A stretch of DNA of 64,000 nucleotides from Burkholderia sp. USMB20 (lineage in GTDB: Bacteria > Pseudomonadota > Gammaproteobacteria > Burkholderiales > Burkholderiaceae), in contig NZ_JTAN02000019.1 in the NCBI RefSeq assembly GCF_000949135.2, forward strand, positions 868,001 through 932,000, in the 5' to 3' direction. The notes below the pieces were generated by a model. It ran no database searches. It was not told where the DNA came from and saw only the letters and a program-made list of their open reading frames with translations. Of the stretch, positions 1 to 64,000 are shown piece after piece. How positions within the stretch are numbered: the first letter of the stretch is position 1; each line of letters opens with the position of its first letter. The translations under genes were made by a program, and so were the position numbers.

Positions 1-2
1 TC

Positions 3-149
3 GCCGTCGTCGTCAGACCACCATCGAAGCTCACCCCGATCGATCCGGACAAGGACTGGTTCCGCGCACGCGGCGGCAACAACGCGTACCTCCCTTGGTG
101 GGGACGTCGACACGACACCGACTACGGAATGCAAGGCTATTCGTGGTGA
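3..149 (+). CDS. 3' end of unrecognised gene (partial)
   Basis: An open frame runs in from the left edge and stops at the TGA at 147-149, giving 48 visible residues. The tail is polar and rich in tryptophan and aromatic residues (PWWG, then GYSW at the end). I do not recognise a family. It lies 71 bases ahead of a PAAR gene on the same strand, so it may be an accessory or immunity-type gene of a type VI secretion island. That is inferred only from position. The 5' part is outside the window. Confidence 0.5.
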   Translation, partial: AVVVRPPSKLTPIDPDKDWFRARGGNNAYLPWWGRRHDTDYGMQGYSW

Positions 150-220
150 TGCCAACCAGCACCGCGGCATGTGGCAAGCAAACCGCCAGTGCCGCGCGAA
201 TCATCGAGAGGACGAGTCAT

Positions 221-478
221 ATGCGAGGAATCATCCGCGTAGGCGACAGCCATACCCACGGCGGCCGGGTCGAGTCCGGCGCGGAAATCAGCAAGGTCAT
301 GGGGCGCGCGGTCGCGCGCTTCGGCGACACGTGTTCGTGTCCGATCCACGGCACCTGCACGATTGCCGCCGGCGACGCTGCCTTCAACGTCGAAGGTCGG
401 GCCGCCGCATTCGACGGTTACAAGACTTCGTGCGGCGCGACGCTCATTTCTTCCATTCCGAGCTCCGGGCACCCCTGA
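221..478 (+). CDS. PAAR-domain protein (type VI secretion spike tip)
   Basis: This 85-residue protein is essentially one PAAR domain. The sequence shows the opening RVGDSHTHGG, a central CPIHGTCTIAAGD stretch and the closing FDGYKTSCGATLISS, the typical order of short PAAR proteins. PAAR proteins cap the VgrG trimer of the type VI secretion needle and carry or recruit effectors. I chose the ATG at 221 because GAGAGGA lies eight bases upstream; an upstream start in the same frame would add a non-homologous leader. The stop codon directly abuts the next gene, so the two are probably co-transcribed. There is no C-terminal toxin extension, so any effector would be encoded separately. Confidence 0.85.
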   Translation: MRGIIRVGDSHTHGGRVESGAEISKVMGRAVARFGDTCSCPIHGTCTIAAGDAAFNVEGRAAAFDGYKTSCGATLISSIPSSGHP

Positions 479-811
479 ATGCTGAAGATACGACGCATGA
501 CCGCCGAACAGTTCCAGCTGCTGCGGCTTCAAGATACCCGGATCAAACCGTTGAACCAATGGGCCCTGCACGAGATTTTCGTGAAGGGCCGCCCACAGCG
601 CGAGCTGGCCGCGAAACTGGGTATGAACCGCTCGGCAATGTCGCAGCTCGTTCGCAAGGCGTGGCAGCGGTATCTGGAACTACCGGGCAACGTCACGCAC
701 CTCACCACGCTCACGATTACGATCCCGACGAAATATGAGCAAGCGCTGCATGCCTGGGTGCAGGACGCGCATCGCTTATCGAATCAGCCCGATCAAGACG
801 AGTTGACGTGA
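479..811 (+). CDS. TrfB/KorA-like DNA-binding protein
   Basis: This protein of 110 residues resembles the TrfB/KorA plasmid repressor family: an N-terminal MTAEQFQ segment, a helix-turn-helix around residues 37-56 (RELAAKLGMNRSAMSQLV) and a C-terminal dimer-like segment. The match to KorA of IncP plasmids is from memory. It begins at the base after the PAAR stop; an internal ATG at 497 would give a start nearer KorA. KorA proteins repress plasmid replication and transfer promoters, which does not explain pairing with a PAAR gene. It may be an autoregulator of the island. The 268 bases that follow hold an AT-rich stretch and no gene. Confidence 0.65.
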   Translation: MLKIRRMTAEQFQLLRLQDTRIKPLNQWALHEIFVKGRPQRELAAKLGMNRSAMSQLVRKAWQRYLELPGNVTHLTTLTITIPTKYEQALHAWVQDAHRLSNQPDQDELT

Positions 812-1079
812 TCGACGCGCCCCTCAAGACGTTCACGGAGATCCGATTCGGCGCGGGCAGGCCGGGCAACGCCCATCGGCAGCGCCCGGCCGCGCCGGCA
901 TCCGCATGAACAATTCCCGATCTTCCATCAGGTCCAGACGAAAACAAATTCCCCCATATCAAACAAAAATAAAACGTTATTCCACATCGCTCTGAATTCC
1001 CAGCCAACTTTGGATCCTTTTTCCCCGTCCACCCTCGTATCATTTCTCCCATTCCGAAGAGAAAGAACCAGAGAAGGAC

Positions 1080-2564
1080 ATGAGCGATACCACCCCGCTG
1101 CACTACCTCGACTACGCAGCCACCACCCCTGCGGACCCCCGCGTGATCGAAGCGATGACGGCCTGCCTCGGTGCCGACGGCATCTTCGGCAATCCCGCGT
1201 CGAGTTCGCACGCCGCCGGCCGGCTCGCGAAGGAAAAGGTCGAGCACGCACGCGCGCAGGTCGCCGCGCTGATCGGCGCGCAGGCCGACGAGATCGTCTG
1301 GACCTCCGGCGCCACCGAATCGAACAACCTCGCGCTGAAGGGCTACGCGGAGACCGCGACCAGCAAGCGCCACCTCGTCACGAGCCGCCTCGAACACAAG
1401 GCGATCCTCGACACGATGGCGAACCTGTCGAAGCGCGGCATGACCGCGACCTGCCTGACACCCACCGCCGACGGCGAAATCACCGTCGACGCCGTTGCCG
1501 CGGCGATCGGCCCCGATACGGGCCTCGTGTCGCTGATGCTCGTCAACAACGAACTCGGCACGCTGACCGACATCGGCGCGATCTCGCGCATCGTGCATGC
1601 GGCCGGCGCGCTGCTGCACGTCGACGCCGCGCAGGCGCTCGGCAAGACGCCGATCGACGTGCGCGCGCTCGGCATCGACCTGCTGTCGATGTCCGCGCAC
1701 AAGGTGTACGGCCCCAAGGGGATCGGCGCGCTGTTCGTCCGCAGCGAGATCGCCGAGCGCATCGCGCCGCAGATCCACGGCGGCGGGCACGAGCGCGGCC
1801 TGCGCTCGGGCACGCTCGCGACGCACCAGATCGTCGGGATGGGCGTGGCGTGCGAACTGGCCGCCGAAAAACTCGAGCGCGAAGCCGCGAGGATCGCGGC
1901 ACTCAGCGCACGCCTGACGGACGCGCTGCTCACGCTCGGCGACATCACGCACAACGCGGCAGCGGCACGCCGCATCCCGCACACGCTGAGCCTCACGGTG
2001 AACGTGCCGGGCTTCTTCCCGTTCATGCTCGGCGATGCGCTCGCCGTGTCGTCGACCTCCGCATGCAACTCGACCAGCGGCGCGCCGTCCCACGTGCTGA
2101 CCGCGATCGGCCTCGACGAGCAAGCCGCGGGCCGCACGGTGCGGATCAGCTTCGGCCGCTTCACGACGGAACAGGACGTCGATTTCGCGATCGCGTGTTT
2201 CGCGCGCGCGCTCGAGCAATGCCGGGCCGCGGCAGCGACCGGGTTCACAGCGTCGCGACAGATCACGCCGGCGGACCTGAAAGCGATCCGCAGCGCCGGC
2301 TTTCGCGCGGTGATCTGCAACCGGCCGGACGGCGAAAGCGCCGATCAACCGGCATTCGAGGCAATCGCCGCCGCTGCGCGCGAACTGGGCCTCGACGCGC
2401 GCTATCTACCGGTCGAAAGCGACCGGATCGGCGATGCGGAAGTCGACGCGTTCGGTGCGCTGGTCGATGCGCTGCCGAAGCCGGTGCTCGCCTATTGTCG
2501 AAGCGGAAGCCGCGCCGGGATGCTGTGGAACCGGCTGACGGCGCGGCGGACGGCGACGGTCTGA
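1080..2564 (+). CDS. Cysteine desulfurase (NifS/IscS type) fused to a rhodanese-like DUF442 domain
   Basis: The protein has 494 residues. Positions 1-385 form a class V aminotransferase: the PLP lysine is Lys208 in SAHKVYGPKG and the catalytic cysteine is Cys329 in STSACNSTSGAPSH, equivalent to the IscS persulfide cysteine. Residues 388-494 form a second domain (QITPADLKAIRSAGF, then AYCRSGSRAG with Cys473) that looks like DUF442 (TIGR01244), which has a rhodanese-like CRSGxR loop. A desulfurase joined to a persulfide acceptor would pass sulfur from cysteine along one chain. IscS itself is about 400 residues, so the tail is a real extension. The start is preceded by GAGAAGGAC. No iscU, iscA or iscR is adjacent, so this is not the housekeeping isc operon. 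Confidence 0.85.
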   Translation: MSDTTPLHYLDYAATTPADPRVIEAMTACLGADGIFGNPASSSHAAGRLAKEKVEHARAQVAALIGAQADEIVWTSGATESNNLALKGYAETATSKRHLVTSRLEHKAILDTMANLSKRGMTATCLTPTADGEITVDAVAAAIGPDTGLVSLMLVNNELGTLTDIGAISRIVHAAGALLHVDAAQALGKTPIDVRALGIDLLSMSAHKVYGPKGIGALFVRSEIAERIAPQIHGGGHERGLRSGTLATHQIVGMGVACELAAEKLEREAARIAALSARLTDALLTLGDITHNAAAARRIPHTLSLTVNVPGFFPFMLGDALAVSSTSACNSTSGAPSHVLTAIGLDEQAAGRTVRISFGRFTTEQDVDFAIACFARALEQCRAAAATGFTASRQITPADLKAIRSAGFRAVICNRPDGESADQPAFEAIAAAARELGLDARYLPVESDRIGDAEVDAFGALVDALPKPVLAYCRSGSRAGMLWNRLTARRTATV

Positions 2565-2818
2565 GCGCGGCCCGCATGTAACGAAGCATCGCGCGCGTCC
2601 ACGTTCATGCTCGAAACCGACGTTTCGACGCGTGGCCGCCCGGGCGTCGCGATCAAACGCCGAATGCAAGTCGGCGGAAAGTGCGAAGTGCGCGCGATGT
2701 GCTGCGCGCATGTCCGCTGGCACAGGCCGAGCTCGTCGATCGGGACATCATCCCGCTCGGGCCGTTTCCGGCGTCGGAGGCACGGTTTGCGCCGGGCAAC
2801 GCGCAAGCCCGGCAGCCG

Positions 2819-3934
2819 CTACTTCGCATACTCCAGTTGCAGCGCCACCCAGTCCGACGTCGCGTCGCCGTAGCGCGCCGCGACGTCGCCGAGCACACCG
2901 GGCAGCACCGCTTCGCCACGCCGCCCGTCCGGAATCGTCACGCGCGCGTGGCCGGCATCGGCCGGTTGCGTCAGCAAGCGCAGCCCGTGCTTCGATTCGA
3001 TCACGTGCGCGTCCGCCGTTGCGACGATGTCGCTGCGCCACGTCCGCGCCCACGCATCCGCGGTGAGCGCAACCGGAAGTTCGTCGAATCCGCTCGCGAC
3101 AGGCAGATCGAAGGTCCGATGCCGCCAGAACGCGACGCGATTCGTCAGTGCGGTCGCCACGGCACGCGCGGTCAACCCGAACCGGCTGCCGTCGTGAACA
3201 TCGCTCCATCCGTGCGCGCCGATGTTGCGTGCCGTTTCGCGCGCGGCCACCGGCCCCGCCAGCGCATTCACCAACGCAAGCGACGCGGGAATCGACGCCG
3301 ACACGCCGCTCGTCGTCATCACGTTGCCGTCCATCACGTAGCGGCGATCGTCGACCCACGCCGTATCGGCAAAACGGCGACGCAGTCCGTCGCGCGAATA
3401 CCAGTGCGCGGTCGCGATGCGATCGCGCAGCAGCCCGGCGTTCGCGAGCACGGCCGCGCCATCGCAGATCGCCACCATCGTGGCGCCGGCAGCGGCCTGT
3501 TTGCGCAGCCACGCGAGCACGGCCGGCCGGTCGGCACGATGCAAGGCCGGCACGATCACGACGTCCGCGCCGAGGGGCACGTCCGCGTCGAACCGGTCGA
3601 ACGTCGTATCGGCCAGGATCCGCAGCGCGGGCATCAGTTCGACCGCGCCGGCGTCGGCCGACACGGCCACGACATCGGCCGCGCCCGACGTCTTCAGAAT
3701 CGCGTACGGGACGATGAAATCGGTCGTCTCAGTTCCGGCATTGTCCGCGACGATCGCAACGAGCGGCCGCGTGCGGCCCGCCTTCGGTGCGTTCACGCTC
3801 AGCGTTTGCGTGACCGTTCGTGCGCCGTGCGCGGCCGACGGCCCCGACTGCCCCGACATGCACGCGCCCAGCACCGCGCATACGAGCAGCGCAACCGCCA
3901 CGCGCATCGCCCCGTTTCTGTTCCGTTCCCGCAT
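2819..3934 (-). CDS. DJ-1/PfpI-domain lipoprotein
   Basis: The protein has 371 residues from the ATG at 3934; another ATG at 3907 is equally usable. A hydrophobic leader ends in the lipobox VLGAC, so it should be a lipoprotein. The body is a GATase1-like fold of the DJ-1/PfpI kind, with ICDGAAVLANAGLL as the nucleophile elbow carrying a cysteine, like the sensor half of GlxA-type regulators. A second, poorly conserved half follows from about residue 230. It is divergent from a GlxA-family regulator that begins 88 bases away, a pairing in which the two probably share a ligand or promoter region. The enzymatic activity is unknown. Confidence 0.75.
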   Translation of the reverse strand: MRERNRNGAMRVAVALLVCAVLGACMSGQSGPSAAHGARTVTQTLSVNAPKAGRTRPLVAIVADNAGTETTDFIVPYAILKTSGAADVVAVSADAGAVELMPALRILADTTFDRFDADVPLGADVVIVPALHRADRPAVLAWLRKQAAAGATMVAICDGAAVLANAGLLRDRIATAHWYSRDGLRRRFADTAWVDDRRYVMDGNVMTTSGVSASIPASLALVNALAGPVAARETARNIGAHGWSDVHDGSRFGLTARAVATALTNRVAFWRHRTFDLPVASGFDELPVALTADAWARTWRSDIVATADAHVIESKHGLRLLTQPADAGHARVTIPDGRRGEAVLPGVLGDVAARYGDATSDWVALQLEYAK

Positions 3935-4022
3935 CGCCCACCCGCGTCAATCGATTGCATGTGCGGAAAATTACAAGGATCATGCACGCGGTCACAAGGA
4001 CAACTCCACCGCACTTTCCGCC

Positions 4023-5033
4023 ATGCCCCAGTCAACCGGTCCGGCACGCGACATCGTCGTCGTCGGCTTCGAAGGCGTCCAGTCACTCGACATCACCGGC
4101 CCGATGGAAGTGTTCGCGGTCGCGAACCGCCATCTTCCCGGGCATGTCCCGCGCTATCGGCTCACGCTCGCATCGCAACACGGCAACGACATCGTCACGC
4201 ACGCGGGCCTGCGTCTTGCCGGCCCGACCGCGCTTGCGGCGTTGCCCGAGCCCATCGACACGATCATCGTCGCAGGCGGCAGCGAAGCGGCGCTGCGGCA
4301 CGCGGCGTCGAACGCCGGCGTGCTGCCCTGGCTGCGCACGCGGATCGCGGGCACGCGGCGGATCACGAGCATCTGCACGGGCGCATTCGTGCTCGCCGCG
4401 GGCGGATGGCTGGACGGCAAGCGCGCCACCACGCACTGGAATCAGTGTGCGACGCTGCAGGCGCTTTGCCCCGACGTGCGGGTCGAGCCGGATGCGATCT
4501 ACGTGAGCGATCCGCCGTTTCATACGTCGGCCGGCGTGACGGCCGGCATCGACCTGTGTCTCGCACTCGTCGAGGCCGACTGCGGCGCGCCGACCGCGCT
4601 CGCGGTCGCGCGCGAACTCGTGCTCTTCATGCACCGTCCCGGCGGACAGGCGCAGTTCAGCGTCGGTCTCGACATCCAGGCAAACGCGACGCCACCGATG
4701 CGCGCGCTGCTCACGTCGATCGCCGACGACCCGACCGGCGACCTCGGCGTCGCCGCGCTGGCCGCGCGCCTGCACATGAGCGAGCGCACGTTTGCGCGCA
4801 ATTTCCTCAAGGAGGCGGGGCTCCCGCCCGCGCAATTCGTGCTGGCCGCACGCGTCGAGCGCGCGAAGGCGCTGCTGGAGCGGGCAGACTGGCCGCTCGA
4901 ACGGGTCGCGCAACGTTCGGGGTTCGGCAGCGTGGATGCGCTGCAACGTGCATTCGCGAAGCGGGTCGGGATATCGCCGCGCGACTACCGTGCGCGGTTC
5001 GGACGGAAACCCGGCAAGCAGCAAGCCGAGTAG
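4023..5033 (+). CDS. GlxA-family AraC-type transcriptional regulator
   Basis: This 336-residue regulator has an N-terminal DJ-1/PfpI-like sensor domain (residues 10-190, opening IVVVGFEGVQSLDITGPMEV, with the elbow ICTGAFVLAAGGWL) and a C-terminal AraC double helix-turn-helix (about 225-325, including AARLHMSERTFARNF and VAQRSGFGSVDALQRAF). Such regulators sense small amino or quaternary-amine compounds. The start at 4023 opens directly on the sensor domain. The divergent DJ-1 lipoprotein and the permease downstream are possible targets, though the permease is 408 bases away. The ligand cannot be told from sequence. Confidence 0.88.
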   Translation: MPQSTGPARDIVVVGFEGVQSLDITGPMEVFAVANRHLPGHVPRYRLTLASQHGNDIVTHAGLRLAGPTALAALPEPIDTIIVAGGSEAALRHAASNAGVLPWLRTRIAGTRRITSICTGAFVLAAGGWLDGKRATTHWNQCATLQALCPDVRVEPDAIYVSDPPFHTSAGVTAGIDLCLALVEADCGAPTALAVARELVLFMHRPGGQAQFSVGLDIQANATPPMRALLTSIADDPTGDLGVAALAARLHMSERTFARNFLKEAGLPPAQFVLAARVERAKALLERADWPLERVAQRSGFGSVDALQRAFAKRVGISPRDYRARFGRKPGKQQAE

Positions 5034-5441
5034 GCCGCTCCAGGTTCCCTGCCGGGCCGACTCACGGGATTGCGACACGGGGCGCGATCGACTTCAGAAA
5101 GCGATTGCGGGCCATGTCGCCCTTCAAGGGAACGCACTTTTTCCCCGACTGTCGCATTTCGACAAGTACGGATCATCCGGATCCGGTTGGATTCCTTACA
5201 AATATTCAGCCCGCCACGCGATGCCCCCGAACGGTGCACCCGTCCGGAGTTTCGCCGGATTGCCGAAATCCGATATCGCCGCGAGATTTGGCTTCATACC
5301 GTTCCGTATCGGACCGGATACGCGATCGCCATCGATGCATGACAACGCGTGCCCGCCGACGAATTCCAGGAGCGGGCCGCAGCACCGGGCCCGGGCAGCG
5401 ATGACGGTCCTGCCTCGCAGGACATACGTGACGGAGCGAAT
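5034..5441. other. Intergenic, no gene seen
   Basis: These 408 bases lie between the GlxA-type regulator and the permease, both on the plus strand. A more AT-rich patch near 5140-5210 could hold a promoter, but I see no convincing -35/-10 pair. Open frames here are shadows without family resemblance. GGAG at 5433-5436 is the permease ribosome-binding site. Confidence 0.5.
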
Positions 5442-6974
5442 ATGGATGCGAATATCCAGCCTGATGCAGGTACCGACAGCGACGTAAGCCTCCTCCACAA
5501 GATGGGATATGCGCAGGAGCTGTCGAGACGCATGAACGGCTTCTCGAACTTCGCCGTGTCGTTTTCGGTGATCTGCATTCTGTCGGGCGGCATCACCGCG
5601 TTTCAACTGGCGTTCTCCGCGGCCGGCGGCGCCTCGGTCGGCCTCGGCTGGCCGCTCGGCTCGCTGTTCGCGCTGATCGTCGCGGTGTCGATGTCGCAGA
5701 TCGCGTCCGCGTTTCCGACCGCCGGCGGCCTTTATCACTGGGGCGCGATCCTCGGCGGGAAGAAATGGGGGTGGATGACGGCGTGGCTCAACCTGATCGG
5801 CCTGATCTTCGTGATCGCGGCGATCAACTTCGGCACCTACGATCCGTTCTTCAAGACGCTGATCGCACCGATGTTCGGTGTCGGTCCGGACAGCCTGACG
5901 TGGTGGCATCAGACCGCGTTCATCACGGTCATCACGATTTCGCAGGCGATCCTGAACGCACGCGGCATCCGGATCGCGAGCAAGATCACCGACCTGTCCG
6001 GCTACCTGATCTTCGTCGTGACGATCGCGCTGGTCGTGTCGCTGCTGGTCTACTCGCCGGTCACGTTCGACCTGCATCGGCTCGTCACCTTCACCAACTA
6101 CACGGGCGTCGACGGCGGCGCCTGGCCGAAGCAGACCACGCCGCTCGCGTTCCTGTCCGGCCTGCTGCTGGTGACCTACACGATCACCGGTTTCGACGCG
6201 TCCGCGCATACGTCGGAAGAAACGCACGACGCGGCGAAGAACGTGCCGCGCGGCATCATCGGCTCGGTGTTCTGGTCCGCGGTGTTCGGCTACGTGATGG
6301 TGTGCACGTTCGTGCTGGTCATGCCCGACCTGACCGCCGCGATGAAACAGGGCACCGGCTTCTTCGAAGCCATCCTCGCACCGATCCCGAAGACCTTGCG
6401 CGTCTGCCTCGAGCTCGCGATGTTCTTCATCAACTACGTGTGCGGGCTCGCCGCGATCATGTCGACGTCGCGGATGATGTACGCGTTCGCGCGCGACGGC
6501 GGGCTGCCGGCGTCGAAGCTGCTGCGCAGCGTGAATCACAATCACCGGACGCCCGGCCCGGCAATCTGGACGTGCGCGGTGCTCGCGATCGTCGTCACGC
6601 TGTACGGCGACGCGTTCTCGGTACTGAGCGCGGGCAGCGCCGTGTTCCTGTTCATCTCGTATGCGATGCCGATCGGTTCCGGGATGCTCGCCGAAGGGCG
6701 CACGTGGACCGAAAAGGGCCCGTTCCAGCTGGGCATCTGGTCGAAGCCGTGCGCGCTGCTCGCGCTGGTGGGCGCGTGCGTGCTCGCGTACGTCGGCATC
6801 CAGCCGCCGAACGAGAAGGTGCTCTACGTGCTCGTCGCGTTCGTGGGCGTGCTGATGGTCATCTGGTACGGGTTCGGCGTGCGCAAGTCCTTCGCCGGGC
6901 CGCCGGTGCTCAAGGACACGCGCAATGACGAGCGTATTCGCGAACTCGAAGCGAACGTCGATCCGACCGTGTGA
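5442..6974 (+). CDS. APC-superfamily amino-acid permease
   Basis: This inner-membrane transporter of 510 residues has about twelve hydrophobic segments. The first follows the conserved SRRMNGFSNFAVSFSVICIL entry, and the QIASAFPTAGGLYHWGAILGG motif is typical of the amino acid/choline branch that includes GABA and ethanolamine permeases. GFDASAHTSEETHDA is the conserved loop after the middle segments. It should import an amino acid or related amine by cation symport. I chose the ATG at 5442 because GGAG lies six bases upstream and the longer frame has no homologous leader. A strong terminator follows, so the gene is probably a single unit. Substrate unknown. Confidence 0.85.
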   Translation: MDANIQPDAGTDSDVSLLHKMGYAQELSRRMNGFSNFAVSFSVICILSGGITAFQLAFSAAGGASVGLGWPLGSLFALIVAVSMSQIASAFPTAGGLYHWGAILGGKKWGWMTAWLNLIGLIFVIAAINFGTYDPFFKTLIAPMFGVGPDSLTWWHQTAFITVITISQAILNARGIRIASKITDLSGYLIFVVTIALVVSLLVYSPVTFDLHRLVTFTNYTGVDGGAWPKQTTPLAFLSGLLLVTYTITGFDASAHTSEETHDAAKNVPRGIIGSVFWSAVFGYVMVCTFVLVMPDLTAAMKQGTGFFEAILAPIPKTLRVCLELAMFFINYVCGLAAIMSTSRMMYAFARDGGLPASKLLRSVNHNHRTPGPAIWTCAVLAIVVTLYGDAFSVLSAGSAVFLFISYAMPIGSGMLAEGRTWTEKGPFQLGIWSKPCALLALVGACVLAYVGIQPPNEKVLYVLVAFVGVLMVIWYGFGVRKSFAGPPVLKDTRNDERIRELEANVDPTV

Positions 6975-7000
6975 CGCGACACCGATTCGCACACAGTGCA

Positions 7001-7037
7001 AAAAATCCGGCTCGCGGTGTGCGAGCCGGATTTTTTT
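7001..7037 (+). terminator. Rho-independent terminator after the permease
   Basis: A ten-base-pair stem (TCCGGCTCGC at 7006-7015, GCGAGCCGGA at 7021-7030) with a five-base loop is followed by seven T residues. A matching A run on the other side means it can also stop glyA transcription, which converges from the minus strand. Confidence 0.9.
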
Positions 7038-7097
7038 ACATCGTTTCGGAACGCGCGAGGTTCAACCGCGTCGGCAGTCGAACCCGATTGCCGCGTC

Positions 7098-8345
7098 TCA
7101 GCCGTAGACCGGAAAACGCTGGGTCAACTCCGCGACCAGACCGCGTACGCGTTCGATCGTCGCGGCATCTTCCGGTGCTTCCAGCACGTCGGCGATCAGG
7201 TTGCCGACCTTCTCCGCTTCCGCCGTGCCGAAGCCGCGCGTCGTCATCGCCGGCGAACCGAGGCGGATGCCGCTCGTCACGAACGGCTTTTCCGGATCGT
7301 TCGGGATCGCGTTCTTGTTCACCGTGATGTGCGCAGCACCGAGTGCCGCTTCCGCTGCCTTGCCCGTGATGTTCTTCGCGCGCAGGTCCACCAGCATCAC
7401 GTGGCTTTCCGTGCGGCCCGACACGATCCGCAGGCCACGCTTGACCAGCGTTTCAGCCAGCACGCGTGCGTTCTCGACGACCTTCTGCTGATATTCCTTG
7501 AACTCCGGCGACAGTGCTTCCTTGAACGCCACCGCCTTGCCGGCGATCACGTGCATCAGCGGGCCGCCCTGGATACCCGGGAAGATTGCCGAGTTGATCT
7601 GCTTCTCGTACTCGGCCTTCATCAGGATCACGCCGCCGCGCGGGCCGCGCAGGCTCTTGTGCGTCGTCGTCGTGACGAAGTCCGCGTGCGGCACCGGGTT
7701 CGGGTACACGCCCGCGGCGATCAGGCCGGCGTAGTGCGCCATGTCGACCATCAGGTACGCGCCGACCGACTTCGCGATCTTCGCCAGACGCTCGAAGTCG
7801 ATCTTCAGCGCGAACGCCGATGCGCCCGCGACGATCAGCTTCGGCTTGTGCTCGTTTGCCAGCTTCTCGGCCGCGTCGTAGTCGATGTCTTCCTGTTCGT
7901 TCAGCCCGTAGCTGACGACGTTGAACCACTTGCCCGACATGTTCACCGGCGAGCCGTGCGTCAGGTGGCCACCATGCGCGAGGCTCATGCCCATGATCGT
8001 GTCGCCCGGCTTGAGCATCGCGAAGAACACGCCCTGGTTCGCCTGCGAACCCGAGTTCGGCTGCACGTTCGCGGCTTCCGCGCCGAACAGCTGCTTCACA
8101 CGGTCGATCGCCAGCTGCTCGACCACGTCGACGTACTCACAGCCGCCGTAGTAGCGCTTGCCCGGATAACCTTCCGCGTACTTGTTCGTGAGCTGCGAAC
8201 CCTGTGCGGCCATCACGGCCGGGCTCGTGTAGTTTTCCGACGCGATCAGCTCGATGTGATCTTCCTGGCGGCGGTTTTCCTGCTCGATCGCTGCAAAGAG
8301 TTCGGGATCGACGTTCGCGATGGTGCTTTGGGCTCTGTCAAACAT
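7098..8345 (-). CDS. glyA: Serine hydroxymethyltransferase
   Basis: GlyA interconverts serine and glycine with transfer of a one-carbon unit to tetrahydrofolate, using PLP in the cytoplasm. The 415-residue product from the ATG at 8345 has the normal bacterial length. It opens with the usual [20 protein letters not shown] region, and the PLP lysine lies in [15 protein letters not shown] longer upstream reading is possible but would add a non-conserved leader. It is oriented opposite to its neighbours and ends 60 bases from the shared terminator at 7001-7037. Confidence 0.97.
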
Positions 8346-8763
8346 ACGGTTTCCGTTAAGTGTGTACAGGTTGACCGGGGCGGCCGAGTACATTGCGCTG
8401 CTGGCGGAACCAGCTCGACGTGGCGGAAGAATCCGTATGACGCGAGACGGGACAGCCACCGGCGATGCACGCAACGGCGCACAACGGCTGCCCAGGCGAA
8501 CGGCAAAAACGGCGCCCCGCGCTTCACGGTGGGATGCTCCACCTTGAACCCGAAGGGTTCTATCGCCAGTCACGCAGGGGTGATGAGCGCGTTAGTTTAT
8601 TGGATGCGTCATGAATAGGCAACCGCGCGGCAGCGGCCCCGAAGCAATAAGGGCCAGACTCTATGCACCCGTGCCGACGCGCTTTGGCGCCTTGCCGCGG
8701 TGCGGCAATCTCAGTAGGCTTGCGGGATACTATCCGCTACTTTGTTACCGACCAGGAGCAGCA
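8346..8763. other. Divergent promoter region between glyA and ydfG
   Basis: These 418 bases separate glyA (minus) from ydfG (plus) and must hold both promoters. AGGAG at 8752-8756 is the ydfG ribosome-binding site. I could not identify a convincing -35/-10 pair for either gene, and I see no clear riboswitch fold. No gene is supported here. Confidence 0.5.
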
Positions 8764-9510
8764 ATGATCGTGTTCGTCACAGGCGCGTCCGCCGGCTTCG
8801 GCGCCGCAATCGCCCGAGCCTTCGTCAACGGCGGCCATCGCGTCGTCGCAACCGCGCGCCGCAAGGATCGTCTCGATGCGCTCGCGGCCGAACTCGGCGA
8901 GGCACTGCTGCCGCTCGAGCTCGACGTGCGCGACCGCGCCGCAGTAGAAGCCGTGCCGGCCGCCCTTCCCGCCGAATTCGCGGCGCTCGACGTGCTCGTC
9001 AACAACGCCGGTCTCGCGCTCGGTGTCGAGCCGGCCCACAAGGCCAGCCTCGACGAGTGGCAAACCATGATCGATACGAACTGCTCGGGCCTCGTGACCG
9101 TCACGCACGCGTTGCTGCCCGGCATGATCGAGCGCGGCCGCGGCCATATCTTCAACCTCGGTTCGGTGGCCGGCACCTATCCGTATCCGGGCGGGAACGT
9201 ATACGGCGCAACCAAGGCTTTCGTCAGACAATTCAGCCTGAACCTGCGCGCCGACCTGATCGGCACGCCGTTGCGCGTAACCGACATCGAGCCAGGCCTC
9301 TGCGGCGGCACGGAATTCTCGAACGTCCGCTTCCGCGGCGACGATGCGAAGGCGGCGAACGTCTACCAGAACGTCCAGCCGCTCACGGCCGAGGACATCG
9401 CCGACACGATCTACTGGATCGCGACGCGCCCCGCGCACGTCAACATCAACACGATCGAGATGATGCCGGTCGCCCAGGCTCCGGCCGGCCTCACGATCCA
9501 TCGCGGCTGA
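8764..9510 (+). CDS. ydfG: YdfG-type short-chain dehydrogenase
   Basis: This 248-residue classical SDR has the cofactor motif TGASAGFG near the N-terminus, NNAG at about residue 80, a catalytic serine in LGSVAGTYPYPGG and the YGATK tyrosine-lysine pair. The segment GGTEFSNVRFRGD is characteristic of the YdfG group, NADP-dependent enzymes that act on 3-hydroxy acids and L-allo-threonine or reduce malonic semialdehyde. It precedes ybgC and the tol operon with 117 bases between. A clear AGGAG supports the start. Confidence 0.88.
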   Translation: MIVFVTGASAGFGAAIARAFVNGGHRVVATARRKDRLDALAAELGEALLPLELDVRDRAAVEAVPAALPAEFAALDVLVNNAGLALGVEPAHKASLDEWQTMIDTNCSGLVTVTHALLPGMIERGRGHIFNLGSVAGTYPYPGGNVYGATKAFVRQFSLNLRADLIGTPLRVTDIEPGLCGGTEFSNVRFRGDDAKAANVYQNVQPLTAEDIADTIYWIATRPAHVNINTIEMMPVAQAPAGLTIHRG

Positions 9511-9627
9511 CACGACGGGCGCAGCCGCGGGCCCGCCTCCGGGTGGCCTGCGGCATGCTACGCCGTACTACATTCCGTTACGAATCGGTTACGAATCCGG
9601 CCTCGGCCTTCCGGTAAAATGCGCGCC

Positions 9628-10107
9628 ATGACTCAGCCTACCCGCTCCCCGGACGCGCACTCCGGCTTCACCTGGCCGGTACGCGTGTACTACGAGGACA
9701 CCGACGCAGGCGGCATCGTCTTCTATGCCAACTACCTGAAATTCTTCGAGCGCGCTCGCACCGAATGGCTGCGCGCGTGCGGCATCGACCAGCGTCGGCT
9801 CGCCGACGACACGGGCGCGATCTTCATCGTCCGCAGCACGTCGCTCGACTACCGCGCTCCGGCGCGACTCGACGACACGCTGACGATCACGAGCCGGCCC
9901 GGACGCATCGGCCGCGCCTCGGTGGAATTCACGCAGGAAGCATGGCGCGGCGATACGCTGCTCGTCGCCGGGCACATCCGCCTCGGCTGCGTCGAACAGA
10001 TCGGCATCCGGCCCGCGGCGATCCCGCCGGTCGTGCTCGACGCGCTGCAACGCGGGCCCGTCATCGACGCCGGGCAGACTGCCGTACTGTCAACGAAGCT
10101 CGGATGA
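9628..10107 (+). CDS. ybgC: YbgC tol-pal-associated acyl-CoA thioesterase
   Basis: A hot-dog-fold thioesterase of 159 residues from ATG 9628, or 162 from ATG 9619; neither has a strong ribosome-binding site. The family motif YYEDTDAGGIVFYANYLKFF carries the catalytic aspartate. YbgC hydrolyses short acyl-CoA or acyl-ACP thioesters and is linked to phospholipid enzymes at the inner membrane. It heads the tol operon as in most proteobacteria, with 144 bases before tolQ. Confidence 0.93.
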   Translation: MTQPTRSPDAHSGFTWPVRVYYEDTDAGGIVFYANYLKFFERARTEWLRACGIDQRRLADDTGAIFIVRSTSLDYRAPARLDDTLTITSRPGRIGRASVEFTQEAWRGDTLLVAGHIRLGCVEQIGIRPAAIPPVVLDALQRGPVIDAGQTAVLSTKLG

Positions 10108-10251
10108 GCACCGTTTAGACAAGGCCCATGAACTTGCCTTCCTGAATCGATACTAAGCAAGGTTCGGCGCCAGGCCAGGCCGGCGCGCCGCGCCACACGC
10201 ATACCGTGCGCCCTCGCCGGCCCCCCCCGAAGGGACGTTACTCAAACCTCT

Positions 10252-10929
10252 ATGAACACTTCTCAAGACCTGTCGATCATTTCCCTCGTCCTCAACGCGA
10301 GCGTGCTGGCCCAGGCCGTGATGGGGCTGCTGTTGCTGCTGTCGCTGATGTCGTGGACCTTCATCTTCCGCAAGTGGTTCGCGATCCGCCGCGCACGCGC
10401 ACAGACCGAACGCTTCGAAAGGGATTTCTGGTCGGGCGGCGACCTGCAGGCGCTGTATCAGAGCGCGGCCAACAACCGTCACACGATCGGCGCGCTCGAG
10501 CGGATCTTCGAATCGGGGATGCGTGAATTCCTGAAGGCGAAGGAAAAGCGCATCAGCGACCCGGGCCTCGTGCTCGACGGGGCACGCCGCGCGATGCGCG
10601 CGTCGTTCCAGCGCGAAATGGACGTACTCGAAGCGAACCTCGCGTTCCTCGCGTCGGTCGGCTCGGTCAGCCCGTACATCGGCCTGTTCGGCACCGTCTG
10701 GGGGATCATGAACTCGTTCCGCGGCCTCGCGAACGTGCAGCAGGCGACGCTCGCGAACGTCGCGCCGGGCATCGCCGAGGCGCTCGTCGCCACCGCGATC
10801 GGCCTGTTCGCCGCGATTCCGGCGGTGGTCGCGTACAACCGCTACGCGCACGACATCGACCGCCTCGCGATCCGCTTCGAGACCTTCATCGAAGAGTTCT
10901 CGAACATCCTGCAGCGCCAGGCCCAGTAA
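10252..10929 (+). CDS. tolQ: TolQ, proton channel subunit of the Tol-Pal complex
   Basis: This inner-membrane protein of 225 residues belongs to the ExbB/TolQ/MotA family. It has one N-terminal membrane segment (around 15-40) and two later ones, with the conserved stretch VSPYIGLFGTVWGIMNSF and GIAEALVATAIGLFAAIPAVV lining the channel with TolR. TolQ-TolR uses proton motive force to drive TolA, keeping the outer membrane constricted at division. Length is normal. tolR follows ten bases after its stop. Confidence 0.97.
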   Translation: MNTSQDLSIISLVLNASVLAQAVMGLLLLLSLMSWTFIFRKWFAIRRARAQTERFERDFWSGGDLQALYQSAANNRHTIGALERIFESGMREFLKAKEKRISDPGLVLDGARRAMRASFQREMDVLEANLAFLASVGSVSPYIGLFGTVWGIMNSFRGLANVQQATLANVAPGIAEALVATAIGLFAAIPAVVAYNRYAHDIDRLAIRFETFIEEFSNILQRQAQ

Positions 10930-10939
10930 GGAGCACGCC

Positions 10940-11389
10940 ATGGCAGGAAGCCCCATTCGATCCAGCATGCGCGGCGGCCGCTCGCGCCGCGCGATGGCCG
11001 ACATCAACGTCGTGCCGTACATCGACGTGATGCTGGTGCTGCTCGTGATCTTCATGGTCACGGCACCGCTCGTCGCCCCGTCGATCATCAATCTGCCGAC
11101 CGTCGGCAACGCAGCACCGCAGGAACAGACGCCCCCCGTCGTCGTCAACATCAAGGCCGACCGCACGATGAGCGTCAAGTACAAGAGCGACGCCGGCGCG
11201 ACGCAGGAAGACACGATGACCAAGGCCGAGCTCGACAGCTTCATCTCGGCCCGGCAGGCCGATCATCCCAACCAGCCCGTCGTGATCGCGGCCGACAAGA
11301 CCGTGCAGTACGATGCGGTCATGACCGTGATGTCGGACCTGAAGGCGCGCGGCGTCAAGCGCGTCGGCCTCCTCGTCAAATCGCAATGA
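10940..11389 (+). CDS. tolR: TolR, energy-transducing subunit of the Tol-Pal complex
   Basis: TolR here has 149 residues: a cytoplasmic N-terminus, one membrane segment containing the key aspartate in PYIDVMLVLLVIFMV, and a periplasmic domain of about 100 residues. It pairs with TolQ as the proton-driven stator. AAGGAG lies just upstream of the ATG. Its stop overlaps the tolA start in ATGA, so the two genes are translationally coupled. Confidence 0.96.
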   Translation: MAGSPIRSSMRGGRSRRAMADINVVPYIDVMLVLLVIFMVTAPLVAPSIINLPTVGNAAPQEQTPPVVVNIKADRTMSVKYKSDAGATQEDTMTKAELDSFISARQADHPNQPVVIAADKTVQYDAVMTVMSDLKARGVKRVGLLVKSQ

Positions 11390-12453
11390 ACCGGCAGCAA
11401 TCCACGCGCGGCAACGCCTACCCGTCTCAGCCCCCGCGCGAGCGCGGCACCTGGCGCGCGTTCGCGCTCGCCGCGCTGATGCACGTGCTGCTCGCGCTGT
11501 TCCTCTATCACGGCGTGCAGTGGCAGAACAGCACGCCGGCCGGCTCCGAGGCCGAGCTGTGGACCGAGGTGCCCGACGTCCCCGCGCCGCGGCCCGTCGT
11601 CACGCCCGCGCCGCCCGCGAAGCTCGCACCGCCCCCTCCCCCGGTCCGGGACGAGCAGGCGGACATCGCGCTGCAGCAGAAGAAACGGCAGCAGGAAGCG
11701 GCCGCGCGCGAAGCGCTGCTCGAGCAGCAGCGCCGCGCGCAGCAACTGAAGGCCCAGCAAGAGGAAACCCGGCGCGAGCAGCTCGCGGCCCAGCAGGCTG
11801 CCGCGCTCGCCGCGCAGAAGGCCGCCGAGCGCGAACGGCAGAAGCAGGCGGACAAGCTCAAGCAACAACAGCTCGTGGAGCAGCAGAAGCTCGAACAACA
11901 GAAACTCCAGCAGCAGAAACAGCAGCAACAGAAGCAGGCGCAGCTGGAAGCGCAGCAGGCAGCGAAGGCCAGGGCCGACGCGGCCGCGAAGGCGAAGGCG
12001 GAAGCCCAGGCCAAGGCGAAGGCTGAAGCGACGGCGCGCGCGAAGGCCGACGCGGCAGCGAAGGCGAAGCTCGACCGTGAGCGCAACGCGCGCCTCGCGC
12101 AGATGCAGGGCATGTCCGGCGCCGGCGAAGGTGGCGGCGAGGGCCTCGCGAAAAGCGGCACCGGCACGGGCTCCGGCGGCAATGCCGCATCGCCCGGCTA
12201 TCCCGACAAGGTGCGTCGCCGCGTGAAGCCGAACATCGTCTGGGGCGGCGAGCGCGCGGGTCTGACGACCGTCGTCGCGATCCGCTGCACGCCGTCGGGC
12301 GACGTGCTCAGTGTTTCGATCCGCCGTTCGAGCGGAAATTCGGGGTGGGATCAAGCCGTGGTCAATGCGATCCAGTCGTCGGTCCCATTGCCGCCCGATT
12401 CTAACGGTCGTACCCCGTCCGACATTACGATTACCTTCAAGGCGGCGGAGTGA
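11386..12453 (+). CDS. tolA: TolA, periplasm-spanning protein of the Tol-Pal complex
   Basis: TolA has 355 residues with the expected three parts: a single N-terminal membrane anchor (about 22-42), a long low-complexity helical region rich in Q, K, A and E (about 85-240), and a small C-terminal TonB-like domain (from about 270, [13 protein letters not shown]). It links the TolQR motor to TolB and Pal at the outer membrane. The middle region is encoded by repetitive sequence that throws long false open frames on other strands. Confidence 0.95.
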
Positions 12454-12562
12454 TCGCAAATGCGCTTACACTCCGTGCGTCGCTGCCGGACGGGAACGAA
12501 TCGGGTATTTTTACTGTCTCTGCGGTTGCGCAGCGATCCAAGTCACATGGGAAGCAAGAAGC

Positions 12563-13858
12563 ATGAGTTTGATGACGAAACTAGGTTTCAGGGCACTCGT
12601 GGCCTCGTGTCTGATTGCGGCCGGCGGCGCCGCTAACGCGCAGGTCAACGTGCTGATCACCGGCGTCGGTTCGACCCAGTTCCCCATCGCCACCGCGAAC
12701 TTCGCGAACGAGGCAGGCCTGCCGCAGCAGGTCACGTCGATCGTCCGCTCCGACCTCGCCCGTAGCGGCAAATTCACCAACATCGACGCGGGCAGCACGC
12801 CCGTGCCCGAGACCGCATCGGTCGATCTCGGCGCATGGAAGGCCAAGGGCGCGAATGCGTTCGTCGCCGGCAGCGTGAACCGCGAAGCGAACGGCCAGTA
12901 CAAGGTGAACTTCATCCTGTACGACACCGTGAAGCAGCAAAGCCTCGGCGGCCTGTCGCTGACGGCCACCGACACCACGCTGCGCACGGCCGGCCACAAG
13001 ATCGCCGACTACATCTACCAGAAGCTGCTCGGCGTGCGCGGCGTGTTCGCCACGCGCCTGTCGTACGTGATCAAGACGGGTAACCGCTACCAGCTGCAGA
13101 TCTCGGATTCGGACGGCCAGAACCCGCGCATCGCGCTGTCGAGCACCGAGCCGATCATCTCGCCGTCGTGGTCGCCGAGCGGCACGAAGGTCGCGTACGT
13201 GTCGTTCGAGCGCAAGAAGCCGATCGTCTACATCCATGACCTGCCGACCGGCCGCCGCTACATCGTCTCCGACCAGAAGGGCAACAACAGCGCGCCGGCG
13301 TGGTCGCCGGACAGCAACACGCTGGCCGTTGCCCTGTCGCTGACCGGCAATACGCAAATCTATACGGTCAATGCAACCGGTGGCGGTCTGCACCGGCTCA
13401 CGCAGAGCAGCTCGATCGATACCGAGCCGTTCTACTCGCCGGACGGCCGCTGGATCTATTTCACGAGCGATCGCGGCGGCGCGCCGCAGATCTACCGGAT
13501 GCCGGCGCAAGGCGAAAGCGCCGGCGCGGCACAACGCGTGACCTTCACCGGCAGCTACAACACCAGCCCGCGCATCAGCCCGGACGGCAAGCTGCTCGCC
13601 TACATCTCCCGCACGGGTGGGGGGTTCAAGCTGTACGTTCAGGATCTGCAATCCGGGGCGGCGAACGCCGTCACGAATACCAATCGCGACGAATCGCCGA
13701 GCTTCGCGGCAAACGGCCAGTACCTTCTCTACGCGACCCAGTCGGGTGGTCGTAACGTGCTGGCAGCAGTGCCCTCCGACGGCAGCGCGCCGCCGCAAAT
13801 CCTGTCCGTCCAGGGCGGCTCCGTTCGTGAGCCGTCGTGGGGGCCCTTCATGCAATGA
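12563..13858 (+). CDS. tolB: TolB, periplasmic beta-propeller
   Basis: TolB here has 431 residues, the family length. A signal peptide ends near AGGAANAQ, an N-terminal domain follows, and the second half is a six-bladed propeller with repeated blade motifs ([52 protein letters not shown]). TolB binds Pal and the TolA C-domain. A longer frame begins inside tolA, but the ATG at 12563 opens on the signal peptide. pal begins 17 bases after the stop. Confidence 0.97.
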
Positions 13859-13875
13859 CCACAAGGAGAGTAACC

Positions 13876-14385
13876 ATGATGTCGAATAAAGCTCGTCTGG
13901 CCCTGGCCGTGATGATGATCAGCGCGCTCGCAGCGTGCAAGTCGGGTGTGAAGCTCGACGACAAGGCCAACGCAGGTGCGATGAGCACGCAGCCGAGCGC
14001 CGACAACGTCGCGCAAGTGAACGTCGATCCGCTGAACGACCCGAACAGCCCGCTCGCAAAGCGCAGCATCTACTTCGACTTCGACAGCTATTCGGTGAAG
14101 GACGAGTACCAGCCGCTGATGCAGCAACACGCTCAGTACCTGAAGAGCCATCCGCAGCGTCACGTGCTGATCCAGGGCAACACCGACGAGCGCGGCACGA
14201 GCGAGTACAACCTCGCGCTGGGCCAGAAGCGTGCGGAAGCTGTCCGCCGCGCGATGGCACTGCTCGGCGTGAACGACTCGCAGATGGAAGCCGTGAGCCT
14301 CGGCAAGGAAAAGCCGCAAGCAGCGGGTCACGACGAAGCATCGTGGGCGCAGAACCGTCGCGCCGACCTCGTCTACCAACAGTAA
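13876..14385 (+). CDS. pal: Pal, peptidoglycan-associated lipoprotein
   Basis: Pal is a 169-residue outer-membrane lipoprotein. The signal ends in ALAAC, a lipobox whose cysteine is lipidated. The C-terminal OmpA-like domain (about 60-169) carries the peptidoglycan-binding stretch GNTDERGTSEYNLALGQKR. It completes the Tol-Pal bridge by binding TolB or peptidoglycan in turn. AAGGAG at 13863-13868 supports the start; the ATG three bases on is an alternative. Confidence 0.97.
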   Translation: MMSNKARLALAVMMISALAACKSGVKLDDKANAGAMSTQPSADNVAQVNVDPLNDPNSPLAKRSIYFDFDSYSVKDEYQPLMQQHAQYLKSHPQRHVLIQGNTDERGTSEYNLALGQKRAEAVRRAMALLGVNDSQMEAVSLGKEKPQAAGHDEASWAQNRRADLVYQQ

Positions 14386-14404
14386 GTAACGGAAGAGTTG
14401 CCGT

Positions 14405-15154
14405 ATGACGCACCGTGTATCCTGGCTGCGCATCGCCGCAGCGTTCTGCGTCGTCGGCGCGGCGTGGTCGGCCGCGCCGGCGCACGCCGGCATGTTCGAC
14501 GACAACGAGGCACGCCGCGCCGTGCTCGATCTGCGCAGCAAGAGCGACAACCTGTCCAGCCAGCTGTCGGCCGCCCAGCGTACGATCCTCGATCAATCCG
14601 GCCGTATCGACCAGCTGAACCAGCAGGTCGCGACGCTGCGCGGCGAGAACGAGGATCTGACGAACCGGCTGACGACGCTCGAGCGGCAGCAGAAGGAGTA
14701 TTACCAGGATCTCGACACGCGGCTCAAGAAGTTCGAGCCGCAACAGGCGACGATCGATGGTGTCGAAGGCACCGTGCAGCCGGGTGAAACGGATGCGCTC
14801 AGCGCGGCGCAGCAGCAATTCCGCAACGGCAACTTCAAGGCGGCCGCGGCCTCGTTCCGCGGCTTCATCGCGAAGTACCCGCAGAGCCCGTACCAGCCGA
14901 CCGCGCAGTACTGGCTCGGCAATGCGCAATACGCGCTGCGCGACTACCGCGGCTCGACCGCGACGTGGCAAGCGATCGTGAGCAAGTATCCGCAGCATCC
15001 GCGTGCCGCCGACGCGCTCGTCGCGATCGGGACGAACCAACTCGAGCAAGGCCAGAAGGCGGCCGCGAAGAAGACGTTCGAGCAGGTCGTGTCGCAGTAC
15101 GCCGGATCGAACGCTGCGCAGACTGCGCAGGGCAAGATCGAGAGCATCAAATAA
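14405..15154 (+). CDS. cpoB: CpoB (YbgF), cell-division coordinator
   Basis: CpoB is a 249-residue periplasmic protein. A signal peptide ends at AAPAHAG, a coiled-coil trimerisation region follows (about 40-110), and three TPR units fill the C-terminal half (FRNGNFKAAAASFRGFI, then ALRDYRGSTATWQAIV, then EQGQKAAAKKTFEQVV). It couples Tol-Pal constriction with PBP1B-LpoB peptidoglycan synthesis. It closes the tol operon, 19 bases after pal. Confidence 0.94.
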   Translation: MTHRVSWLRIAAAFCVVGAAWSAAPAHAGMFDDNEARRAVLDLRSKSDNLSSQLSAAQRTILDQSGRIDQLNQQVATLRGENEDLTNRLTTLERQQKEYYQDLDTRLKKFEPQQATIDGVEGTVQPGETDALSAAQQQFRNGNFKAAAASFRGFIAKYPQSPYQPTAQYWLGNAQYALRDYRGSTATWQAIVSKYPQHPRAADALVAIGTNQLEQGQKAAAKKTFEQVVSQYAGSNAAQTAQGKIESIK

Positions 15155-15171
15155 ATTACCGTGTCGAATTG

Positions 15172-15200
15172 TTGACAGCCCTTCAATTCGCCGATATAAT
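15172..15200 (+). promoter_or_regulatory. Sigma-70 consensus promoter for tRNA-Lys
   Basis: TTGACA at 15172-15177 and TATAAT at 15195-15200 are both exact consensus hexamers with a 17-base spacer. Transcription should begin near 15207, about 57 bases before the mature tRNA. Confidence 0.92.
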
Positions 15201-15263
15201 TTTTTGCTCTTCGGGTCGTTGAGCAAGTTGTCAGCGCAACGGACCGACCGGTTTCAAGAACGT

Positions 15264-15340
15264 GGGGTGGTAACTCAGTTGGTTAGAGTATCTGACTTTT
15301 AATCAGAGAGTCGAGGGTTCGAGTCCCTCCCACCCTACCA
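15264..15340 (+). tRNA. tRNA-Lys (anticodon TTT)
   Basis: The gene is 77 bases with encoded CCA at 15338-15340. The acceptor stem pairs GGGGTGG (15264-15270) with CCACCCT, with one G-U pair at the end. The anticodon stem is TCTGA/TCAGA around the loop CTTTTAA, giving anticodon TTT. The T arm contains GGTTCGAGTCC. A terminator follows 20 bases later. Confidence 0.97.
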
Positions 15341-15360
15341 ACTATCTTTGATAGTGCAAT

Positions 15361-15387
15361 AAAAGCCTCCCGAGTGGAGGCTTTTTT
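15361..15387 (+). terminator. Rho-independent terminator after tRNA-Lys
   Basis: The stem GCCTCC (15365-15370) / GGAGGC (15376-15381) with loop CGAGT is flanked by AAAA and followed by six T residues. The symmetric A and T runs suggest it also serves the convergent AraC-type gene. Confidence 0.9.
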
Positions 15388-15422
15388 GCGTCTGCTTCCT
15401 GCGGTATTGCGCGCTGCCGGTC

Positions 15423-16373
15423 TTACGTGCCCCGCTGCGCGCGCCGCCAGCGCCCCGGCGTCGTGCCGAGCACCGCGCGAAACGCCTTGCCGAACGCAGC
15501 TTCGGACTGATAGCCGACCGCCTGCCCGATCTCCGCCTGGCCGCGCTGCGTGTCCTGCAGCAGCGCGCATGCATGCATCATCCGGATCTGCGCCACGAAC
15601 GCGCCCACGCTCATCCCGGCCTTCTCGCGGAAATGCCGCGCATAGGTCGCGCGCGACATCGCGGATGCCGCGCCGAGCGATTCGACCGTCCACGCTTGCG
15701 CCGGCGCCTGAAGCACGGCCTGGACCGACGGGCCGAGCCGCGCATCGGCAGCCAGCGCGAGCCAGCCGGCCGGCACGCGCGCATCGCGGCCGTACGCACG
15801 CAACGCGTACGCGAGCAATGCCTGCCCCAGCGCGTTCACGATCGCGCGCGCACCCGGCTGCGCGCTCGATGCCTCGGCACGCAGCACGCTCGTCAGCAGT
15901 TGCAGCGACGCGGGCCCCGACGCCGCGCGCAGCCCGACATGCAGCACGCGCGGCAACGTACGCATCAGCAATTCACCGGCGCCGCGCGCATAAATGAAGC
16001 GCCCGCAGAGCAGGTCGACGCTCGCATCGGCCGGATCCGCGGGATCGCGATTCGACTTGACCGGCAGCACCGCGCCGCCGGCCGCGCCCGGTTCGCGCAG
16101 CGACGCGACCGGCGGCCGCGCGCCGCCACCCCCGACATCGGACAAATCGTGCGCGTCGCCCGCCGGCAGCAGCACGAAGTCGCCGTCGGCCAGCCGCAGC
16201 GTGCGCCCGTCGGCCGTGCGCAGCCGGCACGTTCCGGACAGCAGCAGGTGAAACGCCGCCTCGCCGGGCGGCAACGGATCGTGCGGCATCGCGAACGGGC
16301 CGTCGAGCAGGCAGCGCACGTCGAGCTCGACGTGGCTGCGGCCCAGCGACAACAGTTGACTCAATGCGTCCAT
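15423..16373 (-). CDS. AraC-family regulator with N-terminal cupin domain
   Basis: The 316-residue protein has a cupin-type sensor (residues about 1-200, with the beta-barrel stretch LADGDFVLLPAGDAHDL) and a C-terminal AraC DNA-binding domain (about 215-312, including AASAMSRATYARHFREKAGM and IGQAVGYQSEAAFGKAFRAV). This cupin_6 group often controls a neighbouring oxidoreductase or carboxymuconolactone-decarboxylase gene. Here the divergent gene 130 bases away is of the latter type and is the likely target. Confidence 0.87.
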   Translation of the reverse strand: MDALSQLLSLGRSHVELDVRCLLDGPFAMPHDPLPPGEAAFHLLLSGTCRLRTADGRTLRLADGDFVLLPAGDAHDLSDVGGGGARPPVASLREPGAAGGAVLPVKSNRDPADPADASVDLLCGRFIYARGAGELLMRTLPRVLHVGLRAASGPASLQLLTSVLRAEASSAQPGARAIVNALGQALLAYALRAYGRDARVPAGWLALAADARLGPSVQAVLQAPAQAWTVESLGAASAMSRATYARHFREKAGMSVGAFVAQIRMMHACALLQDTQRGQAEIGQAVGYQSEAAFGKAFRAVLGTTPGRWRRAQRGT

Positions 16374-16503
16374 GAGACGTTTGCGCTAAAAATTGACACT
16401 CTAGCGTATCGAAACCCTCAACGCGAACGCTCAGAATAAGTCCTGCATCGCCCGAGATCGCGGCATCCGCCGCCTGATCCACCTCTTCTCGAAAGGACGC
16501 ATC

Positions 16504-16833
16504 ATGCTGAACTGGAACGAATACCGGAAGGAACTCACGACGCGCATCGGCGACATCGCGAAGCTCTCCCCCGACACGCTGGCCGGCTACAAGGCGCTAT
16601 CCGGCGCCGGCGCCAAGACAGGCCATCTCGACGCGAAGACGCGCGAACTGATCGCGCTCGCGGTGGCCGTCACGACGCGCTGCGACGGCTGTATCGCGGT
16701 GCACACGGCCGAAGCCGCGAAGCATGGCGCAACCAAGGAGGAAGTGGCCGAGGCGCTCGGCGTCGCGATCGCGCTGAATGCGGGCGCGGCGCTCGTCTAT
16801 TCGGCCCGCGTGATGGACGCGCTCGGCGAGTGA
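16504..16833 (+). CDS. AhpD-like carboxymuconolactone-decarboxylase-family protein
   Basis: This small protein of 109 residues is all-helical and carries the CxxC motif CDGCIAVHT of the AhpD/CMD family, in which the cysteine pair and the following histidine give alkylhydroperoxidase-like or disulfide activity. Length and the motif LDAKTRELIALAVAVTTRCDG fit the short, stand-alone members. It is divergent from the cupin-AraC regulator. The true substrate of this subgroup is unknown. Confidence 0.85.
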   Translation: MLNWNEYRKELTTRIGDIAKLSPDTLAGYKALSGAGAKTGHLDAKTRELIALAVAVTTRCDGCIAVHTAEAAKHGATKEEVAEALGVAIALNAGAALVYSARVMDALGE

Positions 16834-16982
16834 CGCGCACCTGAAGGGTGCGGCGCCCGCCGCATCCTTCGCGGACGATCGCCGGCGCGGCCGGCCAGCA
16901 GGAGGACGCGCCGCGGTCGCGTACGCCGGCGCCGCGAAGTCGGCTACCATGCGCGAGAAGATTCATCGCGAAGGAGCGCTCC

Positions 16983-17816
16983 ATGTGCCGCTGGCTCGCC
17001 TATACGGGTAATCCGATCCATCTCGAGACCGTCCTGTTTCGCGCGAAGCATTCGCTGATCGACCAGAGCCTGCATTCGGAGCTGGGCGCCACGACCACCA
17101 ACGGCGACGGGTTCGGCATCGGCTGGTACGGCCGCCCCGAGGAACTGCCGTTCCGCTATCGGTCCGTGCATCCCGCATGGAACGACCGCAACCTGCGCGA
17201 AGCCGCGCGCGCGATCCGCTCGCGGATGTTCATCGCACATATCCGCGCGGCAACCGACACGCCCGTCCAGGAAACCAACTGCCATCCGTTCCGCCACGGC
17301 CGCTGGCTGTTCGCGCACAACGGGCTGATTCGCGATTTCCACAAGCTGCGCCGCGACCTGACGATGAAGGTCGACCCGGCACTGTTCCCGACGATCGAAG
17401 GGACGACCGACTCCGAGCTGATGTTCCGTCTCGCGCTGACCTTCGGCCTCGAGCAGACGCCGCTGCCGGCGCTCGAACGGATGGTCGGCATGGTCGAGGA
17501 AACCGCCGCGCGATACCGCGTTGCCGAGCCGCTCAACATGACGATCTGCGCGACGGACGGTGAGCGGATCATCGCGGTGCGCTACTCGAGCGAACGGCAA
17601 TCGCGCTCGCTGTTCCACAGCACGTCGTTCAAGCATCTGCACGAACTCTATCCGCACAATCCGCGCATCGCGGAAGCGGGCGACGACGCGTTCATGGTCG
17701 TGTCGGAGCCGCTCGTCGACTTGCGCGGCGCATGGGAGGAAGTGCCGGAAAGCATGGCGATCGTCGCGCAGGGGGCGGATGTGCAGCAACGGCCGTTCAA
17801 TCCGCGGCATAAGTAG
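16983..17816 (+). CDS. Class II glutamine amidotransferase, YafJ type
   Basis: The protein has 277 residues. It begins MCRWLAY, so Cys2 becomes the N-terminal nucleophile after methionine removal, as in Ntn-type amidotransferases. NCHPFRHGRWLFAHNGLI is the conserved glutaminase loop. YafJ proteins lack an attached synthase domain; the acceptor is unknown, so this is a predicted glutaminase. AAGGAG at 16969-16974 sets the start; an earlier in-frame start would bury the nucleophile. It lies upstream of the capsule locus but is separated from it by a 583-base gap. Confidence 0.88.
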   Translation: MCRWLAYTGNPIHLETVLFRAKHSLIDQSLHSELGATTTNGDGFGIGWYGRPEELPFRYRSVHPAWNDRNLREAARAIRSRMFIAHIRAATDTPVQETNCHPFRHGRWLFAHNGLIRDFHKLRRDLTMKVDPALFPTIEGTTDSELMFRLALTFGLEQTPLPALERMVGMVEETAARYRVAEPLNMTICATDGERIIAVRYSSERQSRSLFHSTSFKHLHELYPHNPRIAEAGDDAFMVVSEPLVDLRGAWEEVPESMAIVAQGADVQQRPFNPRHK

Positions 17817-18399
17817 GTTGAATCAGCGTTTCAACTCCTGCCGCCACGGCGAAATGTGTCCGAATCAAACCGGATTTAGCGAATAAACTGACAGGCGTGC
17901 CAACGACCACGGCGCCACCAGCCGTGACGGCAAAGCAAAAACACGGCAATGCTAAATCACGATATAAAACGAGTGATTCGCACCGACTGAATCGAGCATG
18001 GTATAGTTATCGCCGATTTAAAGTATCGCAAAAACCATCACCGCATTCGACATCAACTCCCGCTTGCCGTTTCTTTGCTGCGGTTCGCGCAAATGTTTGC
18101 GCGAGATTGCATGTCTGATGAATTGCCCGCAAGAGCACGGGAAATCGTGATACCCCGTACGCAACCGGCACCGGCCGGGTCCCGCGGCATAGAGAATTAA
18201 TAGTCTTTCAACGCAGACTGTCCGGTTGGCACATGCGTCGCCCCCCGAGGAATATCCTAGAATACGCGTGCAATCCAGCCCGCCACGTCCGCCAGGCTCG
18301 CACGATTTCTTGATATTCTTCAACGCGCGTCAACCGAGGGCAGCGCGCGAACGAGAACAAGGCAGGATTCACTGCCATTAACGTAATGAGAGAGACTAC
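17817..18399. other. Intergenic region upstream of rmlBACD
   Basis: These 583 bases are visibly more AT-rich than the flanks and hold no credible gene. They must contain the rml promoter. A possible -10 (TATAGT at 18002-18007) has no good -35. A perfect inverted repeat lies at 18085-18104. GAGAGAG just before 18400 is the rmlB ribosome-binding site. I found no JUMPstart/ops element. Confidence 0.5.
18085..18104. promoter_or_regulatory. Perfect inverted repeat, possible operator for rml
   Basis: Nine-base arms TCGCGCAAA and TTTGCGCGA are separated by TG. The symmetry and the absence of a following T run fit a dimeric regulator site better than a terminator. It lies about 300 bases upstream of rmlB. 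The binding protein is unknown. Confidence 0.4.
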
Positions 18400-19461
18400 A
18401 TGATATTGGTTACAGGTGGCGCCGGCTTTATCGGTGCCAACTTTGTGCTTGACTGGCTGCGTCAATCGGACGAATCGGTTCTGAACGTCGACAAATTGAC
18501 CTATGCGGGCAATCTCGGAACGCTAAAATCGCTGCACGGAAACCCGAAGCACGTGTTCGCGCACGCCGATATCTGCGACCGTGCAGCACTCGACGCGCTG
18601 TTCGCGGAATACAAGCCTCGGGCGGTCCTGCATTTCGCTGCGGAAAGCCACGTCGATCGCTCGATTCACGGGCCGGCGGATTTTGTTCAGACCAATGTCG
18701 TCGGGACATTTACGCTGCTCGAAGCCGCGCGCCAGTACTGGAATACGCTGCCGGAGGCGGACAAAGCCGCATTCCGTTTTCTGCACGTTTCCACGGACGA
18801 AGTATTCGGTTCGCTGTCGCCTACCGATCCGCAATTCTCCGAAACGACTCCGTACGCACCGAACAGCCCCTATTCGGCGACCAAGGCCGGTTCCGATCAT
18901 CTCGTGCGCGCGTATCAGCATACGTACGGCCTGCCGACGCTGACCACGAACTGCTCGAACAACTATGGCCAGTACCAGTTCCCCGAGAAGCTCATTCCGC
19001 TGATGATCGCCAACGCGCTCGCCGGCAAGCCGCTGCCCGTGTATGGCGATGGCCAGAACGTACGAGACTGGCTGTATGTCGGCGACCACTGCAGTGCGAT
19101 CCGCGAGGTACTCGCGCGCGGCCAGACCGGCGAAACGTACAACATCGGCGGGTGGAACGAGAAAACGAATCTCGAGGTCGTGCACACGCTGTGCGACCTG
19201 CTGGACGAACTGCGACCGAAATCGGCGGGCTCGTACCGCGACCAGATCACTTACGTGACCGACCGGCCGGGCCATGACCGACGCTACGCGATCGATGCGC
19301 GCAAGCTCGAGCGCGAACTCGGCTGGAAGCCCGCCGAAACGTTCGAAACCGGTCTCGCGAAAACGGTGCGCTGGTATCTCGACCATCAGGAATGGGTCGA
19401 CGAAGTCGCTTCGGGCGAGTACCGCAAGTGGGTCGCAACGAACTACGCGTACCGCGCGTAA
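18400..19461 (+). CDS. rmlB: dTDP-glucose 4,6-dehydratase
   Basis: RmlB (RfbB) converts dTDP-glucose to dTDP-4-keto-6-deoxyglucose, the second step to dTDP-L-rhamnose. The 353-residue protein is an extended SDR: NAD-binding [11 protein letters not shown] at the N-terminus, [12 protein letters not shown], the catalytic STDEVFGSL and [12 protein letters not shown]. Length matches the family. It opens the rml operon on the plus strand, 11 bases ahead of rmlA. Confidence 0.97.
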
Positions 19462-19472
19462 GGGGAACGGAC

Positions 19473-20366
19473 ATGGCGCGCAAGGGCATCATTCTCGCCG
19501 GCGGTTCCGGCACACGGCTCTATCCGATCACGCATTCGGTCTCGAAGCAGTTGCTTCCTGTCTACGACAAGCCGATGATCTATTACCCGCTGTCGACGCT
19601 GATGGTAGCGGGCATTCGCGACGTGCTGATCATCTCGACGCCGCAGGACACCCCGCGCTTCGAAGCCATGCTCGGCGACGGTAGCCAGTGGGGGATGAAC
19701 ATCCGGTATGCGGTGCAGCCGTCACCGGACGGTCTTGCGCAGGCGTTCGTCATCGGCCGCGAATTCGTGGGCAACGACCCGTCGGCGCTTATCCTCGGCG
19801 ACAACATCTTCTATGGTCACGACCTGGCCAAGCAGCTCGAGCACGCAGACGCGCAGGACGCGGGCGCAACGGTGTTCGCCTATCACGTACACGATCCGGA
19901 GCGTTACGGCGTCGTCGAGTTCGACCAGCACTTCCGTGCCGTATCGATCGAAGAGAAGCCGGCCAAGCCGCGTTCGCACTACGCCGTGACCGGCCTCTAC
20001 TTCTACGACAACCGCGTGTGCGACATCGCCGCCGACATCGAGCCGTCGCCGCGCGGCGAACTCGAAATCACCGACGTCAATTCCCGCTATCTCGCCGACG
20101 GCGCGTTGAACGTCGAGATCATGGGCCGCGGCTATGCATGGCTCGACACCGGCACCCACGATTCGCTGATCGAGGCCGCCAGCTTCATCGCGACGCTGCA
20201 GAAGCGGCAAGGTCTGGTCGTCGCCTGCCCCGAGGAGATCGCGTACCGCAGGCACTGGATCGATGCCGAACAGGTACAGAAGCTCGCGCAGCCGCTGTCG
20301 AAAAACGGCTACGGCAAATATTTGCTGAACATTCTTACGGATCAGGTTGCATGGCCATCACGGTAA
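19473..20366 (+). CDS. rmlA: Glucose-1-phosphate thymidylyltransferase
   Basis: RmlA (RfbA) joins dTTP and glucose-1-phosphate, the first step of dTDP-rhamnose synthesis. The 297-residue protein opens with [17 protein letters not shown], the nucleotidyltransferase signature, followed by [21 protein letters not shown] longer frame starts inside rmlB, but the ATG at 19473 puts the signature at residues 4-20 as in known enzymes. Its end overlaps rmlC by 16 bases. Confidence 0.97.
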
Positions 20367-20902
20367 CTGCTACGGCGCTCCCCGAAGTCAAGATCGTCGA
20401 GCCGAAAGTATTCGGCGACGCGCGTGGCTATTTCTACGAGAGCTTCAACGGGCGCGAATTCGCGGCGCTCGTCGAGGCCGACGTCGAGTTCGTCCAGGAC
20501 AACCACTCGCGTTCCGCGAAGGGTGTGCTGCGCGGGCTCCACTACCAGATCGAGCACGCGCAGGGCAAGCTCGTGCGCGTGGTCGAAGGCGAGGTGTTCG
20601 ACGTCGCAGTCGACATCCGGCGCAGTTCGCCGAATTTCGGCAAATGGGTCGGTGTGACGCTGTCGGCCGACAACCATCGCCAGCTGTGGGTGCCGCCCGG
20701 CTTCGCGCACGGCTTCGTGGTGCTGTCGGAGTCCGCACAATTCCTCTACAAAACCACCGACTACTGGTTCCCGGAGCACGAGCGCAGCCTGCTGTGGAAC
20801 GATCCGGAGATCGGCATCGAATGGCCGCTCGACGGCGAACCGCTGCTGGCCGCGAAAGACGCGGCGGGCAAGCGGCTCGCCGAAGCCGAGTGCTTCCAGT
20901 GA
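20351..20902 (+). CDS. rmlC: dTDP-4-dehydrorhamnose 3,5-epimerase
   Basis: RmlC (RfbC) is a cupin-fold epimerase of 183 residues. The conserved [30 protein letters not shown] (active-site histidine) and [14 protein letters not shown] segments are all present. It overlaps the end of rmlA and the start of rmlD, so the three are translationally coupled. Confidence 0.96.
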
Positions 20903-21813
20903 GGGCCGCCGTGCAAACGCCCGAACCGCGAACCATCCTGCTCACCGGCATCAACGGCCAGGTGGGATTCGAGCTGGCGCGCACGCTGCAAGGGCTCGGT
21001 AACGTGGTCGCGCTCGACCGCAACCGGCTCGACCTGTCGCGCCTCGACCAGGTGCGCGAGGTCGTGCGTGAAGTGAAGCCCGACCTGATCGTGAATCCGG
21101 CCGCGTACACGGCGGTGGATCAGGCGCAGACCGACGTCGCGCTTGCCACGCGCCTGAACGCCGAGGCGCCCGCGGTGCTGGCCGAAGAGGCGAAGCGCAT
21201 CGGCGCGGCGCTGATTCACTACTCGACCGATTACGTCTTTGCCGGGACGAAGGACGGCCCGTACGTCGAGGACGATCCCGTCGATCCGCAAAACGTCTAT
21301 GGCAAGACCAAGCTCGCGGGCGAACAGGCGATCGCGGCCGCCGGCTGCGCGCATCTGATCTTCCGCACGAGCTGGGTGTACGGTGCGCGCGGCAAGAACT
21401 TTCTGCTGACGATGCTGCGCCTGGGCGCCGAGCGCGACGAACTGAAGATCGTCGCGGACCAGATCGGTGCACCGACCTGGTCGAACACGATCGCAACGCT
21501 GACCGCCCATGTCGTCGCACAGGCCGCCGCCACCGGCGCGGCCGGTCGGGAAGCATGGTGGAACGCGCATTCAGGCATCTATCACCTGTGCGCGGCGGGT
21601 TCGACTTCGTGGCACGGCTTCGCCGAGGCGATTTTCCGTCTCTCGAATCTACCAAGGAAGCCTGCGGTCATGCCGATTCCCGCCAGCGCCTATCCGACAC
21701 CCGCCAGCCGCCCGGCCAATTCGCGGATGTCGAACGAGAAACTGGCCGAGCACTTCGGCGTGCGCGCGCCGCATTGGGAAGCTGCGCTCGAGCTGTGCAT
21801 GAAAGAAATTTAA
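20899..21813 (+). CDS. rmlD: dTDP-4-dehydrorhamnose reductase
   Basis: RmlD (RfbD) reduces dTDP-4-keto-L-rhamnose to dTDP-L-rhamnose with NADPH. The SDR-type protein shows ILLTGINGQVGFELAR near the N-terminus, NPAAYTAVDQAQ, STDYVFAG and the YGKTKLAGEQ catalytic pair. The likely start is the GTG at 20899, which overlaps the rmlC stop in GTGA (304 residues); the GTG at 20911 is the alternative. It ends nine bases from the converging GNAT gene. Confidence 0.94.
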   Translation: MRAAVQTPEPRTILLTGINGQVGFELARTLQGLGNVVALDRNRLDLSRLDQVREVVREVKPDLIVNPAAYTAVDQAQTDVALATRLNAEAPAVLAEEAKRIGAALIHYSTDYVFAGTKDGPYVEDDPVDPQNVYGKTKLAGEQAIAAAGCAHLIFRTSWVYGARGKNFLLTMLRLGAERDELKIVADQIGAPTWSNTIATLTAHVVAQAAATGAAGREAWWNAHSGIYHLCAAGSTSWHGFAEAIFRLSNLPRKPAVMPIPASAYPTPASRPANSRMSNEKLAEHFGVRAPHWEAALELCMKEI

Positions 21814-21822
21814 CGCGCACCG

Positions 21823-22500
21823 TCAGCCGCGGCGCGTGAGCCGCATGCGGACCGAAGCGAGTTCGGCGGGCAGCCGGCGCGAGCGCTGACGCGACCGCGT
21901 CAGCACGGCAAAGCCGAGCCGCTCGTACAGTTCGCGGGCACGTACATTCCGGGTCAGCACGTCGAGCACGATTTCTCGGCTGCGGTCGTCCGGCACCGCA
22001 CCGGTCTCGAGCGCGTCGCGCAGCAGTGCGGTGAAGATGCCCGTGCCGCGCTGCCGCTCGTCCGTCGCGCAATGCGCGATGAGGATCTGCGCACGTTTCG
22101 GCGCCGGAATCTCCGTTTCGAGCACCAGCCCGCGCAGTAACTGGCCGATCGCGCGGCGCACGCCGAAAAAGCGCGCCAGGGCCCACACGACGTGAAGGTC
22201 GTCGAACATCGTCCGGCGCCCGTCATGGATGGCCATCACGGCTTGCACCGTGCCGTCGGCGCCGACCGCGACCCGATGCCGGCGCCATGAGAACCGGCCG
22301 TGACGCGAGCGGAACGCCTGTTGCAGGAACGCAATGCAGCGCGCGTCGCTTTCACCGAGGAAGAAGCCGAATTCGCCGACACCGGATGCGAACACGAGCG
22401 GCGCGCATGCCGCCGCATCGTCCGCGCAAGCGGCGCGAAACGGTGTCGACGCATCGGCATGCGGCGCGTCGAAGGATGGTGCGAGCGCCGCGGCGGGCAT
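21823..22500 (-). CDS. GNAT-family N-acetyltransferase
   Basis: The 225-residue protein has a C-terminal GNAT fold: ILIAHCATDERQRGTGIFTALL gives the acetyl-CoA pyrophosphate loop in degenerate form (RQRGTG), and NVRARELYERLGF is the final motif. Residues 1-100 are less conserved. It is the last gene of the six-gene minus-strand operon, its ATG overlapping the previous stop as TGATG. In that context it could acylate the amine that the oxoamine synthase introduces and the LpxC-like enzyme exposes. The substrate is inference. Confidence 0.75.
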   Translation of the reverse strand: MPAAALAPSFDAPHADASTPFRAACADDAAACAPLVFASGVGEFGFFLGESDARCIAFLQQAFRSRHGRFSWRRHRVAVGADGTVQAVMAIHDGRRTMFDDLHVVWALARFFGVRRAIGQLLRGLVLETEIPAPKRAQILIAHCATDERQRGTGIFTALLRDALETGAVPDDRSREIVLDVLTRNVRARELYERLGFAVLTRSRQRSRRLPAELASVRMRLTRRG

Positions 22501-23828
22501 CACGTTGCCCGCCCCGCCAGGCGGGCCAGCACGGCGACGGTCCGGCTGATCTGCGCCGGCTCGTGCGTCGAGCAGATGAAGAAACGCAGGCGCGCGGCCT
22601 TCTCCTCGACGGCCGGATAGAAGATCGGCTGCACGTTGATCCCTTCGTCGAACATCGCGTTGGCCCACTGCGCGGCTTTCAGCGAACTGCCGGTGATCAC
22701 CGGCACGACCGCATAGCCGGCGCTCGTGCCGGTGTCGAGCCCGGCGGCGCGCGCCTCGGTCAGGAACTGCCGGCCGCGTGCCTGCAATTGCGCCACCCGC
22801 TGCGGTTCGGCCTGCAGGCGTTCGAGCGCGGCCAGCGACGCTTCTGCGAGCGTCGGCGCGAGTCCGACGCTGTAGAGAAAGCCCGGCGCCAGATGGCGCA
22901 GCATGTCAACGAGCGGCTGGCAGCCGGCGATGAAACCACCGCAACCGGCCAGCGTCTTGCTCATCGTGCCCATCCACATGTCGACCTGGTCGGGCGCGAC
23001 CGTGCAATGCTCGCGGATGCCCTTGCCCGTCGCACCGAGCACGCCGAGCGAATGCGCTTCGTCGACCAGCAGGAACGCGCCGTGGCGCGTCTTCACGTCG
23101 ACGAAACGCTGCAGGTCCGGAAAATCGCCATCCATGCTGTACAGCCCTTCGATCGCGATCAGCACGTGCCGGTATTCGCGACGCACGCGCGACAGCAGTG
23201 CGTCGAGCGCCTGCCAGTCGTTGTGCGCGAAGCTCAACCGCTTCGCGCCGCTCAGCTGCGCGCCCTGCACGATGCTGTTGTGCGCGAGCGCGTCGTGGAC
23301 GATCAGGTCGCCGGGGCCGAACAGCGCACCGATCACGGTCACGTTGGTCGCGTGGCCGCTCACGAACGCGACGCAATCGTCGGTCTCGTAGAACGCAGCC
23401 AGCGCGCGCTCGAGGTCGCGCTGCACCGGACGCTCGCCCGCGACCATCCGGCTCGCGGACGCCGACGTGCCATAGCGGTCGATCGCGGCCTTCGCCCGCT
23501 CGGATACGGCCGGATCGCCGGCGAGACCGAGATAGTTGTAGTTCGCGAAGTTCACGTATTCGCGACCGCCGATCTGCGTGGTCGCGCCGGCGATGCCGTC
23601 ATGCACGCGGAAGAACGGCGAGTCGACGCGCAGCTTCTCGCCCATCTCGCGCATGATCCTGACCTGCTGATACTGCGGCATCGATTCGAAACGGCTGCGC
23701 GCCGACGCGACCTGTGCCGCCGGTGCAGCGGGCACACCGGGCGCCGCGACGGCTTCCGTCGCGCGCTCCAGCTGCCGTTTCAGGGCTTTCGCCGCCAGTT
23801 GCTGGCGAAGGTGTTCTCCGAGTGCCAT
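22500..23828 (-). CDS. wcbT: Alpha-oxoamine synthase (AONS/SPT-like PLP enzyme)
   Basis: This 442-residue fold-type I PLP enzyme belongs to the alpha-oxoamine synthase family (KBL, BioF, HemA, serine palmitoyltransferase), which condenses an amino acid with an acyl thioester with loss of CO2. The sequence shows NFANYNYLGLAGDP, VDEAHSLGVLG and the PLP lysine Lys291 in GTMSKTLAGCGG. About 75 residues precede the core and could dock an acyl carrier. I took the ATG at 23828; a TTG 18 bases upstream is possible. In the operon it sits with a polyketide synthase ending in an ACP, so it probably off-loads the polyketide acyl chain onto an amino acid. The symbol follows remembered gene order in B. pseudomallei capsule I. 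Confidence 0.82.
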   Translation of the reverse strand: MALGEHLRQQLAAKALKRQLERATEAVAAPGVPAAPAAQVASARSRFESMPQYQQVRIMREMGEKLRVDSPFFRVHDGIAGATTQIGGREYVNFANYNYLGLAGDPAVSERAKAAIDRYGTSASASRMVAGERPVQRDLERALAAFYETDDCVAFVSGHATNVTVIGALFGPGDLIVHDALAHNSIVQGAQLSGAKRLSFAHNDWQALDALLSRVRREYRHVLIAIEGLYSMDGDFPDLQRFVDVKTRHGAFLLVDEAHSLGVLGATGKGIREHCTVAPDQVDMWMGTMSKTLAGCGGFIAGCQPLVDMLRHLAPGFLYSVGLAPTLAEASLAALERLQAEPQRVAQLQARGRQFLTEARAAGLDTGTSAGYAVVPVITGSSLKAAQWANAMFDEGINVQPIFYPAVEEKAARLRFFICSTHEPAQISRTVAVLARLAGRAT

Positions 23829-23865
23829 GTCTTTGGTTCCGGGCAATCCGTGCGTTGCGTCCGCA

Positions 23866-24807
23866 TTACGCGGACACGTCGACCCATTCGTACGCGTCGG
23901 GCGTACCTAGCAGCGCGCTGAGGAGTCTGTAGTTCATTTCGTGGGTGGGGCGATGTGCGATGACACGCCCGAGCAGCGGCGAACCCGCGAGCGCAAGGTC
24001 GCCGACGAGATCGAGCACGCGATGACGCACGAATTCATCGGGCGCACGCAGCCCGCCGATCACGTGATTGCCGATGATCGACGCCGTGCACGACGGTCGT
24101 GCGCCACGCAGGATCGGCGTGCCCGTCAGGTAACCGACCGCGATTGCCGGCACGGCCCACTTGATCCGTCCGTACGAACGCGACGACGAAATCTCGCTGG
24201 CAAACGTCCCCGGCGTGAGCTCGCCGTCCCACTGCATATCGCCGAACCCCTTGAGATCGTCGCGCACGCTGAATTCGTAGCGCTCGGCGGGCTCGACGCG
24301 CAATTCGCGCCGCGACGCACCTTCGCCGTCGGCCACGCTCACCGGTTTCAGCACCCGGAGGAAGCGCTTCGAACGCTGCAACTCGGCTCGGCCGCCGGCG
24401 GCGATCGCGTCGATCCAGGGCCGTGCGCTACCGTCGAGAATCGGCACTTCTTCCGCATCGAGTTCGACGATCGCGTGATCGATCTCACAGGTCAGCAGCG
24501 ACGCGAGCAGGTGCTCGACCGTACGCACGCCCATGCCGTCGTCCGCTCGCAGCATCGTGCAGAGCGGTTGTGCACGACGCACCGCCGGGCCGGCGGCAAG
24601 CCTCCCCAGTTCATGCTCGCCGCGCATGCGGCGAAATACGATCCCGTGCCGTTCGGCCGACGGGGCTGCGGGCAGGATCCGCACCTGGACCCGGCGCCCG
24701 GTGTGCAGGCCATGTCCGGTCATCGTCACCGGCCGGGCGACCGTCCCTTCGCTGGCCCGCCATCCTTGCGGCGCTTTCACCCGGCATGCACCGGCGTCGA
24801 TTTGCAT
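23866..24807 (-). CDS. wcbS: LpxC paralogue (UDP-3-O-acyl-GlcNAc deacetylase family)
   Basis: The 313-residue product aligns by eye along the whole length of LpxC: GHGLHTGRRV near residue 31, TVEHLLASL (Glu98-His99), SEISSSRSYG, EFVRHRVLDLVGD (His262, Asp266) and HRPTHE (His289). These correspond to the zinc ligands and general acid-base residues of E. coli LpxC, so it should be an active zinc amidase. It is embedded in a lipid operon; the essential lpxC normally sits in the mra/fts cluster, so this is probably a second copy with another substrate. Its start lies inside the end of the polyketide synthase (31-base overlap). The symbol is from remembered gene order. Confidence 0.82.
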   Translation of the reverse strand: MQIDAGACRVKAPQGWRASEGTVARPVTMTGHGLHTGRRVQVRILPAAPSAERHGIVFRRMRGEHELGRLAAGPAVRRAQPLCTMLRADDGMGVRTVEHLLASLLTCEIDHAIVELDAEEVPILDGSARPWIDAIAAGGRAELQRSKRFLRVLKPVSVADGEGASRRELRVEPAERYEFSVRDDLKGFGDMQWDGELTPGTFASEISSSRSYGRIKWAVPAIAVGYLTGTPILRGARPSCTASIIGNHVIGGLRAPDEFVRHRVLDLVGDLALAGSPLLGRVIAHRPTHEMNYRLLSALLGTPDAYEWVDVSA

Positions 24808-27800
24808 GTTGCTGCCCTCTGGTTTTCGTGATCCTGATTGCGTGCGAGTGTCGCGCGCGCCTCGTCGCCCAGCCCATGCCTCGCGACCAGCGCATCGGCC
24901 AGCTCGTCCGCTGCCGCGACGTTCTCGTTGCCGCCCTGCGCATCGAGCAACTCGACGATGCGCTCGGCCAGCGTATGCACCGTCGCGCCTTCCGCGATCG
25001 CCATGATCGACAGCTTGACGCCGAAGGTCTCCTCGACGGCCATGCCGAGCTCCATGCCCATCAGCGAGTCCATCCCGAGATCCAGCACCGACCGGCCGGC
25101 ATCGACGCGCTCCGGCGACATGTGCAGAATCCGCGCGATCTGGCCGCGCAGCGCCGACTCGACGAGCGCGACGGCCTCGGCCGCCGACAACGTTCGCAAT
25201 TGCTCCAGCAACACGCGATCCTCGCTCGACGCCTCGGCCGCCCCACCCGTTTGCAACGCCGCGTAACGGCGCGCGTGCGCGGCCGGCATGCCGCGCGAGA
25301 TGGCGCCCCAGTCGAGACGCACGACCGCTTCACCGGCGCTCCCTTGCACAAGCGCGCGTTCGAGCGCGCCCATCGCCTCGTCCGACGTGATCGACGCACC
25401 GCCGATCCGCGACTGCAACGCCTCGCGCGTGTCGGCGTTGCGCGCGAGGAAACCGACGTCCTCGATCGGCCCCCATGCCATGAACATCGCCGGCAGCCCC
25501 GCCGCGCGACGATGTGCGACCAGCGCCTCGAGGAAGCCGTTGGCGGCCACATATGCACCCTGCCCCGGATTGCCGAGATAGGTCGTCGCTGATGAGTACA
25601 CGATGAAGAAATCGAGCGCACATCGCCGCGTCGCGCGATGCAGGTTCCATGCACCGGCCACCTTCGGTTCGAGCACGGCCGCAAAGCGCGCGTCATCGAC
25701 GTTGCGCAGCAGACCGTCGTCGATCTGCATCGCCGAATGCAGCACACCCTTGAGCGGCGTCCCGCGACGCTCGATCTCTTCGATGAGGGTTTCCAGCGCC
25801 GCGCTGTCGGTCACGTCGCATCGTGCGACCGACACGTGCGCGCCGAGCGCGTCGCGCCAGCGATCGGCTTCGGCCTGCATCGCGGCGCCCAGTGCGCCGC
25901 CGCGACTCGCGAGTGTCAGGTGCCGTGCGCCGCGCTCGATCATCCAGCGCGCGGTCGCGAAACCCAGCCCGCCGGTGCCCCCGACGATCAGGTACGCCGC
26001 CTGCGGGTCGAGCCGCAGGGTCGGCACCGCGACGCCGCGCGTCGGTACCGGCGTGCCCGACGGATAGGTGACCAGCACCTTGCCGATCTGGCGCGCCTGC
26101 TGCATGTAGCGGAACGCTTCCTCCGCACGCGCGGCCGGGAACGCGCGGTACGGCAGCGGATGCAGCACGCCGCCCGAGAACAGGTCCATCACTTCCTCGA
26201 ACAGTCGCGTCGTCAGCGACGGCAGCACGCCCATCAGCTGATCGGCGTCGATGCCGAAATAGCTGATGTTGTTGCGGAAAGGCCGCAGGCCGATCTGGCT
26301 GTTCTCGTAGAAGTCACGCTTGCCGAGTTCGAGGAAACGGCCGAATGGACGCAGCGTATCGATGCTGCGCACCATCGCTTCGCCGGCGAGCGAATTGAGC
26401 ACGATGTCGACGCCTTCGCCGTGCGTGCGCGCGAGAATCTCGTCGGCGAACGCGAGGCTGCGCGAATCGAATACGCGGTCGACGCCGAGCAGGCGAATGA
26501 ACTCGCGCTTCTCGTCGCTGCCGGCGGTCGCGAAGACTTCGGCGCCGAGATGCCGCGCGATCTGGATCGCCGCAATACCGACCCCGCCCGCACCGCCGTG
26601 CACCAGCACGCGCTCGCCGCGTCGCAGCCGCGCCAGTTCGCAAAGTGCGTAGTACGCCGTGAAGAACGTCGTCGGGACCGTGGCGGCCTCCTCGAACGAC
26701 ATCGTGTCGGGCTTGCGTGCAATCGCGGTTGCGCGCGTGACCACGCGCGTCGCGAACGATGCCGGCGCGAAACCGAGCACCACATCGCCCGGCGCAAAAC
26801 CGTCGACGTCCGGGCCGACCCGGGCGACGCGCCCCGACATTTCCATGCCGATCGTCGCGCCCGCGAAGCCCGTCTCGACCGCTTCGTCGGACAGCAGCCC
26901 CATCGCATACATCACGTCGCGGAAATTGAGCCCGGTCGCCATCGGCTCGATCTCGACCTCGCCGGTGGCGAGATCGTGTGCTGGCATCGCGAACCATTCG
27001 AGGTTGCGCAACGAACCCGGCATGTCGAACGCGAGCCGTGCTCCCGGGTGGTCCGATGCAGGCGGCAGCGCGTTGTCGCGCTCGGCTGCCTGCGCGGCCG
27101 GCAGCATGCGCGGCACGTAGCGGCCCTGCGGTGCCAGCAGCACTTCCTCTTCGCCATCGTCGCCGAGCAGCGCCATCGCAAGCTGCAGCGTCGGTCGTTC
27201 GACGGCCTGATCGACGTCGATCAGACGGATCGGCAGCGTCGGATACTCGTTCGCGATCACGCGGCCGAGGCCCCACAACGTTCCGTGCTCGGGATGCGCC
27301 GACGCACCGGCCGCGAACGGCGCACCGCCGCGCGTCACGACGCACAGCCGACCGCGTTCCGACGCGCCCGCCGCATCGAGATCGCGCACGAGCGATGCCA
27401 GTGCGAGCGCGCCGTCGTGCTGCGCATGCATCACGGCCGCCCCGTCGGCCGAGTCGAGCGATGCAAGCGGCGCCACGAACACGACATGCGCCGGATGCTC
27501 TGCCGGCTGACGCGCCGACCATGCGGCGGCGTCACGCACCGATGCCGATTCGACCCGGCAACCGAGCCGCTCGAGCTCGCCCGCCAAGGAAATGCCGAAC
27601 GCGTCGTCACCGTCTTGCGCGATCAACCAGTGCGCCGCGTCGCTCGTCGCCATGCGACGCGCGAGATCCGCGTCGTGCGATGCGATAGCCACCGGTTCGT
27701 CGGCGAATGGCTTGCGTGCGGCGATGAAGGTCGGCACGCCTTCGAGATCGAGGCCTTGTTCGGTATCGCGCACCACGTCGACGAGCCCGGCGCGTTCACA

Positions 27801-30800
27801 CATCGCGACGATCGCGGCTGGCGCCAGCGTGCCGTACGCACCGGCGGACACTTCGCCGCCGGCCATGCCGAACACGATGTCGGAGAACCGGCTTCGCCGC
27901 CCTTCCGTGATGGCGACCAAGCCGCCCGGTGCGAGCCGTTCGGTGATCGCCGTCAGCGCGGCGAGCGGATCCGGGTGATCGCCCAGCATCCGGTTGACGA
28001 TCACGACGTCGAACGGCGTCGTATCGCAACATTGCGCGAACAACGGCGCGTCGGTCGCAAACGCCAGCGTTCGTACCTGCGCGTGCGCTTCTGCATCGAA
28101 CCCGGCGAGCTGCTGCTGCGTACCTGCCAGCAGGTATTCGCAGCGACCGGCCGGCACGTCAACGTCGAGCGGTTGCAGCACGTCGCCGCTCGCGGCACCG
28201 ATCTCCAGCACACGCAAGCGCCGTGCATCCGACCACGCTGCGATCGCCTGCGTCACGCAGGCGGCGAGCAGCGCACGCGCATGCGCCCAGGTCGGCGAGG
28301 CATCGAAGAACTGCTCGACCAGACTGCGCCCGGTCGACGACAGCAGCGCGCCCTCGGACGACGCGTCGCTCAGCACGCGCGGCAACGCCGCGCCGACGTG
28401 CGCCAGCAACGTCAGTTCGGCGACATGGGCCGGCGATGCCGCCAGCACGTCGCGCCACAGCGCGTCACGCGCGGGCATCGCCGCGCAGGCTTCGTCATCG
28501 CGAACCAGACTATCGCCGTCGAAACGGGCCAGCCCGTCTTCGACGACGATCTCCGCCAGACGGGCGACCTGTTGCGGGTGCGTGCCCATCGGCAGCGCCG
28601 GCTGGGCGAAGACGCCAAGCGCATCCAGTGCGTCGAGCGCATGCAGACCGGCGAGCACGTCGAGCAGCGGCAGCATTTCGGTCAGATGCTGCGTGCGGCG
28701 CGCGTGGTCTTCGCGCGCCGCGACATGCGCGTTCGCACGCTCGACGAGCATACCCGGCTGTGGCAGTGCGGCGGCCGTGTAACCGCCCGGCAGCGGCCGC
28801 GCTTCGAGCACGTAGGCAAAGCGCGCCGGCGCGCCGTGACGGCGCCCGGCGAGATCGACGCGACGGAAGCGGCACGCGGCAAGGCGCGCGACGATCCTGC
28901 CGCTGGCATCGATGAATTCGAACGATGCGACGATCGAATGCGGGCTGCGGCGGTGAATGCGCGCCAGCACGCGACGAATCGATTCGCCGCTCAGGAAATC
29001 GACGCGGCCGATCTGGACCGGAACAAATGCCGCATGCGCATCGTCCGGTGCGGCGCCGGCCTGCCCCAGCACCGCGAACAGCGGATGGAAACCGCTGTCC
29101 ATCAGCGCGGGATGCAGCAGATAGTCCGACCGCGCATACGCGTCGGCCAGGGCCGTCGGCACCTCAAGCTCGGCAAGCGCGTCGTCTCCCGACACGCACA
29201 GCGACCGCACCCAGCGGAACGCCGGGCCGTAGCTGAGGCCGATCGCCGCCGTGCCCGCATACAGCGCGTCGCCGGACAGCGCGGGACGCGATTGCAGCCG
29301 CGCGATCACGGACGCCTCCGGCATGCTGTCCGCATCGAGCGTATTGCCGCTTTCGAGCAGGCGCCCCGTCACGTTCAGGTTCCACGGGCCGTCCGTCATC
29401 CGGTCGCGCGTCTCGATCGTAAACGACGCGGTGCGCACGTCGATCGCGAACCGGAACAGCTTCGCGTGCTGCGGCTGGAACACGACCGGCATGCGGATCT
29501 CGACGTTCTCGATGGCGACGTCCTCCGTGCCGAAGAACGTGCGCGCCGCCGCGAGCGCCATTTCGACATAACCGGCACCGGGGAACGCGACGCCACCGTC
29601 GACGACGTGATCGGCGAGCATCGCCACGCGCTGTGGATCGAGCTGGTTCTCCCAGGCGAACGCATGCTCGTGCAGGCGATACCCGAGCAGCGGATGATCG
29701 ACGCGGCGGTTCACGAGCCCGTAACCCTCGACGCTCGGCACCAGCCAGTAACGCTCACGCTGCCACGGATAGGTCGGCAGCGCGGCGTGCGGCGCGTCGG
29801 GCACGAAGCGGTCGAGATCGACGCGCGCGCCTTGCGCAACCGCCGACAGGACCGAATGGGCGAGCATCTCCGCGCTATCGTGCTGGCGCTTGAGCGTCGG
29901 CACGACGACGCCCGGCGCAACGCGCGCCGCAAGCGTCTGCTTCACGTAGGTGCGCAGGATCGCGTGCGGCGCGATCTCGACGAACACGCGCACGCGATCG
30001 TCGGCCAGACGGGAAATTGCGTCGCCGAAACGAACCGGCTCGCGAATGTTGCGCCACCAATAGCCCGCGTCGAGCGCGGTGCCCGACAGCGTGTCGCCGG
30101 TCACCGTCGACACGAATCGCGTATGCGTCTCGCGCGGCGCGAGATCGGCCAGCCCGTCGCGCACGACCGGCTCGATCGCGTCCATGCGGCTGCTGTGGAA
30201 CGCGTAATCGAGGTCGAGCATCTGGTAGAAATGGCCCGCGTCCGCAAGCGCCGCGCCGATTGCTTCCAGCGCAGCTTGCGAACCGGCGAGCGTCACTGAC
30301 TCGGGGCTGTTGGTGCCGGCAATTTCGATGGCGGCGCCGAGTTCGAGACGCGCGATCCAGTCGCGCGCCGCGGCTTCGCCGATGCCGGCCGCCGCCATCC
30401 TGCCTGCGCCACGCGTGAGACCCTGTGCCCCGCTGCGGATCCGGATCACGCGCACGGCTTCGGCGAGCGTGAGTGCACCCGACGCCCAGGCCGCGGCGAT
30501 CTCGCCGACACTGTGGCCGACCGCCGCGTCGAAGCGGATGCCGCGCGCGGTCAGCACACGCGTGATGCCGACCTGCATCGCGAACAGCAGCGGCTGCGCG
30601 TTCTCGGTCGCGGCAAGCCATGCGGCGTCGACGCCTTCGCGCATGACTTCGACGAGCGACGCGTTGCCGTCTGCACGCCAGAGCGCATCGACTTCGTCGA
30701 GTGCCGCGCGAAACACGGCGTCCTCGCCATAGAGCCGCTTGCCCATCCCGGCCCATTGACTGCCGTTGCCCGCATAAACGAACGCGACCGGCGCGTCGCC

Positions 30801-32393
30801 TTCGACGGCCTGCCCCTGCACCGCGCACGCCGGCAGCCCGCGCGCCGACGGCTCGGCAAGTGCGGCGAGCGCGGCCAGCCCTTCGGCCCGATCTGCCGGC
30901 GCGATGACCGCGCGATGCTCGAGCCACTGGCGACGCCGTGCGGCGGCAGCCGCGAGTGCGGCCCAGTCGGCACCCGACTGCAGACGTGCGAGATAGCGCG
31001 CAGCGACGGCCGCCAGCGCAGCCGGTGAACGTGCGGTGAGGACGAGCGGCGGCAACGGTGCATCGATCCTTGCCGCCGACTGTGCGGTGGGCGCGGGTGC
31101 CGCTGCTTCGGTGATGACGACGTGCGCATTCGTGCCGCCAAAGCCGAACGAGTTGATGCCGATCGTCAGCGGGGCTTCGCCGCGCTCGAGCGGCGTGAAC
31201 CGATCGACCACGCGCAAGCGGCCGCCATCGAAATCGATGCCGGGATTCGGCGTATCGAAATGCAGCGAGCGCGGCACCGCACGATGCTTCAGGCACAGCA
31301 CCGCCTTCAGCAGGCCCGCCATTCCCGATGCCGTTTCGAGGTGCCCGATATTGGTCTTGACCGAACCGATCAGCAGCGGATCGGATTCGGGCCGGCCGCC
31401 CGACACCGCATCGATCAACGCACGCGCCTCGATCGGATCGCCGACCGCCGTGCCCGTTCCGTGTGCCTCGAGATACGCGAGCGTGCGCGGATCGATGCCA
31501 GCGCGCCGATACACGGCGCGCAGCAGGTCCGCCTGCGTCGCCGCGGCCGGCACGTTGATGCCGCCATGCGAATGGCCATCCGAATTCACGCCCGATCCGG
31601 CGATGACCGCGTGGATCGTATCGCCGTCGGCCAGCGCCTGATCGAGCGGCTTGAGCAGCACGAACGCACCGCCCTCGGCACGCACGTAGCCGTCGCCGGT
31701 CGCGTCGAACGCACGGCAGCGGCCGCGCGGCGACAGCATCGACGCCTTCGAGAAACTGACGAATCCGAACGGGTGCAGCAGCAGGTTCACGCCGCCGGCC
31801 AGCGCCATCGCGGTCTCGCCCGACTGCAGCGCCCGGACCGCCTGATGGAGCGCGACGAGCGAAGACGAGCATGCGGTGTCGACCGACATGCTCGGGCCGC
31901 GCAGGTCGAACAGGTAGGACACGCGGTTCGACGCAATGCTGAGCGTGTTGCCGGTTGCCGAATACGGATCGATCGTGTTCATGTCGTCCATATTGCGGTT
32001 GCCGTAATCCATGCCCGCCACACCGACGAACACGCCGCAGTCGCGGCCGCGCATCGCAGCCGGACGCACGCCGGCGTCCTCGAACGCCTCCCACGCGAGT
32101 TCGAGCAGCAGCCGCTGCTGCGGATCCATTTGCGCGGCCTCGCGCGGCGAGATGCCGAAGAATTCGGCGTCGAAGCCCGCGACGTCATCGACGACGCCCG
32201 CCGCGAACGTGTAGCTCTTTCCCGGCTCGCGCTTCGACGGGTGCTGGTAGAACGCCGTACCGAAACGGTCCGGTGGGATGGCGGTCACGGCGTCGCGTTC
32301 GTCACACAGCAGTTGCCAGAAGTCGTCCGGTCCCTCGACCCCACCGGGAAAGCGGCACGCTATCCCAATAATTGCAATTCGTTTTTCCATCAT
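24777..32393 (-). CDS. wcbR: Highly reducing type I polyketide synthase
   Basis: A 2538-residue single-module megasynthase. Approximate domains: KS 1-430 (Cys174 in DTACSSSLVAL, then EAHGTGTAVGDP and NIGHLETASG); AT 530-840 (GHSVGEIAAAW near 626, specificity motif YAFHS); DH 905-1180 (HVVDGGVAFPGAG near 929); methyltransferase-like 1340-1560 (LEIGAASGDVL); ER 1790-2100 (VHGGAGGVGIAA); KR 2135-2310 (GGTGGLGFAT, AYVAANG); ACP 2410-2490 (LGMDSLMG near 2442). There is no thioesterase, so release needs a partner, plausibly the oxoamine synthase. The set KS-AT-DH-MT-ER-KR-ACP predicts a saturated, perhaps methyl-branched chain. I start at ATG 32393, which overlaps the previous stop (TGATG). It resembles the capsule fatty-acid-synthase-like WcbR. 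Confidence 0.9.
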   Translation of the reverse strand: MMEKRIAIIGIACRFPGGVEGPDDFWQLLCDERDAVTAIPPDRFGTAFYQHPSKREPGKSYTFAAGVVDDVAGFDAEFFGISPREAAQMDPQQRLLLELAWEAFEDAGVRPAAMRGRDCGVFVGVAGMDYGNRNMDDMNTIDPYSATGNTLSIASNRVSYLFDLRGPSMSVDTACSSSLVALHQAVRALQSGETAMALAGGVNLLLHPFGFVSFSKASMLSPRGRCRAFDATGDGYVRAEGGAFVLLKPLDQALADGDTIHAVIAGSGVNSDGHSHGGINVPAAATQADLLRAVYRRAGIDPRTLAYLEAHGTGTAVGDPIEARALIDAVSGGRPESDPLLIGSVKTNIGHLETASGMAGLLKAVLCLKHRAVPRSLHFDTPNPGIDFDGGRLRVVDRFTPLERGEAPLTIGINSFGFGGTNAHVVITEAAAPAPTAQSAARIDAPLPPLVLTARSPAALAAVAARYLARLQSGADWAALAAAAARRRQWLEHRAVIAPADRAEGLAALAALAEPSARGLPACAVQGQAVEGDAPVAFVYAGNGSQWAGMGKRLYGEDAVFRAALDEVDALWRADGNASLVEVMREGVDAAWLAATENAQPLLFAMQVGITRVLTARGIRFDAAVGHSVGEIAAAWASGALTLAEAVRVIRIRSGAQGLTRGAGRMAAAGIGEAAARDWIARLELGAAIEIAGTNSPESVTLAGSQAALEAIGAALADAGHFYQMLDLDYAFHSSRMDAIEPVVRDGLADLAPRETHTRFVSTVTGDTLSGTALDAGYWWRNIREPVRFGDAISRLADDRVRVFVEIAPHAILRTYVKQTLAARVAPGVVVPTLKRQHDSAEMLAHSVLSAVAQGARVDLDRFVPDAPHAALPTYPWQRERYWLVPSVEGYGLVNRRVDHPLLGYRLHEHAFAWENQLDPQRVAMLADHVVDGGVAFPGAGYVEMALAAARTFFGTEDVAIENVEIRMPVVFQPQHAKLFRFAIDVRTASFTIETRDRMTDGPWNLNVTGRLLESGNTLDADSMPEASVIARLQSRPALSGDALYAGTAAIGLSYGPAFRWVRSLCVSGDDALAELEVPTALADAYARSDYLLHPALMDSGFHPLFAVLGQAGAAPDDAHAAFVPVQIGRVDFLSGESIRRVLARIHRRSPHSIVASFEFIDASGRIVARLAACRFRRVDLAGRRHGAPARFAYVLEARPLPGGYTAAALPQPGMLVERANAHVAAREDHARRTQHLTEMLPLLDVLAGLHALDALDALGVFAQPALPMGTHPQQVARLAEIVVEDGLARFDGDSLVRDDEACAAMPARDALWRDVLAASPAHVAELTLLAHVGAALPRVLSDASSEGALLSSTGRSLVEQFFDASPTWAHARALLAACVTQAIAAWSDARRLRVLEIGAASGDVLQPLDVDVPAGRCEYLLAGTQQQLAGFDAEAHAQVRTLAFATDAPLFAQCCDTTPFDVVIVNRMLGDHPDPLAALTAITERLAPGGLVAITEGRRSRFSDIVFGMAGGEVSAGAYGTLAPAAIVAMCERAGLVDVVRDTEQGLDLEGVPTFIAARKPFADEPVAIASHDADLARRMATSDAAHWLIAQDGDDAFGISLAGELERLGCRVESASVRDAAAWSARQPAEHPAHVVFVAPLASLDSADGAAVMHAQHDGALALASLVRDLDAAGASERGRLCVVTRGGAPFAAGASAHPEHGTLWGLGRVIANEYPTLPIRLIDVDQAVERPTLQLAMALLGDDGEEEVLLAPQGRYVPRMLPAAQAAERDNALPPASDHPGARLAFDMPGSLRNLEWFAMPAHDLATGEVEIEPMATGLNFRDVMYAMGLLSDEAVETGFAGATIGMEMSGRVARVGPDVDGFAPGDVVLGFAPASFATRVVTRATAIARKPDTMSFEEAATVPTTFFTAYYALCELARLRRGERVLVHGGAGGVGIAAIQIARHLGAEVFATAGSDEKREFIRLLGVDRVFDSRSLAFADEILARTHGEGVDIVLNSLAGEAMVRSIDTLRPFGRFLELGKRDFYENSQIGLRPFRNNISYFGIDADQLMGVLPSLTTRLFEEVMDLFSGGVLHPLPYRAFPAARAEEAFRYMQQARQIGKVLVTYPSGTPVPTRGVAVPTLRLDPQAAYLIVGGTGGLGFATARWMIERGARHLTLASRGGALGAAMQAEADRWRDALGAHVSVARCDVTDSAALETLIEEIERRGTPLKGVLHSAMQIDDGLLRNVDDARFAAVLEPKVAGAWNLHRATRRCALDFFIVYSSATTYLGNPGQGAYVAANGFLEALVAHRRAAGLPAMFMAWGPIEDVGFLARNADTREALQSRIGGASITSDEAMGALERALVQGSAGEAVVRLDWGAISRGMPAAHARRYAALQTGGAAEASSEDRVLLEQLRTLSAAEAVALVESALRGQIARILHMSPERVDAGRSVLDLGMDSLMGMELGMAVEETFGVKLSIMAIAEGATVHTLAERIVELLDAQGGNENVAAADELADALVARHGLGDEARATLARNQDHENQRAATCKSTPVHAG

Positions 32394-33925
32394 CACGCCG
32401 GCGTCTGCAGCATCCCGGTCGGCGAAGCGGCGCGCGTGCAATCGACGTGCACCATCGCGCGCTGTATCGCGGCACCGAGACTCTCGACGCGAACGTTTCG
32501 TTGCTCGCCGAAATCGTTCGCGAAGTTGCGCCAAATAAAGTAGTCGCTATTGGTCGGTTCGGTTCCGAGCGCGTCGAACACCGAAGTCAAAGCAGGAACG
32601 TGATCGCCGTAAAAGCACAGCACGGTCGGTCGTTCCCGCATGCGGAGATAATCAGTCAGCTTGCCGATCATGCCGTCGGCATTCTCGACATGTCGAAGAT
32701 AGGCGGTCAGGTCGCGCCAGCGCGCGTCGTCGCCGAGCGTATGCCGCGATTCGGACTCACCCGGCCTGACCGATTCCAGATGCAGCGGGCCATGGTTTTC
32801 CATCGTGATCGCAAATGCGAATACCGGCCTGTCGCCGTGCGCCTGGAGGGCCGCGATGATCGCATCGGCCACCGGACCGTCGCCGATATACGGCCCGATT
32901 CGCGTCGCATCGCCGAAATCCCGAATGTCCAGAAAGCGGTCGAAATGCATGAACCGGAATGCCCGGTCGCGCCCGAAGAAGTCGGCGTGATACGGATGAA
33001 TCGCGAGCGTGCGATATCCGCCTTGCTTGAACCAGCCCGCCAGCGACGCGCACGCGCGGCGCACGTACATGTACGGATAAAAGCGCGAATAGCCGAGCGC
33101 CGCCGACGGCAAACCCGTCAGCATCGCGAATTCGCTGCGCATCGTATTCGCGCCCCAGGCGGGAACGTCCAGGCTGCCCTGCATGAATGCTTCGCTGCGG
33201 GCGCGATCGAGATTCGCGTAAGGCTCCGACAGCACGCTTGCGCCGAGACGGCGCGCGTCGAAATAGGATTCGCTCTGGATGACGATCACGTCCGGCGTGC
33301 TGTCCGGACGGCCGCCGGAGAATGGCCCGGCATCGACCGCGCGAAAGAACGCATTGCGTTCCGCGCGCCGCAGCCCGTTGACGAGGTAAGCGACGAATGT
33401 CGCGAAGAACCCCGTGCGGCGCTGGTCCGCCATCGGGTCGAGCGTCAGCGGCATGCGACGCGACAGCGCGACGCAAACCGGCACGCAAGCGGCCGCGATC
33501 AGTGCAGCGGCGCTACGCGCCGTCGAGCCGGCCGATTGTTCGAGCAGAAACCCGGCCGTCGCGACCTCAACGGCGGCAGCGATGCCGAGCACCTTGCTGG
33601 CACTCAGAAACGGCAGATAGAGACGCGGATGTGCGAAGACCTGGCTGAACAGGCTCAGGTCCGTAAAGACGAAGGGCTCGCGCAGGGATTCGTATTTTGC
33701 GTTGCTGATGACCGCCAGCAAGGCGATCAGCACGAGGGCGACGGATGCCGAGAAAAGCGGCCGTGCCGTCACGGCGAAAGTCGCGCCCGCCACGATCGCG
33801 AACGCGCAGACATGCAGTGCGATCGCCGCCGGCGAACGGGCGAGCGACGCGCGCGGATACGCGATGGCCTCTACGAGAAATGAGAGTGCGGCTGCGGCAG
33901 CCGCGAACGCGAATCCGGGCAGCAC
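32393..33925 (-). CDS. wcbQ: Membrane sulfatase-fold transferase (LTA synthase/phosphoethanolamine-transferase-like)
   Basis: The 510-residue protein has about four to five N-terminal membrane segments, then a sulfatase-fold domain: DVIVIQSESYFDARRL, GANTMRSEFAMLTGLP with the likely nucleophilic threonine, ITMENHGPLH and CFYGDHVPAL as metal-binding sites. Proteins of this architecture move phosphoglycerol or phosphoethanolamine from phospholipids onto glycans or lipids outside the membrane. I chose the GTG at 33925, just after the preceding stop; upstream readings overlap the reductase gene and lose hydrophobic character. In the operon it may add a phospho-headgroup to the polyketide lipid. 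Symbol by remembered order. Confidence 0.78.
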   Translation of the reverse strand: MLPGFAFAAAAAALSFLVEAIAYPRASLARSPAAIALHVCAFAIVAGATFAVTARPLFSASVALVLIALLAVISNAKYESLREPFVFTDLSLFSQVFAHPRLYLPFLSASKVLGIAAAVEVATAGFLLEQSAGSTARSAAALIAAACVPVCVALSRRMPLTLDPMADQRRTGFFATFVAYLVNGLRRAERNAFFRAVDAGPFSGGRPDSTPDVIVIQSESYFDARRLGASVLSEPYANLDRARSEAFMQGSLDVPAWGANTMRSEFAMLTGLPSAALGYSRFYPYMYVRRACASLAGWFKQGGYRTLAIHPYHADFFGRDRAFRFMHFDRFLDIRDFGDATRIGPYIGDGPVADAIIAALQAHGDRPVFAFAITMENHGPLHLESVRPGESESRHTLGDDARWRDLTAYLRHVENADGMIGKLTDYLRMRERPTVLCFYGDHVPALTSVFDALGTEPTNSDYFIWRNFANDFGEQRNVRVESLGAAIQRAMVHVDCTRAASPTGMLQTPA

Positions 33926-33926
33926 G

Positions 33927-34712
33927 TCACGCCTTCCCGCGCGGGAGGTAGGACAGACGACCGAGAATGGCATCCGCCAGCGTGGCCGGCAGCAGGCGCA
34001 GCAACTTGATGCCGAAGGCAAGACTGAACGGAAAGGCGATTTCCACGCGGCGTCGCGCGAGGCGCTTCTTGATGTATCCGGCGGCCTTGTCCGCACTCCA
34101 CATGAATGGCTTGCTGCCCGGGAAGACGTCGCTCATTGCCGTGCGGACAAAACCCGGCATCACGACCGACAGGCCGATGCCCTCGCGTGCGAGGATCGGG
34201 CGCACGGAATCGCAGTAGGCGACCAGCGCCGCCTTGCTCGCGCAATAGGCGGGCGAGATGGCCATGCCCCGCAATGCGGCGAGCGAGCTGACGACCGCGA
34301 TCTGTCCGCGCCCGCGCATGCGCATCCGGTCGATGGCCGGCAGCACCGCATGGAGTGCGCCGTACAGGTTGGTATCGACGACGTCGGCGGTACGCGCCAT
34401 GTGCTCCCAGTCGTCGGCGGACTGCAGCGTGCTGGCGACGCCTGCATTCGCAATCATCAATTCGATCGGGTATCGGGTATCGAAATCGATCATCCAGTCC
34501 TGGACGGCGGCCGAATCGCGCACGTCCATGCAGCCGATCACGACGCGGGCGCCGCGCGCGCGGCATTCTGCAGCGACGGATTCCAGCCGTGCCGAATTTC
34601 TGCCAATCAACCCCAGCGTGATATCGGGCGCGGCATAACTCAATGCCAGCGCGCGCCCAAGCCCGGCACTACTGCCGGTTATCACGATTGCTCGTGGCCC
34701 GTTTGCGCTCAC
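33927..34712 (-). CDS. wcbP: Short-chain dehydrogenase/reductase
   Basis: A classical SDR of 261 residues starting at the GTG at 34712, preceded by GGGGAGGG. ITGSSAGLGRAL binds the cofactor; ANAG, VVSSLAAL with the catalytic serine and YCASK follow. The longer open frame upstream is AT-rich and non-homologous, so it is not coding. As first gene of an operon with an oxoamine synthase, it is a candidate for reducing the 3-keto group of the amino-ketone product, the role of 3-ketosphinganine reductase in sphingolipid synthesis. That is inference; the SDR fold alone does not give the substrate. Symbol by remembered order. Confidence 0.8.
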   Translation of the reverse strand: MSANGPRAIVITGSSAGLGRALALSYAAPDITLGLIGRNSARLESVAAECRARGARVVIGCMDVRDSAAVQDWMIDFDTRYPIELMIANAGVASTLQSADDWEHMARTADVVDTNLYGALHAVLPAIDRMRMRGRGQIAVVSSLAALRGMAISPAYCASKAALVAYCDSVRPILAREGIGLSVVMPGFVRTAMSDVFPGSKPFMWSADKAAGYIKKRLARRRVEIAFPFSLAFGIKLLRLLPATLADAILGRLSYLPRGKA

Positions 34713-35817
34713 CCGCCCTCCCCGGTTGCGAATATTGCTGTTTTTCCATCGTTTTAAACGAACATTGTTTTTCAGCGGCCGTCTGGTTATCGATCTCCAA
34801 GCGCCAAGCGCTGCCTGATATTTCGACCAAGCAGCGGACAACATTGTCGATTTATTGCGTTTGATTATTTCGTATGATTTGACTACGCCCGCAACATGCC
34901 ACGCACTGATATCGCACATCGACGTGACGACGTGCGACCGCCCGAATCAGGGTTGCGAAAAAATGTGCGGACCATGCAGCGAACGCAACCACATGGAAAT
35001 TTGCGCGGCGCGAAAGGCAGTTGGCCACAAGCTTACAACGCGCCGACGCGATCATACATCAATATTAATATTCGAGTAAAACCTTACGTGTTACAACTGC
35101 TTACATCAGACATGCGCCGGCGGTCCTGCTCCATGCAAAGGTAGAAACTCGCGTTGCCTGCAATCCTCAAGTACCGGCCGCACACCGATTCCCGAAGTAC
35201 AAATATCGGAAAAAAATGCCGAACCGCTCTCCTGACCGTCCGGTCGCGACCGATCCTCAGGATGCTTTAATCGCGCAGATAACCGATGCGCGCGGCACCC
35301 CGCGGTGGACAGCATGCGGCCATCCCGCAAGCAATTCTTAAAGTTCTCCCGGCTATTTGTCAGACATACCCTCCGACCTAGCGAGTTCGACGAAAGGCTG
35401 TCTGGTGGCATTCTGCTCCGTCCAATTGGGTCGGATAGAATTCCTCGAATGTTCTTTGCAAATCTTGATGATCCTTCGACTCGCTTGGTTCGCTGAACTA
35501 TGTTTGGAGATCGTCAGGCAGCGTCTTCGACCGGCGCCAGACCGGCGAAGCGAGCGCAACCGGACGGCCGCGCTCTCGGTAAAAATGAATGGGCCGCCCT
35601 CGGCGGATCGAGCGGCCGGTCAGTGCATCAGCGGTCTGCGGAACTCGTCTTACGGTATCGATTGTTATTGCGCGTTCCCTCGTCGCGCAAACATTGGGGT
35701 TGCTTTCGATGCTGACAATTTCTTTACGCAGGCCACATGGACGAAAGGAAGGTGCCCTTAACGAATCGGCAATTCTCGCCCGTCAATTGGACCGATTCGA
35801 CTGCGCGCACCTTGAAA
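34713..35817. other. Long AT-rich intergenic region, no gene seen
   Basis: About 1.1 kb separates the wcbP-type operon from the ugd glycosyltransferase operon; both run on the minus strand. Base composition drops sharply. Short frames here have no family resemblance that I can name. Elements seen: a palindrome TCGTTTTAAACGA at 34749-34761, a palindrome AATATTAATATT at 35061-35072, and a possible minus-strand promoter at 35051-35080. It is a plausible site for silencing by H-NS-type proteins and for the capsule lipid operon promoter. Confidence 0.5.
35051..35080 (-). promoter_or_regulatory. Possible promoter for the lipid operon
   Basis: On the minus strand TTTACT (35080-35075) and TATGAT (35056-35051) are spaced by 18 bases that include the AT palindrome at 35061-35072. 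The -10 matches five of six consensus bases, the -35 four of six. It would give a 5' leader of about 330 bases before wcbP, which is long, so confidence is low. Confidence 0.35.
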
Positions 35818-37293
35818 TCACGATTGCTCACGGGCACGGCGCTCTCGCCACGACCAATAGAGAACCATCCCGAAGCCGACGCAAACCGTTACGTTGAGCG
35901 GAATCAGAACGTAGTTCTTCTTCTGAATCGCCAGCAAAATCGTCACGAGCGAATAGGAAAACGTGGCGATTTCTCCGGCCAGCAGGACTGCATTGATACG
36001 CGGCATCGTGGAACGATAGGCTTCCTTTCCTTTTGGTGTGCGATGAAAACCGCTATACACGCCGAAAACGGCGCGCACGCCCCCCGCAAAGTAATACCAG
36101 GCCATCGGCAAGAACATCGCGATATAAAGGTAGGTATCCCATACGGTTTTCAGAACACTCGGTTTGTCGTCGAATCTCGCGCCCTTGCGTGAACCGAACG
36201 CATTCGCAAGCGCCCAGATTGCCACCAGTACAAAAAAGACGAATGCTCCGAGATGAATACCTTCGCCGTCGAAATGCACCAGGCAGGTCAACGGCAGGCT
36301 GAGCAGGATCAGCACATAGATCGAAGCCAGCAGCACGGACGAGAACATCACCGAGATCGCGTGCATCCGCTTCATCAGCGGCATGCTTTGCGACAACATT
36401 TGCCCGACATGCTTGAACCCGCTGTGGATCAGGCCGCGCCCCCAGCGTTCCCGTTGAATGCGAAACGCGCTGATGGTCTCCGGCAGCACCGACATGGAAA
36501 CGACCTCTCGCAGATACGCGTATTTCCATTCACCGAACTGCGCGCGATAGCCGAGGTCCACGTCTTCGGTGACCGTCGACGCATTCCAGCCGCCCAGTGC
36601 ATCGACGCACTCCTTGCGCCACACACACGAGCTGCCGCTCAGCGAAGCCATGTCGCCGTCCTCGCTCAGCCCTACCGTCACGTACTGCTGGTGACCCATT
36701 TCCATGGCCTGGAAGCGCGTCAAAAACGACGCGTCGCGATTCTCGTAGCCGATGCCGGTCTGAAGGAAACCGAGCTTCGGATCGGTGAAGCACGGAATAG
36801 TCTTCAGCAGGAAATCCGCCGGCGGCACGAAGTCCGCATCGAAGATCGCAAAGAACTCGCCGCACGACTGCTGGATGCCGTTGACCAGATTGCCGGCCTT
36901 GTAGCCCGTTCGCGACTGGCGCTTAACGAGCCGGATGTTGATTCCGTCGGCGGCGTAGCGATCGACTTTCGCCCGTGCCAGTTTCGTCGTCGCATCCGAC
37001 GAGTCGTCGAGCACCAGGATCTCGATCTCGTTCGGCGGATAGGTCAGCCGGCAGGCCGCGTCGATCAGCCGCTCGACCACCTCGGACTCGTTGCAGATCG
37101 GCAGCAGCACACTGACCCGAGGATGAAACCCGTTTTCGGAAATCCGGACGGGCTGCGCCAGGTCGGTCAGCTTGCGCCGTTCGACCTTGCGCGAAATCAG
37201 CAGCACGCGCAGTTCGAGCAGCACGTACAGCGCAAAGTAGAGCACCACCAGCAGGAACACCAGTTGGGCAGCATAGGAGAGCAGCGCGAGCAT
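35818..37293 (-). CDS. Membrane family 2 glycosyltransferase, cellulose-synthase-like
   Basis: The 491-residue protein has one N-terminal membrane helix (about 5-33), a cytoplasmic GT-A domain and about four C-terminal helices. It carries the processive-synthase signature: Asp96 in LVLDDSSD, DAD at 152-154, TED at 242-244 and the QxxRW motif as QRERW at 280-284. Enzymes like this (CesA, glucomannan synthase, hyaluronan synthase families) can polymerise and sometimes move the chain through the membrane. It is the last gene of the ugd operon, 15 bases after the CgeB-type gene. Whether it makes the capsule backbone or a separate polymer cannot be said. Confidence 0.88.
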   Translation of the reverse strand: MLALLSYAAQLVFLLVVLYFALYVLLELRVLLISRKVERRKLTDLAQPVRISENGFHPRVSVLLPICNESEVVERLIDAACRLTYPPNEIEILVLDDSSDATTKLARAKVDRYAADGINIRLVKRQSRTGYKAGNLVNGIQQSCGEFFAIFDADFVPPADFLLKTIPCFTDPKLGFLQTGIGYENRDASFLTRFQAMEMGHQQYVTVGLSEDGDMASLSGSSCVWRKECVDALGGWNASTVTEDVDLGYRAQFGEWKYAYLREVVSMSVLPETISAFRIQRERWGRGLIHSGFKHVGQMLSQSMPLMKRMHAISVMFSSVLLASIYVLILLSLPLTCLVHFDGEGIHLGAFVFFVLVAIWALANAFGSRKGARFDDKPSVLKTVWDTYLYIAMFLPMAWYYFAGGVRAVFGVYSGFHRTPKGKEAYRSTMPRINAVLLAGEIATFSYSLVTILLAIQKKNYVLIPLNVTVCVGFGMVLYWSWRERRAREQS

Positions 37294-37308
37294 CGTGACC
37301 GCTTCTCC

Positions 37309-38394
37309 TCAGATCTTCAAGACGGCGAAGATTTCCTCCAGCCGGTGCGCCCACGTATGGTTTTGCCGTACGTAGCGTGCGCCTGCCTCGGCTCGGTCCA
37401 GATCGTCCTGCGACGGACCGTGCCGAAGCCGCGAAAACAACTCCCGCGCCTCGTCAGGCGTATCGATCACGTGGCAGAACCCGCGGAAGTACCGGTCGAC
37501 CGAACGGCTCGCGTTGGTCACGGCGATGCCGCCACACGCGAGGATTTCGACCAGGCGCCGCGAGAACATCGTCTCGGAGCCCGTCACGGAATTCACGTTG
37601 ATCGAGATCGCATGGGATTTGTACACATGCGCCGTTTCCCGATGCGGCACCTTGCCATGCACGCGCAGCCCGCTCTTCTTCGGATAGCGAAACTCGAAGA
37701 AGCGCGACAGGCGGTCGTGATTGCGGTCGAATACGTTGAGCGGCAGATTGCTCTGCTCGCAGGTGTCGAACACCATGTCGAGAAAGCGGCGGCGTTCGTT
37801 CAGGATGCGCCGGTAATAGCTGCCCGTGAAGCACGCCTCGTTGCGCACGAAATTGAAGCCCGAGAAGTTGTGTGACGCCGGCTGATACGGCATCACGAGC
37901 GTATTCACCGGCACATGCGCGGGCACCTGCTGCCGATACCGATCGAGACACTCCTCGTCGGTCGTGAACACGTAGTCGAATACCTTCGCCACGTCGATGA
38001 ACGTGTCGAAGAACGCGCCGTCGTCCTTGTTCCAGAATACGGTCGGCACACCCGCGCGCCTGGCGAAGTCGACCAGGCGAAAGATCGCCGTCGGCTTGCC
38101 CAGGCGCATCGGCGGCGACTGTCGCGCCAGCTCGTAGCGCCAGCTTCCGTCCACGCCATGAAACGCCGATTCCACGAACACGAGATCGGGCTTCCAGTTG
38201 CCGATCACGTCCGCGTAGTTGGCAGGCGTCATGGTGCGCACGCGGCATTCCGCCGACAGGCAATCCGCCGTGAAGTAATCCGTGACGAGCGCGATCTTCA
38301 GGCGCCCGAAGCGCCCGGCCTGCTCCACGTCCTCCGCAACCGTCGGGTAGTCGTAGACCAACGAACCCAGTTTTCTAATGACCCTGCCGACCAT
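37309..38394 (-). CDS. CgeB-type glycosyltransferase
   Basis: The 361-residue protein has the look of the CgeB/Glyco_trans_1_2 family: DLVFVESAFHG in the first half, NKDDGAFFDTF, then SINVNSVTGSETMFSRRLVE followed by ACGGIAVTN, where the acidic residue of the sugar-nucleotide site lies. It is a GT-B enzyme acting in the cytoplasm. Its start overlaps the end of the upstream glycosyltransferase by 20 bases. The sugar donor is unknown. Confidence 0.8.
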   Translation of the reverse strand: MVGRVIRKLGSLVYDYPTVAEDVEQAGRFGRLKIALVTDYFTADCLSAECRVRTMTPANYADVIGNWKPDLVFVESAFHGVDGSWRYELARQSPPMRLGKPTAIFRLVDFARRAGVPTVFWNKDDGAFFDTFIDVAKVFDYVFTTDEECLDRYRQQVPAHVPVNTLVMPYQPASHNFSGFNFVRNEACFTGSYYRRILNERRRFLDMVFDTCEQSNLPLNVFDRNHDRLSRFFEFRYPKKSGLRVHGKVPHRETAHVYKSHAISINVNSVTGSETMFSRRLVEILACGGIAVTNASRSVDRYFRGFCHVIDTPDEARELFSRLRHGPSQDDLDRAEAGARYVRQNHTWAHRLEEIFAVLKI

Positions 38395-39715
38395 TTAACC
38401 CCTCACCCTGCGACATTGGCAGTGCGTTCATGACAAATTCGCGCCAGCGGCGCTGCGTGGCCGCGTATTCTCTCGCCTGGCCGCGCAACGCCGCGAGCGT
38501 GCCGCGATCGGACAGCGCCGCGTCGATGACCCGCGCCAGGTCGACCGCATCGCCGGCCTTGAAAAACCAGCCGGCCGGACTCGGGCCCAGTTCGTCGCGA
38601 AACACCGGCAAATCCGGCACGATCACCGGCTTGCCCATCGCGAGCGCCTCCACGAGTTTGATCGGCGGCACGATCTCGCAAACCTTGAACGGTTTGCGCG
38701 GAATGCACACCAGCGCGCAACGGCCGAGCGTCCTGCGCGCCTGCTCGGGCGACGTCCGGCCCAGAAAGCGAACCTGCTCCGCCAATCCGAGGCGTCGCAC
38801 CTGTGCCTCCAGCGCCGGCCGTGCCTCGCCTTCTCCGACGATCTCGACCCGCACCGTGCGCCCTTCCCCGATCAACCGCCCGACCGCATCGATCAACGTA
38901 TCGAGCCCTTCATAGCCGATCAGCGAACCCGCATAGCCGATCGTGTCCGCGTCGATCTCCTCGGGTTTCGACGGCGTAAACCGCTCGGGGTCCACGCAAT
39001 TCGGCAGCAGATGCATCCGCTCGCCGGCAATCCCCCAGCGGTCCCGCGCGAACCGCCCCAGCTGCGCCGAGATCACGAACAGCTTGTCCGCGTGACGGGC
39101 CACCAGGCCCTCCAGTTGCAGCCCCTGCGCGAACCCCTGGCGCCCTTCGTATTCCGGCATGCGCGAGATGCGCGTCAACTCCCACAACCCGCGCATCTCG
39201 TACTGGAACGGGATGCCCAGTTGCCGCGCCGCCAGCAGGGCCGGCAGCGCGTTCACGTGATTCGACGCCGCGTGGATCACGGACACGCGATGCTGCATGG
39301 CCACGCGCGCGATGACCGGCGCTGCCTGCAACGCATACATCAGCACCGGCCGGTTGTTCAACGGTGCGCTCGCATGCAGATACCGGACCTCGCTGACCTG
39401 CGTGTCGCTTCCCGCGACATCCATCAGGCGATCCACGCGATCGCCGGGATAACCGGGCCGCGTCAGCGGATGCACGCGACCGCCCGCAGCGGCCAAGGCG
39501 CGAACGACTTCGTGCGTGCGCGTCGTATAGCCGCTCGTGTGATACGGCAACGCGCTAGCCGCCACGTACAGCATGCTGTCCGGATCACCGACGAACGGCA
39601 CGCCGCGCGAACGCTGCTTCACCTTGCGCTCGAGCACATGCGCCGTCAGTCGACGGCTCATCGCGAGAAGCGGCTCGGTCAACGCCGTCTGCAACGAATC
39701 GAGCATCGTGCTCAT
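38375..39715 (-). CDS. Family 4 glycosyltransferase
   Basis: A GT-B enzyme of 446 residues from ATG 39715. The N-terminal half contains SGYTTRTHEVVRALAAAGG, an acceptor-side loop usual in GT4, and the C-terminal half contains IGYAGSLIGYEGLDTLIDA, VEIVGEGEARPALEA and the donor-site stretch CEIVPPIKLVEALAMGKPVI. Its start overlaps the deacetylase stop in ATGA. A much longer open frame upstream is a shadow of that gene. Confidence 0.87.
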   Translation of the reverse strand: MSTMLDSLQTALTEPLLAMSRRLTAHVLERKVKQRSRGVPFVGDPDSMLYVAASALPYHTSGYTTRTHEVVRALAAAGGRVHPLTRPGYPGDRVDRLMDVAGSDTQVSEVRYLHASAPLNNRPVLMYALQAAPVIARVAMQHRVSVIHAASNHVNALPALLAARQLGIPFQYEMRGLWELTRISRMPEYEGRQGFAQGLQLEGLVARHADKLFVISAQLGRFARDRWGIAGERMHLLPNCVDPERFTPSKPEEIDADTIGYAGSLIGYEGLDTLIDAVGRLIGEGRTVRVEIVGEGEARPALEAQVRRLGLAEQVRFLGRTSPEQARRTLGRCALVCIPRKPFKVCEIVPPIKLVEALAMGKPVIVPDLPVFRDELGPSPAGWFFKAGDAVDLARVIDAALSDRGTLAALRGQAREYAATQRRWREFVMNALPMSQGEGLNGRQGH

Positions 39716-40686
39716 GCTTTCACCGCCCCGGCCGCCTTCAGTTCGGCATGGGCGAGATCGGTCGTATGCGTGGTCCGGATCTTTCCTCGGGCCTGCAGGT
39801 CCAGGAATTCCGCCGTGGTGATCACGTCGTAGTCCTTCGTCAGCCGCGACAGCAGCTTCCGGTAGCCTTCGACGCGCTGGTCGTCCCGGTAGGTCGCGTG
39901 GCCGTTTTCGTCCCAATACAGCAGCGACCACGAATGGAGCAGGAAGATCGAGAACGTCGGACTGCCGCTGAACGCGTCGAGCAGCAGCTTGCCCCACCAC
40001 GGACGGAACCGGAAATACGGCGACTCAGGGTAAGTCAGGCGTGCCCACCATTCTTCCTTGCCCACCTTCGGCAGGATTTTCTTTTCCGTCATCGGCACCT
40101 CGATCACGCCGTTCGACCACTGGAACGGCAGATTCGTGGGCTCGCTGTAATTGCACTGCCCGGCATGGACGGCGCACAGGGAATTGTTGAACGACAGTTG
40201 TACGCCGGTGGACTTCAGCGCCCGGATCGTCGACGCGTTCCAGCGGAACGAACCTGCACGGTGCGCCAGCACCGGCTTGCCCGTTTCCGCCGAAATCAGC
40301 CCGCCGAAGTGGCGAATCACGAACTCCGCGCGCGCATCGTCCGTGTATTGGTTCATGTATTGCGGACGCCGCGCGAGGCCGTGCTCGGCCCAGAACGCGT
40401 CCGGCAGGTATTCGGGATGCGTGTGCAGTTGCACGTCCTGCCCTGCGGCATCCAGTCGGCGCACGACGTCCTTCGTCTCGTCGAGATACGCATATGCGCC
40501 GCACTGGTCCACGAAGAACACGTGCTTGACGCCGAACTCGTCGCCGATGGAAGCCATTTCACCGACCCCCGCCCGCCCCTTTTCGTGCACACCCCACATC
40601 AGCCGTTTGACGTGATCCTCCGTGGCACGCTTGGGCAGCGCCTCGGTATCCACCGTCAACATGGCATAGCGATTTCTATCCATCAT
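39712..40686 (-). CDS. NodB-like polysaccharide deacetylase
   Basis: A 324-residue protein resembling the polysaccharide deacetylase (WalW-like) family: AMLTVDTEALP near the N-terminus gives the metal-binding aspartate, LHTHPEYLP the histidine pair and LAHRAGSFRWN the third motif. Such enzymes remove N- or O-acetyl groups from glycans with a metal ion. No signal peptide is visible, so it would act on a cytoplasmic intermediate or sugar nucleotide. It sits between a family 4 transferase and a hypothetical gene; the stop of the upstream gene is three bases before the ATG at 40686. Confidence 0.75.
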   Translation of the reverse strand: MMDRNRYAMLTVDTEALPKRATEDHVKRLMWGVHEKGRAGVGEMASIGDEFGVKHVFFVDQCGAYAYLDETKDVVRRLDAAGQDVQLHTHPEYLPDAFWAEHGLARRPQYMNQYTDDARAEFVIRHFGGLISAETGKPVLAHRAGSFRWNASTIRALKSTGVQLSFNNSLCAVHAGQCNYSEPTNLPFQWSNGVIEVPMTEKKILPKVGKEEWWARLTYPESPYFRFRPWWGKLLLDAFSGSPTFSIFLLHSWSLLYWDENGHATYRDDQRVEGYRKLLSRLTKDYDVITTAEFLDLQARGKIRTTHTTDLAHAELKAAGAVKA

Positions 40687-40688
40687 GT

Positions 40689-41240
40689 TCAGTTCACTTC
40701 CACCAGTGCCTTCCAGTCGACGTCGTTGGCCTGCGCCGCGGCCGGCGGAACGATCCGCGCATCGCGATAGCGCCACGCAAGGTACGCGCGCTTTCCCTCG
40801 CGATAGGAACGGTCCTCACCGCTCAATTCCGGCAGGTATTCCACCAGCCAGCCCAGCCGCGAATAGAAGGCGAAATCGGCCACGTCGGTCACCAGTACCG
40901 GCGCCAGCGCATCGTTACCTCTCAGCCGCGCGGAAAATCCTTCGCACGCACGGCGCAGTGCATCGCGCTCCGTACCCGGCGCCCAGATCAGCAGCGTGTT
41001 CGCTTCGGCCGAAACCGGTGCGTGCTTCAGGGTCGACAGCCACAAATATTTCGTCACGTGAGGCGGAATCACGCCCAACGTGGCCAGCAAGCGCCTGGCA
41101 CCGCGCCACGCGCGCTCCTTCAACGTGGCAGGCGGTTTCCCGGCGAGCAGGTCGTGGCGCGTCAGCAACGTCCAGTCGGGCTTCGCCGCCAACGCACGCA
41201 ACTCACGCCTCAAGGTCCGGGTTTGGTCGATGATGCTCAA
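40689..41240 (-). CDS. Conserved hypothetical protein of the capsule operon
   Basis: No family is recognised. The likely start is a TTG at 41240 overlapping the preceding stop in TTGA, giving 183 residues; no ATG is well placed. The protein is soluble, rich in arginine and tryptophan, with a central LLIWAPGTERDAL segment and FSARLRGNDALAPVLVTDVADF that may form a Rossmann-like fold. Position between a GT-B transferase and a deacetylase in a coupled operon indicates a role in making the polysaccharide. Confidence 0.6.
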   Translation of the reverse strand: MSIIDQTRTLRRELRALAAKPDWTLLTRHDLLAGKPPATLKERAWRGARRLLATLGVIPPHVTKYLWLSTLKHAPVSAEANTLLIWAPGTERDALRRACEGFSARLRGNDALAPVLVTDVADFAFYSRLGWLVEYLPELSGEDRSYREGKRAYLAWRYRDARIVPPAAAQANDVDWKALVEVN

Positions 41241-42349
41241 TGCGTTCGCCTCTTGTCGGCAATCCTGGCGATGATCTCGTCCGCCGCGAGCGACGCGCCG
41301 TTCATCGGCACCGCGCACTGCGCCGGTCCTGCATCGGGCAACAGGCCCAGCAGCGCGTCGACGGCCGTCTTGCGCTCCTGTTCAGTCTCGCACGCCGAAA
41401 CGACAGCCGGCATCACGTCGGCGACCATCAGTGCGCGACGCACCTGATCGTCCACCAGTTGTGCGTTGGGCACCAGCAGCGCGGGAACGCCCGACTGCAC
41501 AAGTTCGCAGCAGGTGTTGTAGCCCGCTGCGCCGACAAATACATCGAACGCACGCAGATAGCGCGCCAACGGATAGACCGAGACCGGCAACACGCCGGCC
41601 GGCAATTCGACGTCACGCACCGAAATGGGCGCACGTGCCCAGACCACCTGGAAACCGGCCGCCTCGAAGGAGGCGATCAGTCCGTGCCCGATGCCGGCGA
41701 CATCCTTCAGATTGCCCGGGCCGAGCGAAAAGAGGACGAAGCGGCCCGCCTGCGGCAGGCCAAGCGCATCTCTCGCCGCTCCTCGGTCGAGCAACTCGTC
41801 GTCCTCCAGCAGGCAGACCGGCGGAACCGTCAGCCGCGTGCCGCCGTTCGTCAGGGACGCGCGTGCTTCGGTCGCACCCAGTTCACCGGGCTGGATCACG
41901 AGATCGAACAACGATTCGTCCACCGGCACCGCTTTGGTATCGGCTTTGAGCAGCCCGCGATTGGACCACACGAGGACGGGCGATCCATACATTTCGCAGG
42001 CCGTCAGCAAACCCTTGAACGGCCACGTGCCGTCGAATACGACCGCATCCGGACGCACCCGCTCCAGCATCAGGCCCAATCGGACGGCCAGTTCACTGTT
42101 CCAGCCGAACGTCGAACTCGACGACCAGTAATGCGAAACGAAGTAGTCCGCTTCGAATCCCATCTCCTCGATGATTTCGATCGCCGACGCCAGCGAAAAG
42201 AAATACGGGCGAGCGCGGCCCCGCAGGCGACGCGCGTATGCGAGGCAACGGTTCAGATGGCCCATGCCCGAGCCGTTCACGTTGAAGAACAGGATGCGCG
42301 GCAACGCGCTCGCCGCGCCTACCGCGTGACCGGACTGCTGGTCGATCAT
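41237..42349 (-). CDS. MurG/UDP-glycosyltransferase-like GT-B enzyme
   Basis: The 370-residue protein shows the GT-B pattern of MurG-like transferases: [20 protein letters not shown] near the N-terminus is the glycine-rich acceptor loop, and [20 protein letters not shown] is the C-terminal donor site, like the AGYN/GG motif of this group. It should be a cytoplasmic sugar transferase. It is coupled to ugd (ATGA overlap) and to the gene after it. Confidence 0.8.
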
Positions 42350-43515
42350 GCGTCCCCGCCGAACAGGTCGCGCGTGTAGACCTTGGCTGCGACGTCGGTC
42401 AGATCGTCGGTCAGCCGGTTTGCAACGATCACGTCGGCGGAGTGCTTGAATTCGGCCAGATCGTGCACGACCGACGAATTGAAGAACGTCGATTCGTGCA
42501 ATGCCGGCTCGTAGACGATGACCTCGACGCCCTTGGCCTTGATGCGCTTCATGACGCCCTGGATGCTCGACGCGCGGAAATTGTCGGACCCCGCCTTCAT
42601 CACGAGACGGTAAATGCCGACAACCTTCGGCTTGCGCTTGAGAATGCTCTCGGCGATGAAGTCCTTGCGCGTGCTGTTCGACTCGACGATCGCGCGGATC
42701 AGGTTCTGCGGCACGTCGCGATAGTTGGCCAGCAGCTGCTTCGTGTCCTTCGGCAGACAGTAGCCGCCGTAGCCGAAGCTCGGGTTGTTGTAGTGCGCGC
42801 CGATGCGTGGATCGAGACAGACGCCGTCGACGATCTGATGCGTATCGAGACCGTGCTGCGCGGCGTAGGTGTCCAGTTCGTTGAAATACGCCACGCGCAT
42901 CGCCAGATACGTATTTGCGAAGAGCTTGATCGCCTCGGCTTCCGTGCTGCCGGTGAACAGCGTCGGAATGTCCTGCTTGATCGCCCCCTGCTTCAGCAGA
43001 TCGGCGAACGCCTCGGCTCGCCGCGAACGCTCGCCGATCACGATCCGCGAAGGGTGCAGGTTGTCGTACAGCGCCTTGCCTTCGCGAAGGAATTCCGGCG
43101 AGAAGATCAGGTTGTCGGTGCCGAGTGCCGCACGCGTGCGCTCGGTGTAGCCGACCGGAATGGTCGACTTGATCACCATTACCGCGCGCGGGTTGATCGC
43201 CATCACGTCGCGGATGACGACCTCGATCGAGCGGGTGTTGAAGTAGTTCGTATCCGGATCGTAGTCGGTCGGCGTGGCGATCACCACGTAGTCGGCCCCG
43301 GCGTACGCGTCTTCCTTGTCCAGGGTCGCGCGGAAGTTCAGATCCTTGTGGCGCAGGTAGTCCTCGATCTCGGCATCCTCGATCGGCGACTCCTTGCGGT
43401 TGAGCATCGCCACCTTCTCGGGGACGATGTCCAGAGCAACGACTTCATTGTGCTGCGACAGCAGGACGGCGTTGGACAGGCCGACGTAGCCTGTGCCGGC
43501 GATAGCGATTTTCAT
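42346..43515 (-). CDS. ugd: UDP-glucose 6-dehydrogenase
   Basis: Ugd oxidises UDP-glucose to UDP-glucuronate with two NAD. The 389-residue protein is remarkably close, from memory, to the E. coli Ugd sequence: [53 protein letters not shown] and the catalytic cysteine in [15 protein letters not shown]. The ATG at 43515 gives the correct start; a longer frame is not homologous. It is the first gene of a coupled seven-gene operon (ugd to the cellulose-synthase-like transferase), so glucuronate, or a sugar made from it, is probably in the polymer. Confidence 0.96.
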
Positions 43516-43860
43516 GCAAACATCTCTCAGACAGATAAAGAAATCCGCTGCCTTCCTTCCGGCCAGGACAAGCGCACCCATAGGCGATCCGTGCCACGAA
43601 AAGCAACTTCATTCCATTGCAAACATCCCCCAAACGGCCGAGGCCAATGGGCCGTCGTCCAGGGGAAGTCTGTTCAAATTCAGCGGTGCCCGAAATTGCG
43701 TTTCAATGCCGCGCTTTCAGAGCCAGGCTCCAGTGCCAACAGGATCAAACCGATCACATCGTCACACTCAACCGCGAAACGGGAGCCCTCTGACATGCGG
43801 CAACGCACTAGCTTCCGTGACATGATCCGCAACCTCCACAATCCGTGGCCGCTTCACTCG
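43516..43860. other. Gap upstream of ugd, no gene seen
   Basis: These 345 bases lie between the BNR-4 gene stop and ugd, both on the minus strand. It should contain the ugd promoter. I see no strong terminator or hexamer pair, and the open frames here are not credible. Confidence 0.45.
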
Positions 43861-45252
43861 CTAGTTCGAGGCGTCACTTGACGTCCGAATCACTTTCAAC
43901 ACCAGATCAGAGACGAAGTTACACGGCACCTCAGACTTGCAGTCCCTCGGGCGATCTCTATTGTCCGCAGGTAAGCTAAACCACGAAATCGCATAATTGG
44001 CGTCGGCGCTATCAGGTGCCGCGTCCCCAATGGCGACAGGACGAATATTCAGCTCGGCGCCCTTCGGGGCCTGACGATCCTTGATGGCAATTGTCGGCGC
44101 CCATACGCTTGCACCAAGCACTTGTCGAGCCTTGAGTGAATCGTCATCGTACACAAACGTCTTCGTACCGATATCCCGTTGATGAACCTGTTCGATCAGG
44201 CGACCGTTTCTCATCTTCACGCCTGAGAAATTGATCTCACTCGGAATCGTCCCGCCGCCTCTCGGGTCCCACCGATAGGTCCATTGGGTCGCTGGCACTG
44301 ACTTCCACCCGTTGTTTTCTCGTCTGGCGTGGAACAACTGTGTAGCACCGGTCGAATCGAATTTCAGGTATGAGATGACCGGGCGGCCTGTTGCATCGAA
44401 CCCGATCCGCACATTGTTGATCAGTCCGCTACCCTTCGGAATGGCGTCCACAACTTCAGCTGTGGCTGGCGTAATAGGCAATGGTACAACCTCTCCTCGA
44501 CTATTCCTCCAGGTGCGCAGATCAGAGCTCTTCGCATAACTGACGTTAAAGTTGGTTTCGACTCTGTAGGTCTCCCGCCAAACCCAAGCTACGTGGAAGA
44601 AGCCGTCCGGCCCTAACTGGTAATCCGAATGGTACGCGTTGACTGTGCTCTTTCCCGAGTTCGGAGCGAAGATCGGCTGGTCTGTCCAGCGGACCCACCG
44701 CGAACCTTCCAGCCGGTTGATCAATTCAATACCGTTGCCACTCCGGCCAGATCGGTATGAATATCCGAGCGCGCCATCAGCGAAGCGAAAAAAATACGGA
44801 TAGGTTGTTCGGGCCTCGTCCGTTCCGGTCATCGGTCGTAGCGCATCAAGTCCAGTCAATCGATCCGGGCCGTCTGTTCGGGCATAAATCAACGGAGACA
44901 CATGCATATTCCCCGATACATGCAGCCGGTTCTTGTCGTCCAGCACGAGGGAAATATAGTTGTGCTCGTCCCATCCCTCGAAGCGAGACGGAACCCTGAC
45001 TTTCTCCTTGTCACCGGTGCATTTATTGATTTGCGCAACGGTGAGCCAGCGATCAGCGTCGTAGTAGGCAACGTAGACGAATTTCTTGCTTTCGAGCGAA
45101 GCGAACTCGACGTGCGCGCTCCCCCAGACCTGATCGATCGGCAGTTCTCGCGGCAGACCCTTGCAAGTATCGATGTCGCTGCCCGCAAACGACGAGGTTG
45201 AAAAAGCCATCGCCGCTGCAACAGCAAGACATTCGATCAAATATCTCGGCAT
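43861..45252 (-). CDS. Secreted BNR-4 beta-propeller protein (ulvan-lyase-like)
   Basis: A 463-residue protein from ATG 45252 with GAGGGG upstream. The signal peptide is cut after SSFA. The body is a BNR-4 propeller: EHNYISLVLD followed by LHVSGNMH, then TYPYFFRFADGALGYSYRSG, matching the family pattern H-N-x-x-S-x-x-x-D ... L-H-x-x-x-x-x-H. BNR-4 includes polysaccharide lyases such as ulvan lyases, which cut beside uronic acids using His, Tyr and Arg residues in this region. In an operon making a uronic-acid polymer, a periplasmic or secreted lyase that trims the chain is plausible. Catalysis is inferred; the propeller could also only bind. A long AT-biased stretch suggests transfer. Confidence 0.72.
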   Translation of the reverse strand: MPRYLIECLAVAAAMAFSTSSFAGSDIDTCKGLPRELPIDQVWGSAHVEFASLESKKFVYVAYYDADRWLTVAQINKCTGDKEKVRVPSRFEGWDEHNYISLVLDDKNRLHVSGNMHVSPLIYARTDGPDRLTGLDALRPMTGTDEARTTYPYFFRFADGALGYSYRSGRSGNGIELINRLEGSRWVRWTDQPIFAPNSGKSTVNAYHSDYQLGPDGFFHVAWVWRETYRVETNFNVSYAKSSDLRTWRNSRGEVVPLPITPATAEVVDAIPKGSGLINNVRIGFDATGRPVISYLKFDSTGATQLFHARRENNGWKSVPATQWTYRWDPRGGGTIPSEINFSGVKMRNGRLIEQVHQRDIGTKTFVYDDDSLKARQVLGASVWAPTIAIKDRQAPKGAELNIRPVAIGDAAPDSADANYAISWFSLPADNRDRPRDCKSEVPCNFVSDLVLKVIRTSSDASN

Positions 45253-45378
45253 CTCAACCCCTCTTTTGAGCAAAATCCACTTTTTCCATCGTTCAAGAAC
45301 TCTTCAAACTGACGCTACAAATTTCGCAAGAGTTCCACTCACCACCCAGCGACTTGCCTGTACCGATCCTTGCGTTTC

Positions 45379-48300
45379 CTACATTTGACTAAGTTCCGCA
45401 GCTCTCACATCGTATTCACGAACCGCCGCCTGAACAGCGCTATGCAGATCTTTGATTGCAGAAGACGAGAATGCTTCCCGAACTCGCCCCGGATAATCAG
45501 GATGCAATTTTTCGAGCGCGGCATTACCTTCGGCAACCAACTTGGCTTTCTCACCCTTGAAGCTGGCAGTTCGTACGTGGAATACGAAAGACCACGGAGA
45601 CAGAAGATTTTTATAACCAGCCTTCAGTCCACGCATGCAGAAGTCATTTTCCTCTCCATAGCCTCGCGGAAATGCTTCCTCATCAAATGCTCCAATCTTG
45701 TCGACAAGTTCCCGCTTGATATACATACAGAAGCCATTGCCGGTCGGAAGTTCGATCGGATCTTTAGGCGTACTCCCCGACAGAACCACGGACGCATATT
45801 CGTCATACGACATGCTGTCCGGTTTCGGATTCGCTCGGCCTGGAACAGGAAACGAAAATGCGCCTGCGTTGTCACTCATGGCAGTCACCGTGCCGACCGA
45901 GTCGGGCCCATACGCTGTGATTCTCAGTCCAAGTAACCAATTCGACGTCACCACCGTATCGCTGTTCAACAGAACGACGTCATCCGTACCGGCGAGCTTC
46001 AGCCCTCTATTGACCGTTTTCGTATAACCGATGTTTCGCTCGTTACGAACGACGGTCACATTGCCCACGCCGTCGAATTTCGAGAGAGCGGGAAACACTT
46101 GCTGATCCGGACTTCCATCATCGATAACGAGCAAGCGCGTATGTTGCGGGTCCGTATTTGCGATGACGCTTTCGATGCACGCTATCGACTCGTTCAGTGC
46201 GTTATATACAGGAACGATTACCGTGACATCCCGACTAACTGCGTGTGACGGAAAACGCCCGTATCTTTCCGTCGCGAGCTTGAGCATCTGCTTGGCTTGG
46301 TCTGCAGCCCGCGATACTTCATTCACGACCTGCTCTCGTCCGAGAATTTTCGAGAACGCCTTGCCGAGGTTGCCTTGAAGCGTTGCAGGGGTGTATTTCT
46401 CGAGGACAAATTGCCGCCCTGCCTCGCCGAAGGTGTCTATCAGTGCAGGGTTCGCACAGAGCGCCCTGACCTTCTGTGCAACCTGTGCAACATCCCGATA
46501 TGGAACCAAGAATCCTGTTTTCCCAGATTGGACGAGCTCGCCCAATGCACCCCAGTCGTACGCGATAACGGGGCGTCCTGCCGATAGCGCTTCGGCTACC
46601 GTTCGTCCGAACGATTCGGCAAACAACGACAGGTTGAGGACCACATTGACACCCACTAGCGCCTCACGAGGCGTTTGTTTGTATCCTGCAAAAACCACAT
46701 TTCGTGGAATCCGTCCACTCTCCTGAAGCGCCATGAGCTCGCTTATTTCCTTTCGCTCTGGCCCAACCAACCAGAATCTCGCCGCCGGGGCGATTCTTTC
46801 GCAAATTCGAGCCACCTCGACAAGATCATAGATCCCCTTTTTCGGGATATTGCTGCTGATCAGCGCGAATGTGATCTCCCCCGGATAAATGGGGTTGGGC
46901 ACATCAAGGCACGTCAGATCGACGACGTTTGGTGCTACAAACGTGCGATCCGGGTGTCCCAGCGCCTGAGCAGTCGTCCTCGAGTTCGCCACGACGTAGT
47001 CGGCGCTCGCATACACGTGGCGGGCGATGTCCTCGGGCGACATCCCGATAGCCTTCGAAAGATGCTCATCATTCGAAATCATTTCCCGCACGTGAACGAC
47101 GCTGGGCACGCCACACTCCCGAGCAGCGAGCAACGGCTCCCGGATAACGATCGTGTTGACGTAGACGGCATCGATCGAATGCTTTTTAACGATGGCAGAG
47201 AATCGTTCCACGGCAGATCGCGACATCGGTACTTCTTTTTGCCAGTGGTGATACTCGAAAACATATAGCGCATGGACGTACTGTAGAACCTCTGCCAGAT
47301 ACTCCTCATTGCCGAAACCCGGAAAGGTTGCAACGACGTTGAAACCGCATCCGTTCAATGCGACGAGCATATCCAGGAAGCTTCGCTCACCTCCGAACAA
47401 CTGCGTTCCGGCCGCGTGCGCACACAGGAGCAGCCACGGCGCATCCGGCCGGATCGACCGCTTTCCGCCGACAAACGTATCTCGCTTAGGCACAACAGCG
47501 TCACCCGATACGTCCGTAATAGGCCAGGACACGGCGTGCTCCCGGTCAAGGGTGGTCCGTGTCTCGGCGCGAGCGACCACAGGACGATAGACCGCAATAC
47601 CCCTCTCCAGATTTCTTTCCGAATCGACTCGCCACTCCTTCACGACGTACCCATCCTCCGCATAGTAGGAGAAGTCGTCAGGCGTGTGCTTTTCCGACCA
47701 TCGCGCAATAAATTTTGCTCGATTGTGCGCAATATATTTTCCGCGGCCGGGCGTCTTGCCTTCATAGTGAATCACCGTGGCGTCTGCGGCGTACCAACAA
47801 TGTCCATGAAAGCGCTCTCTGAGCCTGAGGCATAGATCGATGTCCTCTTGCCCGTTGATGAATACAGGATCGAATCCTTCGATTTCCGCAAAATCCTCGC
47901 TGCGCAGCGCTATACAGGCAGCCGTAATGGCCTGGAACGGCCGACTCTTGTTGATGCACTCGGCATCCCCCGGAAATTCCACGTATATCGGATAGCCGAG
48001 GGCACTCCATCGCGAAAACACCACCCCGCCACATTGCAGCGTTCCGTCCGGGAACAGGAGCTTGGGCTGGACGGCCATGACCTTTGCATCCGCAAGGGGC
48101 TGTACCAATTTTTCCAGCCATCCATTCGTGACCGTCGTATCGTTGTTCAGAAACACGACTGACTTCCCGCTTGCGTGCGCAAAGCCGACGTTGCAGCCAA
48201 GGGCAAAATTCAGGTTCTCCCAATTTCGCACGACTTTGACCCGCGTACCGCTCTTGAGCTTTTCGACCTGCGCCGCCGTAACTGGGTCGCTGCCATTGTC

Positions 48301-51117
48301 GACGAGAATGACTTCCCATGACAGCGTAGAATCCGCGTTCAATATCGATTGCACGCATTTCACGGTGAGCTCGGGTTGGCCATACACAGGAATCACGATA
48401 GACACGTCGAGCGTGCGAGGCTTCCGAGATTCCGCGGCGAGCCGATTCCAGTCGATCAGCGTCCTGTTCAGTACTTCGAACCGAAACTGCGGCTCCCTCT
48501 CAGGCTCGCTGAACAGCAACCTGCCCTCTCGCGCACCGCTGGACAGATAATGGAACAACGGCTCAACCCTGTGTCGCCTAACATCCTGATTCTGAGACAG
48601 ATATTGTGTCGGACTGAATGACTTGACCGGACGCTTTCCGCTGAAGCAACCGATCAGAATATAATGCGCCAACGCATCGACATCCATCGGCAGTTCTTCG
48701 GAATACTGAAATCTGTAAAGCGCTTCGTCAAAGACCCCCGCCTTCCGGATCGCGTCCACATATCGCGCAAGACTAGCTCGATGCGCAAGAGCGGCACCTA
48801 CGTCAGCCTTGCCGACGAAAGCGGAATTGTTCGTCAACTGAAGCGTGCAATTTCCTTCGCCGCTGCTCGAGCCATGCAGCAGGCCGACGCTGCCTCCGTA
48901 AATGGTCGGCAGTAGCCCGAATGCGCGCTCTAATGCGTGTTCGAGTTTTCCGTCCTTATTATTCGCAGCCTGCTGGTCCGCGATATGAAAGGTTGCATAC
49001 TCGCAAATTTTTTCGAGCAGTTCGGGGCGAACCCAAAACATCGTTCCAGCAAAAAATCCCCAGTCCGTCTCGGGAATGTCCCTCCCGTAGCTCTCCCTCA
49101 AGATGCGCGAAACGTTCGTCTTGTTCTCGTACATCAGTCTGGGCGCCGATTGATACAGCATCGCTGGTCCTGCCAGGCAGAGTTCCGGATGCTCATCGAA
49201 TGCGCGAACCACAGAGGAAAAGGAGTCGTTGGAACCCAGCAAGCTGTCGAGCATCACATTTCGCCACACCACCGCAGATTCGTCATAGCCGCGCTTGGTG
49301 TGAATCTTGCACACAGCCATGTATCGCTCGTTGATCAACGTAGGAATCAACGAGAGAAATGGGAGGATGTCCATCCCGCGATTGGGACCAAAGGCGAATC
49401 GCGCATTCGGGAAACTGCGAAGAACATTTTCGTGCGCGCTCGACGCGAGTTCGACAGGCGCCGTCACAAAAAGGTCGAAAGCGGTACCGATTCGCTCCAA
49501 TCGCCCACAAATTTCCGGCCAGATCTCCGGATAAAAATAGTGGACGACGACGGCAATTCGACCGGACACGCCACTGCGCCCTGCGTTCGCCCACGGACGA
49601 GCGCCTGCCGATCCAGCGGCGCCCCCAGTCGCAAGCTGGCGTGCGTCTACACCTCCCCGGTCATTCGTTGTCTCAGATCCCGGATGGCGTGCGTCTGCGG
49701 TGTTCAACAGGTATTGCAGCGTCTCGCGAACATTTGCGTCCAAGCTGTTGAGAAGGAGTTCACCGCCTTTCGACAGGGGTAAATTGCGGTATTGCTCGAC
49801 AGCCTGACGCAGGCGAAGCACATTTGTGTCGTGGCCAAGCTCGGTATGAAAATAGGCACGCCCGGCCTCGCTCAAGCGGTCAGCAGTACCGGAATCACTC
49901 AATACCTGCCCCAGCTTGGCACTCAACGTTTCTGGCGTGACCGCCAGAAGCGCGCCTCGCGCAAAGACATCGACCAGCGCCTGGGTCTCGCTTGCCAGAA
50001 CAGGCATGCCGACGGCCAACGCGTCAGAGAGCTTGGCCGGAATCTGACGCTGTGCAACAGCCGAACCGACATCCTGCAACAGAACGCAGACGTCCCCTAC
50101 CGCAGCGATTTCTGGAGCACTTTCGATGGGTTGATTGCCGATGAAAAGGTATTCGACACCGGCAATCGCTTGCAATCTCGCCTTCAGTGCCGCATCGGAG
50201 AATTCGCCGACTATGACGAACACCAAGTCATTCCGCTTGAGTGCCGCTATGGCCTCGGCTGTTTCAAGCAACCCCTTGTGCGTCCTCGGCGTACCGAAAA
50301 ACAGTACGACCTTCTTCTCTTGCGGCACACCGTGCTTTTCCCGGCACTTTCGCTTGAACTCCGGAGATGCATCAAAGAGCTTTTCATTCCGCGCATGCTG
50401 AATGACTTGGCCGCCGTAGCGCTGCTTGAGAACGGTGTTCGAAACAGTAACGCCGTCGAAAGATTCTGCAAGCCCGACGGCCAGACGCGTCCAGTTCTTC
50501 CCCGCAAGGTCTGCTAGAGCAGGCAGTTGATGGTGTTTCTGGATGTATTCGTCAATGCCGACAGACGCGTCGTCGCCAAAAAAGGCAAGTTCGTCGTCGT
50601 CGACGTCAACGATGACCTTGGCACCCCAAATCAGCTTGTAGAGAATCCCCAGGAAGATATTCGGGGCTCGCGGCTTGGACAGATGCACGATGTCGCAAGG
50701 ATGGTCCGCAACCAGTTCGATCGCCTGATCGATATAGCGCGACTCGTCGTCCGCCACGAAGCAGTGCTTCGCGATCCGACTTCCTCGAATAGGCTCCCAG
50801 ATCTGTCGCCCGTACTTCGGAAATATGCTGCCGACGATTTCCACGTCCGCGAAGTCTTCGTACAACATTGCCAGCGTGTACGCACGCCCGGCGGGATTGC
50901 GCCCGAGATCCCAACCACACACGCCTACACGCGGTTTTTTGACACATTGGCGCTCTCTCAGGTACTTCCTCCGCGCCAAAACGAAATTCGCCGAGATGTG
51001 CTTGGCCAACCCCGGAGCCTTGAGCAACACCCGTGCGTAGTGGCGAATAGCGTCTTCGAAGTTTCCCGCCCGCATCGATGCGTTGCCAAGTGCGAGAGAC
51101 GTATCCAGATTTTTCAT
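45379..51117 (-). CDS. Giant multidomain glycosyltransferase (GT4-RgpF-GT2-GT4-GT2)
   Basis: The 1912-residue cytoplasmic protein has a short helical start (1-40), then five catalytic-looking modules: GT4 (about 65-450, LFFGTPRTHKG and SDALAVGMPVL), an RgpF/rhamnan-synthesis-F domain (519-780, RIAVVVHYFYPEIWPEI, GPNRGMDILPFL), GT2 (902-1142, VSIVIPVYGQPELTV, VFLNNDTTV, GQEDIDLC), GT4 (1227-1590, FGGERSFLDML, LFAESFGRTVAEALSAGRP) and GT2 (1629-1872, VTVIVPVYNALNESI, LLNSDTVV, GEENDFCMRG). Such proteins assemble several sugars of one repeat unit. The RgpF and rhamnosyl-type GT2 modules fit use of dTDP-rhamnose from rmlBACD. There is no frameshift. It follows the TPR-BNR-4 gene by 12 bases. Confidence 0.85.
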   Translation of the reverse strand: MKNLDTSLALGNASMRAGNFEDAIRHYARVLLKAPGLAKHISANFVLARRKYLRERQCVKKPRVGVCGWDLGRNPAGRAYTLAMLYEDFADVEIVGSIFPKYGRQIWEPIRGSRIAKHCFVADDESRYIDQAIELVADHPCDIVHLSKPRAPNIFLGILYKLIWGAKVIVDVDDDELAFFGDDASVGIDEYIQKHHQLPALADLAGKNWTRLAVGLAESFDGVTVSNTVLKQRYGGQVIQHARNEKLFDASPEFKRKCREKHGVPQEKKVVLFFGTPRTHKGLLETAEAIAALKRNDLVFVIVGEFSDAALKARLQAIAGVEYLFIGNQPIESAPEIAAVGDVCVLLQDVGSAVAQRQIPAKLSDALAVGMPVLASETQALVDVFARGALLAVTPETLSAKLGQVLSDSGTADRLSEAGRAYFHTELGHDTNVLRLRQAVEQYRNLPLSKGGELLLNSLDANVRETLQYLLNTADARHPGSETTNDRGGVDARQLATGGAAGSAGARPWANAGRSGVSGRIAVVVHYFYPEIWPEICGRLERIGTAFDLFVTAPVELASSAHENVLRSFPNARFAFGPNRGMDILPFLSLIPTLINERYMAVCKIHTKRGYDESAVVWRNVMLDSLLGSNDSFSSVVRAFDEHPELCLAGPAMLYQSAPRLMYENKTNVSRILRESYGRDIPETDWGFFAGTMFWVRPELLEKICEYATFHIADQQAANNKDGKLEHALERAFGLLPTIYGGSVGLLHGSSSGEGNCTLQLTNNSAFVGKADVGAALAHRASLARYVDAIRKAGVFDEALYRFQYSEELPMDVDALAHYILIGCFSGKRPVKSFSPTQYLSQNQDVRRHRVEPLFHYLSSGAREGRLLFSEPEREPQFRFEVLNRTLIDWNRLAAESRKPRTLDVSIVIPVYGQPELTVKCVQSILNADSTLSWEVILVDNGSDPVTAAQVEKLKSGTRVKVVRNWENLNFALGCNVGFAHASGKSVVFLNNDTTVTNGWLEKLVQPLADAKVMAVQPKLLFPDGTLQCGGVVFSRWSALGYPIYVEFPGDAECINKSRPFQAITAACIALRSEDFAEIEGFDPVFINGQEDIDLCLRLRERFHGHCWYAADATVIHYEGKTPGRGKYIAHNRAKFIARWSEKHTPDDFSYYAEDGYVVKEWRVDSERNLERGIAVYRPVVARAETRTTLDREHAVSWPITDVSGDAVVPKRDTFVGGKRSIRPDAPWLLLCAHAAGTQLFGGERSFLDMLVALNGCGFNVVATFPGFGNEEYLAEVLQYVHALYVFEYHHWQKEVPMSRSAVERFSAIVKKHSIDAVYVNTIVIREPLLAARECGVPSVVHVREMISNDEHLSKAIGMSPEDIARHVYASADYVVANSRTTAQALGHPDRTFVAPNVVDLTCLDVPNPIYPGEITFALISSNIPKKGIYDLVEVARICERIAPAARFWLVGPERKEISELMALQESGRIPRNVVFAGYKQTPREALVGVNVVLNLSLFAESFGRTVAEALSAGRPVIAYDWGALGELVQSGKTGFLVPYRDVAQVAQKVRALCANPALIDTFGEAGRQFVLEKYTPATLQGNLGKAFSKILGREQVVNEVSRAADQAKQMLKLATERYGRFPSHAVSRDVTVIVPVYNALNESIACIESVIANTDPQHTRLLVIDDGSPDQQVFPALSKFDGVGNVTVVRNERNIGYTKTVNRGLKLAGTDDVVLLNSDTVVTSNWLLGLRITAYGPDSVGTVTAMSDNAGAFSFPVPGRANPKPDSMSYDEYASVVLSGSTPKDPIELPTGNGFCMYIKRELVDKIGAFDEEAFPRGYGEENDFCMRGLKAGYKNLLSPWSFVFHVRTASFKGEKAKLVAEGNAALEKLHPDYPGRVREAFSSSAIKDLHSAVQAAVREYDVRAAELSQM

Positions 51118-51129
51118 ATTTTTTTGGAC

Positions 51130-52986
51130 TTAGTTTTTAAATTTGAATTGAATGTCCAGCAGTGTGACGGGCCCATTCGTCTGCCGCCAGCCGATGTCAT
51201 GACTGGGTTGCTCGTTGTACTGCAGCAACATACTCAATACGTTTTCCTGCTCCCACCGCAATCGGTCGATTACGGGTTCCGCGAACCCGAGATCCTCATC
51301 CCACAGAACCCGGGTGTTGTCTTGATGCCAGGTGTACTCGGGGGCGGCCAGTACTGTCGCAACCATTCTTCCGTCGCTGTGATCTCCGCGAGTAATGATG
51401 TACGCGTTGTCCAGGCGGTCGATAACGATTTCCGGCCGACTGATCGGGATCTGCAGCGTTCCACCACCTTGCAACGCAAATGGCTCAACGCGTTGCGATA
51501 CGATCTGGTGATGCCATTGCTTACCGTCGTACCGCAAGTGTTGATACTGCGGGATGCCGTTTGAATCATCGGCATAAAAAACGATATGCGGACGATTGCA
51601 GCTATCGAGCGCCATGCTGCATTGATTAATGAGGTTGCTGCCCGGAGACACCGGATGAACCGTTTCAGCATTTACCGGCGTAATCGGAAGCTGGTAGCCT
51701 CGCCCTTTGGACGTTACCCAACTGACCCCATTGTCTAGCGAGCAGGCGTAGCCGATATTGATGTTGTTGACTCGCTCCTCCACACCGAGCGTATGTGTAC
51801 GCCAGACAAAGCTCAGGTGAAGGCTGCCGTTCCGACCGATAGCCGGGTGGTTCCAATAGGCGTTACTGGTCCACGGTTTCGACTCGCTACCGCTCAAAAC
51901 AGGTGTCGGATGGTCCGTCCAACCCGCGGATGCCTCGTCGTAGGTCTTGAGACGCGCGGTGCCATTGTTGTGTACGCCATCGCGATATAGCAGCGTCAAC
52001 GGAAAGCCATGATGCGGCTGCATGAAAGTCGGGTAGGTTACCTTCGTTTCAGCCTCTCCAGTCATGGGCAGTTCGTCGGTCCAACTCGATATATCGTTGG
52101 GTCGAGTGCTTCTGCGATATCGCAACTGCGTAGCGTGGTGATCGTAACAAATGTGCAGATGGTCAGCGCGATCGATACCGAGACTGATGCTGTTGTGAGC
52201 GTCTGCCAAATTGTATTCACCATACAGGTCAAACGTCTGCAGATCATCTGTCTCCAGATCACGGCGCACGACGCGCAGCGTATGCGCATCGACATAAAAG
52301 GCCGTGATTTGCTTTCCCTGATGAGTCAGAACACCGTGGTGGCGAAAGATAACCGTATTGATCGTATTTCCGGCCCAAGCATCACCTAGATCGAACTCAG
52401 CCAGCTTGACGACATGAAAACGTCGTGTGGATGAGTGCGAGAAACGTCGATCCGATCGCGCAACGCTTTCCAGCTCTCTTTCAAGATGACCGGGCGCTAC
52501 GCCAAGTTCGCTGCACTGCTGGTGGATTCGTGCCTTGGTCAATAGCGATCGGTCGGCCTCCGGTGTACCGACAGCAATGGAAGATTCGAAATGAGCGAGC
52601 GCCCGCGGCAGATTACCGGCCACAGCGGCGGCACGCCCCAAGCTGTTATGAACGCCTGCTGCAAGAATCTGGCAAAGGAGCTTCTGGCTGATCCCCCAAT
52701 CCTGGGCGAGTCGAATGAACTGTTTGGCTTCGGCGATTTGCCCGGTTTGCAGGCGGCCTGCCGCTGCAAGCAGGGCCAGCTTGGCTCGATCCGGATGGTG
52801 CTGCAAGACACCACGCCCGAGTTGGGCGAGGCTGTGCCAGTCGCCGAACTGCCATTGCGTGCGCGCACGCTCCAGCAGATTCTCGTCGTAAGGAACAACG
52901 GCGGAATCGATCTCGACTACCGTGACGGGCTGTGCAGATTCCTTCGCCGCCGTCGTATAGCGAACGGACGCGGATTTCTTTCTCAT
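51130..52986 (-). CDS. Helical/TPR-like protein with C-terminal BNR-4 propeller
   Basis: A 618-residue protein without signal peptide. Residues 30-190 look like paired helices of TPR type (GDWHSLAQLGRGVLQHHPDR, AVAGNLPRALAHFESSIAVG). From about 215 a BNR-4 propeller follows: AHNSISLGID then LHICYDHH, TYPTFMQPHHGFPLTLLYRD, matching the same residues as in the secreted paralogue at 43861. A lyase-like domain retained in the cytoplasm or at the export complex could cut or bind the growing chain. It overlaps the coiled-coil gene upstream in ATGA and precedes the giant transferase, so the three are coupled. Function is inferred from family. Confidence 0.7.
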   Translation of the reverse strand: MRKKSASVRYTTAAKESAQPVTVVEIDSAVVPYDENLLERARTQWQFGDWHSLAQLGRGVLQHHPDRAKLALLAAAGRLQTGQIAEAKQFIRLAQDWGISQKLLCQILAAGVHNSLGRAAAVAGNLPRALAHFESSIAVGTPEADRSLLTKARIHQQCSELGVAPGHLERELESVARSDRRFSHSSTRRFHVVKLAEFDLGDAWAGNTINTVIFRHHGVLTHQGKQITAFYVDAHTLRVVRRDLETDDLQTFDLYGEYNLADAHNSISLGIDRADHLHICYDHHATQLRYRRSTRPNDISSWTDELPMTGEAETKVTYPTFMQPHHGFPLTLLYRDGVHNNGTARLKTYDEASAGWTDHPTPVLSGSESKPWTSNAYWNHPAIGRNGSLHLSFVWRTHTLGVEERVNNINIGYACSLDNGVSWVTSKGRGYQLPITPVNAETVHPVSPGSNLINQCSMALDSCNRPHIVFYADDSNGIPQYQHLRYDGKQWHHQIVSQRVEPFALQGGGTLQIPISRPEIVIDRLDNAYIITRGDHSDGRMVATVLAAPEYTWHQDNTRVLWDEDLGFAEPVIDRLRWEQENVLSMLLQYNEQPSHDIGWRQTNGPVTLLDIQFKFKN

Positions 52987-55706
52987 AACCCGGACTCTCG
53001 AAGCAGAATATCCTTGATCAGGTCGAGTTGAGCTTCGGCCCGAACCATCTCCTCTTGCACAATCTTCTGACGCGCCGCCAGCTCCGCCTCGTACACCTGA
53101 CGACTTTGAATCAGTTGTTCCAATACGTTGACTCGCGCGAGGCGTTCAGTTGCCTGCCTGGCAGAGTCATTATGTTGCCCAGCGAGCACCGACTTCTCCT
53201 GCTCCAGCTGTGCCCTGGCTTGCTTCAAGGCTTCGATTTCGTGACTGCGTTCGGCCATCTGCTTAGCGGCCTCTTCGTACCGACCAGTGAGCGCTGCCTT
53301 ATCCTGCTCCAGTTGTGCCTTGGCCTGCTTGAGAGATTCAACCTCTCGGCTGCGCTCTCCAGATTGCTTCGCGGCCTCTTCGTACTGCCTTGCCAGCAGG
53401 AGCTTGCTCTGCTCCAGTTGCGCCCTGGCTTGTTTCAGCAATTCGACCTCCTGATACCGCTCGGCAGCCTGCTGCGCAAGTTCCTGATGTCGGCTCGCAA
53501 GTGCCACCTTGTCCTGTTCCAGAAGTGCATTCGCCTGCTTCAGCGCTTCGACCTCACGACTTTGCTCGGCCGCTTGCTTCGCCGCTTCTTCTTGCTGCCC
53601 CACCAGCATCAGTTTGTCCTGCTCCAACCGGGCGTTGGCAGTTTGCAGTGCTTCGACCTCCTGACTGCGCTCGGCCACCTGTCTAGTAGCGTCATCATGC
53701 TGGCCGATCAGGGCCGCTCGGTCTTGTTCCAATTGCGCATTGGCCTGTTTTAACGCATCGACTTCCCGGGCACGTTCAACCGACTGCTTGGTCGCATCTT
53801 CACGTTGCCTCGCCAGCGTCGCCTTGTCCCGCTCCAACTGCGTTGCGAGTTGCTTGAGTGAGTCGATCTCGCGGCTACGCTCGACCATCTGCTTCGCGGC
53901 CTCCTCACGTTGAGCCACCAGCTTCGCCTTGTCCTGCTCAAGCTGCACGTTAAGTTGTTTCAGCGTGTCGATCTCGCGGCTACGCTCGACCATTCGCTGC
54001 GTCGCTTCTTCGCGCTGCTGCGCGAGTACCAGCCCTTCTTGCTCCAGTTGAGTGTTGGCACTCTTCAACGCATTGGTTTCCTGAACACGTTCAGCGACTT
54101 GCTTCGCGACATCTTCATGCCGCCCCATCAAGACCGCATGGTCCTCTACCAATTGCATGTTGACCTGTTTCAATGCATCGACTTCACTGCCGCGCTCAGC
54201 CAGCAGTTTCTCGGCCGCCTGATGCAGACCGGCCAAAGTCGTCTTGTCCTGCTCAAGCTGCGCGTTGAGTCGCCTCAGTGCTTCGACTTCGCGGTCGCGC
54301 TCGGACGCATGCTTCGCTGCAGCATCGTGCAAATCGGCCAGTACAATCTTGTCTTTCTTGAGCTGCGCCATGATGCGCTCCAGCGCATCGACTTTCCGCA
54401 TCTGCTCAGTCGCCTGTTTTGCGACCTTTGCGTACCGCATCTCCAGCGCCGACTTTTCCTGCTTGAGTTGCACCTTGGCTTGCTTCAGCACTTCGACCGC
54501 ACGAGTACGGTCCGCCGCTTGCTTTGCAGCCTCGCGGTGCTGCCAAGTCAATGCCACCTGTTCTTGCCCAAACTGGGCGTTGGCTTGCTTCAGGCTCCTG
54601 ATTTCCAGGGCATATTCATGCACCTGCCTAATGGCCTCGTCATGCCGGGCCGTAAGCGCCAATTGGTCCTGCTTGAATCGAGTATTGAGCTGCTTCAATT
54701 CCTCGACTTCGCTCGCCCGTTCACGAACCTGCCGAGCGACCTCTCCGTAGAGATCTGTCAACGACTGCTTGTCCTGTTCGAGCCGGGCGTTCGCCTGCTT
54801 GAGCGTCTCGTTTTCGTCGCGAAGCGAATCGAGCTGCTTCGATAGCTCGTCCCTTTCCTGTACCAGGCCGCTCAACTGACGCTCAATCTCGGCGCGGCGC
54901 TCCGAAAACCCGATCTTCTGCTTGGCCTCGCGCTGCAGCGCGTGCCGTGCCTCATGGCGCAATTGGGAAGCCTGCCGGCCTTCCGACTCGCTAAACTGAA
55001 TGTCAGAAGGCAGGACGTCCAGCATGGCACTCGCTTCGATGACGTCACCCGCTTCATGAAGTCGGAACGCGAGCCATTTCAATCGGTAAGGCTTCGGATC
55101 CAGTGCATACGCGCGACGTGCAGCTTCAGCCGCGCACAGGCGATCACCTTTCATCAGATACCGCGCCAACGCAGTGTATCCGTCGGCCTGCATGGCGGGC
55201 GAACTCGACGTCTGCGACATAAGCTTGTCGACCGCGTCGAAACTCCCCGCACCGTACGCGTCGATGATCTTGTCGAATCCTTTTCCACCGAGCGATTCCG
55301 GAGGTGTCTGCCGACTATATGACCGCCAGATCCTCCAGAGCTTTCCAGGCAACGTCGCAATCGAGCCCGGGGAATCCGCGCCCTCGATCAGCAAGTCCCC
55401 CAGCTTCGAATTCAATGCATTGCGAGACTCGGTCTGATGGACTTGCCGCTGAACGTCCACCAACGCATGTAAACGCCGGCTTTCCGCCAACGCTTCGGGC
55501 AGTTCATCGTCCACCCAGCCCCAACCGGTCGCACCACCAGCTTGCGGCTCGGCTGCAAGGTCGCCCGAAAACGGCTTATTCTGCAGATGGTGATGCTCGA
55601 GCGCCTCCTGAACCTGATGGAGTTGCAGGAGTAACAGCTCGTTTTCTTCTCCCATCTCGTGGAGACGAGACTCGAGATCATCCTGAATATTCTGGTTCAT
55701 TATCAT
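52983..55706 (-). CDS. Coiled-coil repeat protein of the capsule operon
   Basis: The 907-residue protein has three parts. Residues 1-55 are a short heptad helix. Residues 60-290 are a helical region that may hold TPR-like units (YTALARYLMKGDRLCAAEAA). Residues 299-858 are sixteen 35-residue heptad repeats, consensus near VEALKQANAQLEQDKAAL plus a second half ending ERSRE. A tail of 49 residues closes it. A single long parallel coil of this size would reach about 80 nm. No signal peptide or membrane segment is seen. Long repeat coils in polysaccharide loci have been suggested as molecular rulers for chain length. It sits between wecC and the TPR-BNR-4 gene and its ATG adjoins the wecC stop. 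Function unknown. Confidence 0.8.
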   Translation of the reverse strand: MIMNQNIQDDLESRLHEMGEENELLLLQLHQVQEALEHHHLQNKPFSGDLAAEPQAGGATGWGWVDDELPEALAESRRLHALVDVQRQVHQTESRNALNSKLGDLLIEGADSPGSIATLPGKLWRIWRSYSRQTPPESLGGKGFDKIIDAYGAGSFDAVDKLMSQTSSSPAMQADGYTALARYLMKGDRLCAAEAARRAYALDPKPYRLKWLAFRLHEAGDVIEASAMLDVLPSDIQFSESEGRQASQLRHEARHALQREAKQKIGFSERRAEIERQLSGLVQERDELSKQLDSLRDENETLKQANARLEQDKQSLTDLYGEVARQVRERASEVEELKQLNTRFKQDQLALTARHDEAIRQVHEYALEIRSLKQANAQFGQEQVALTWQHREAAKQAADRTRAVEVLKQAKVQLKQEKSALEMRYAKVAKQATEQMRKVDALERIMAQLKKDKIVLADLHDAAAKHASERDREVEALRRLNAQLEQDKTTLAGLHQAAEKLLAERGSEVDALKQVNMQLVEDHAVLMGRHEDVAKQVAERVQETNALKSANTQLEQEGLVLAQQREEATQRMVERSREIDTLKQLNVQLEQDKAKLVAQREEAAKQMVERSREIDSLKQLATQLERDKATLARQREDATKQSVERAREVDALKQANAQLEQDRAALIGQHDDATRQVAERSQEVEALQTANARLEQDKLMLVGQQEEAAKQAAEQSREVEALKQANALLEQDKVALASRHQELAQQAAERYQEVELLKQARAQLEQSKLLLARQYEEAAKQSGERSREVESLKQAKAQLEQDKAALTGRYEEAAKQMAERSHEIEALKQARAQLEQEKSVLAGQHNDSARQATERLARVNVLEQLIQSRQVYEAELAARQKIVQEEMVRAEAQLDLIKDILLRESGL
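53133..54812 (-). repeat. Sixteen tandem 105-base coding repeats
   Basis: The region is 1680 bases, exactly sixteen units of 105 bases, coding for 35-residue heptad repeats (five heptads). Units differ from one another but keep LKQ..A.LEQ and a charged end. It is inside the coiled-coil gene. Such arrays may expand or contract by recombination. Confidence 0.85.
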
Positions 55707-56975
55707 TTATTTTGCGTTTTTCCAGACACCACGCGTGTCGACAAGCAATTGCCTGCCGCCAAGCTCGGGCTTCAAGTTTTTGAACTCTGCATGATCGACA
55801 AGCAGGACGAGGACGTGAGCCTCCGCAATCGCATCATCCAGTGCGGACAATGTTGCTCTTCCCGCTGCAAGCTCATCGGGTAACGTTTGAAGGTTCGGTT
55901 CCACGATCGCGATTTTTCCGCGATGGCAATTCGCGAGCGCCTGCGCAACTTCAAGGGCCGGGCTTTCGCGCAAATCGTCGATATCCGCCTTGTATGTGAT
56001 ACCGAGGCAAGCAACACAAATTTCCTCGGCCGGGACACCCGAACGGGACAGCACTTCGACAGCCTCACCGACCTTGCGAATAACCCAGTCCGGCTTCGCG
56101 TCGTTGACACTGCGTGCAGCACGGATAAGCGTCGCGTCCTGCGGTGCGCCGTCCACGATGAACCACGGGTCGACCGCAATGCAGTGCCCCCCCACCCCGC
56201 ACCCCGGTTGCAAGATATTGACGCGGGGATGCCGGTTTGCCAGCTTGATCAGTTCCCAAACGTCGATACCTTGCTTGTCGCAAATCATCGACAGTTCATT
56301 CGCAAAGGCGATATTGACGTCACGGAAACTGTTTTCGGCGAGCTTGCACATTTCAGCAGTGCGAACATCCGTGACAATGCAGTCGCCTTGTACCACTAAG
56401 CTGTAAAGCGCAATCGCCGCCTTGGAGCAACTCGCGGTCATCCCGCCGATCACACGGTCGTTAACGACCAGTTCATGCACGATGCGGCCAGGTAAGACGC
56501 GCTCGGGACAGTGAGCGATCCGAATATCGGATGCTTCTCCAGTCTGTTGCGGAAAAGTAAGATCCGGGCGGATTTCTGCCAACCAGTTCGCCAGCAATTC
56601 GGTCGCACCGACCGACGATGTCGATTCGAGAATGACCAAGTTGCCCTTGGCCAGCACGGGCGCAATCGATTTGGCCGCAGCCTTGATGTAGCTCAAATCC
56701 GGCCTTCGGTCTGCCGTCAGCGGCGTCGGCACGGCAATGATGAACGCATCGGCAGGCTCGACGTGAGTCGTCGCGCGCAGGTAACCGGCACCCACCGCGG
56801 CGTGAACCAGAATGTCGAGTTCTGGTTCGACAATATGGATATTCCCTCGGTTAATGGTATCGACGACATGCGAAGACACATCGACGCCAATAACCCGAAT
56901 CTTGCGCGACGCGAATAACGTAGCAGTCGGCAGGCCTATGTAGCCGAGGCCAATTATGGAAATCGTATTCAACAT
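55707..56975 (-). CDS. wecC: UDP-N-acetyl-D-mannosamine dehydrogenase
   Basis: The 422-residue enzyme oxidises UDP-ManNAc to UDP-ManNAcA with NAD. It opens TISIIGLGYIGLPTATLF (Rossmann), has the middle domain with NSFRDVNIAFANELS and the catalytic cysteine in PGCGVGGHCIAVDPWF. Length agrees with WecC. The start overlaps the wecB stop by seven bases. The pair makes the acidic sugar of the polymer; in enterobacteria the same steps serve enterobacterial common antigen, for which no other gene is seen here. Confidence 0.94.
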   Translation of the reverse strand: MLNTISIIGLGYIGLPTATLFASRKIRVIGVDVSSHVVDTINRGNIHIVEPELDILVHAAVGAGYLRATTHVEPADAFIIAVPTPLTADRRPDLSYIKAAAKSIAPVLAKGNLVILESTSSVGATELLANWLAEIRPDLTFPQQTGEASDIRIAHCPERVLPGRIVHELVVNDRVIGGMTASCSKAAIALYSLVVQGDCIVTDVRTAEMCKLAENSFRDVNIAFANELSMICDKQGIDVWELIKLANRHPRVNILQPGCGVGGHCIAVDPWFIVDGAPQDATLIRAARSVNDAKPDWVIRKVGEAVEVLSRSGVPAEEICVACLGITYKADIDDLRESPALEVAQALANCHRGKIAIVEPNLQTLPDELAAGRATLSALDDAIAEAHVLVLLVDHAEFKNLKPELGGRQLLVDTRGVWKNAK

Positions 56976-58087
56976 GCGTTCACCAAAATATCGCGGATGC
57001 GCTGGGCAGCATTGCCATCGCCGTAGGGGTTGGCCGCCCGGGCCATGGCGGCATATCCAATCGGATCGTCGAGAAGTCTGCACGCCTCCGCAACTATTGC
57101 CGCTTGGCTAGTGCCGACGATCCGCACCGTGCCGGCGGCCACCGCTTCCGGACGCTCCGTCGTCTCACGTGTCACAAGCACCGGCTTGCCCAAGGCCGGC
57201 GCCTCCTCCTGAACTCCACCCGAATCCGAAATCAGCAGCGTGGCTCTGTCCATCAGGTAAACAAAGGGCAGATAGTCCTGCGGCCCCATCAGATACACGC
57301 CCGGAACGTCGCCGAGAAGGCGATATACGGACTGTCGGACCCGAGGATTGAGATGGACCGGAAAGACGATTTCCACGTCGCCACGCCGGACAATTTCCCG
57401 CAATGCGTAGCACACGGAGTCGAGGCCACCGTCCAAATTCTCTCTGCGATGTCCGGTGACAAGAATCAAACGCTTCTTCGGATCGAGAAAACCGAAACGC
57501 GAATCAAGCTCGCTGCGCTGTGCAGTGTCGTCACGCATCTTTGCTGCCGTGGCCAGAAGGGCATCGATAACTGTATTTCCGGTTATGTGGATACTCGATT
57601 CAGCAATGCCTTCCCGCAGCAGATTGTCACGAGCGCTGGATGTCGGCGCGAAATGGTATTTGGCCAGAACGCTCGTCAACCTGCGATTTGCCTCCTCCGG
57701 CCAAGGAGCTAGCATGTCACCGGTCCGCAGACCGGCCTCGACGTGCCCGACTTCGATCTGTCGATAGTGTGCGGACAGAGCGGCGGCAAGCGTGGTCGAC
57801 GTGTCTCCCTGCACCAGAACCAGATCCGGCCGAGCCTCACTCAATACGATGTCGAGGCCAGCCAGCGCTCTGCTCGTCATCCCGGTCAGCGTTTGATCCG
57901 GTGCCATGACGTCAAGATCGTAGTCGGGACAGATGCCGAAAAAATCGAGCATGGAGTCGAGCATCTGACGATGCTGTGCCGTTACGCAGACTTTCGTCTC
58001 GATCTCAGGTTCATTCCTCAGTACACCGACCAATGGTGCCATTTTTATCGCTTCTGGCCGGGTTCCAAGGATAATCAAGGCCCTCAT
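56969..58087 (-). CDS. wecB: UDP-N-acetylglucosamine 2-epimerase
   Basis: WecB (non-hydrolysing) converts UDP-GlcNAc to UDP-ManNAc. The 372-residue protein opens with LIILGTRPEAIKMAPLV, followed by VTAQHRQMLDSML, VQGDTSTTLAAALSAHY, GHVEAGLRTGD and VTGHRRENLDGG, all conserved. It is the first sugar-nucleotide gene after the exporter, 15 bases downstream of the periplasmic adaptor gene. Confidence 0.96.
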   Translation of the reverse strand: MRALIILGTRPEAIKMAPLVGVLRNEPEIETKVCVTAQHRQMLDSMLDFFGICPDYDLDVMAPDQTLTGMTSRALAGLDIVLSEARPDLVLVQGDTSTTLAAALSAHYRQIEVGHVEAGLRTGDMLAPWPEEANRRLTSVLAKYHFAPTSSARDNLLREGIAESSIHITGNTVIDALLATAAKMRDDTAQRSELDSRFGFLDPKKRLILVTGHRRENLDGGLDSVCYALREIVRRGDVEIVFPVHLNPRVRQSVYRLLGDVPGVYLMGPQDYLPFVYLMDRATLLISDSGGVQEEAPALGKPVLVTRETTERPEAVAAGTVRIVGTSQAAIVAEACRLLDDPIGYAAMARAANPYGDGNAAQRIRDILVNAC

Positions 58088-58102
58088 TGAATCCCCCGAA
58101 AC

Positions 58103-59275
58103 TCAATCTACGTGATCACGAATGATGCTTTCCAACAATTTCAAAACCCCAATCAAGGAGGTAGCAAGCAGCAGAGTCAGAAATGCGTTATAGAGTCGCT
58201 TCGGCTGCAATGGATAACTCGGTCTCGTTGGTGCTTGCAGGATTGAAACCATCTTGAGCGTGCGGGCTGCGTCCATCCGCCCTTTCTCAAGCGCCGAAAG
58301 CGCAGTTTTGTACAAGTCCTGTGCGAAACTCACCTGCATCTGTAGGCGCTGGAACTCCTCTACGGTGTAGTTGAGCGTCCCTTTCGACGGTGACGCCAGT
58401 TCAGCCCGCTTTTGCGCGATCTGCTTTTGAAGCGCGTCGAGGTTGTTCCGGAGCATCACCACGGTGGGCTGATCCGGGCTCAACGTTGGAGGCAATGAAG
58501 CAATTTGCGTCTGCACATCAACTTTTTGCGCTTCGAGCTTGTCAATCAGCGCATTCTGGCTCTCGGCCGTTGCCTGTGGAGCCATTAACCCCTTGCGGTT
58601 CTGAAAATCGATCAGCGTATGCGTCGCATCTAGAAGACCGCCATGCGCCAGCGTCACCTGCCGCTCGAGGAAGCGCACCTGTGACAAAGCCAATTCATGA
58701 TCAATCTGATTCATGTGTGCTTCACCTTCGCGAACCATGAAATTGACGATTTCCTGCGCAGTCTTCGAATCATAGGCTTGTGCCTGGATGCGCAGTACAC
58801 CGCTGTAGTCGTCGTACTCGACATCGATACGCGACAGCCAGTAGCGATAGAACCACTCCATCGGTGCGTTCTTGAACCACATCCGCGAAATAGGATCTCG
58901 ATGTCCATCGCTGAAATGAGAGCGCAAATCCAAAGCGGCATCCAACTTCTTAAGAACATCTTCCGACAGAAGATATTCGCGCAACAGCAGCTGATCACCG
59001 CGATTGGGACCACCAGCACCGGGAACGAGCGTTGATACATCGACACTCGGACTGCTGATCTGATCGGTGGATCGGATGATCACATTCGCATCCGATACAA
59101 ATCGATCGGAAGCGATGAACAGCCAATACACGGTGGCAAGAACCGCATAAATCAAGATCACCTTGATAATCAGCCGAAATACTTCCATCGAGAAAAGCGT
59201 CGACTTCCCTCTTCCATATACCGCAGCCAGCTTGGCACCAATGCGCCCACTTCTGCTCACTGTTAGTTCTTTCAT
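58103..59275 (-). CDS. kpsE: Capsule export inner-membrane/periplasmic adaptor (KpsE/CtrB/BexC type)
   Basis: The 390-residue protein is a polysaccharide co-polymerase-like adaptor: one membrane helix near 35-55 (IKVILIYAVLATVYWLFI), a long periplasmic coiled-coil domain (about 90-350) and a second helix near 365-385. It ends with a proline-containing APTRPSYPLQPKRLYN just before the last helix, as in BexC/CtrB. It joins the ABC transporter to the outer-membrane channel. Its ATG overlaps the ATPase stop. The symbol follows the E. coli group 2 name; Burkholderia strains use other names. Confidence 0.88.
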   Translation of the reverse strand: MKELTVSRSGRIGAKLAAVYGRGKSTLFSMEVFRLIIKVILIYAVLATVYWLFIASDRFVSDANVIIRSTDQISSPSVDVSTLVPGAGGPNRGDQLLLREYLLSEDVLKKLDAALDLRSHFSDGHRDPISRMWFKNAPMEWFYRYWLSRIDVEYDDYSGVLRIQAQAYDSKTAQEIVNFMVREGEAHMNQIDHELALSQVRFLERQVTLAHGGLLDATHTLIDFQNRKGLMAPQATAESQNALIDKLEAQKVDVQTQIASLPPTLSPDQPTVVMLRNNLDALQKQIAQKRAELASPSKGTLNYTVEEFQRLQMQVSFAQDLYKTALSALEKGRMDAARTLKMVSILQAPTRPSYPLQPKRLYNAFLTLLLATSLIGVLKLLESIIRDHVD

Positions 59276-59934
59276 ACCAAGATAGCGTCCTTATAAGCCC
59301 TCAATGCCTCATCAAGTTCGTCGAACCAATATGCCTTACCGCCATTGATCCAGATACCGGACTGGCAAAACTGTTTTAGCGTACCTTCGTCATGGGACAC
59401 CATGATCACGCTAGCCCGATCAACCTTATTCTTGAAAGCATCAGCGGCTTTTTTTCTAAATCTAGCATCGCCCGCAGCCGTCACTTCGTCTGAAATATAT
59501 ACATCGAACTCGAAAGCAATCGACAGCGCAAACTGGAGACGCGACCGCATCCCAGACGAATACGTCTGCACGGGCTCATCAAATGAATCACCCAGTTCGG
59601 TGAAGTCCTGAATAAACGAGAGTCGATCCTTCAATTCTTCTTCACGACCGTACACCCTGCAAACGAACTTCGCATTCTGACGCCCGGTCAGCGTCCCTTC
59701 CAACCCCCCTCCACCTACTGGCCAGGATACGCGACAGCGTCGCTCAACTCGTCCCTTTGTCGGGTAATCAACGTTCCCAATAATACGCAGCAGCGTCGAC
59801 TTGCCCGCACCGTTCACACCGATCAGGGCAATATTCCGTTTCGGCGGGATCGTCATACTAATACCCTGCAGCACCCACTTGCCGGCTCCGTGCTCTGTCA
59901 GATATCGCTTATGAACATCTTCGATAATGATCAT
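59272..59934 (-). CDS. kpsT: Capsule ABC-transporter ATPase (KpsT/BexA/CtrD type)
   Basis: A 220-residue ATPase energises capsule export. The Walker A is GVNGAGKSTLLRI; the signature motif is the unusual YSSGM rather than LSGGQ, usual for the KpsT family; Walker B reads VYISDEVTAAGDARF. Length is typical of ABC ATPases that lack a polymer-binding C-terminal extension, so chain recognition would be by other parts. It overlaps both neighbours by four bases. Confidence 0.93.
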   Translation of the reverse strand: MIIIEDVHKRYLTEHGAGKWVLQGISMTIPPKRNIALIGVNGAGKSTLLRIIGNVDYPTKGRVERRCRVSWPVGGGGLEGTLTGRQNAKFVCRVYGREEELKDRLSFIQDFTELGDSFDEPVQTYSSGMRSRLQFALSIAFEFDVYISDEVTAAGDARFRKKAADAFKNKVDRASVIMVSHDEGTLKQFCQSGIWINGGKAYWFDELDEALRAYKDAILV

Positions 59935-60746
59935 TTCATCACCAGCTTTTTTGCAAATCGCCGATAGAGCATCAGACCCACAAGCATAAATATAATCCCG
60001 CCTTCATATAGATAGGCAAGACTCACTTCGGGGAGCGTATGATATGAGGACAAAAATCCGAGCCGCAGCAACTCAACACCATGCACAACCGGATTAATTA
60101 GCAATATTTCACGATACGGCGTTGGTACCAGCGCAATCGGAAACATCGCCCCGGAGATATAAAACAATGGCAAAAAAAGTATTTTGAAAACGTGGTCGAG
60201 CTCCGGCACGAATTTCATCGCAACCGAAGTAATCAAACCAAAGCCTAGCGCAAACAGCCACAGTCCAAAAATACTGGCTATCATCAGCAACGGATCTGCC
60301 GGCAGAAAAACCGGATTCAGCATACCCGGCGTGATCATCCGACCCGCAGCGACAGCGATGAAGAAGATGACGATTGAAATCGGAATCATCAAAAACAACT
60401 CGAGAACAGCCCGCATGAACGCCGCATCGAATGGCTTGACCTGCCGGTATACGAAGAAGGCCTTATTGCAGTCGATCCCATGCAATACCTGAACCCAAGT
60501 ACGCCGCCAAAGCAGAAATCCAATGAAGCCGGCGATGATCCACATGGTTATCTCGATTCCGCCAATCTGGTGAATGTGGAACGTGATATATCCAAAGGCG
60601 TGGATCGCAATATAGAACACGGGCTCGATCAGCAGCCAGAGCCAAGCCGCCCGTGCTTCAAAGAGGCGATCCAACGCCTCGCGCAGAAACATCGCGCGCC
60701 AGACCGAAACCGTAATCTCCATCGGAGTACGCACGTTTCCGTCCAT
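59931..60746 (-). CDS. kpsM: Capsule ABC-transporter permease (KpsM/BexB/CtrC type)
   Basis: The 271-residue permease has about six hydrophobic segments in the ABC-2 arrangement, with conserved RMITPGMLNPVFLPADPLL between segments and LINPVVHGVELLRLGF near the end, as in KpsM/CtrC. With the ATPase it forms the inner-membrane pore. It begins six bases after the outer-membrane channel gene and overlaps the ATPase gene. Confidence 0.92.
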   Translation of the reverse strand: MDGNVRTPMEITVSVWRAMFLREALDRLFEARAAWLWLLIEPVFYIAIHAFGYITFHIHQIGGIEITMWIIAGFIGFLLWRRTWVQVLHGIDCNKAFFVYRQVKPFDAAFMRAVLELFLMIPISIVIFFIAVAAGRMITPGMLNPVFLPADPLLMIASIFGLWLFALGFGLITSVAMKFVPELDHVFKILFLPLFYISGAMFPIALVPTPYREILLINPVVHGVELLRLGFLSSYHTLPEVSLAYLYEGGIIFMLVGLMLYRRFAKKLVMK

Positions 60747-60752
60747 GGCGCG

Positions 60753-61919
60753 TTACTCCAGTTCCCGGTTAATGGTAGCCGCCGGGCTGGCCACCATCAC
60801 AACGAGCGTAAGGAACTTCTTGAACTCAACCTCGGGCGAGTTCGAGACGTAAATCACGTCATGATTCTGAATCGGGAAGTTCTGTGTCACGAAGAACGCT
60901 GCTGGATCCCGCAGGTTGATCTCGTAGACCACCGGCACGGTGCCGTTGATGGCCCTGACCGCCTTGTCCTGCGCATCGACCAGCTTCGCGTCTTCGAATC
61001 GGAACACGAACACGCCGCGTGCGTCGGCACGGTTGTCGTTGAGGCCACCCGAACGCGCGAGCGCCTGGGCCAGCGAAATGCCTTGCGCTTCGAACGGAAT
61101 CTCGTCGTTCTTGCCCGTTGCACCCAACACCGAAAAGCTCTGCGACTGGAAGAGTGCCGTCACGACATCGCCCGGCTTGAGCACGACGTTCTGGTGCGGA
61201 TCACGAATGACCGAATCGAGCGGCATCGTCGCGGTGACACTGCCTCGCGAAAGCTGCACGGCCATGCGGTTGACCGACTGCTTCACGCCGCCCGCAAATG
61301 CCAGCGCATCGAGCAGACGCTCACCCTTCGGGGTCAGCGGCATCAGCGCGCTCGTGTTGACTTCGCCCACGACCGTGATGTTCGACGCATTGTTCTTGGT
61401 GACGCTGACGAGCACCTGCGGCAGGTTCGCCTTGCCCTTGAGATGGCCGACGATGCTCGACTCGATCTGCTCCGTCGTGCGCCCTTTGACCGGGATCCGC
61501 CCCGCGAACGGGATGGTGATCGTGCCGTCCGAGGCCACCATCTGGTTGGGCAGCGTGACGCTGTTGGCCGTGCTCGTCGTCATCGGCTGCGCGGGCGCCA
61601 GCGTGCTGAACAGCATCGCCGGCGGCGCCTCCCAGATCGTCACTTCGATGACGTCGCCCGGGCCGATCAGGTAGTTGTTGGTAACCGCACTCGGAAAGAT
61701 GTTCGCGAATTGGCCCAGCTTCTTGCTGTCGGCAAGTTTCCGCGCCAACGTATCGTTGACGTCCACCAGTTGAATGCCTTCGATCCGTCCGCCGGTTTCC
61801 GGCACTTCCTGCACTTTCTGGCGCGACGCACCGGAAGCAGGTATCCAGTCCGGATAGGTTGCACACCCCGAAAGCGCCACAGCGGCAAGAACGGAAATTG
61901 CCAATACACTCTTTTTCAT
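60753..61919 (-). CDS. Outer-membrane capsule export lipoprotein (Wza/BexD/CtrA type)
   Basis: The 388-residue product opens MKKSVLAISVLAAVALSGC; the lipobox places an acylated cysteine at residue 20. The Poly_export domain follows with YLIGPGDVIEVTIWEAP (about 105-125) and SLBB-type segments later (VKPGDVVTALFQSQ). Octamers of this family make the outer-membrane channel. I took the ATG at 61919; an upstream TTG adds five residues. It is the first gene of the long minus-strand capsule operon. Wza, KpsD and BexD differ in size; this length fits BexD/CtrA. Confidence 0.92.
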   Translation of the reverse strand: MKKSVLAISVLAAVALSGCATYPDWIPASGASRQKVQEVPETGGRIEGIQLVDVNDTLARKLADSKKLGQFANIFPSAVTNNYLIGPGDVIEVTIWEAPPAMLFSTLAPAQPMTTSTANSVTLPNQMVASDGTITIPFAGRIPVKGRTTEQIESSIVGHLKGKANLPQVLVSVTKNNASNITVVGEVNTSALMPLTPKGERLLDALAFAGGVKQSVNRMAVQLSRGSVTATMPLDSVIRDPHQNVVLKPGDVVTALFQSQSFSVLGATGKNDEIPFEAQGISLAQALARSGGLNDNRADARGVFVFRFEDAKLVDAQDKAVRAINGTVPVVYEINLRDPAAFFVTQNFPIQNHDVIYVSNSPEVEFKKFLTLVVMVASPAATINRELE

Positions 61920-62633
61920 GGATCTTGAGGCCAAGACTTTTTACTATTGATTTGCAAGCGTCATTTCCCGGGCGTTCAATCAACGCATCCCCCGAACACC
62001 CGAACGCTCATTCATCAGCCGATTGACTCGATCAGGCCACCGGCGTCTCAAAAATTCTTCACTTAAATTTGCACTCTTTCGGACATTGACGACCGAAAAA
62101 GCAACAAATCCCCCCTCTGTGACAACAGAAGAAATGGTTACTGCACGTCGAATCCCGCCACGGATACCTGGCCAGTTAGCGAACGAACGTCGGAAAACCA
62201 CGGAAAATAACCAACACGACGGCACACCTGCAAGGCACGTCCGGCATTGGCAGCCGGCCGATTGCGCCTGTTATCAGGGGTGTTCGACCGTCTCATGCAA
62301 TCGAACTGCCCGCTCTGGTTCTCGCGACTTACAGCGCAGGGTCTCCCGACGCCGACATTATCGCATGGAAGTCGGACACACCCGAAATCACTCTGTAAGT
62401 TATAGGATCAGTCCGCATCACGATCGACCGGTAATAAGCGGTAATTAATACGGACTGCATACCCGATTTAACAATGTTCGTGTCGTGGCAAACGGCATGC
62501 GACACGCGGATTGAAACGTTTTACATGCCGCTGCTCCGGCGGGTGCGGTGGTTGTCTCGGTCATGCAGGTCGGTTATAACCGTGCGACGAAAATCGGCCG
62601 CAGGCCATTCTTTAAACCCGCCATGGAGCCCCC
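61920..62633. other. Divergent promoter region between capsule operon and mscS
   Basis: Some 714 bases separate the capsule exporter genes (minus) from mscS (plus). Base composition is AT-rich. A direct repeat of CGGTAAT at 62429-62435 and 62439-62445 has a ten-base period, as for binding on one DNA face. A palindrome CGGTTATAACCG is at 62571-62582 and overlaps a likely mscS -10. No gene is supported. I found no ops/JUMPstart site. Confidence 0.5.
62552..62580 (+). promoter_or_regulatory. Likely mscS promoter
   Basis: TTGTCT (62552-62557) and TATAAC (62575-62580) are separated by 17 bases, upstream of an ATG at 62634. The -10 lies inside the 12-base palindrome CGGTTATAACCG, so a regulator could block it. 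Confidence 0.5.
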
Positions 62634-63446
62634 ATGCTGAACCTGGAATCCACCCAGCAATTCCTGATGACCCGCGGCCTCGACTTCGGCCTCAACCTCC
62701 TCGCCGCGATCGTCCTGTGGTTCATCGGCCGCTGGGCGATCCGCCTCGGCACGCGCCTGCTGGGCAAGGTGGTACGCCGCAGCGGCAAGGTCGACCCGAC
62801 GCTCACCGACTACCTGACCTCCGTCGTCAGCGTGCTGCTGACGATCCTGCTGATCCTCGCGATCCTGCAGATCTTCGGTGTTCAGACCACGTCGTTCGCC
62901 GCCCTGCTCGCCGGCCTCGGCCTCGCGATCGGCACGGCCTGGGGCGGCCTGCTCGCGCACTTCGCCGCCGGCGTGTTCATGCAGGTGCTGCGTCCGTTCA
63001 AGATCGGCGACGTGATCAGCGCGGGCGGCGTCACGGGCACGGTGAAGGAACTCGGCCTGTTCGGCACGACGATCATCACCGCCGACAACGTCGTGACGAT
63101 CGTCGGCAACAACAAGATCTTCTCGGACAACATCGCGAACTACAGCGCGACGCCGCATCGCCGCGTGGACCTGACCGCGAAGATCGCGAACGGCGTCGAC
63201 GCGGCCGATGCGATCAACCGCCTGAAGACGCAGATCCAGTTGATCCCGAACGTGATGAAGGTGCCGGCGCCGGACGTCGGCGTGCTGCAGTTCACGCCGG
63301 AAGGCCCGCTGCTGTTCGTGCGTCCGTCGACGCAGCCGGAGAACTACTGGCAGGTGTACTGCGACACCAACCGCGTGATCCTCGAGACGTTCCGCGACGC
63401 GCAATACCCGACGCCCGAAACGCCGATCTTCCATCGCACGACCTGA
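62634..63446 (+). CDS. Small-conductance mechanosensitive channel (MscS family)
   Basis: A 270-residue channel with three membrane segments (about 18-37, 60-80 and 84-110). The last is the pore helix, with AALLAGLGLAIGTAWGGLLA rich in small residues, then FKIGDVISAGGVTGTVKELGLFGTTI at the start of the vestibule. MscS channels open under hypo-osmotic tension. A GGAG lies ten bases upstream. It ends well before a terminator near 63562 that faces the opposite gene. Confidence 0.92.
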   Translation: MLNLESTQQFLMTRGLDFGLNLLAAIVLWFIGRWAIRLGTRLLGKVVRRSGKVDPTLTDYLTSVVSVLLTILLILAILQIFGVQTTSFAALLAGLGLAIGTAWGGLLAHFAAGVFMQVLRPFKIGDVISAGGVTGTVKELGLFGTTIITADNVVTIVGNNKIFSDNIANYSATPHRRVDLTAKIANGVDAADAINRLKTQIQLIPNVMKVPAPDVGVLQFTPEGPLLFVRPSTQPENYWQVYCDTNRVILETFRDAQYPTPETPIFHRTT

Positions 63447-63561
63447 GGAACGGTGCCGCCAAGCGGTTCGCGGGATCTGACTGAAGCTGCCGGCGTCGAG
63501 CAGCCGGATCGGCCGATACCGCACATCGGCAATCGATCGGAGCGCACGAACCGTACGGACG

Positions 63562-63594
63562 AAAAAAAGCGTGGCAATGAACTGCCACGCTTTT
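63562..63594 (-). terminator. Rho-independent terminator for the DedA gene
   Basis: Read on the minus strand, stem GCGTGGCA/TGCCACGC around a six-base loop is followed by seven T residues. On the plus strand the T run is only four, so it should serve mscS less well. Confidence 0.85.
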
Positions 63595-63622
63595 CACTGC
63601 GCCGAAGCGAAAACGCGCAGGC

Positions 63623-64000
63623 TCAGTGGCCGCGCGTGTTCTGCGTACCGCCCGAATGCCGCCCGCGCACCAGCTTCCACAGCGCGCCGAGCGCGACCGG
63701 CACGATCGCCGCGCCGATCCCCGCCAGCACGATCACGTTCAGATACTGGCGGATGAACGGGATATTGCCGAAGAAGTAGCCGAGCAGCACCAGCAGCAGC
63801 ACCCAGAGCAACGCGCCGACCACGTTGAACAGCTGGAAGCGCGCGACGCTCATCGACGACGCGCCGGCAACAAACGGTGCGAACGTGCGCACGACCGGGA
63901 TGAAACGCGCGAGCACGATCGTCTTGCCGCCGTGCTTGTCGTAGAACGAGTGGGTCTTCTGCAGCGCCGCGCGATCGAGGAAGCGCTCGAGCACCGGGAT
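63623..64000 (-). CDS. DedA-family membrane protein (3' part)
   Basis: The frame runs off the right edge, leaving 125 C-terminal residues. LARFIPVVRTFAPFVAGASSM is the conserved DedA segment with the buried arginines, and two hydrophobic helices follow. DedA proteins are thought to flip lipids, such as undecaprenyl phosphate, across the inner membrane. The start lies outside the window. Confidence 0.88.
   Translation of the reverse strand: MPVLERFLDRAALQKTHSFYDKHGGKTIVLARFIPVVRTFAPFVAGASSMSVARFQLFNVVGALLWVLLLVLLGYFFGNIPFIRQYLNVIVLAGIGAAIVPVALGALWKLVRGRHSGGTQNTRGH

What the first reader, a model, noticed from the sequence alone, without database searches (positions are those of the whole stretch)
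21823..34712. A sphingoid-like lipid pathway inside a capsule locus
Six coupled genes encode a reductase (SDR), a membrane sulfatase-fold transferase, a highly reducing polyketide synthase without thioesterase, an LpxC paralogue, an alpha-oxoamine synthase and an acetyltransferase. The families and their intact active-site motifs are seen directly. Together they could build an acyl chain on the ACP, release it by decarboxylative condensation with an amino acid, reduce the ketone, adjust the N-acyl group and add a phospho-headgroup, the logic of sphingolipid synthesis. The order matches what I recall as wcbP-Q-R-S-T of the B. pseudomallei capsule I locus, where the product is, as far as I know, uncharacterised.
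Basis: partly seen in the sequence, partly recalled or inferred. Interest (0 to 1): 0.8.

Follow-up and report, generated by a model that had tools for sequence, protein, structure and literature searches.

The report
Sphingolipid-making module in a capsule locus
A Burkholderia-type capsule gene cluster carries a built-in pathway that most likely makes an unusual sphingolipid with a phosphoglycerol head, probably the lipid on which the sugar capsule is built or anchored, which would answer a long-open question about how these capsules are held on the cell.

Summary
The six genes are real, intact, overlapping or nearly abutting and in the order given (window 21823-34712, minus strand), inside an ABC-exporter capsule locus. 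A homologous PKS-AOS pair (PfSgaAB, PMC12134224, 2025) makes C24-C28 sphinganines and, most likely, phosphoglycerol sphingolipids; its AOS is a serine palmitoyltransferase. That paper does not mention capsules and names no headgroup enzyme. My additions: the PKS-AOS pair sits in capsule loci of alpha-, beta- and gamma-proteobacteria. WcbQ (sulfatase fold) travels with it: 42 of 46 AOS genomes; 10 of 19 AOS-positive against 0 of 281 AOS-negative Burkholderiales. Its nearest relatives are phosphoglycerol transferases (GacH, LtaP, LtaS), so it is the likely headgroup enzyme. The PKS methyltransferase is degenerate, so chains should be straight. The module occurs with two export classes, with and without KpsC/KpsS; the second, the window's, carries a new coiled-coil protein. 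Best reading: a dedicated sphinganine-phosphoglycerol replaces lyso-phosphatidylglycerol as capsule lipid. The capsule step is inferred, not shown. The LpxC-like protein and the window's type of GNAT were found only in Burkholderiaceae loci; their steps are unexplained.

The parts
33927..34712 (-). WcbP/RkpH/SgaC-type SDR, predicted 3-ketosphinganine reductase (open frame runs to 34919; GTG 34712 fits relatives of about 262 aa)
   Evidence: Pfam adh_short 8.1e-36; TGSSAGLG, NAG and YCASK motifs; 42% identical to the Pseudomonas L029 orthologue
32393..33925 (-). WcbQ, membrane enzyme of the LTA-synthase/sulfatase fold, predicted phosphoglycerol transferase (open frame runs to 34096)
   Evidence: PF00884 4.2e-39; best solved relative GacH 5.6e-17; model pLDDT 88 with N-terminal helices; best Foldseek E-values GacH, then LtaP, LtaS
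24777..32393 (-). WcbR/RkpA/SgaA-type iterative PKS: KS-AT-DH-(degenerate MT)-ER-KR-ACP, no thioesterase (open frame runs to 32534)
   Evidence: Pfam domains; motif conservation in 72 proteins
23866..24807 (-). WcbS, LpxC paralogue with intact catalytic residues; role unknown
   Evidence: PF03331 7.3e-66; NF009666 506.7 bits over cut-off 423, TIGR00325 158.8 under cut-off 187.25; 17 of 17 keep catalytic residues
22500..23828 (-). WcbT/RkpG/SgaB-type alpha-oxoamine synthase, predicted serine acyl-ACP transferase (open frame runs to 23846)
   Evidence: PF00155 1.9e-46; own group apart from SPT and Kbl in the tree; 58% identical to the Pseudomonas L029 enzyme
21823..22500 (-). GNAT acyltransferase of unknown substrate
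   Evidence: PF00583 3.5e-6; model pLDDT 89; generic GNAT fold matches
58103..59275 (-). KpsE-like capsule export protein
   Evidence: TIGR01010 283.6 bits, below its cut-off of 437.5; HMM built here
59272..59934 (-). KpsT-like ABC ATPase
   Evidence: PF00005 2.1e-16; HMM
59931..60746 (-). KpsM-like ABC permease
   Evidence: PF01061 8.9e-9; NF050053 107 bits, below its cut-off of 300
60753..61934 (-). Wza/KpsD-like export protein
   Evidence: PF02563 and SLBB domains
52983..55706 (-). Protein X: new TPR-like N-domain plus long coiled coil; marks the KpsC/KpsS-less export class
   Evidence: No good Pfam match; found in 8 of 9 KpsC/S-less and 1 of 52 KpsC/S-positive AOS genomes; 5 of the 8 gave rows to the model

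Best explanation
The module makes a dedicated phosphoglycerol sphingolipid for the capsule. The iterative PKS builds a long, straight, fully reduced acyl chain on its ACP. Having no thioesterase, it hands the chain to the AOS, which condenses it with L-serine, losing CO2, to a 3-ketosphinganine. The SDR reduces this to sphinganine. WcbQ, whose catalytic domain should lie outside the inner membrane by analogy with LtaS and GacH, moves glycerol phosphate from phosphatidylglycerol onto it. The result is a single-chain phosphoglycerol lipid, an analogue of lyso-phosphatidylglycerol, the known acceptor for KpsS/KpsC capsules. I infer that it serves as acceptor or anchor of the exported polysaccharide. 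Shown elsewhere for homologues: PKS plus AOS give sphinganines; the AOS is serine-specific; phosphoglycerol sphingolipids exist (structure proposed from mass). Inferred here: WcbQ as headgroup enzyme, and the lipid as capsule anchor. Unknown: the LpxC paralogue and the GNAT.
For: Chemistry: PMC12134224: deleting sgaA or sgaB abolishes C24/C26/C28 sphinganines; purified SgaB strongly prefers L-serine to Ala or Gly; species 154 Da heavier assigned as phosphoglycerol sphingolipids; SDR SgaC proposed as reductase. Its sgaA forward primer matches the start of the PKS of locus L029 without mismatch; in L029 that PKS and AOS stand beside KpsC, GNAT, WcbQ, SDR and KpsS. Headgroup: WcbQ best matches GacH and LtaP by sequence, and GacH, LtaP and LtaS by Foldseek E-value. 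Linkage: 76 of 80 AOS loci have the PKS beside the AOS, 63 within 500 bases and 13 with LpxC between; WcbQ in 42 of 46 AOS genomes, and in 10 of 19 AOS+ against 0 of 281 AOS- Burkholderiales, p 6.6e-14; in genomes G020 and G152 the only sulfatase-family match is WcbQ; SDR and WcbQ stay paired in 5 of 6 genomes where WcbQ lies away from PKS-AOS. Capsule: KpsC/S (best E under 1e-40) in 14 of 19 AOS+ against 11 of 281 AOS-, p 1.1e-13. An Acidisoma capsule locus with no annotated PKS in the 21 kb seen pairs an AOS with SDR, a fatty acid hydroxylase, KpsC/S and a WcbQ-like protein. Straight chain: degenerate methyltransferase, in line with the published C24-C28 series. Genetics in print: wcbQ, wcbS and wcbT appear with other capsule genes in a Tn-seq virulence list (PMC4631991, passages).
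Against: No lipid or capsule terminus was measured here. In MYb115 the phosphoglycerol sphingolipids were found as free lipids and the paper does not mention a capsule; inducing sphinganine did not raise them. A wcbR-containing deletion is reported to reduce capsule, not abolish it (PMC7858667, passage), so the lipid may not be strictly required. WcbQ should act outside, whereas KpsS adds Kdo at the cytoplasmic face (PMC7694667, passages): the lipid would have to flip. By query-normalised TM-score the full-length phosphoethanolamine transferases MCR-1 (0.56) and EptA (0.51) exceed GacH (0.47), probably because they include the membrane part, so a phosphoethanolamine head is not excluded by fold. 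4 of 46 AOS genomes have no WcbQ, and 7 of 17 AOS+ Burkholderiales (divergent G174 and G300 left out) have none at 1e-60. The WcbQ model held rows from G017, G018, G020 and G028, so these four hits are not independent. WcbQ could instead modify the glycan, as GacH does. The genomes are related, so p values are only indicative. The window's own genome is not held.
Confidence: 0.6

Rival explanations
1. The module makes a free sphingolipid for the outer membrane or for signalling to hosts; it lies in capsule loci because both are surface functions that are co-regulated and co-inherited, and is not the capsule's anchor.
For: In MYb115 the lipids were found free and act on the nematode host (PMC12134224). 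A wcbR-containing deletion only reduces capsule (PMC7858667, passage).
Against: Strong association with ABC-type capsule export genes and KpsC/S over many families and with WcbQ; a capsule locus with no annotated PKS has a sphingoid-like set with another AOS.
Confidence: 0.22
2. The sphingoid base is the capsule lipid, but WcbQ adds glycerol phosphate to the polysaccharide, as GacH does, rather than to the lipid.
For: The best sequence match is GacH, and by Foldseek E-value GacH, LtaP and LtaS. The Cobetia paper reads WcbQ as transferring glycerol phosphate to the chain (PMC11766843, passage).
Against: WcbQ is kept across many capsule-type loci and is found only in AOS genomes in the Burkholderiales sample; phosphoglycerol sphingolipids are proposed in a homologous system.
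Confidence: 0.13
3. A secondary-metabolite cluster for a sphinganine-analogue bioactive compound, like fungal fumonisin-type clusters, parked in a capsule locus.
For: Same enzyme logic: reducing PKS, AOS and ketosphinganine reductase. A PKS-fused AOS lies outside a recognised capsule locus in Planktothrix.
Against: No oxygenase among the module's Pfam hits; degenerate methyltransferase; frequent company of capsule export and KpsC/S genes.
Confidence: 0.05

Closest known systems
PfSgaAB(C) of Pseudomonas fluorescens MYb115 (PMC12134224)
   Same: Iterative PKS without thioesterase plus AOS and SDR. The Pseudomonas L029 PKS starts with the published sgaA primer sequence; the window's AOS is 58% identical to the L029 AOS.
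   Different: The paper links it neither to capsules nor to a headgroup gene (0 hits for capsul, wcb, rkp, lipoteichoic, polysaccharide). The window adds an LpxC paralogue; no KpsC/S was found in its locus. The PfSgaB sequence itself was not compared.
wcbPQRST / wcbPQRT capsule lipid operon (Burkholderia pseudomallei, Cobetia)
   Different: No B. pseudomallei record was compared here; Cobetia as described has no wcbS; the passages seen give no sphingolipid chemistry.
rkp-1 region (rkpA-G-H-I-J) of Sinorhizobium meliloti
   Same: Homologous PKS, AOS, SDR, WcbQ-like and KpsS genes in one run. Gene names rkpA-J for this run are recalled. Kiss 1997 title on capsule production seen only as a reference.
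   Different: No LpxC paralogue or GNAT found in the stretch; WcbQ-like protein only 28% identical.
KpsS/KpsC lyso-PG-Kdo capsule terminus (E. coli K5)
   Same: ABC export and a single-chain phosphoglycerol lipid acceptor (PMC7694667, passages).
   Different: Here the lipid would be a dedicated sphingolipid, and no KpsC/S was found in the window locus.

Membership tests
PfSgaABC-type PKS sphingolipid cluster | Iterative type I PKS without thioesterase next to an AOS, with an SDR | tested here: met
PfSgaABC-type PKS sphingolipid cluster | AOS condenses an acyl thioester with L-serine | not testable with these tools
   Shown for PfSgaB; 58% identity to the L029 AOS
PfSgaABC-type PKS sphingolipid cluster | Products are C24-C28 sphinganines and phosphoglycerol sphingolipids | not testable with these tools
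   needs lipidomics
wcb/rkp capsule lipid module | PKS, AOS, SDR and sulfatase-fold genes in an ABC-exporter capsule locus | tested here: met
Canonical serine palmitoyltransferase (NF047599, NF047600, NF047603) | Score over the curated cut-off and branching with SPTs | tested here: not met
   287, 278 and 223 bits against cut-offs of 500, 640 and 670; separate from 8 SPTs, split support 98
LtaS/GacH-type phosphoglycerol transferase | Alkaline phosphatase fold with Thr nucleophile and metal-ligand positions, nearest to GroP enzymes | tested here: met
   (nearest by sequence and Foldseek E-value, not by TM-score); activity not tested
LpxC equivalog (TIGR00325) | Score over cut-off 187.25 | tested here: not met
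   158.8 bits; over cut-off for NF009666. Three relatives carry a second, higher-scoring LpxC elsewhere
KpsS/KpsC (Kdo-linker) capsule | KpsC/KpsS (PF05159) in the locus | tested here: not met
   None among the window ORFs given to Pfam or by HMM over window ORFs of 80 aa or more. Relative G330 with the same locus has only one weak distant match, 1.3e-17
Fumonisin/sphingofungin-type HR-PKS with C-methylation | Active C-methyltransferase in the PKS (feature recalled) | tested here: not met
   SAM motif degenerate over 72 PKS proteins
Bacterial ceramide pathway (SPT, bCerS, CerR) | Ceramide synthase-type N-acyltransferase | tested here: inconclusive
   GNAT model matches generic acetyltransferases; no bCerS sequence was compared

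The most novel reading that the evidence does not exclude
Many alpha-, beta- and gamma-proteobacterial ABC-exported capsules are built on a dedicated sphingolipid, sphinganine-phosphoglycerol, made by a single-module PKS acting as a private fatty acid synthase, with WcbQ as its phosphoglycerol transferase. The lipid replaces lyso-PG. It serves two exchangeable export classes: one primed by KpsS/KpsC, and one, the window's, without them, marked by a new TPR/coiled-coil protein that may act as a chain-length ruler or assembly scaffold.
Probability: 0.45. Interest if true: 0.85.

Novelty: new variant of a known kind. Interest (0 to 1): 0.7.

Why it matters
It joins two literatures that I did not see linked: PKS-made sphingolipids of microbiota bacteria and the unexplained lipid genes of wcb and rkp capsules. 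If right, it names the lipid anchor of a large group of capsules, supplies the missing headgroup enzyme for phosphoglycerol sphingolipids, supports the published suggestion that Burkholderia-type bacteria make sphingolipids by this route, and defines a second class of capsule assembly without KpsC/KpsS.

Tried and rejected
Rejected: (1) Membership in canonical SPT, BioF or Kbl families: all cut-offs missed; separate from SPT and Kbl-like rows in the tree. (2) Methyl-branched chain: the methyltransferase motif is degenerate. (3) GNAT and LpxC paralogue as an obligatory acetylation/deacetylation pair: L001 and L012 have the LpxC paralogue with no GNAT found. (4) The GNATs of Pseudomonas L029, L035 and L061 as the same protein: only 22-23% identical. 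(5) Antisense ORFs 20342-21570 first listed as genes: the real gene there is RmlD-like on the plus strand. Led nowhere: a Pfam or PDB name for protein X; GNAT fold search (generic matches); pattern search for the published sgaB end in 298 Pseudomonas genomes (8 with two-mismatch matches, loci not examined). Full-text searches for a print link between capsule loci and PKS/AOS sphingolipids: 0 papers; 0; no such link seen in the listings. The library holds open-licence papers only, and two key papers are not held. Rows dropped before a count: L099 (duplicate of L009) from the tree; G174 and G300 (divergent AOS) from the protein X test. Only 47 of the 80 scan loci were given to and one of these (L016) is not held.
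Full report
Observation. The window carries six minus-strand genes that overlap or nearly abut from 34712 to 21823: an SDR, a sulfatase-fold membrane protein (WcbQ), a reducing PKS, an LpxC paralogue, an alpha-oxoamine synthase (AOS) and a GNAT protein. Pfam confirms each family. They end a capsule locus whose other end (58103-61934) encodes Wza/KpsD, KpsM, KpsT and KpsE; nucleotide-sugar and glycosyltransferase genes lie between. The AOS is 96% identical to those of Burkholderia lata and B. seminalis, so the window is probably from a Burkholderia cepacia-complex-like bacterium (inference). The window's own genome is not held.

PKS anatomy. In 72 PKS proteins of over 2350 aa, one per locus, the catalytic residues of KS, AT, DH, KR (Ser, Tyr, Asn) and ACP are 100% conserved; the AT carries the malonyl-type AFH motif (A in 91%). 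The SAM-binding motif of the methyltransferase region is not conserved: its first glycine is kept in 48%, and the commonest residue of the following columns in 22-44%. Of the 72, 71 end within 100 residues of the ACP motif, so there is no thioesterase; the other one is 470 residues longer, which fits the Planktothrix PKS fused to an AOS. The enzyme therefore looks like a private fatty acid synthase for a straight chain that must be off-loaded by a partner.

AOS. It scores below all curated cut-offs for BioF, Kbl and SPT. In a 109-row tree it lies with 94 relatives, including AOS domains inside larger Planktothrix and Streptomyces proteins, apart from 8 SPTs, 5 Kbl-like enzymes and a Roseomonas AOS (split support 98; quick method, midpoint root, several long branches flagged). 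It was not found in 4: L048, L073, L087, and L076, where the AOS is near a contig end. In L087 an AMP-binding enzyme stands before the AOS instead.

Published chemistry. PMC12134224 (abstract, sections 7, 8 and 15, and passages seen) shows that PfSgaA (PKS) and PfSgaB (AOS) of P. fluorescens MYb115 make C24-C28 sphinganines; [quoted passage not shown] and that species 154 Da heavier are most likely phosphoglycerol sphingolipids. It proposes an SDR, SgaC. It reports 6,101 homologous clusters, with Burkholderia the dominant genus. It has no hit for capsul, wcb or rkp, nor for lipoteichoic, LTA synthase or polysaccharide, and the passages seen name no headgroup enzyme. The published sgaA forward primer matches the start of the PKS of my locus L029 (P. 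putida 31753) without mismatch; the sgaA end matches with 4 mismatches and the sgaB end was not found within 4, so L029 is a relative, not MYb115. L029 runs PKS, AOS, PhyH, KpsC (two pieces), GNAT, WcbQ, SDR, KpsS, KpsC. The locus tags of sgaB (RS19800) and sgaC (RS19775) leave room for four genes, as between AOS and SDR in L003 (PhyH, KpsC, GNAT, WcbQ). This last step is inference from tag spacing.

Headgroup enzyme. WcbQ's best solved relatives are GacH phosphoglycerol transferase (5.6e-17) and a Listeria lipoteichoic acid primase, LtaP (2.8e-8). Its model (pLDDT 88) has N-terminal helices and a sulfatase-fold domain. The best Foldseek E-values are GacH (including the glycerol-phosphate complex), then LtaP, a Vibrio alkaline-phosphatase-family protein and LtaS. 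Phosphoethanolamine transferases come later by E-value (MCR-1 at rank 14, EptA at 25), but their query-normalised TM-scores (0.56 and 0.51) exceed GacH's (0.47), probably because the full-length entries include the membrane part; fold alone does not exclude a phosphoethanolamine head. Thr nucleophile, metal-ligand and HP..F..R positions are invariant (roles recalled). WcbQ (E up to 1e-60) occurs in 10 of 300 Burkholderiales genomes, all among the 19 with the AOS (E up to 1e-100), and in 0 of the 281 others (Fisher 6.6e-14). In both searches at most five candidates per genome were scored, so single misses are possible. Among 46 AOS genomes from the scan, 42 have it; G019, G023, G045 and G046 do not. 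The model held rows from G017, G018, G020 and G028, so those hits are expected. Of the 19 Burkholderiales, 9 lack WcbQ at that threshold, two of them with a divergent AOS (42-49% identity: G174, G300). In G020 and G152 WcbQ is the only sulfatase-family match of the genome. In six genomes where WcbQ lies away from PKS-AOS, the SDR is beside it in five. This company argues for a role on the lipid rather than on a variable glycan (inference).

Capsule link. PF05159 (KpsC/KpsS) matches 43 of 51 AOS genomes or records (46 genomes and 5 plasmid records; 47 of the 80 scan loci were given, L016 not held). The family also rings in 2 of 14 control genomes, E. coli and B. subtilis. In the 300-genome sample a strong match (best E under 1e-40) occurs in 14 of 19 AOS+ and 11 of 281 AOS- genomes (p 1.1e-13); with weak matches included, 15 of 19 and 22 of 281 (p 3.5e-12). 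The genomes are related, so these p values are only indicative. In the stretches held, 35 of 80 loci show a Kps gene and 38 of 80 WcbQ; 20 of the 80 are shorter than 15 kb. Only 1 of the 19 (G152) also holds a canonical SPT (E up to 1e-140), which 10 of 300 have. An Acidisoma plasmid stretch of 21 kb with no annotated PKS holds SDR, AOS, fatty acid hydroxylase, two PF05159 proteins, a WcbQ-like protein and an ABC permease; the rest of that genome was not searched for a PKS.

Two export classes. Nine AOS genomes without a strong KpsC/S match (G004, G017, G020, G028, G031, G034, G045, G152, G330), the Caballeronia plasmid L001 (only the plasmid was searched) and the window form a second class. 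A protein of about 600-1200 aa, window 52983-55706, with a conserved N-domain (weak TPR matches) and a long coiled coil, occurs in 8 of those 9 genomes and in 1 of 52 KpsC/S-positive AOS genomes (G025), p 2.7e-8. Five of the 8 (G004, G017, G028, G031, G034) supplied rows to the model, so the test is partly circular; G020, G152, G330 and G025 did not. G174 and G300 were not given. In L012 the protein ends in an FkbM methyltransferase domain, which recalls coiled-coil chain-length rulers such as WbdD (recalled, not tested). In the AOS tree KpsC/S-less and KpsC/S-positive Burkholderia members are intermixed, so the lipid module seems to be passed between export types.

Mechanism and weak points. 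Most likely the product is a sphinganine-phosphoglycerol, a single-chain phosphoglycerol lipid like the (lyso-)PG that KpsS uses at the cytoplasmic face (PMC7694667, passages). WcbQ should act outside, by analogy with LtaS and GacH, so the lipid would have to return to the inner face, or the polysaccharide would have to be joined differently. A deletion including wcbR is reported to lower but not abolish capsule (PMC7858667, passage), whereas Tn-seq lists wcbQ, wcbS and wcbT beside other capsule genes (PMC4631991, passage). The LpxC paralogue has intact catalytic residues in 17 of 17 relatives; three of four relatives tested carry a second, higher-scoring LpxC elsewhere, and the fourth (G020) had no LpxC match. 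Its substrate is unknown; among the held loci it was found only in Burkholderiaceae. The GNAT fold is generic.

Prior print. The Cobetia paper already calls wcbPQRT 'capsular polysaccharide lipid biosynthesis' and says little is known of the proteins (PMC11766843, passages); PMC3908369 (passages) treats wcb and rkp as homologous clusters with a PKS. No paper linking capsule loci to PKS/AOS sphingolipids was seen in the listings of searches (open-licence library only). What is new here is the link and the assignment of WcbQ; the enzyme logic itself is not new.

Noticed in passing
window 52983-55706 (-): TPR-like/coiled-coil protein without a named family, present in 8 of 9 KpsC/S-less AOS genomes and 1 of 52 KpsC/S-positive ones; its L012 relative ends in an FkbM methyltransferase domain.
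   Followed up: partly
L121 (Acidisoma plasmid) 9046-21053: Capsule locus with no annotated PKS in the stretch but with SDR, AOS, fatty acid hydroxylase, two PF05159 proteins and a WcbQ-like protein: perhaps another route to a sphingoid-like capsule lipid.
   Followed up: partly
L087 7864-11323: Planctomycete AOS preceded by an AMP-binding enzyme instead of a PKS.
   Followed up: no
L022 11333-12178: Formyltransferase-domain gene directly after the AOS in a Thiotrichaceae locus; similar-sized ORFs follow the AOS in L026, L028 and L030, not tested.
   Followed up: no
L017 (B. seminalis): WcbQ and AOS each appear split in two frames; real breakage or sequencing error, not resolved.
   Followed up: no
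L004 8584-16182; L006 11314-16146: AOS domain fused to a PKS in Planktothrix and inside a 1610-aa protein in Streptomyces plasmids, with no capsule export genes recognised nearby.
   Followed up: partly
window 45379-51117 (-): 1912-aa protein with several glycosyltransferase domains and an RgpF domain, between two BNR_4 proteins.
   Followed up: no
window 39712-40776 (-): Protein with no Pfam hit; its 77% identical L001 relative is annotated polysaccharide deacetylase.
   Followed up: no
window 18400-21813 (+): rml-type genes (dehydratase, nucleotidyltransferase, RmlD-like with about 190 unassigned N-terminal residues) abut the GNAT end of the locus on the other strand.
   Followed up: no
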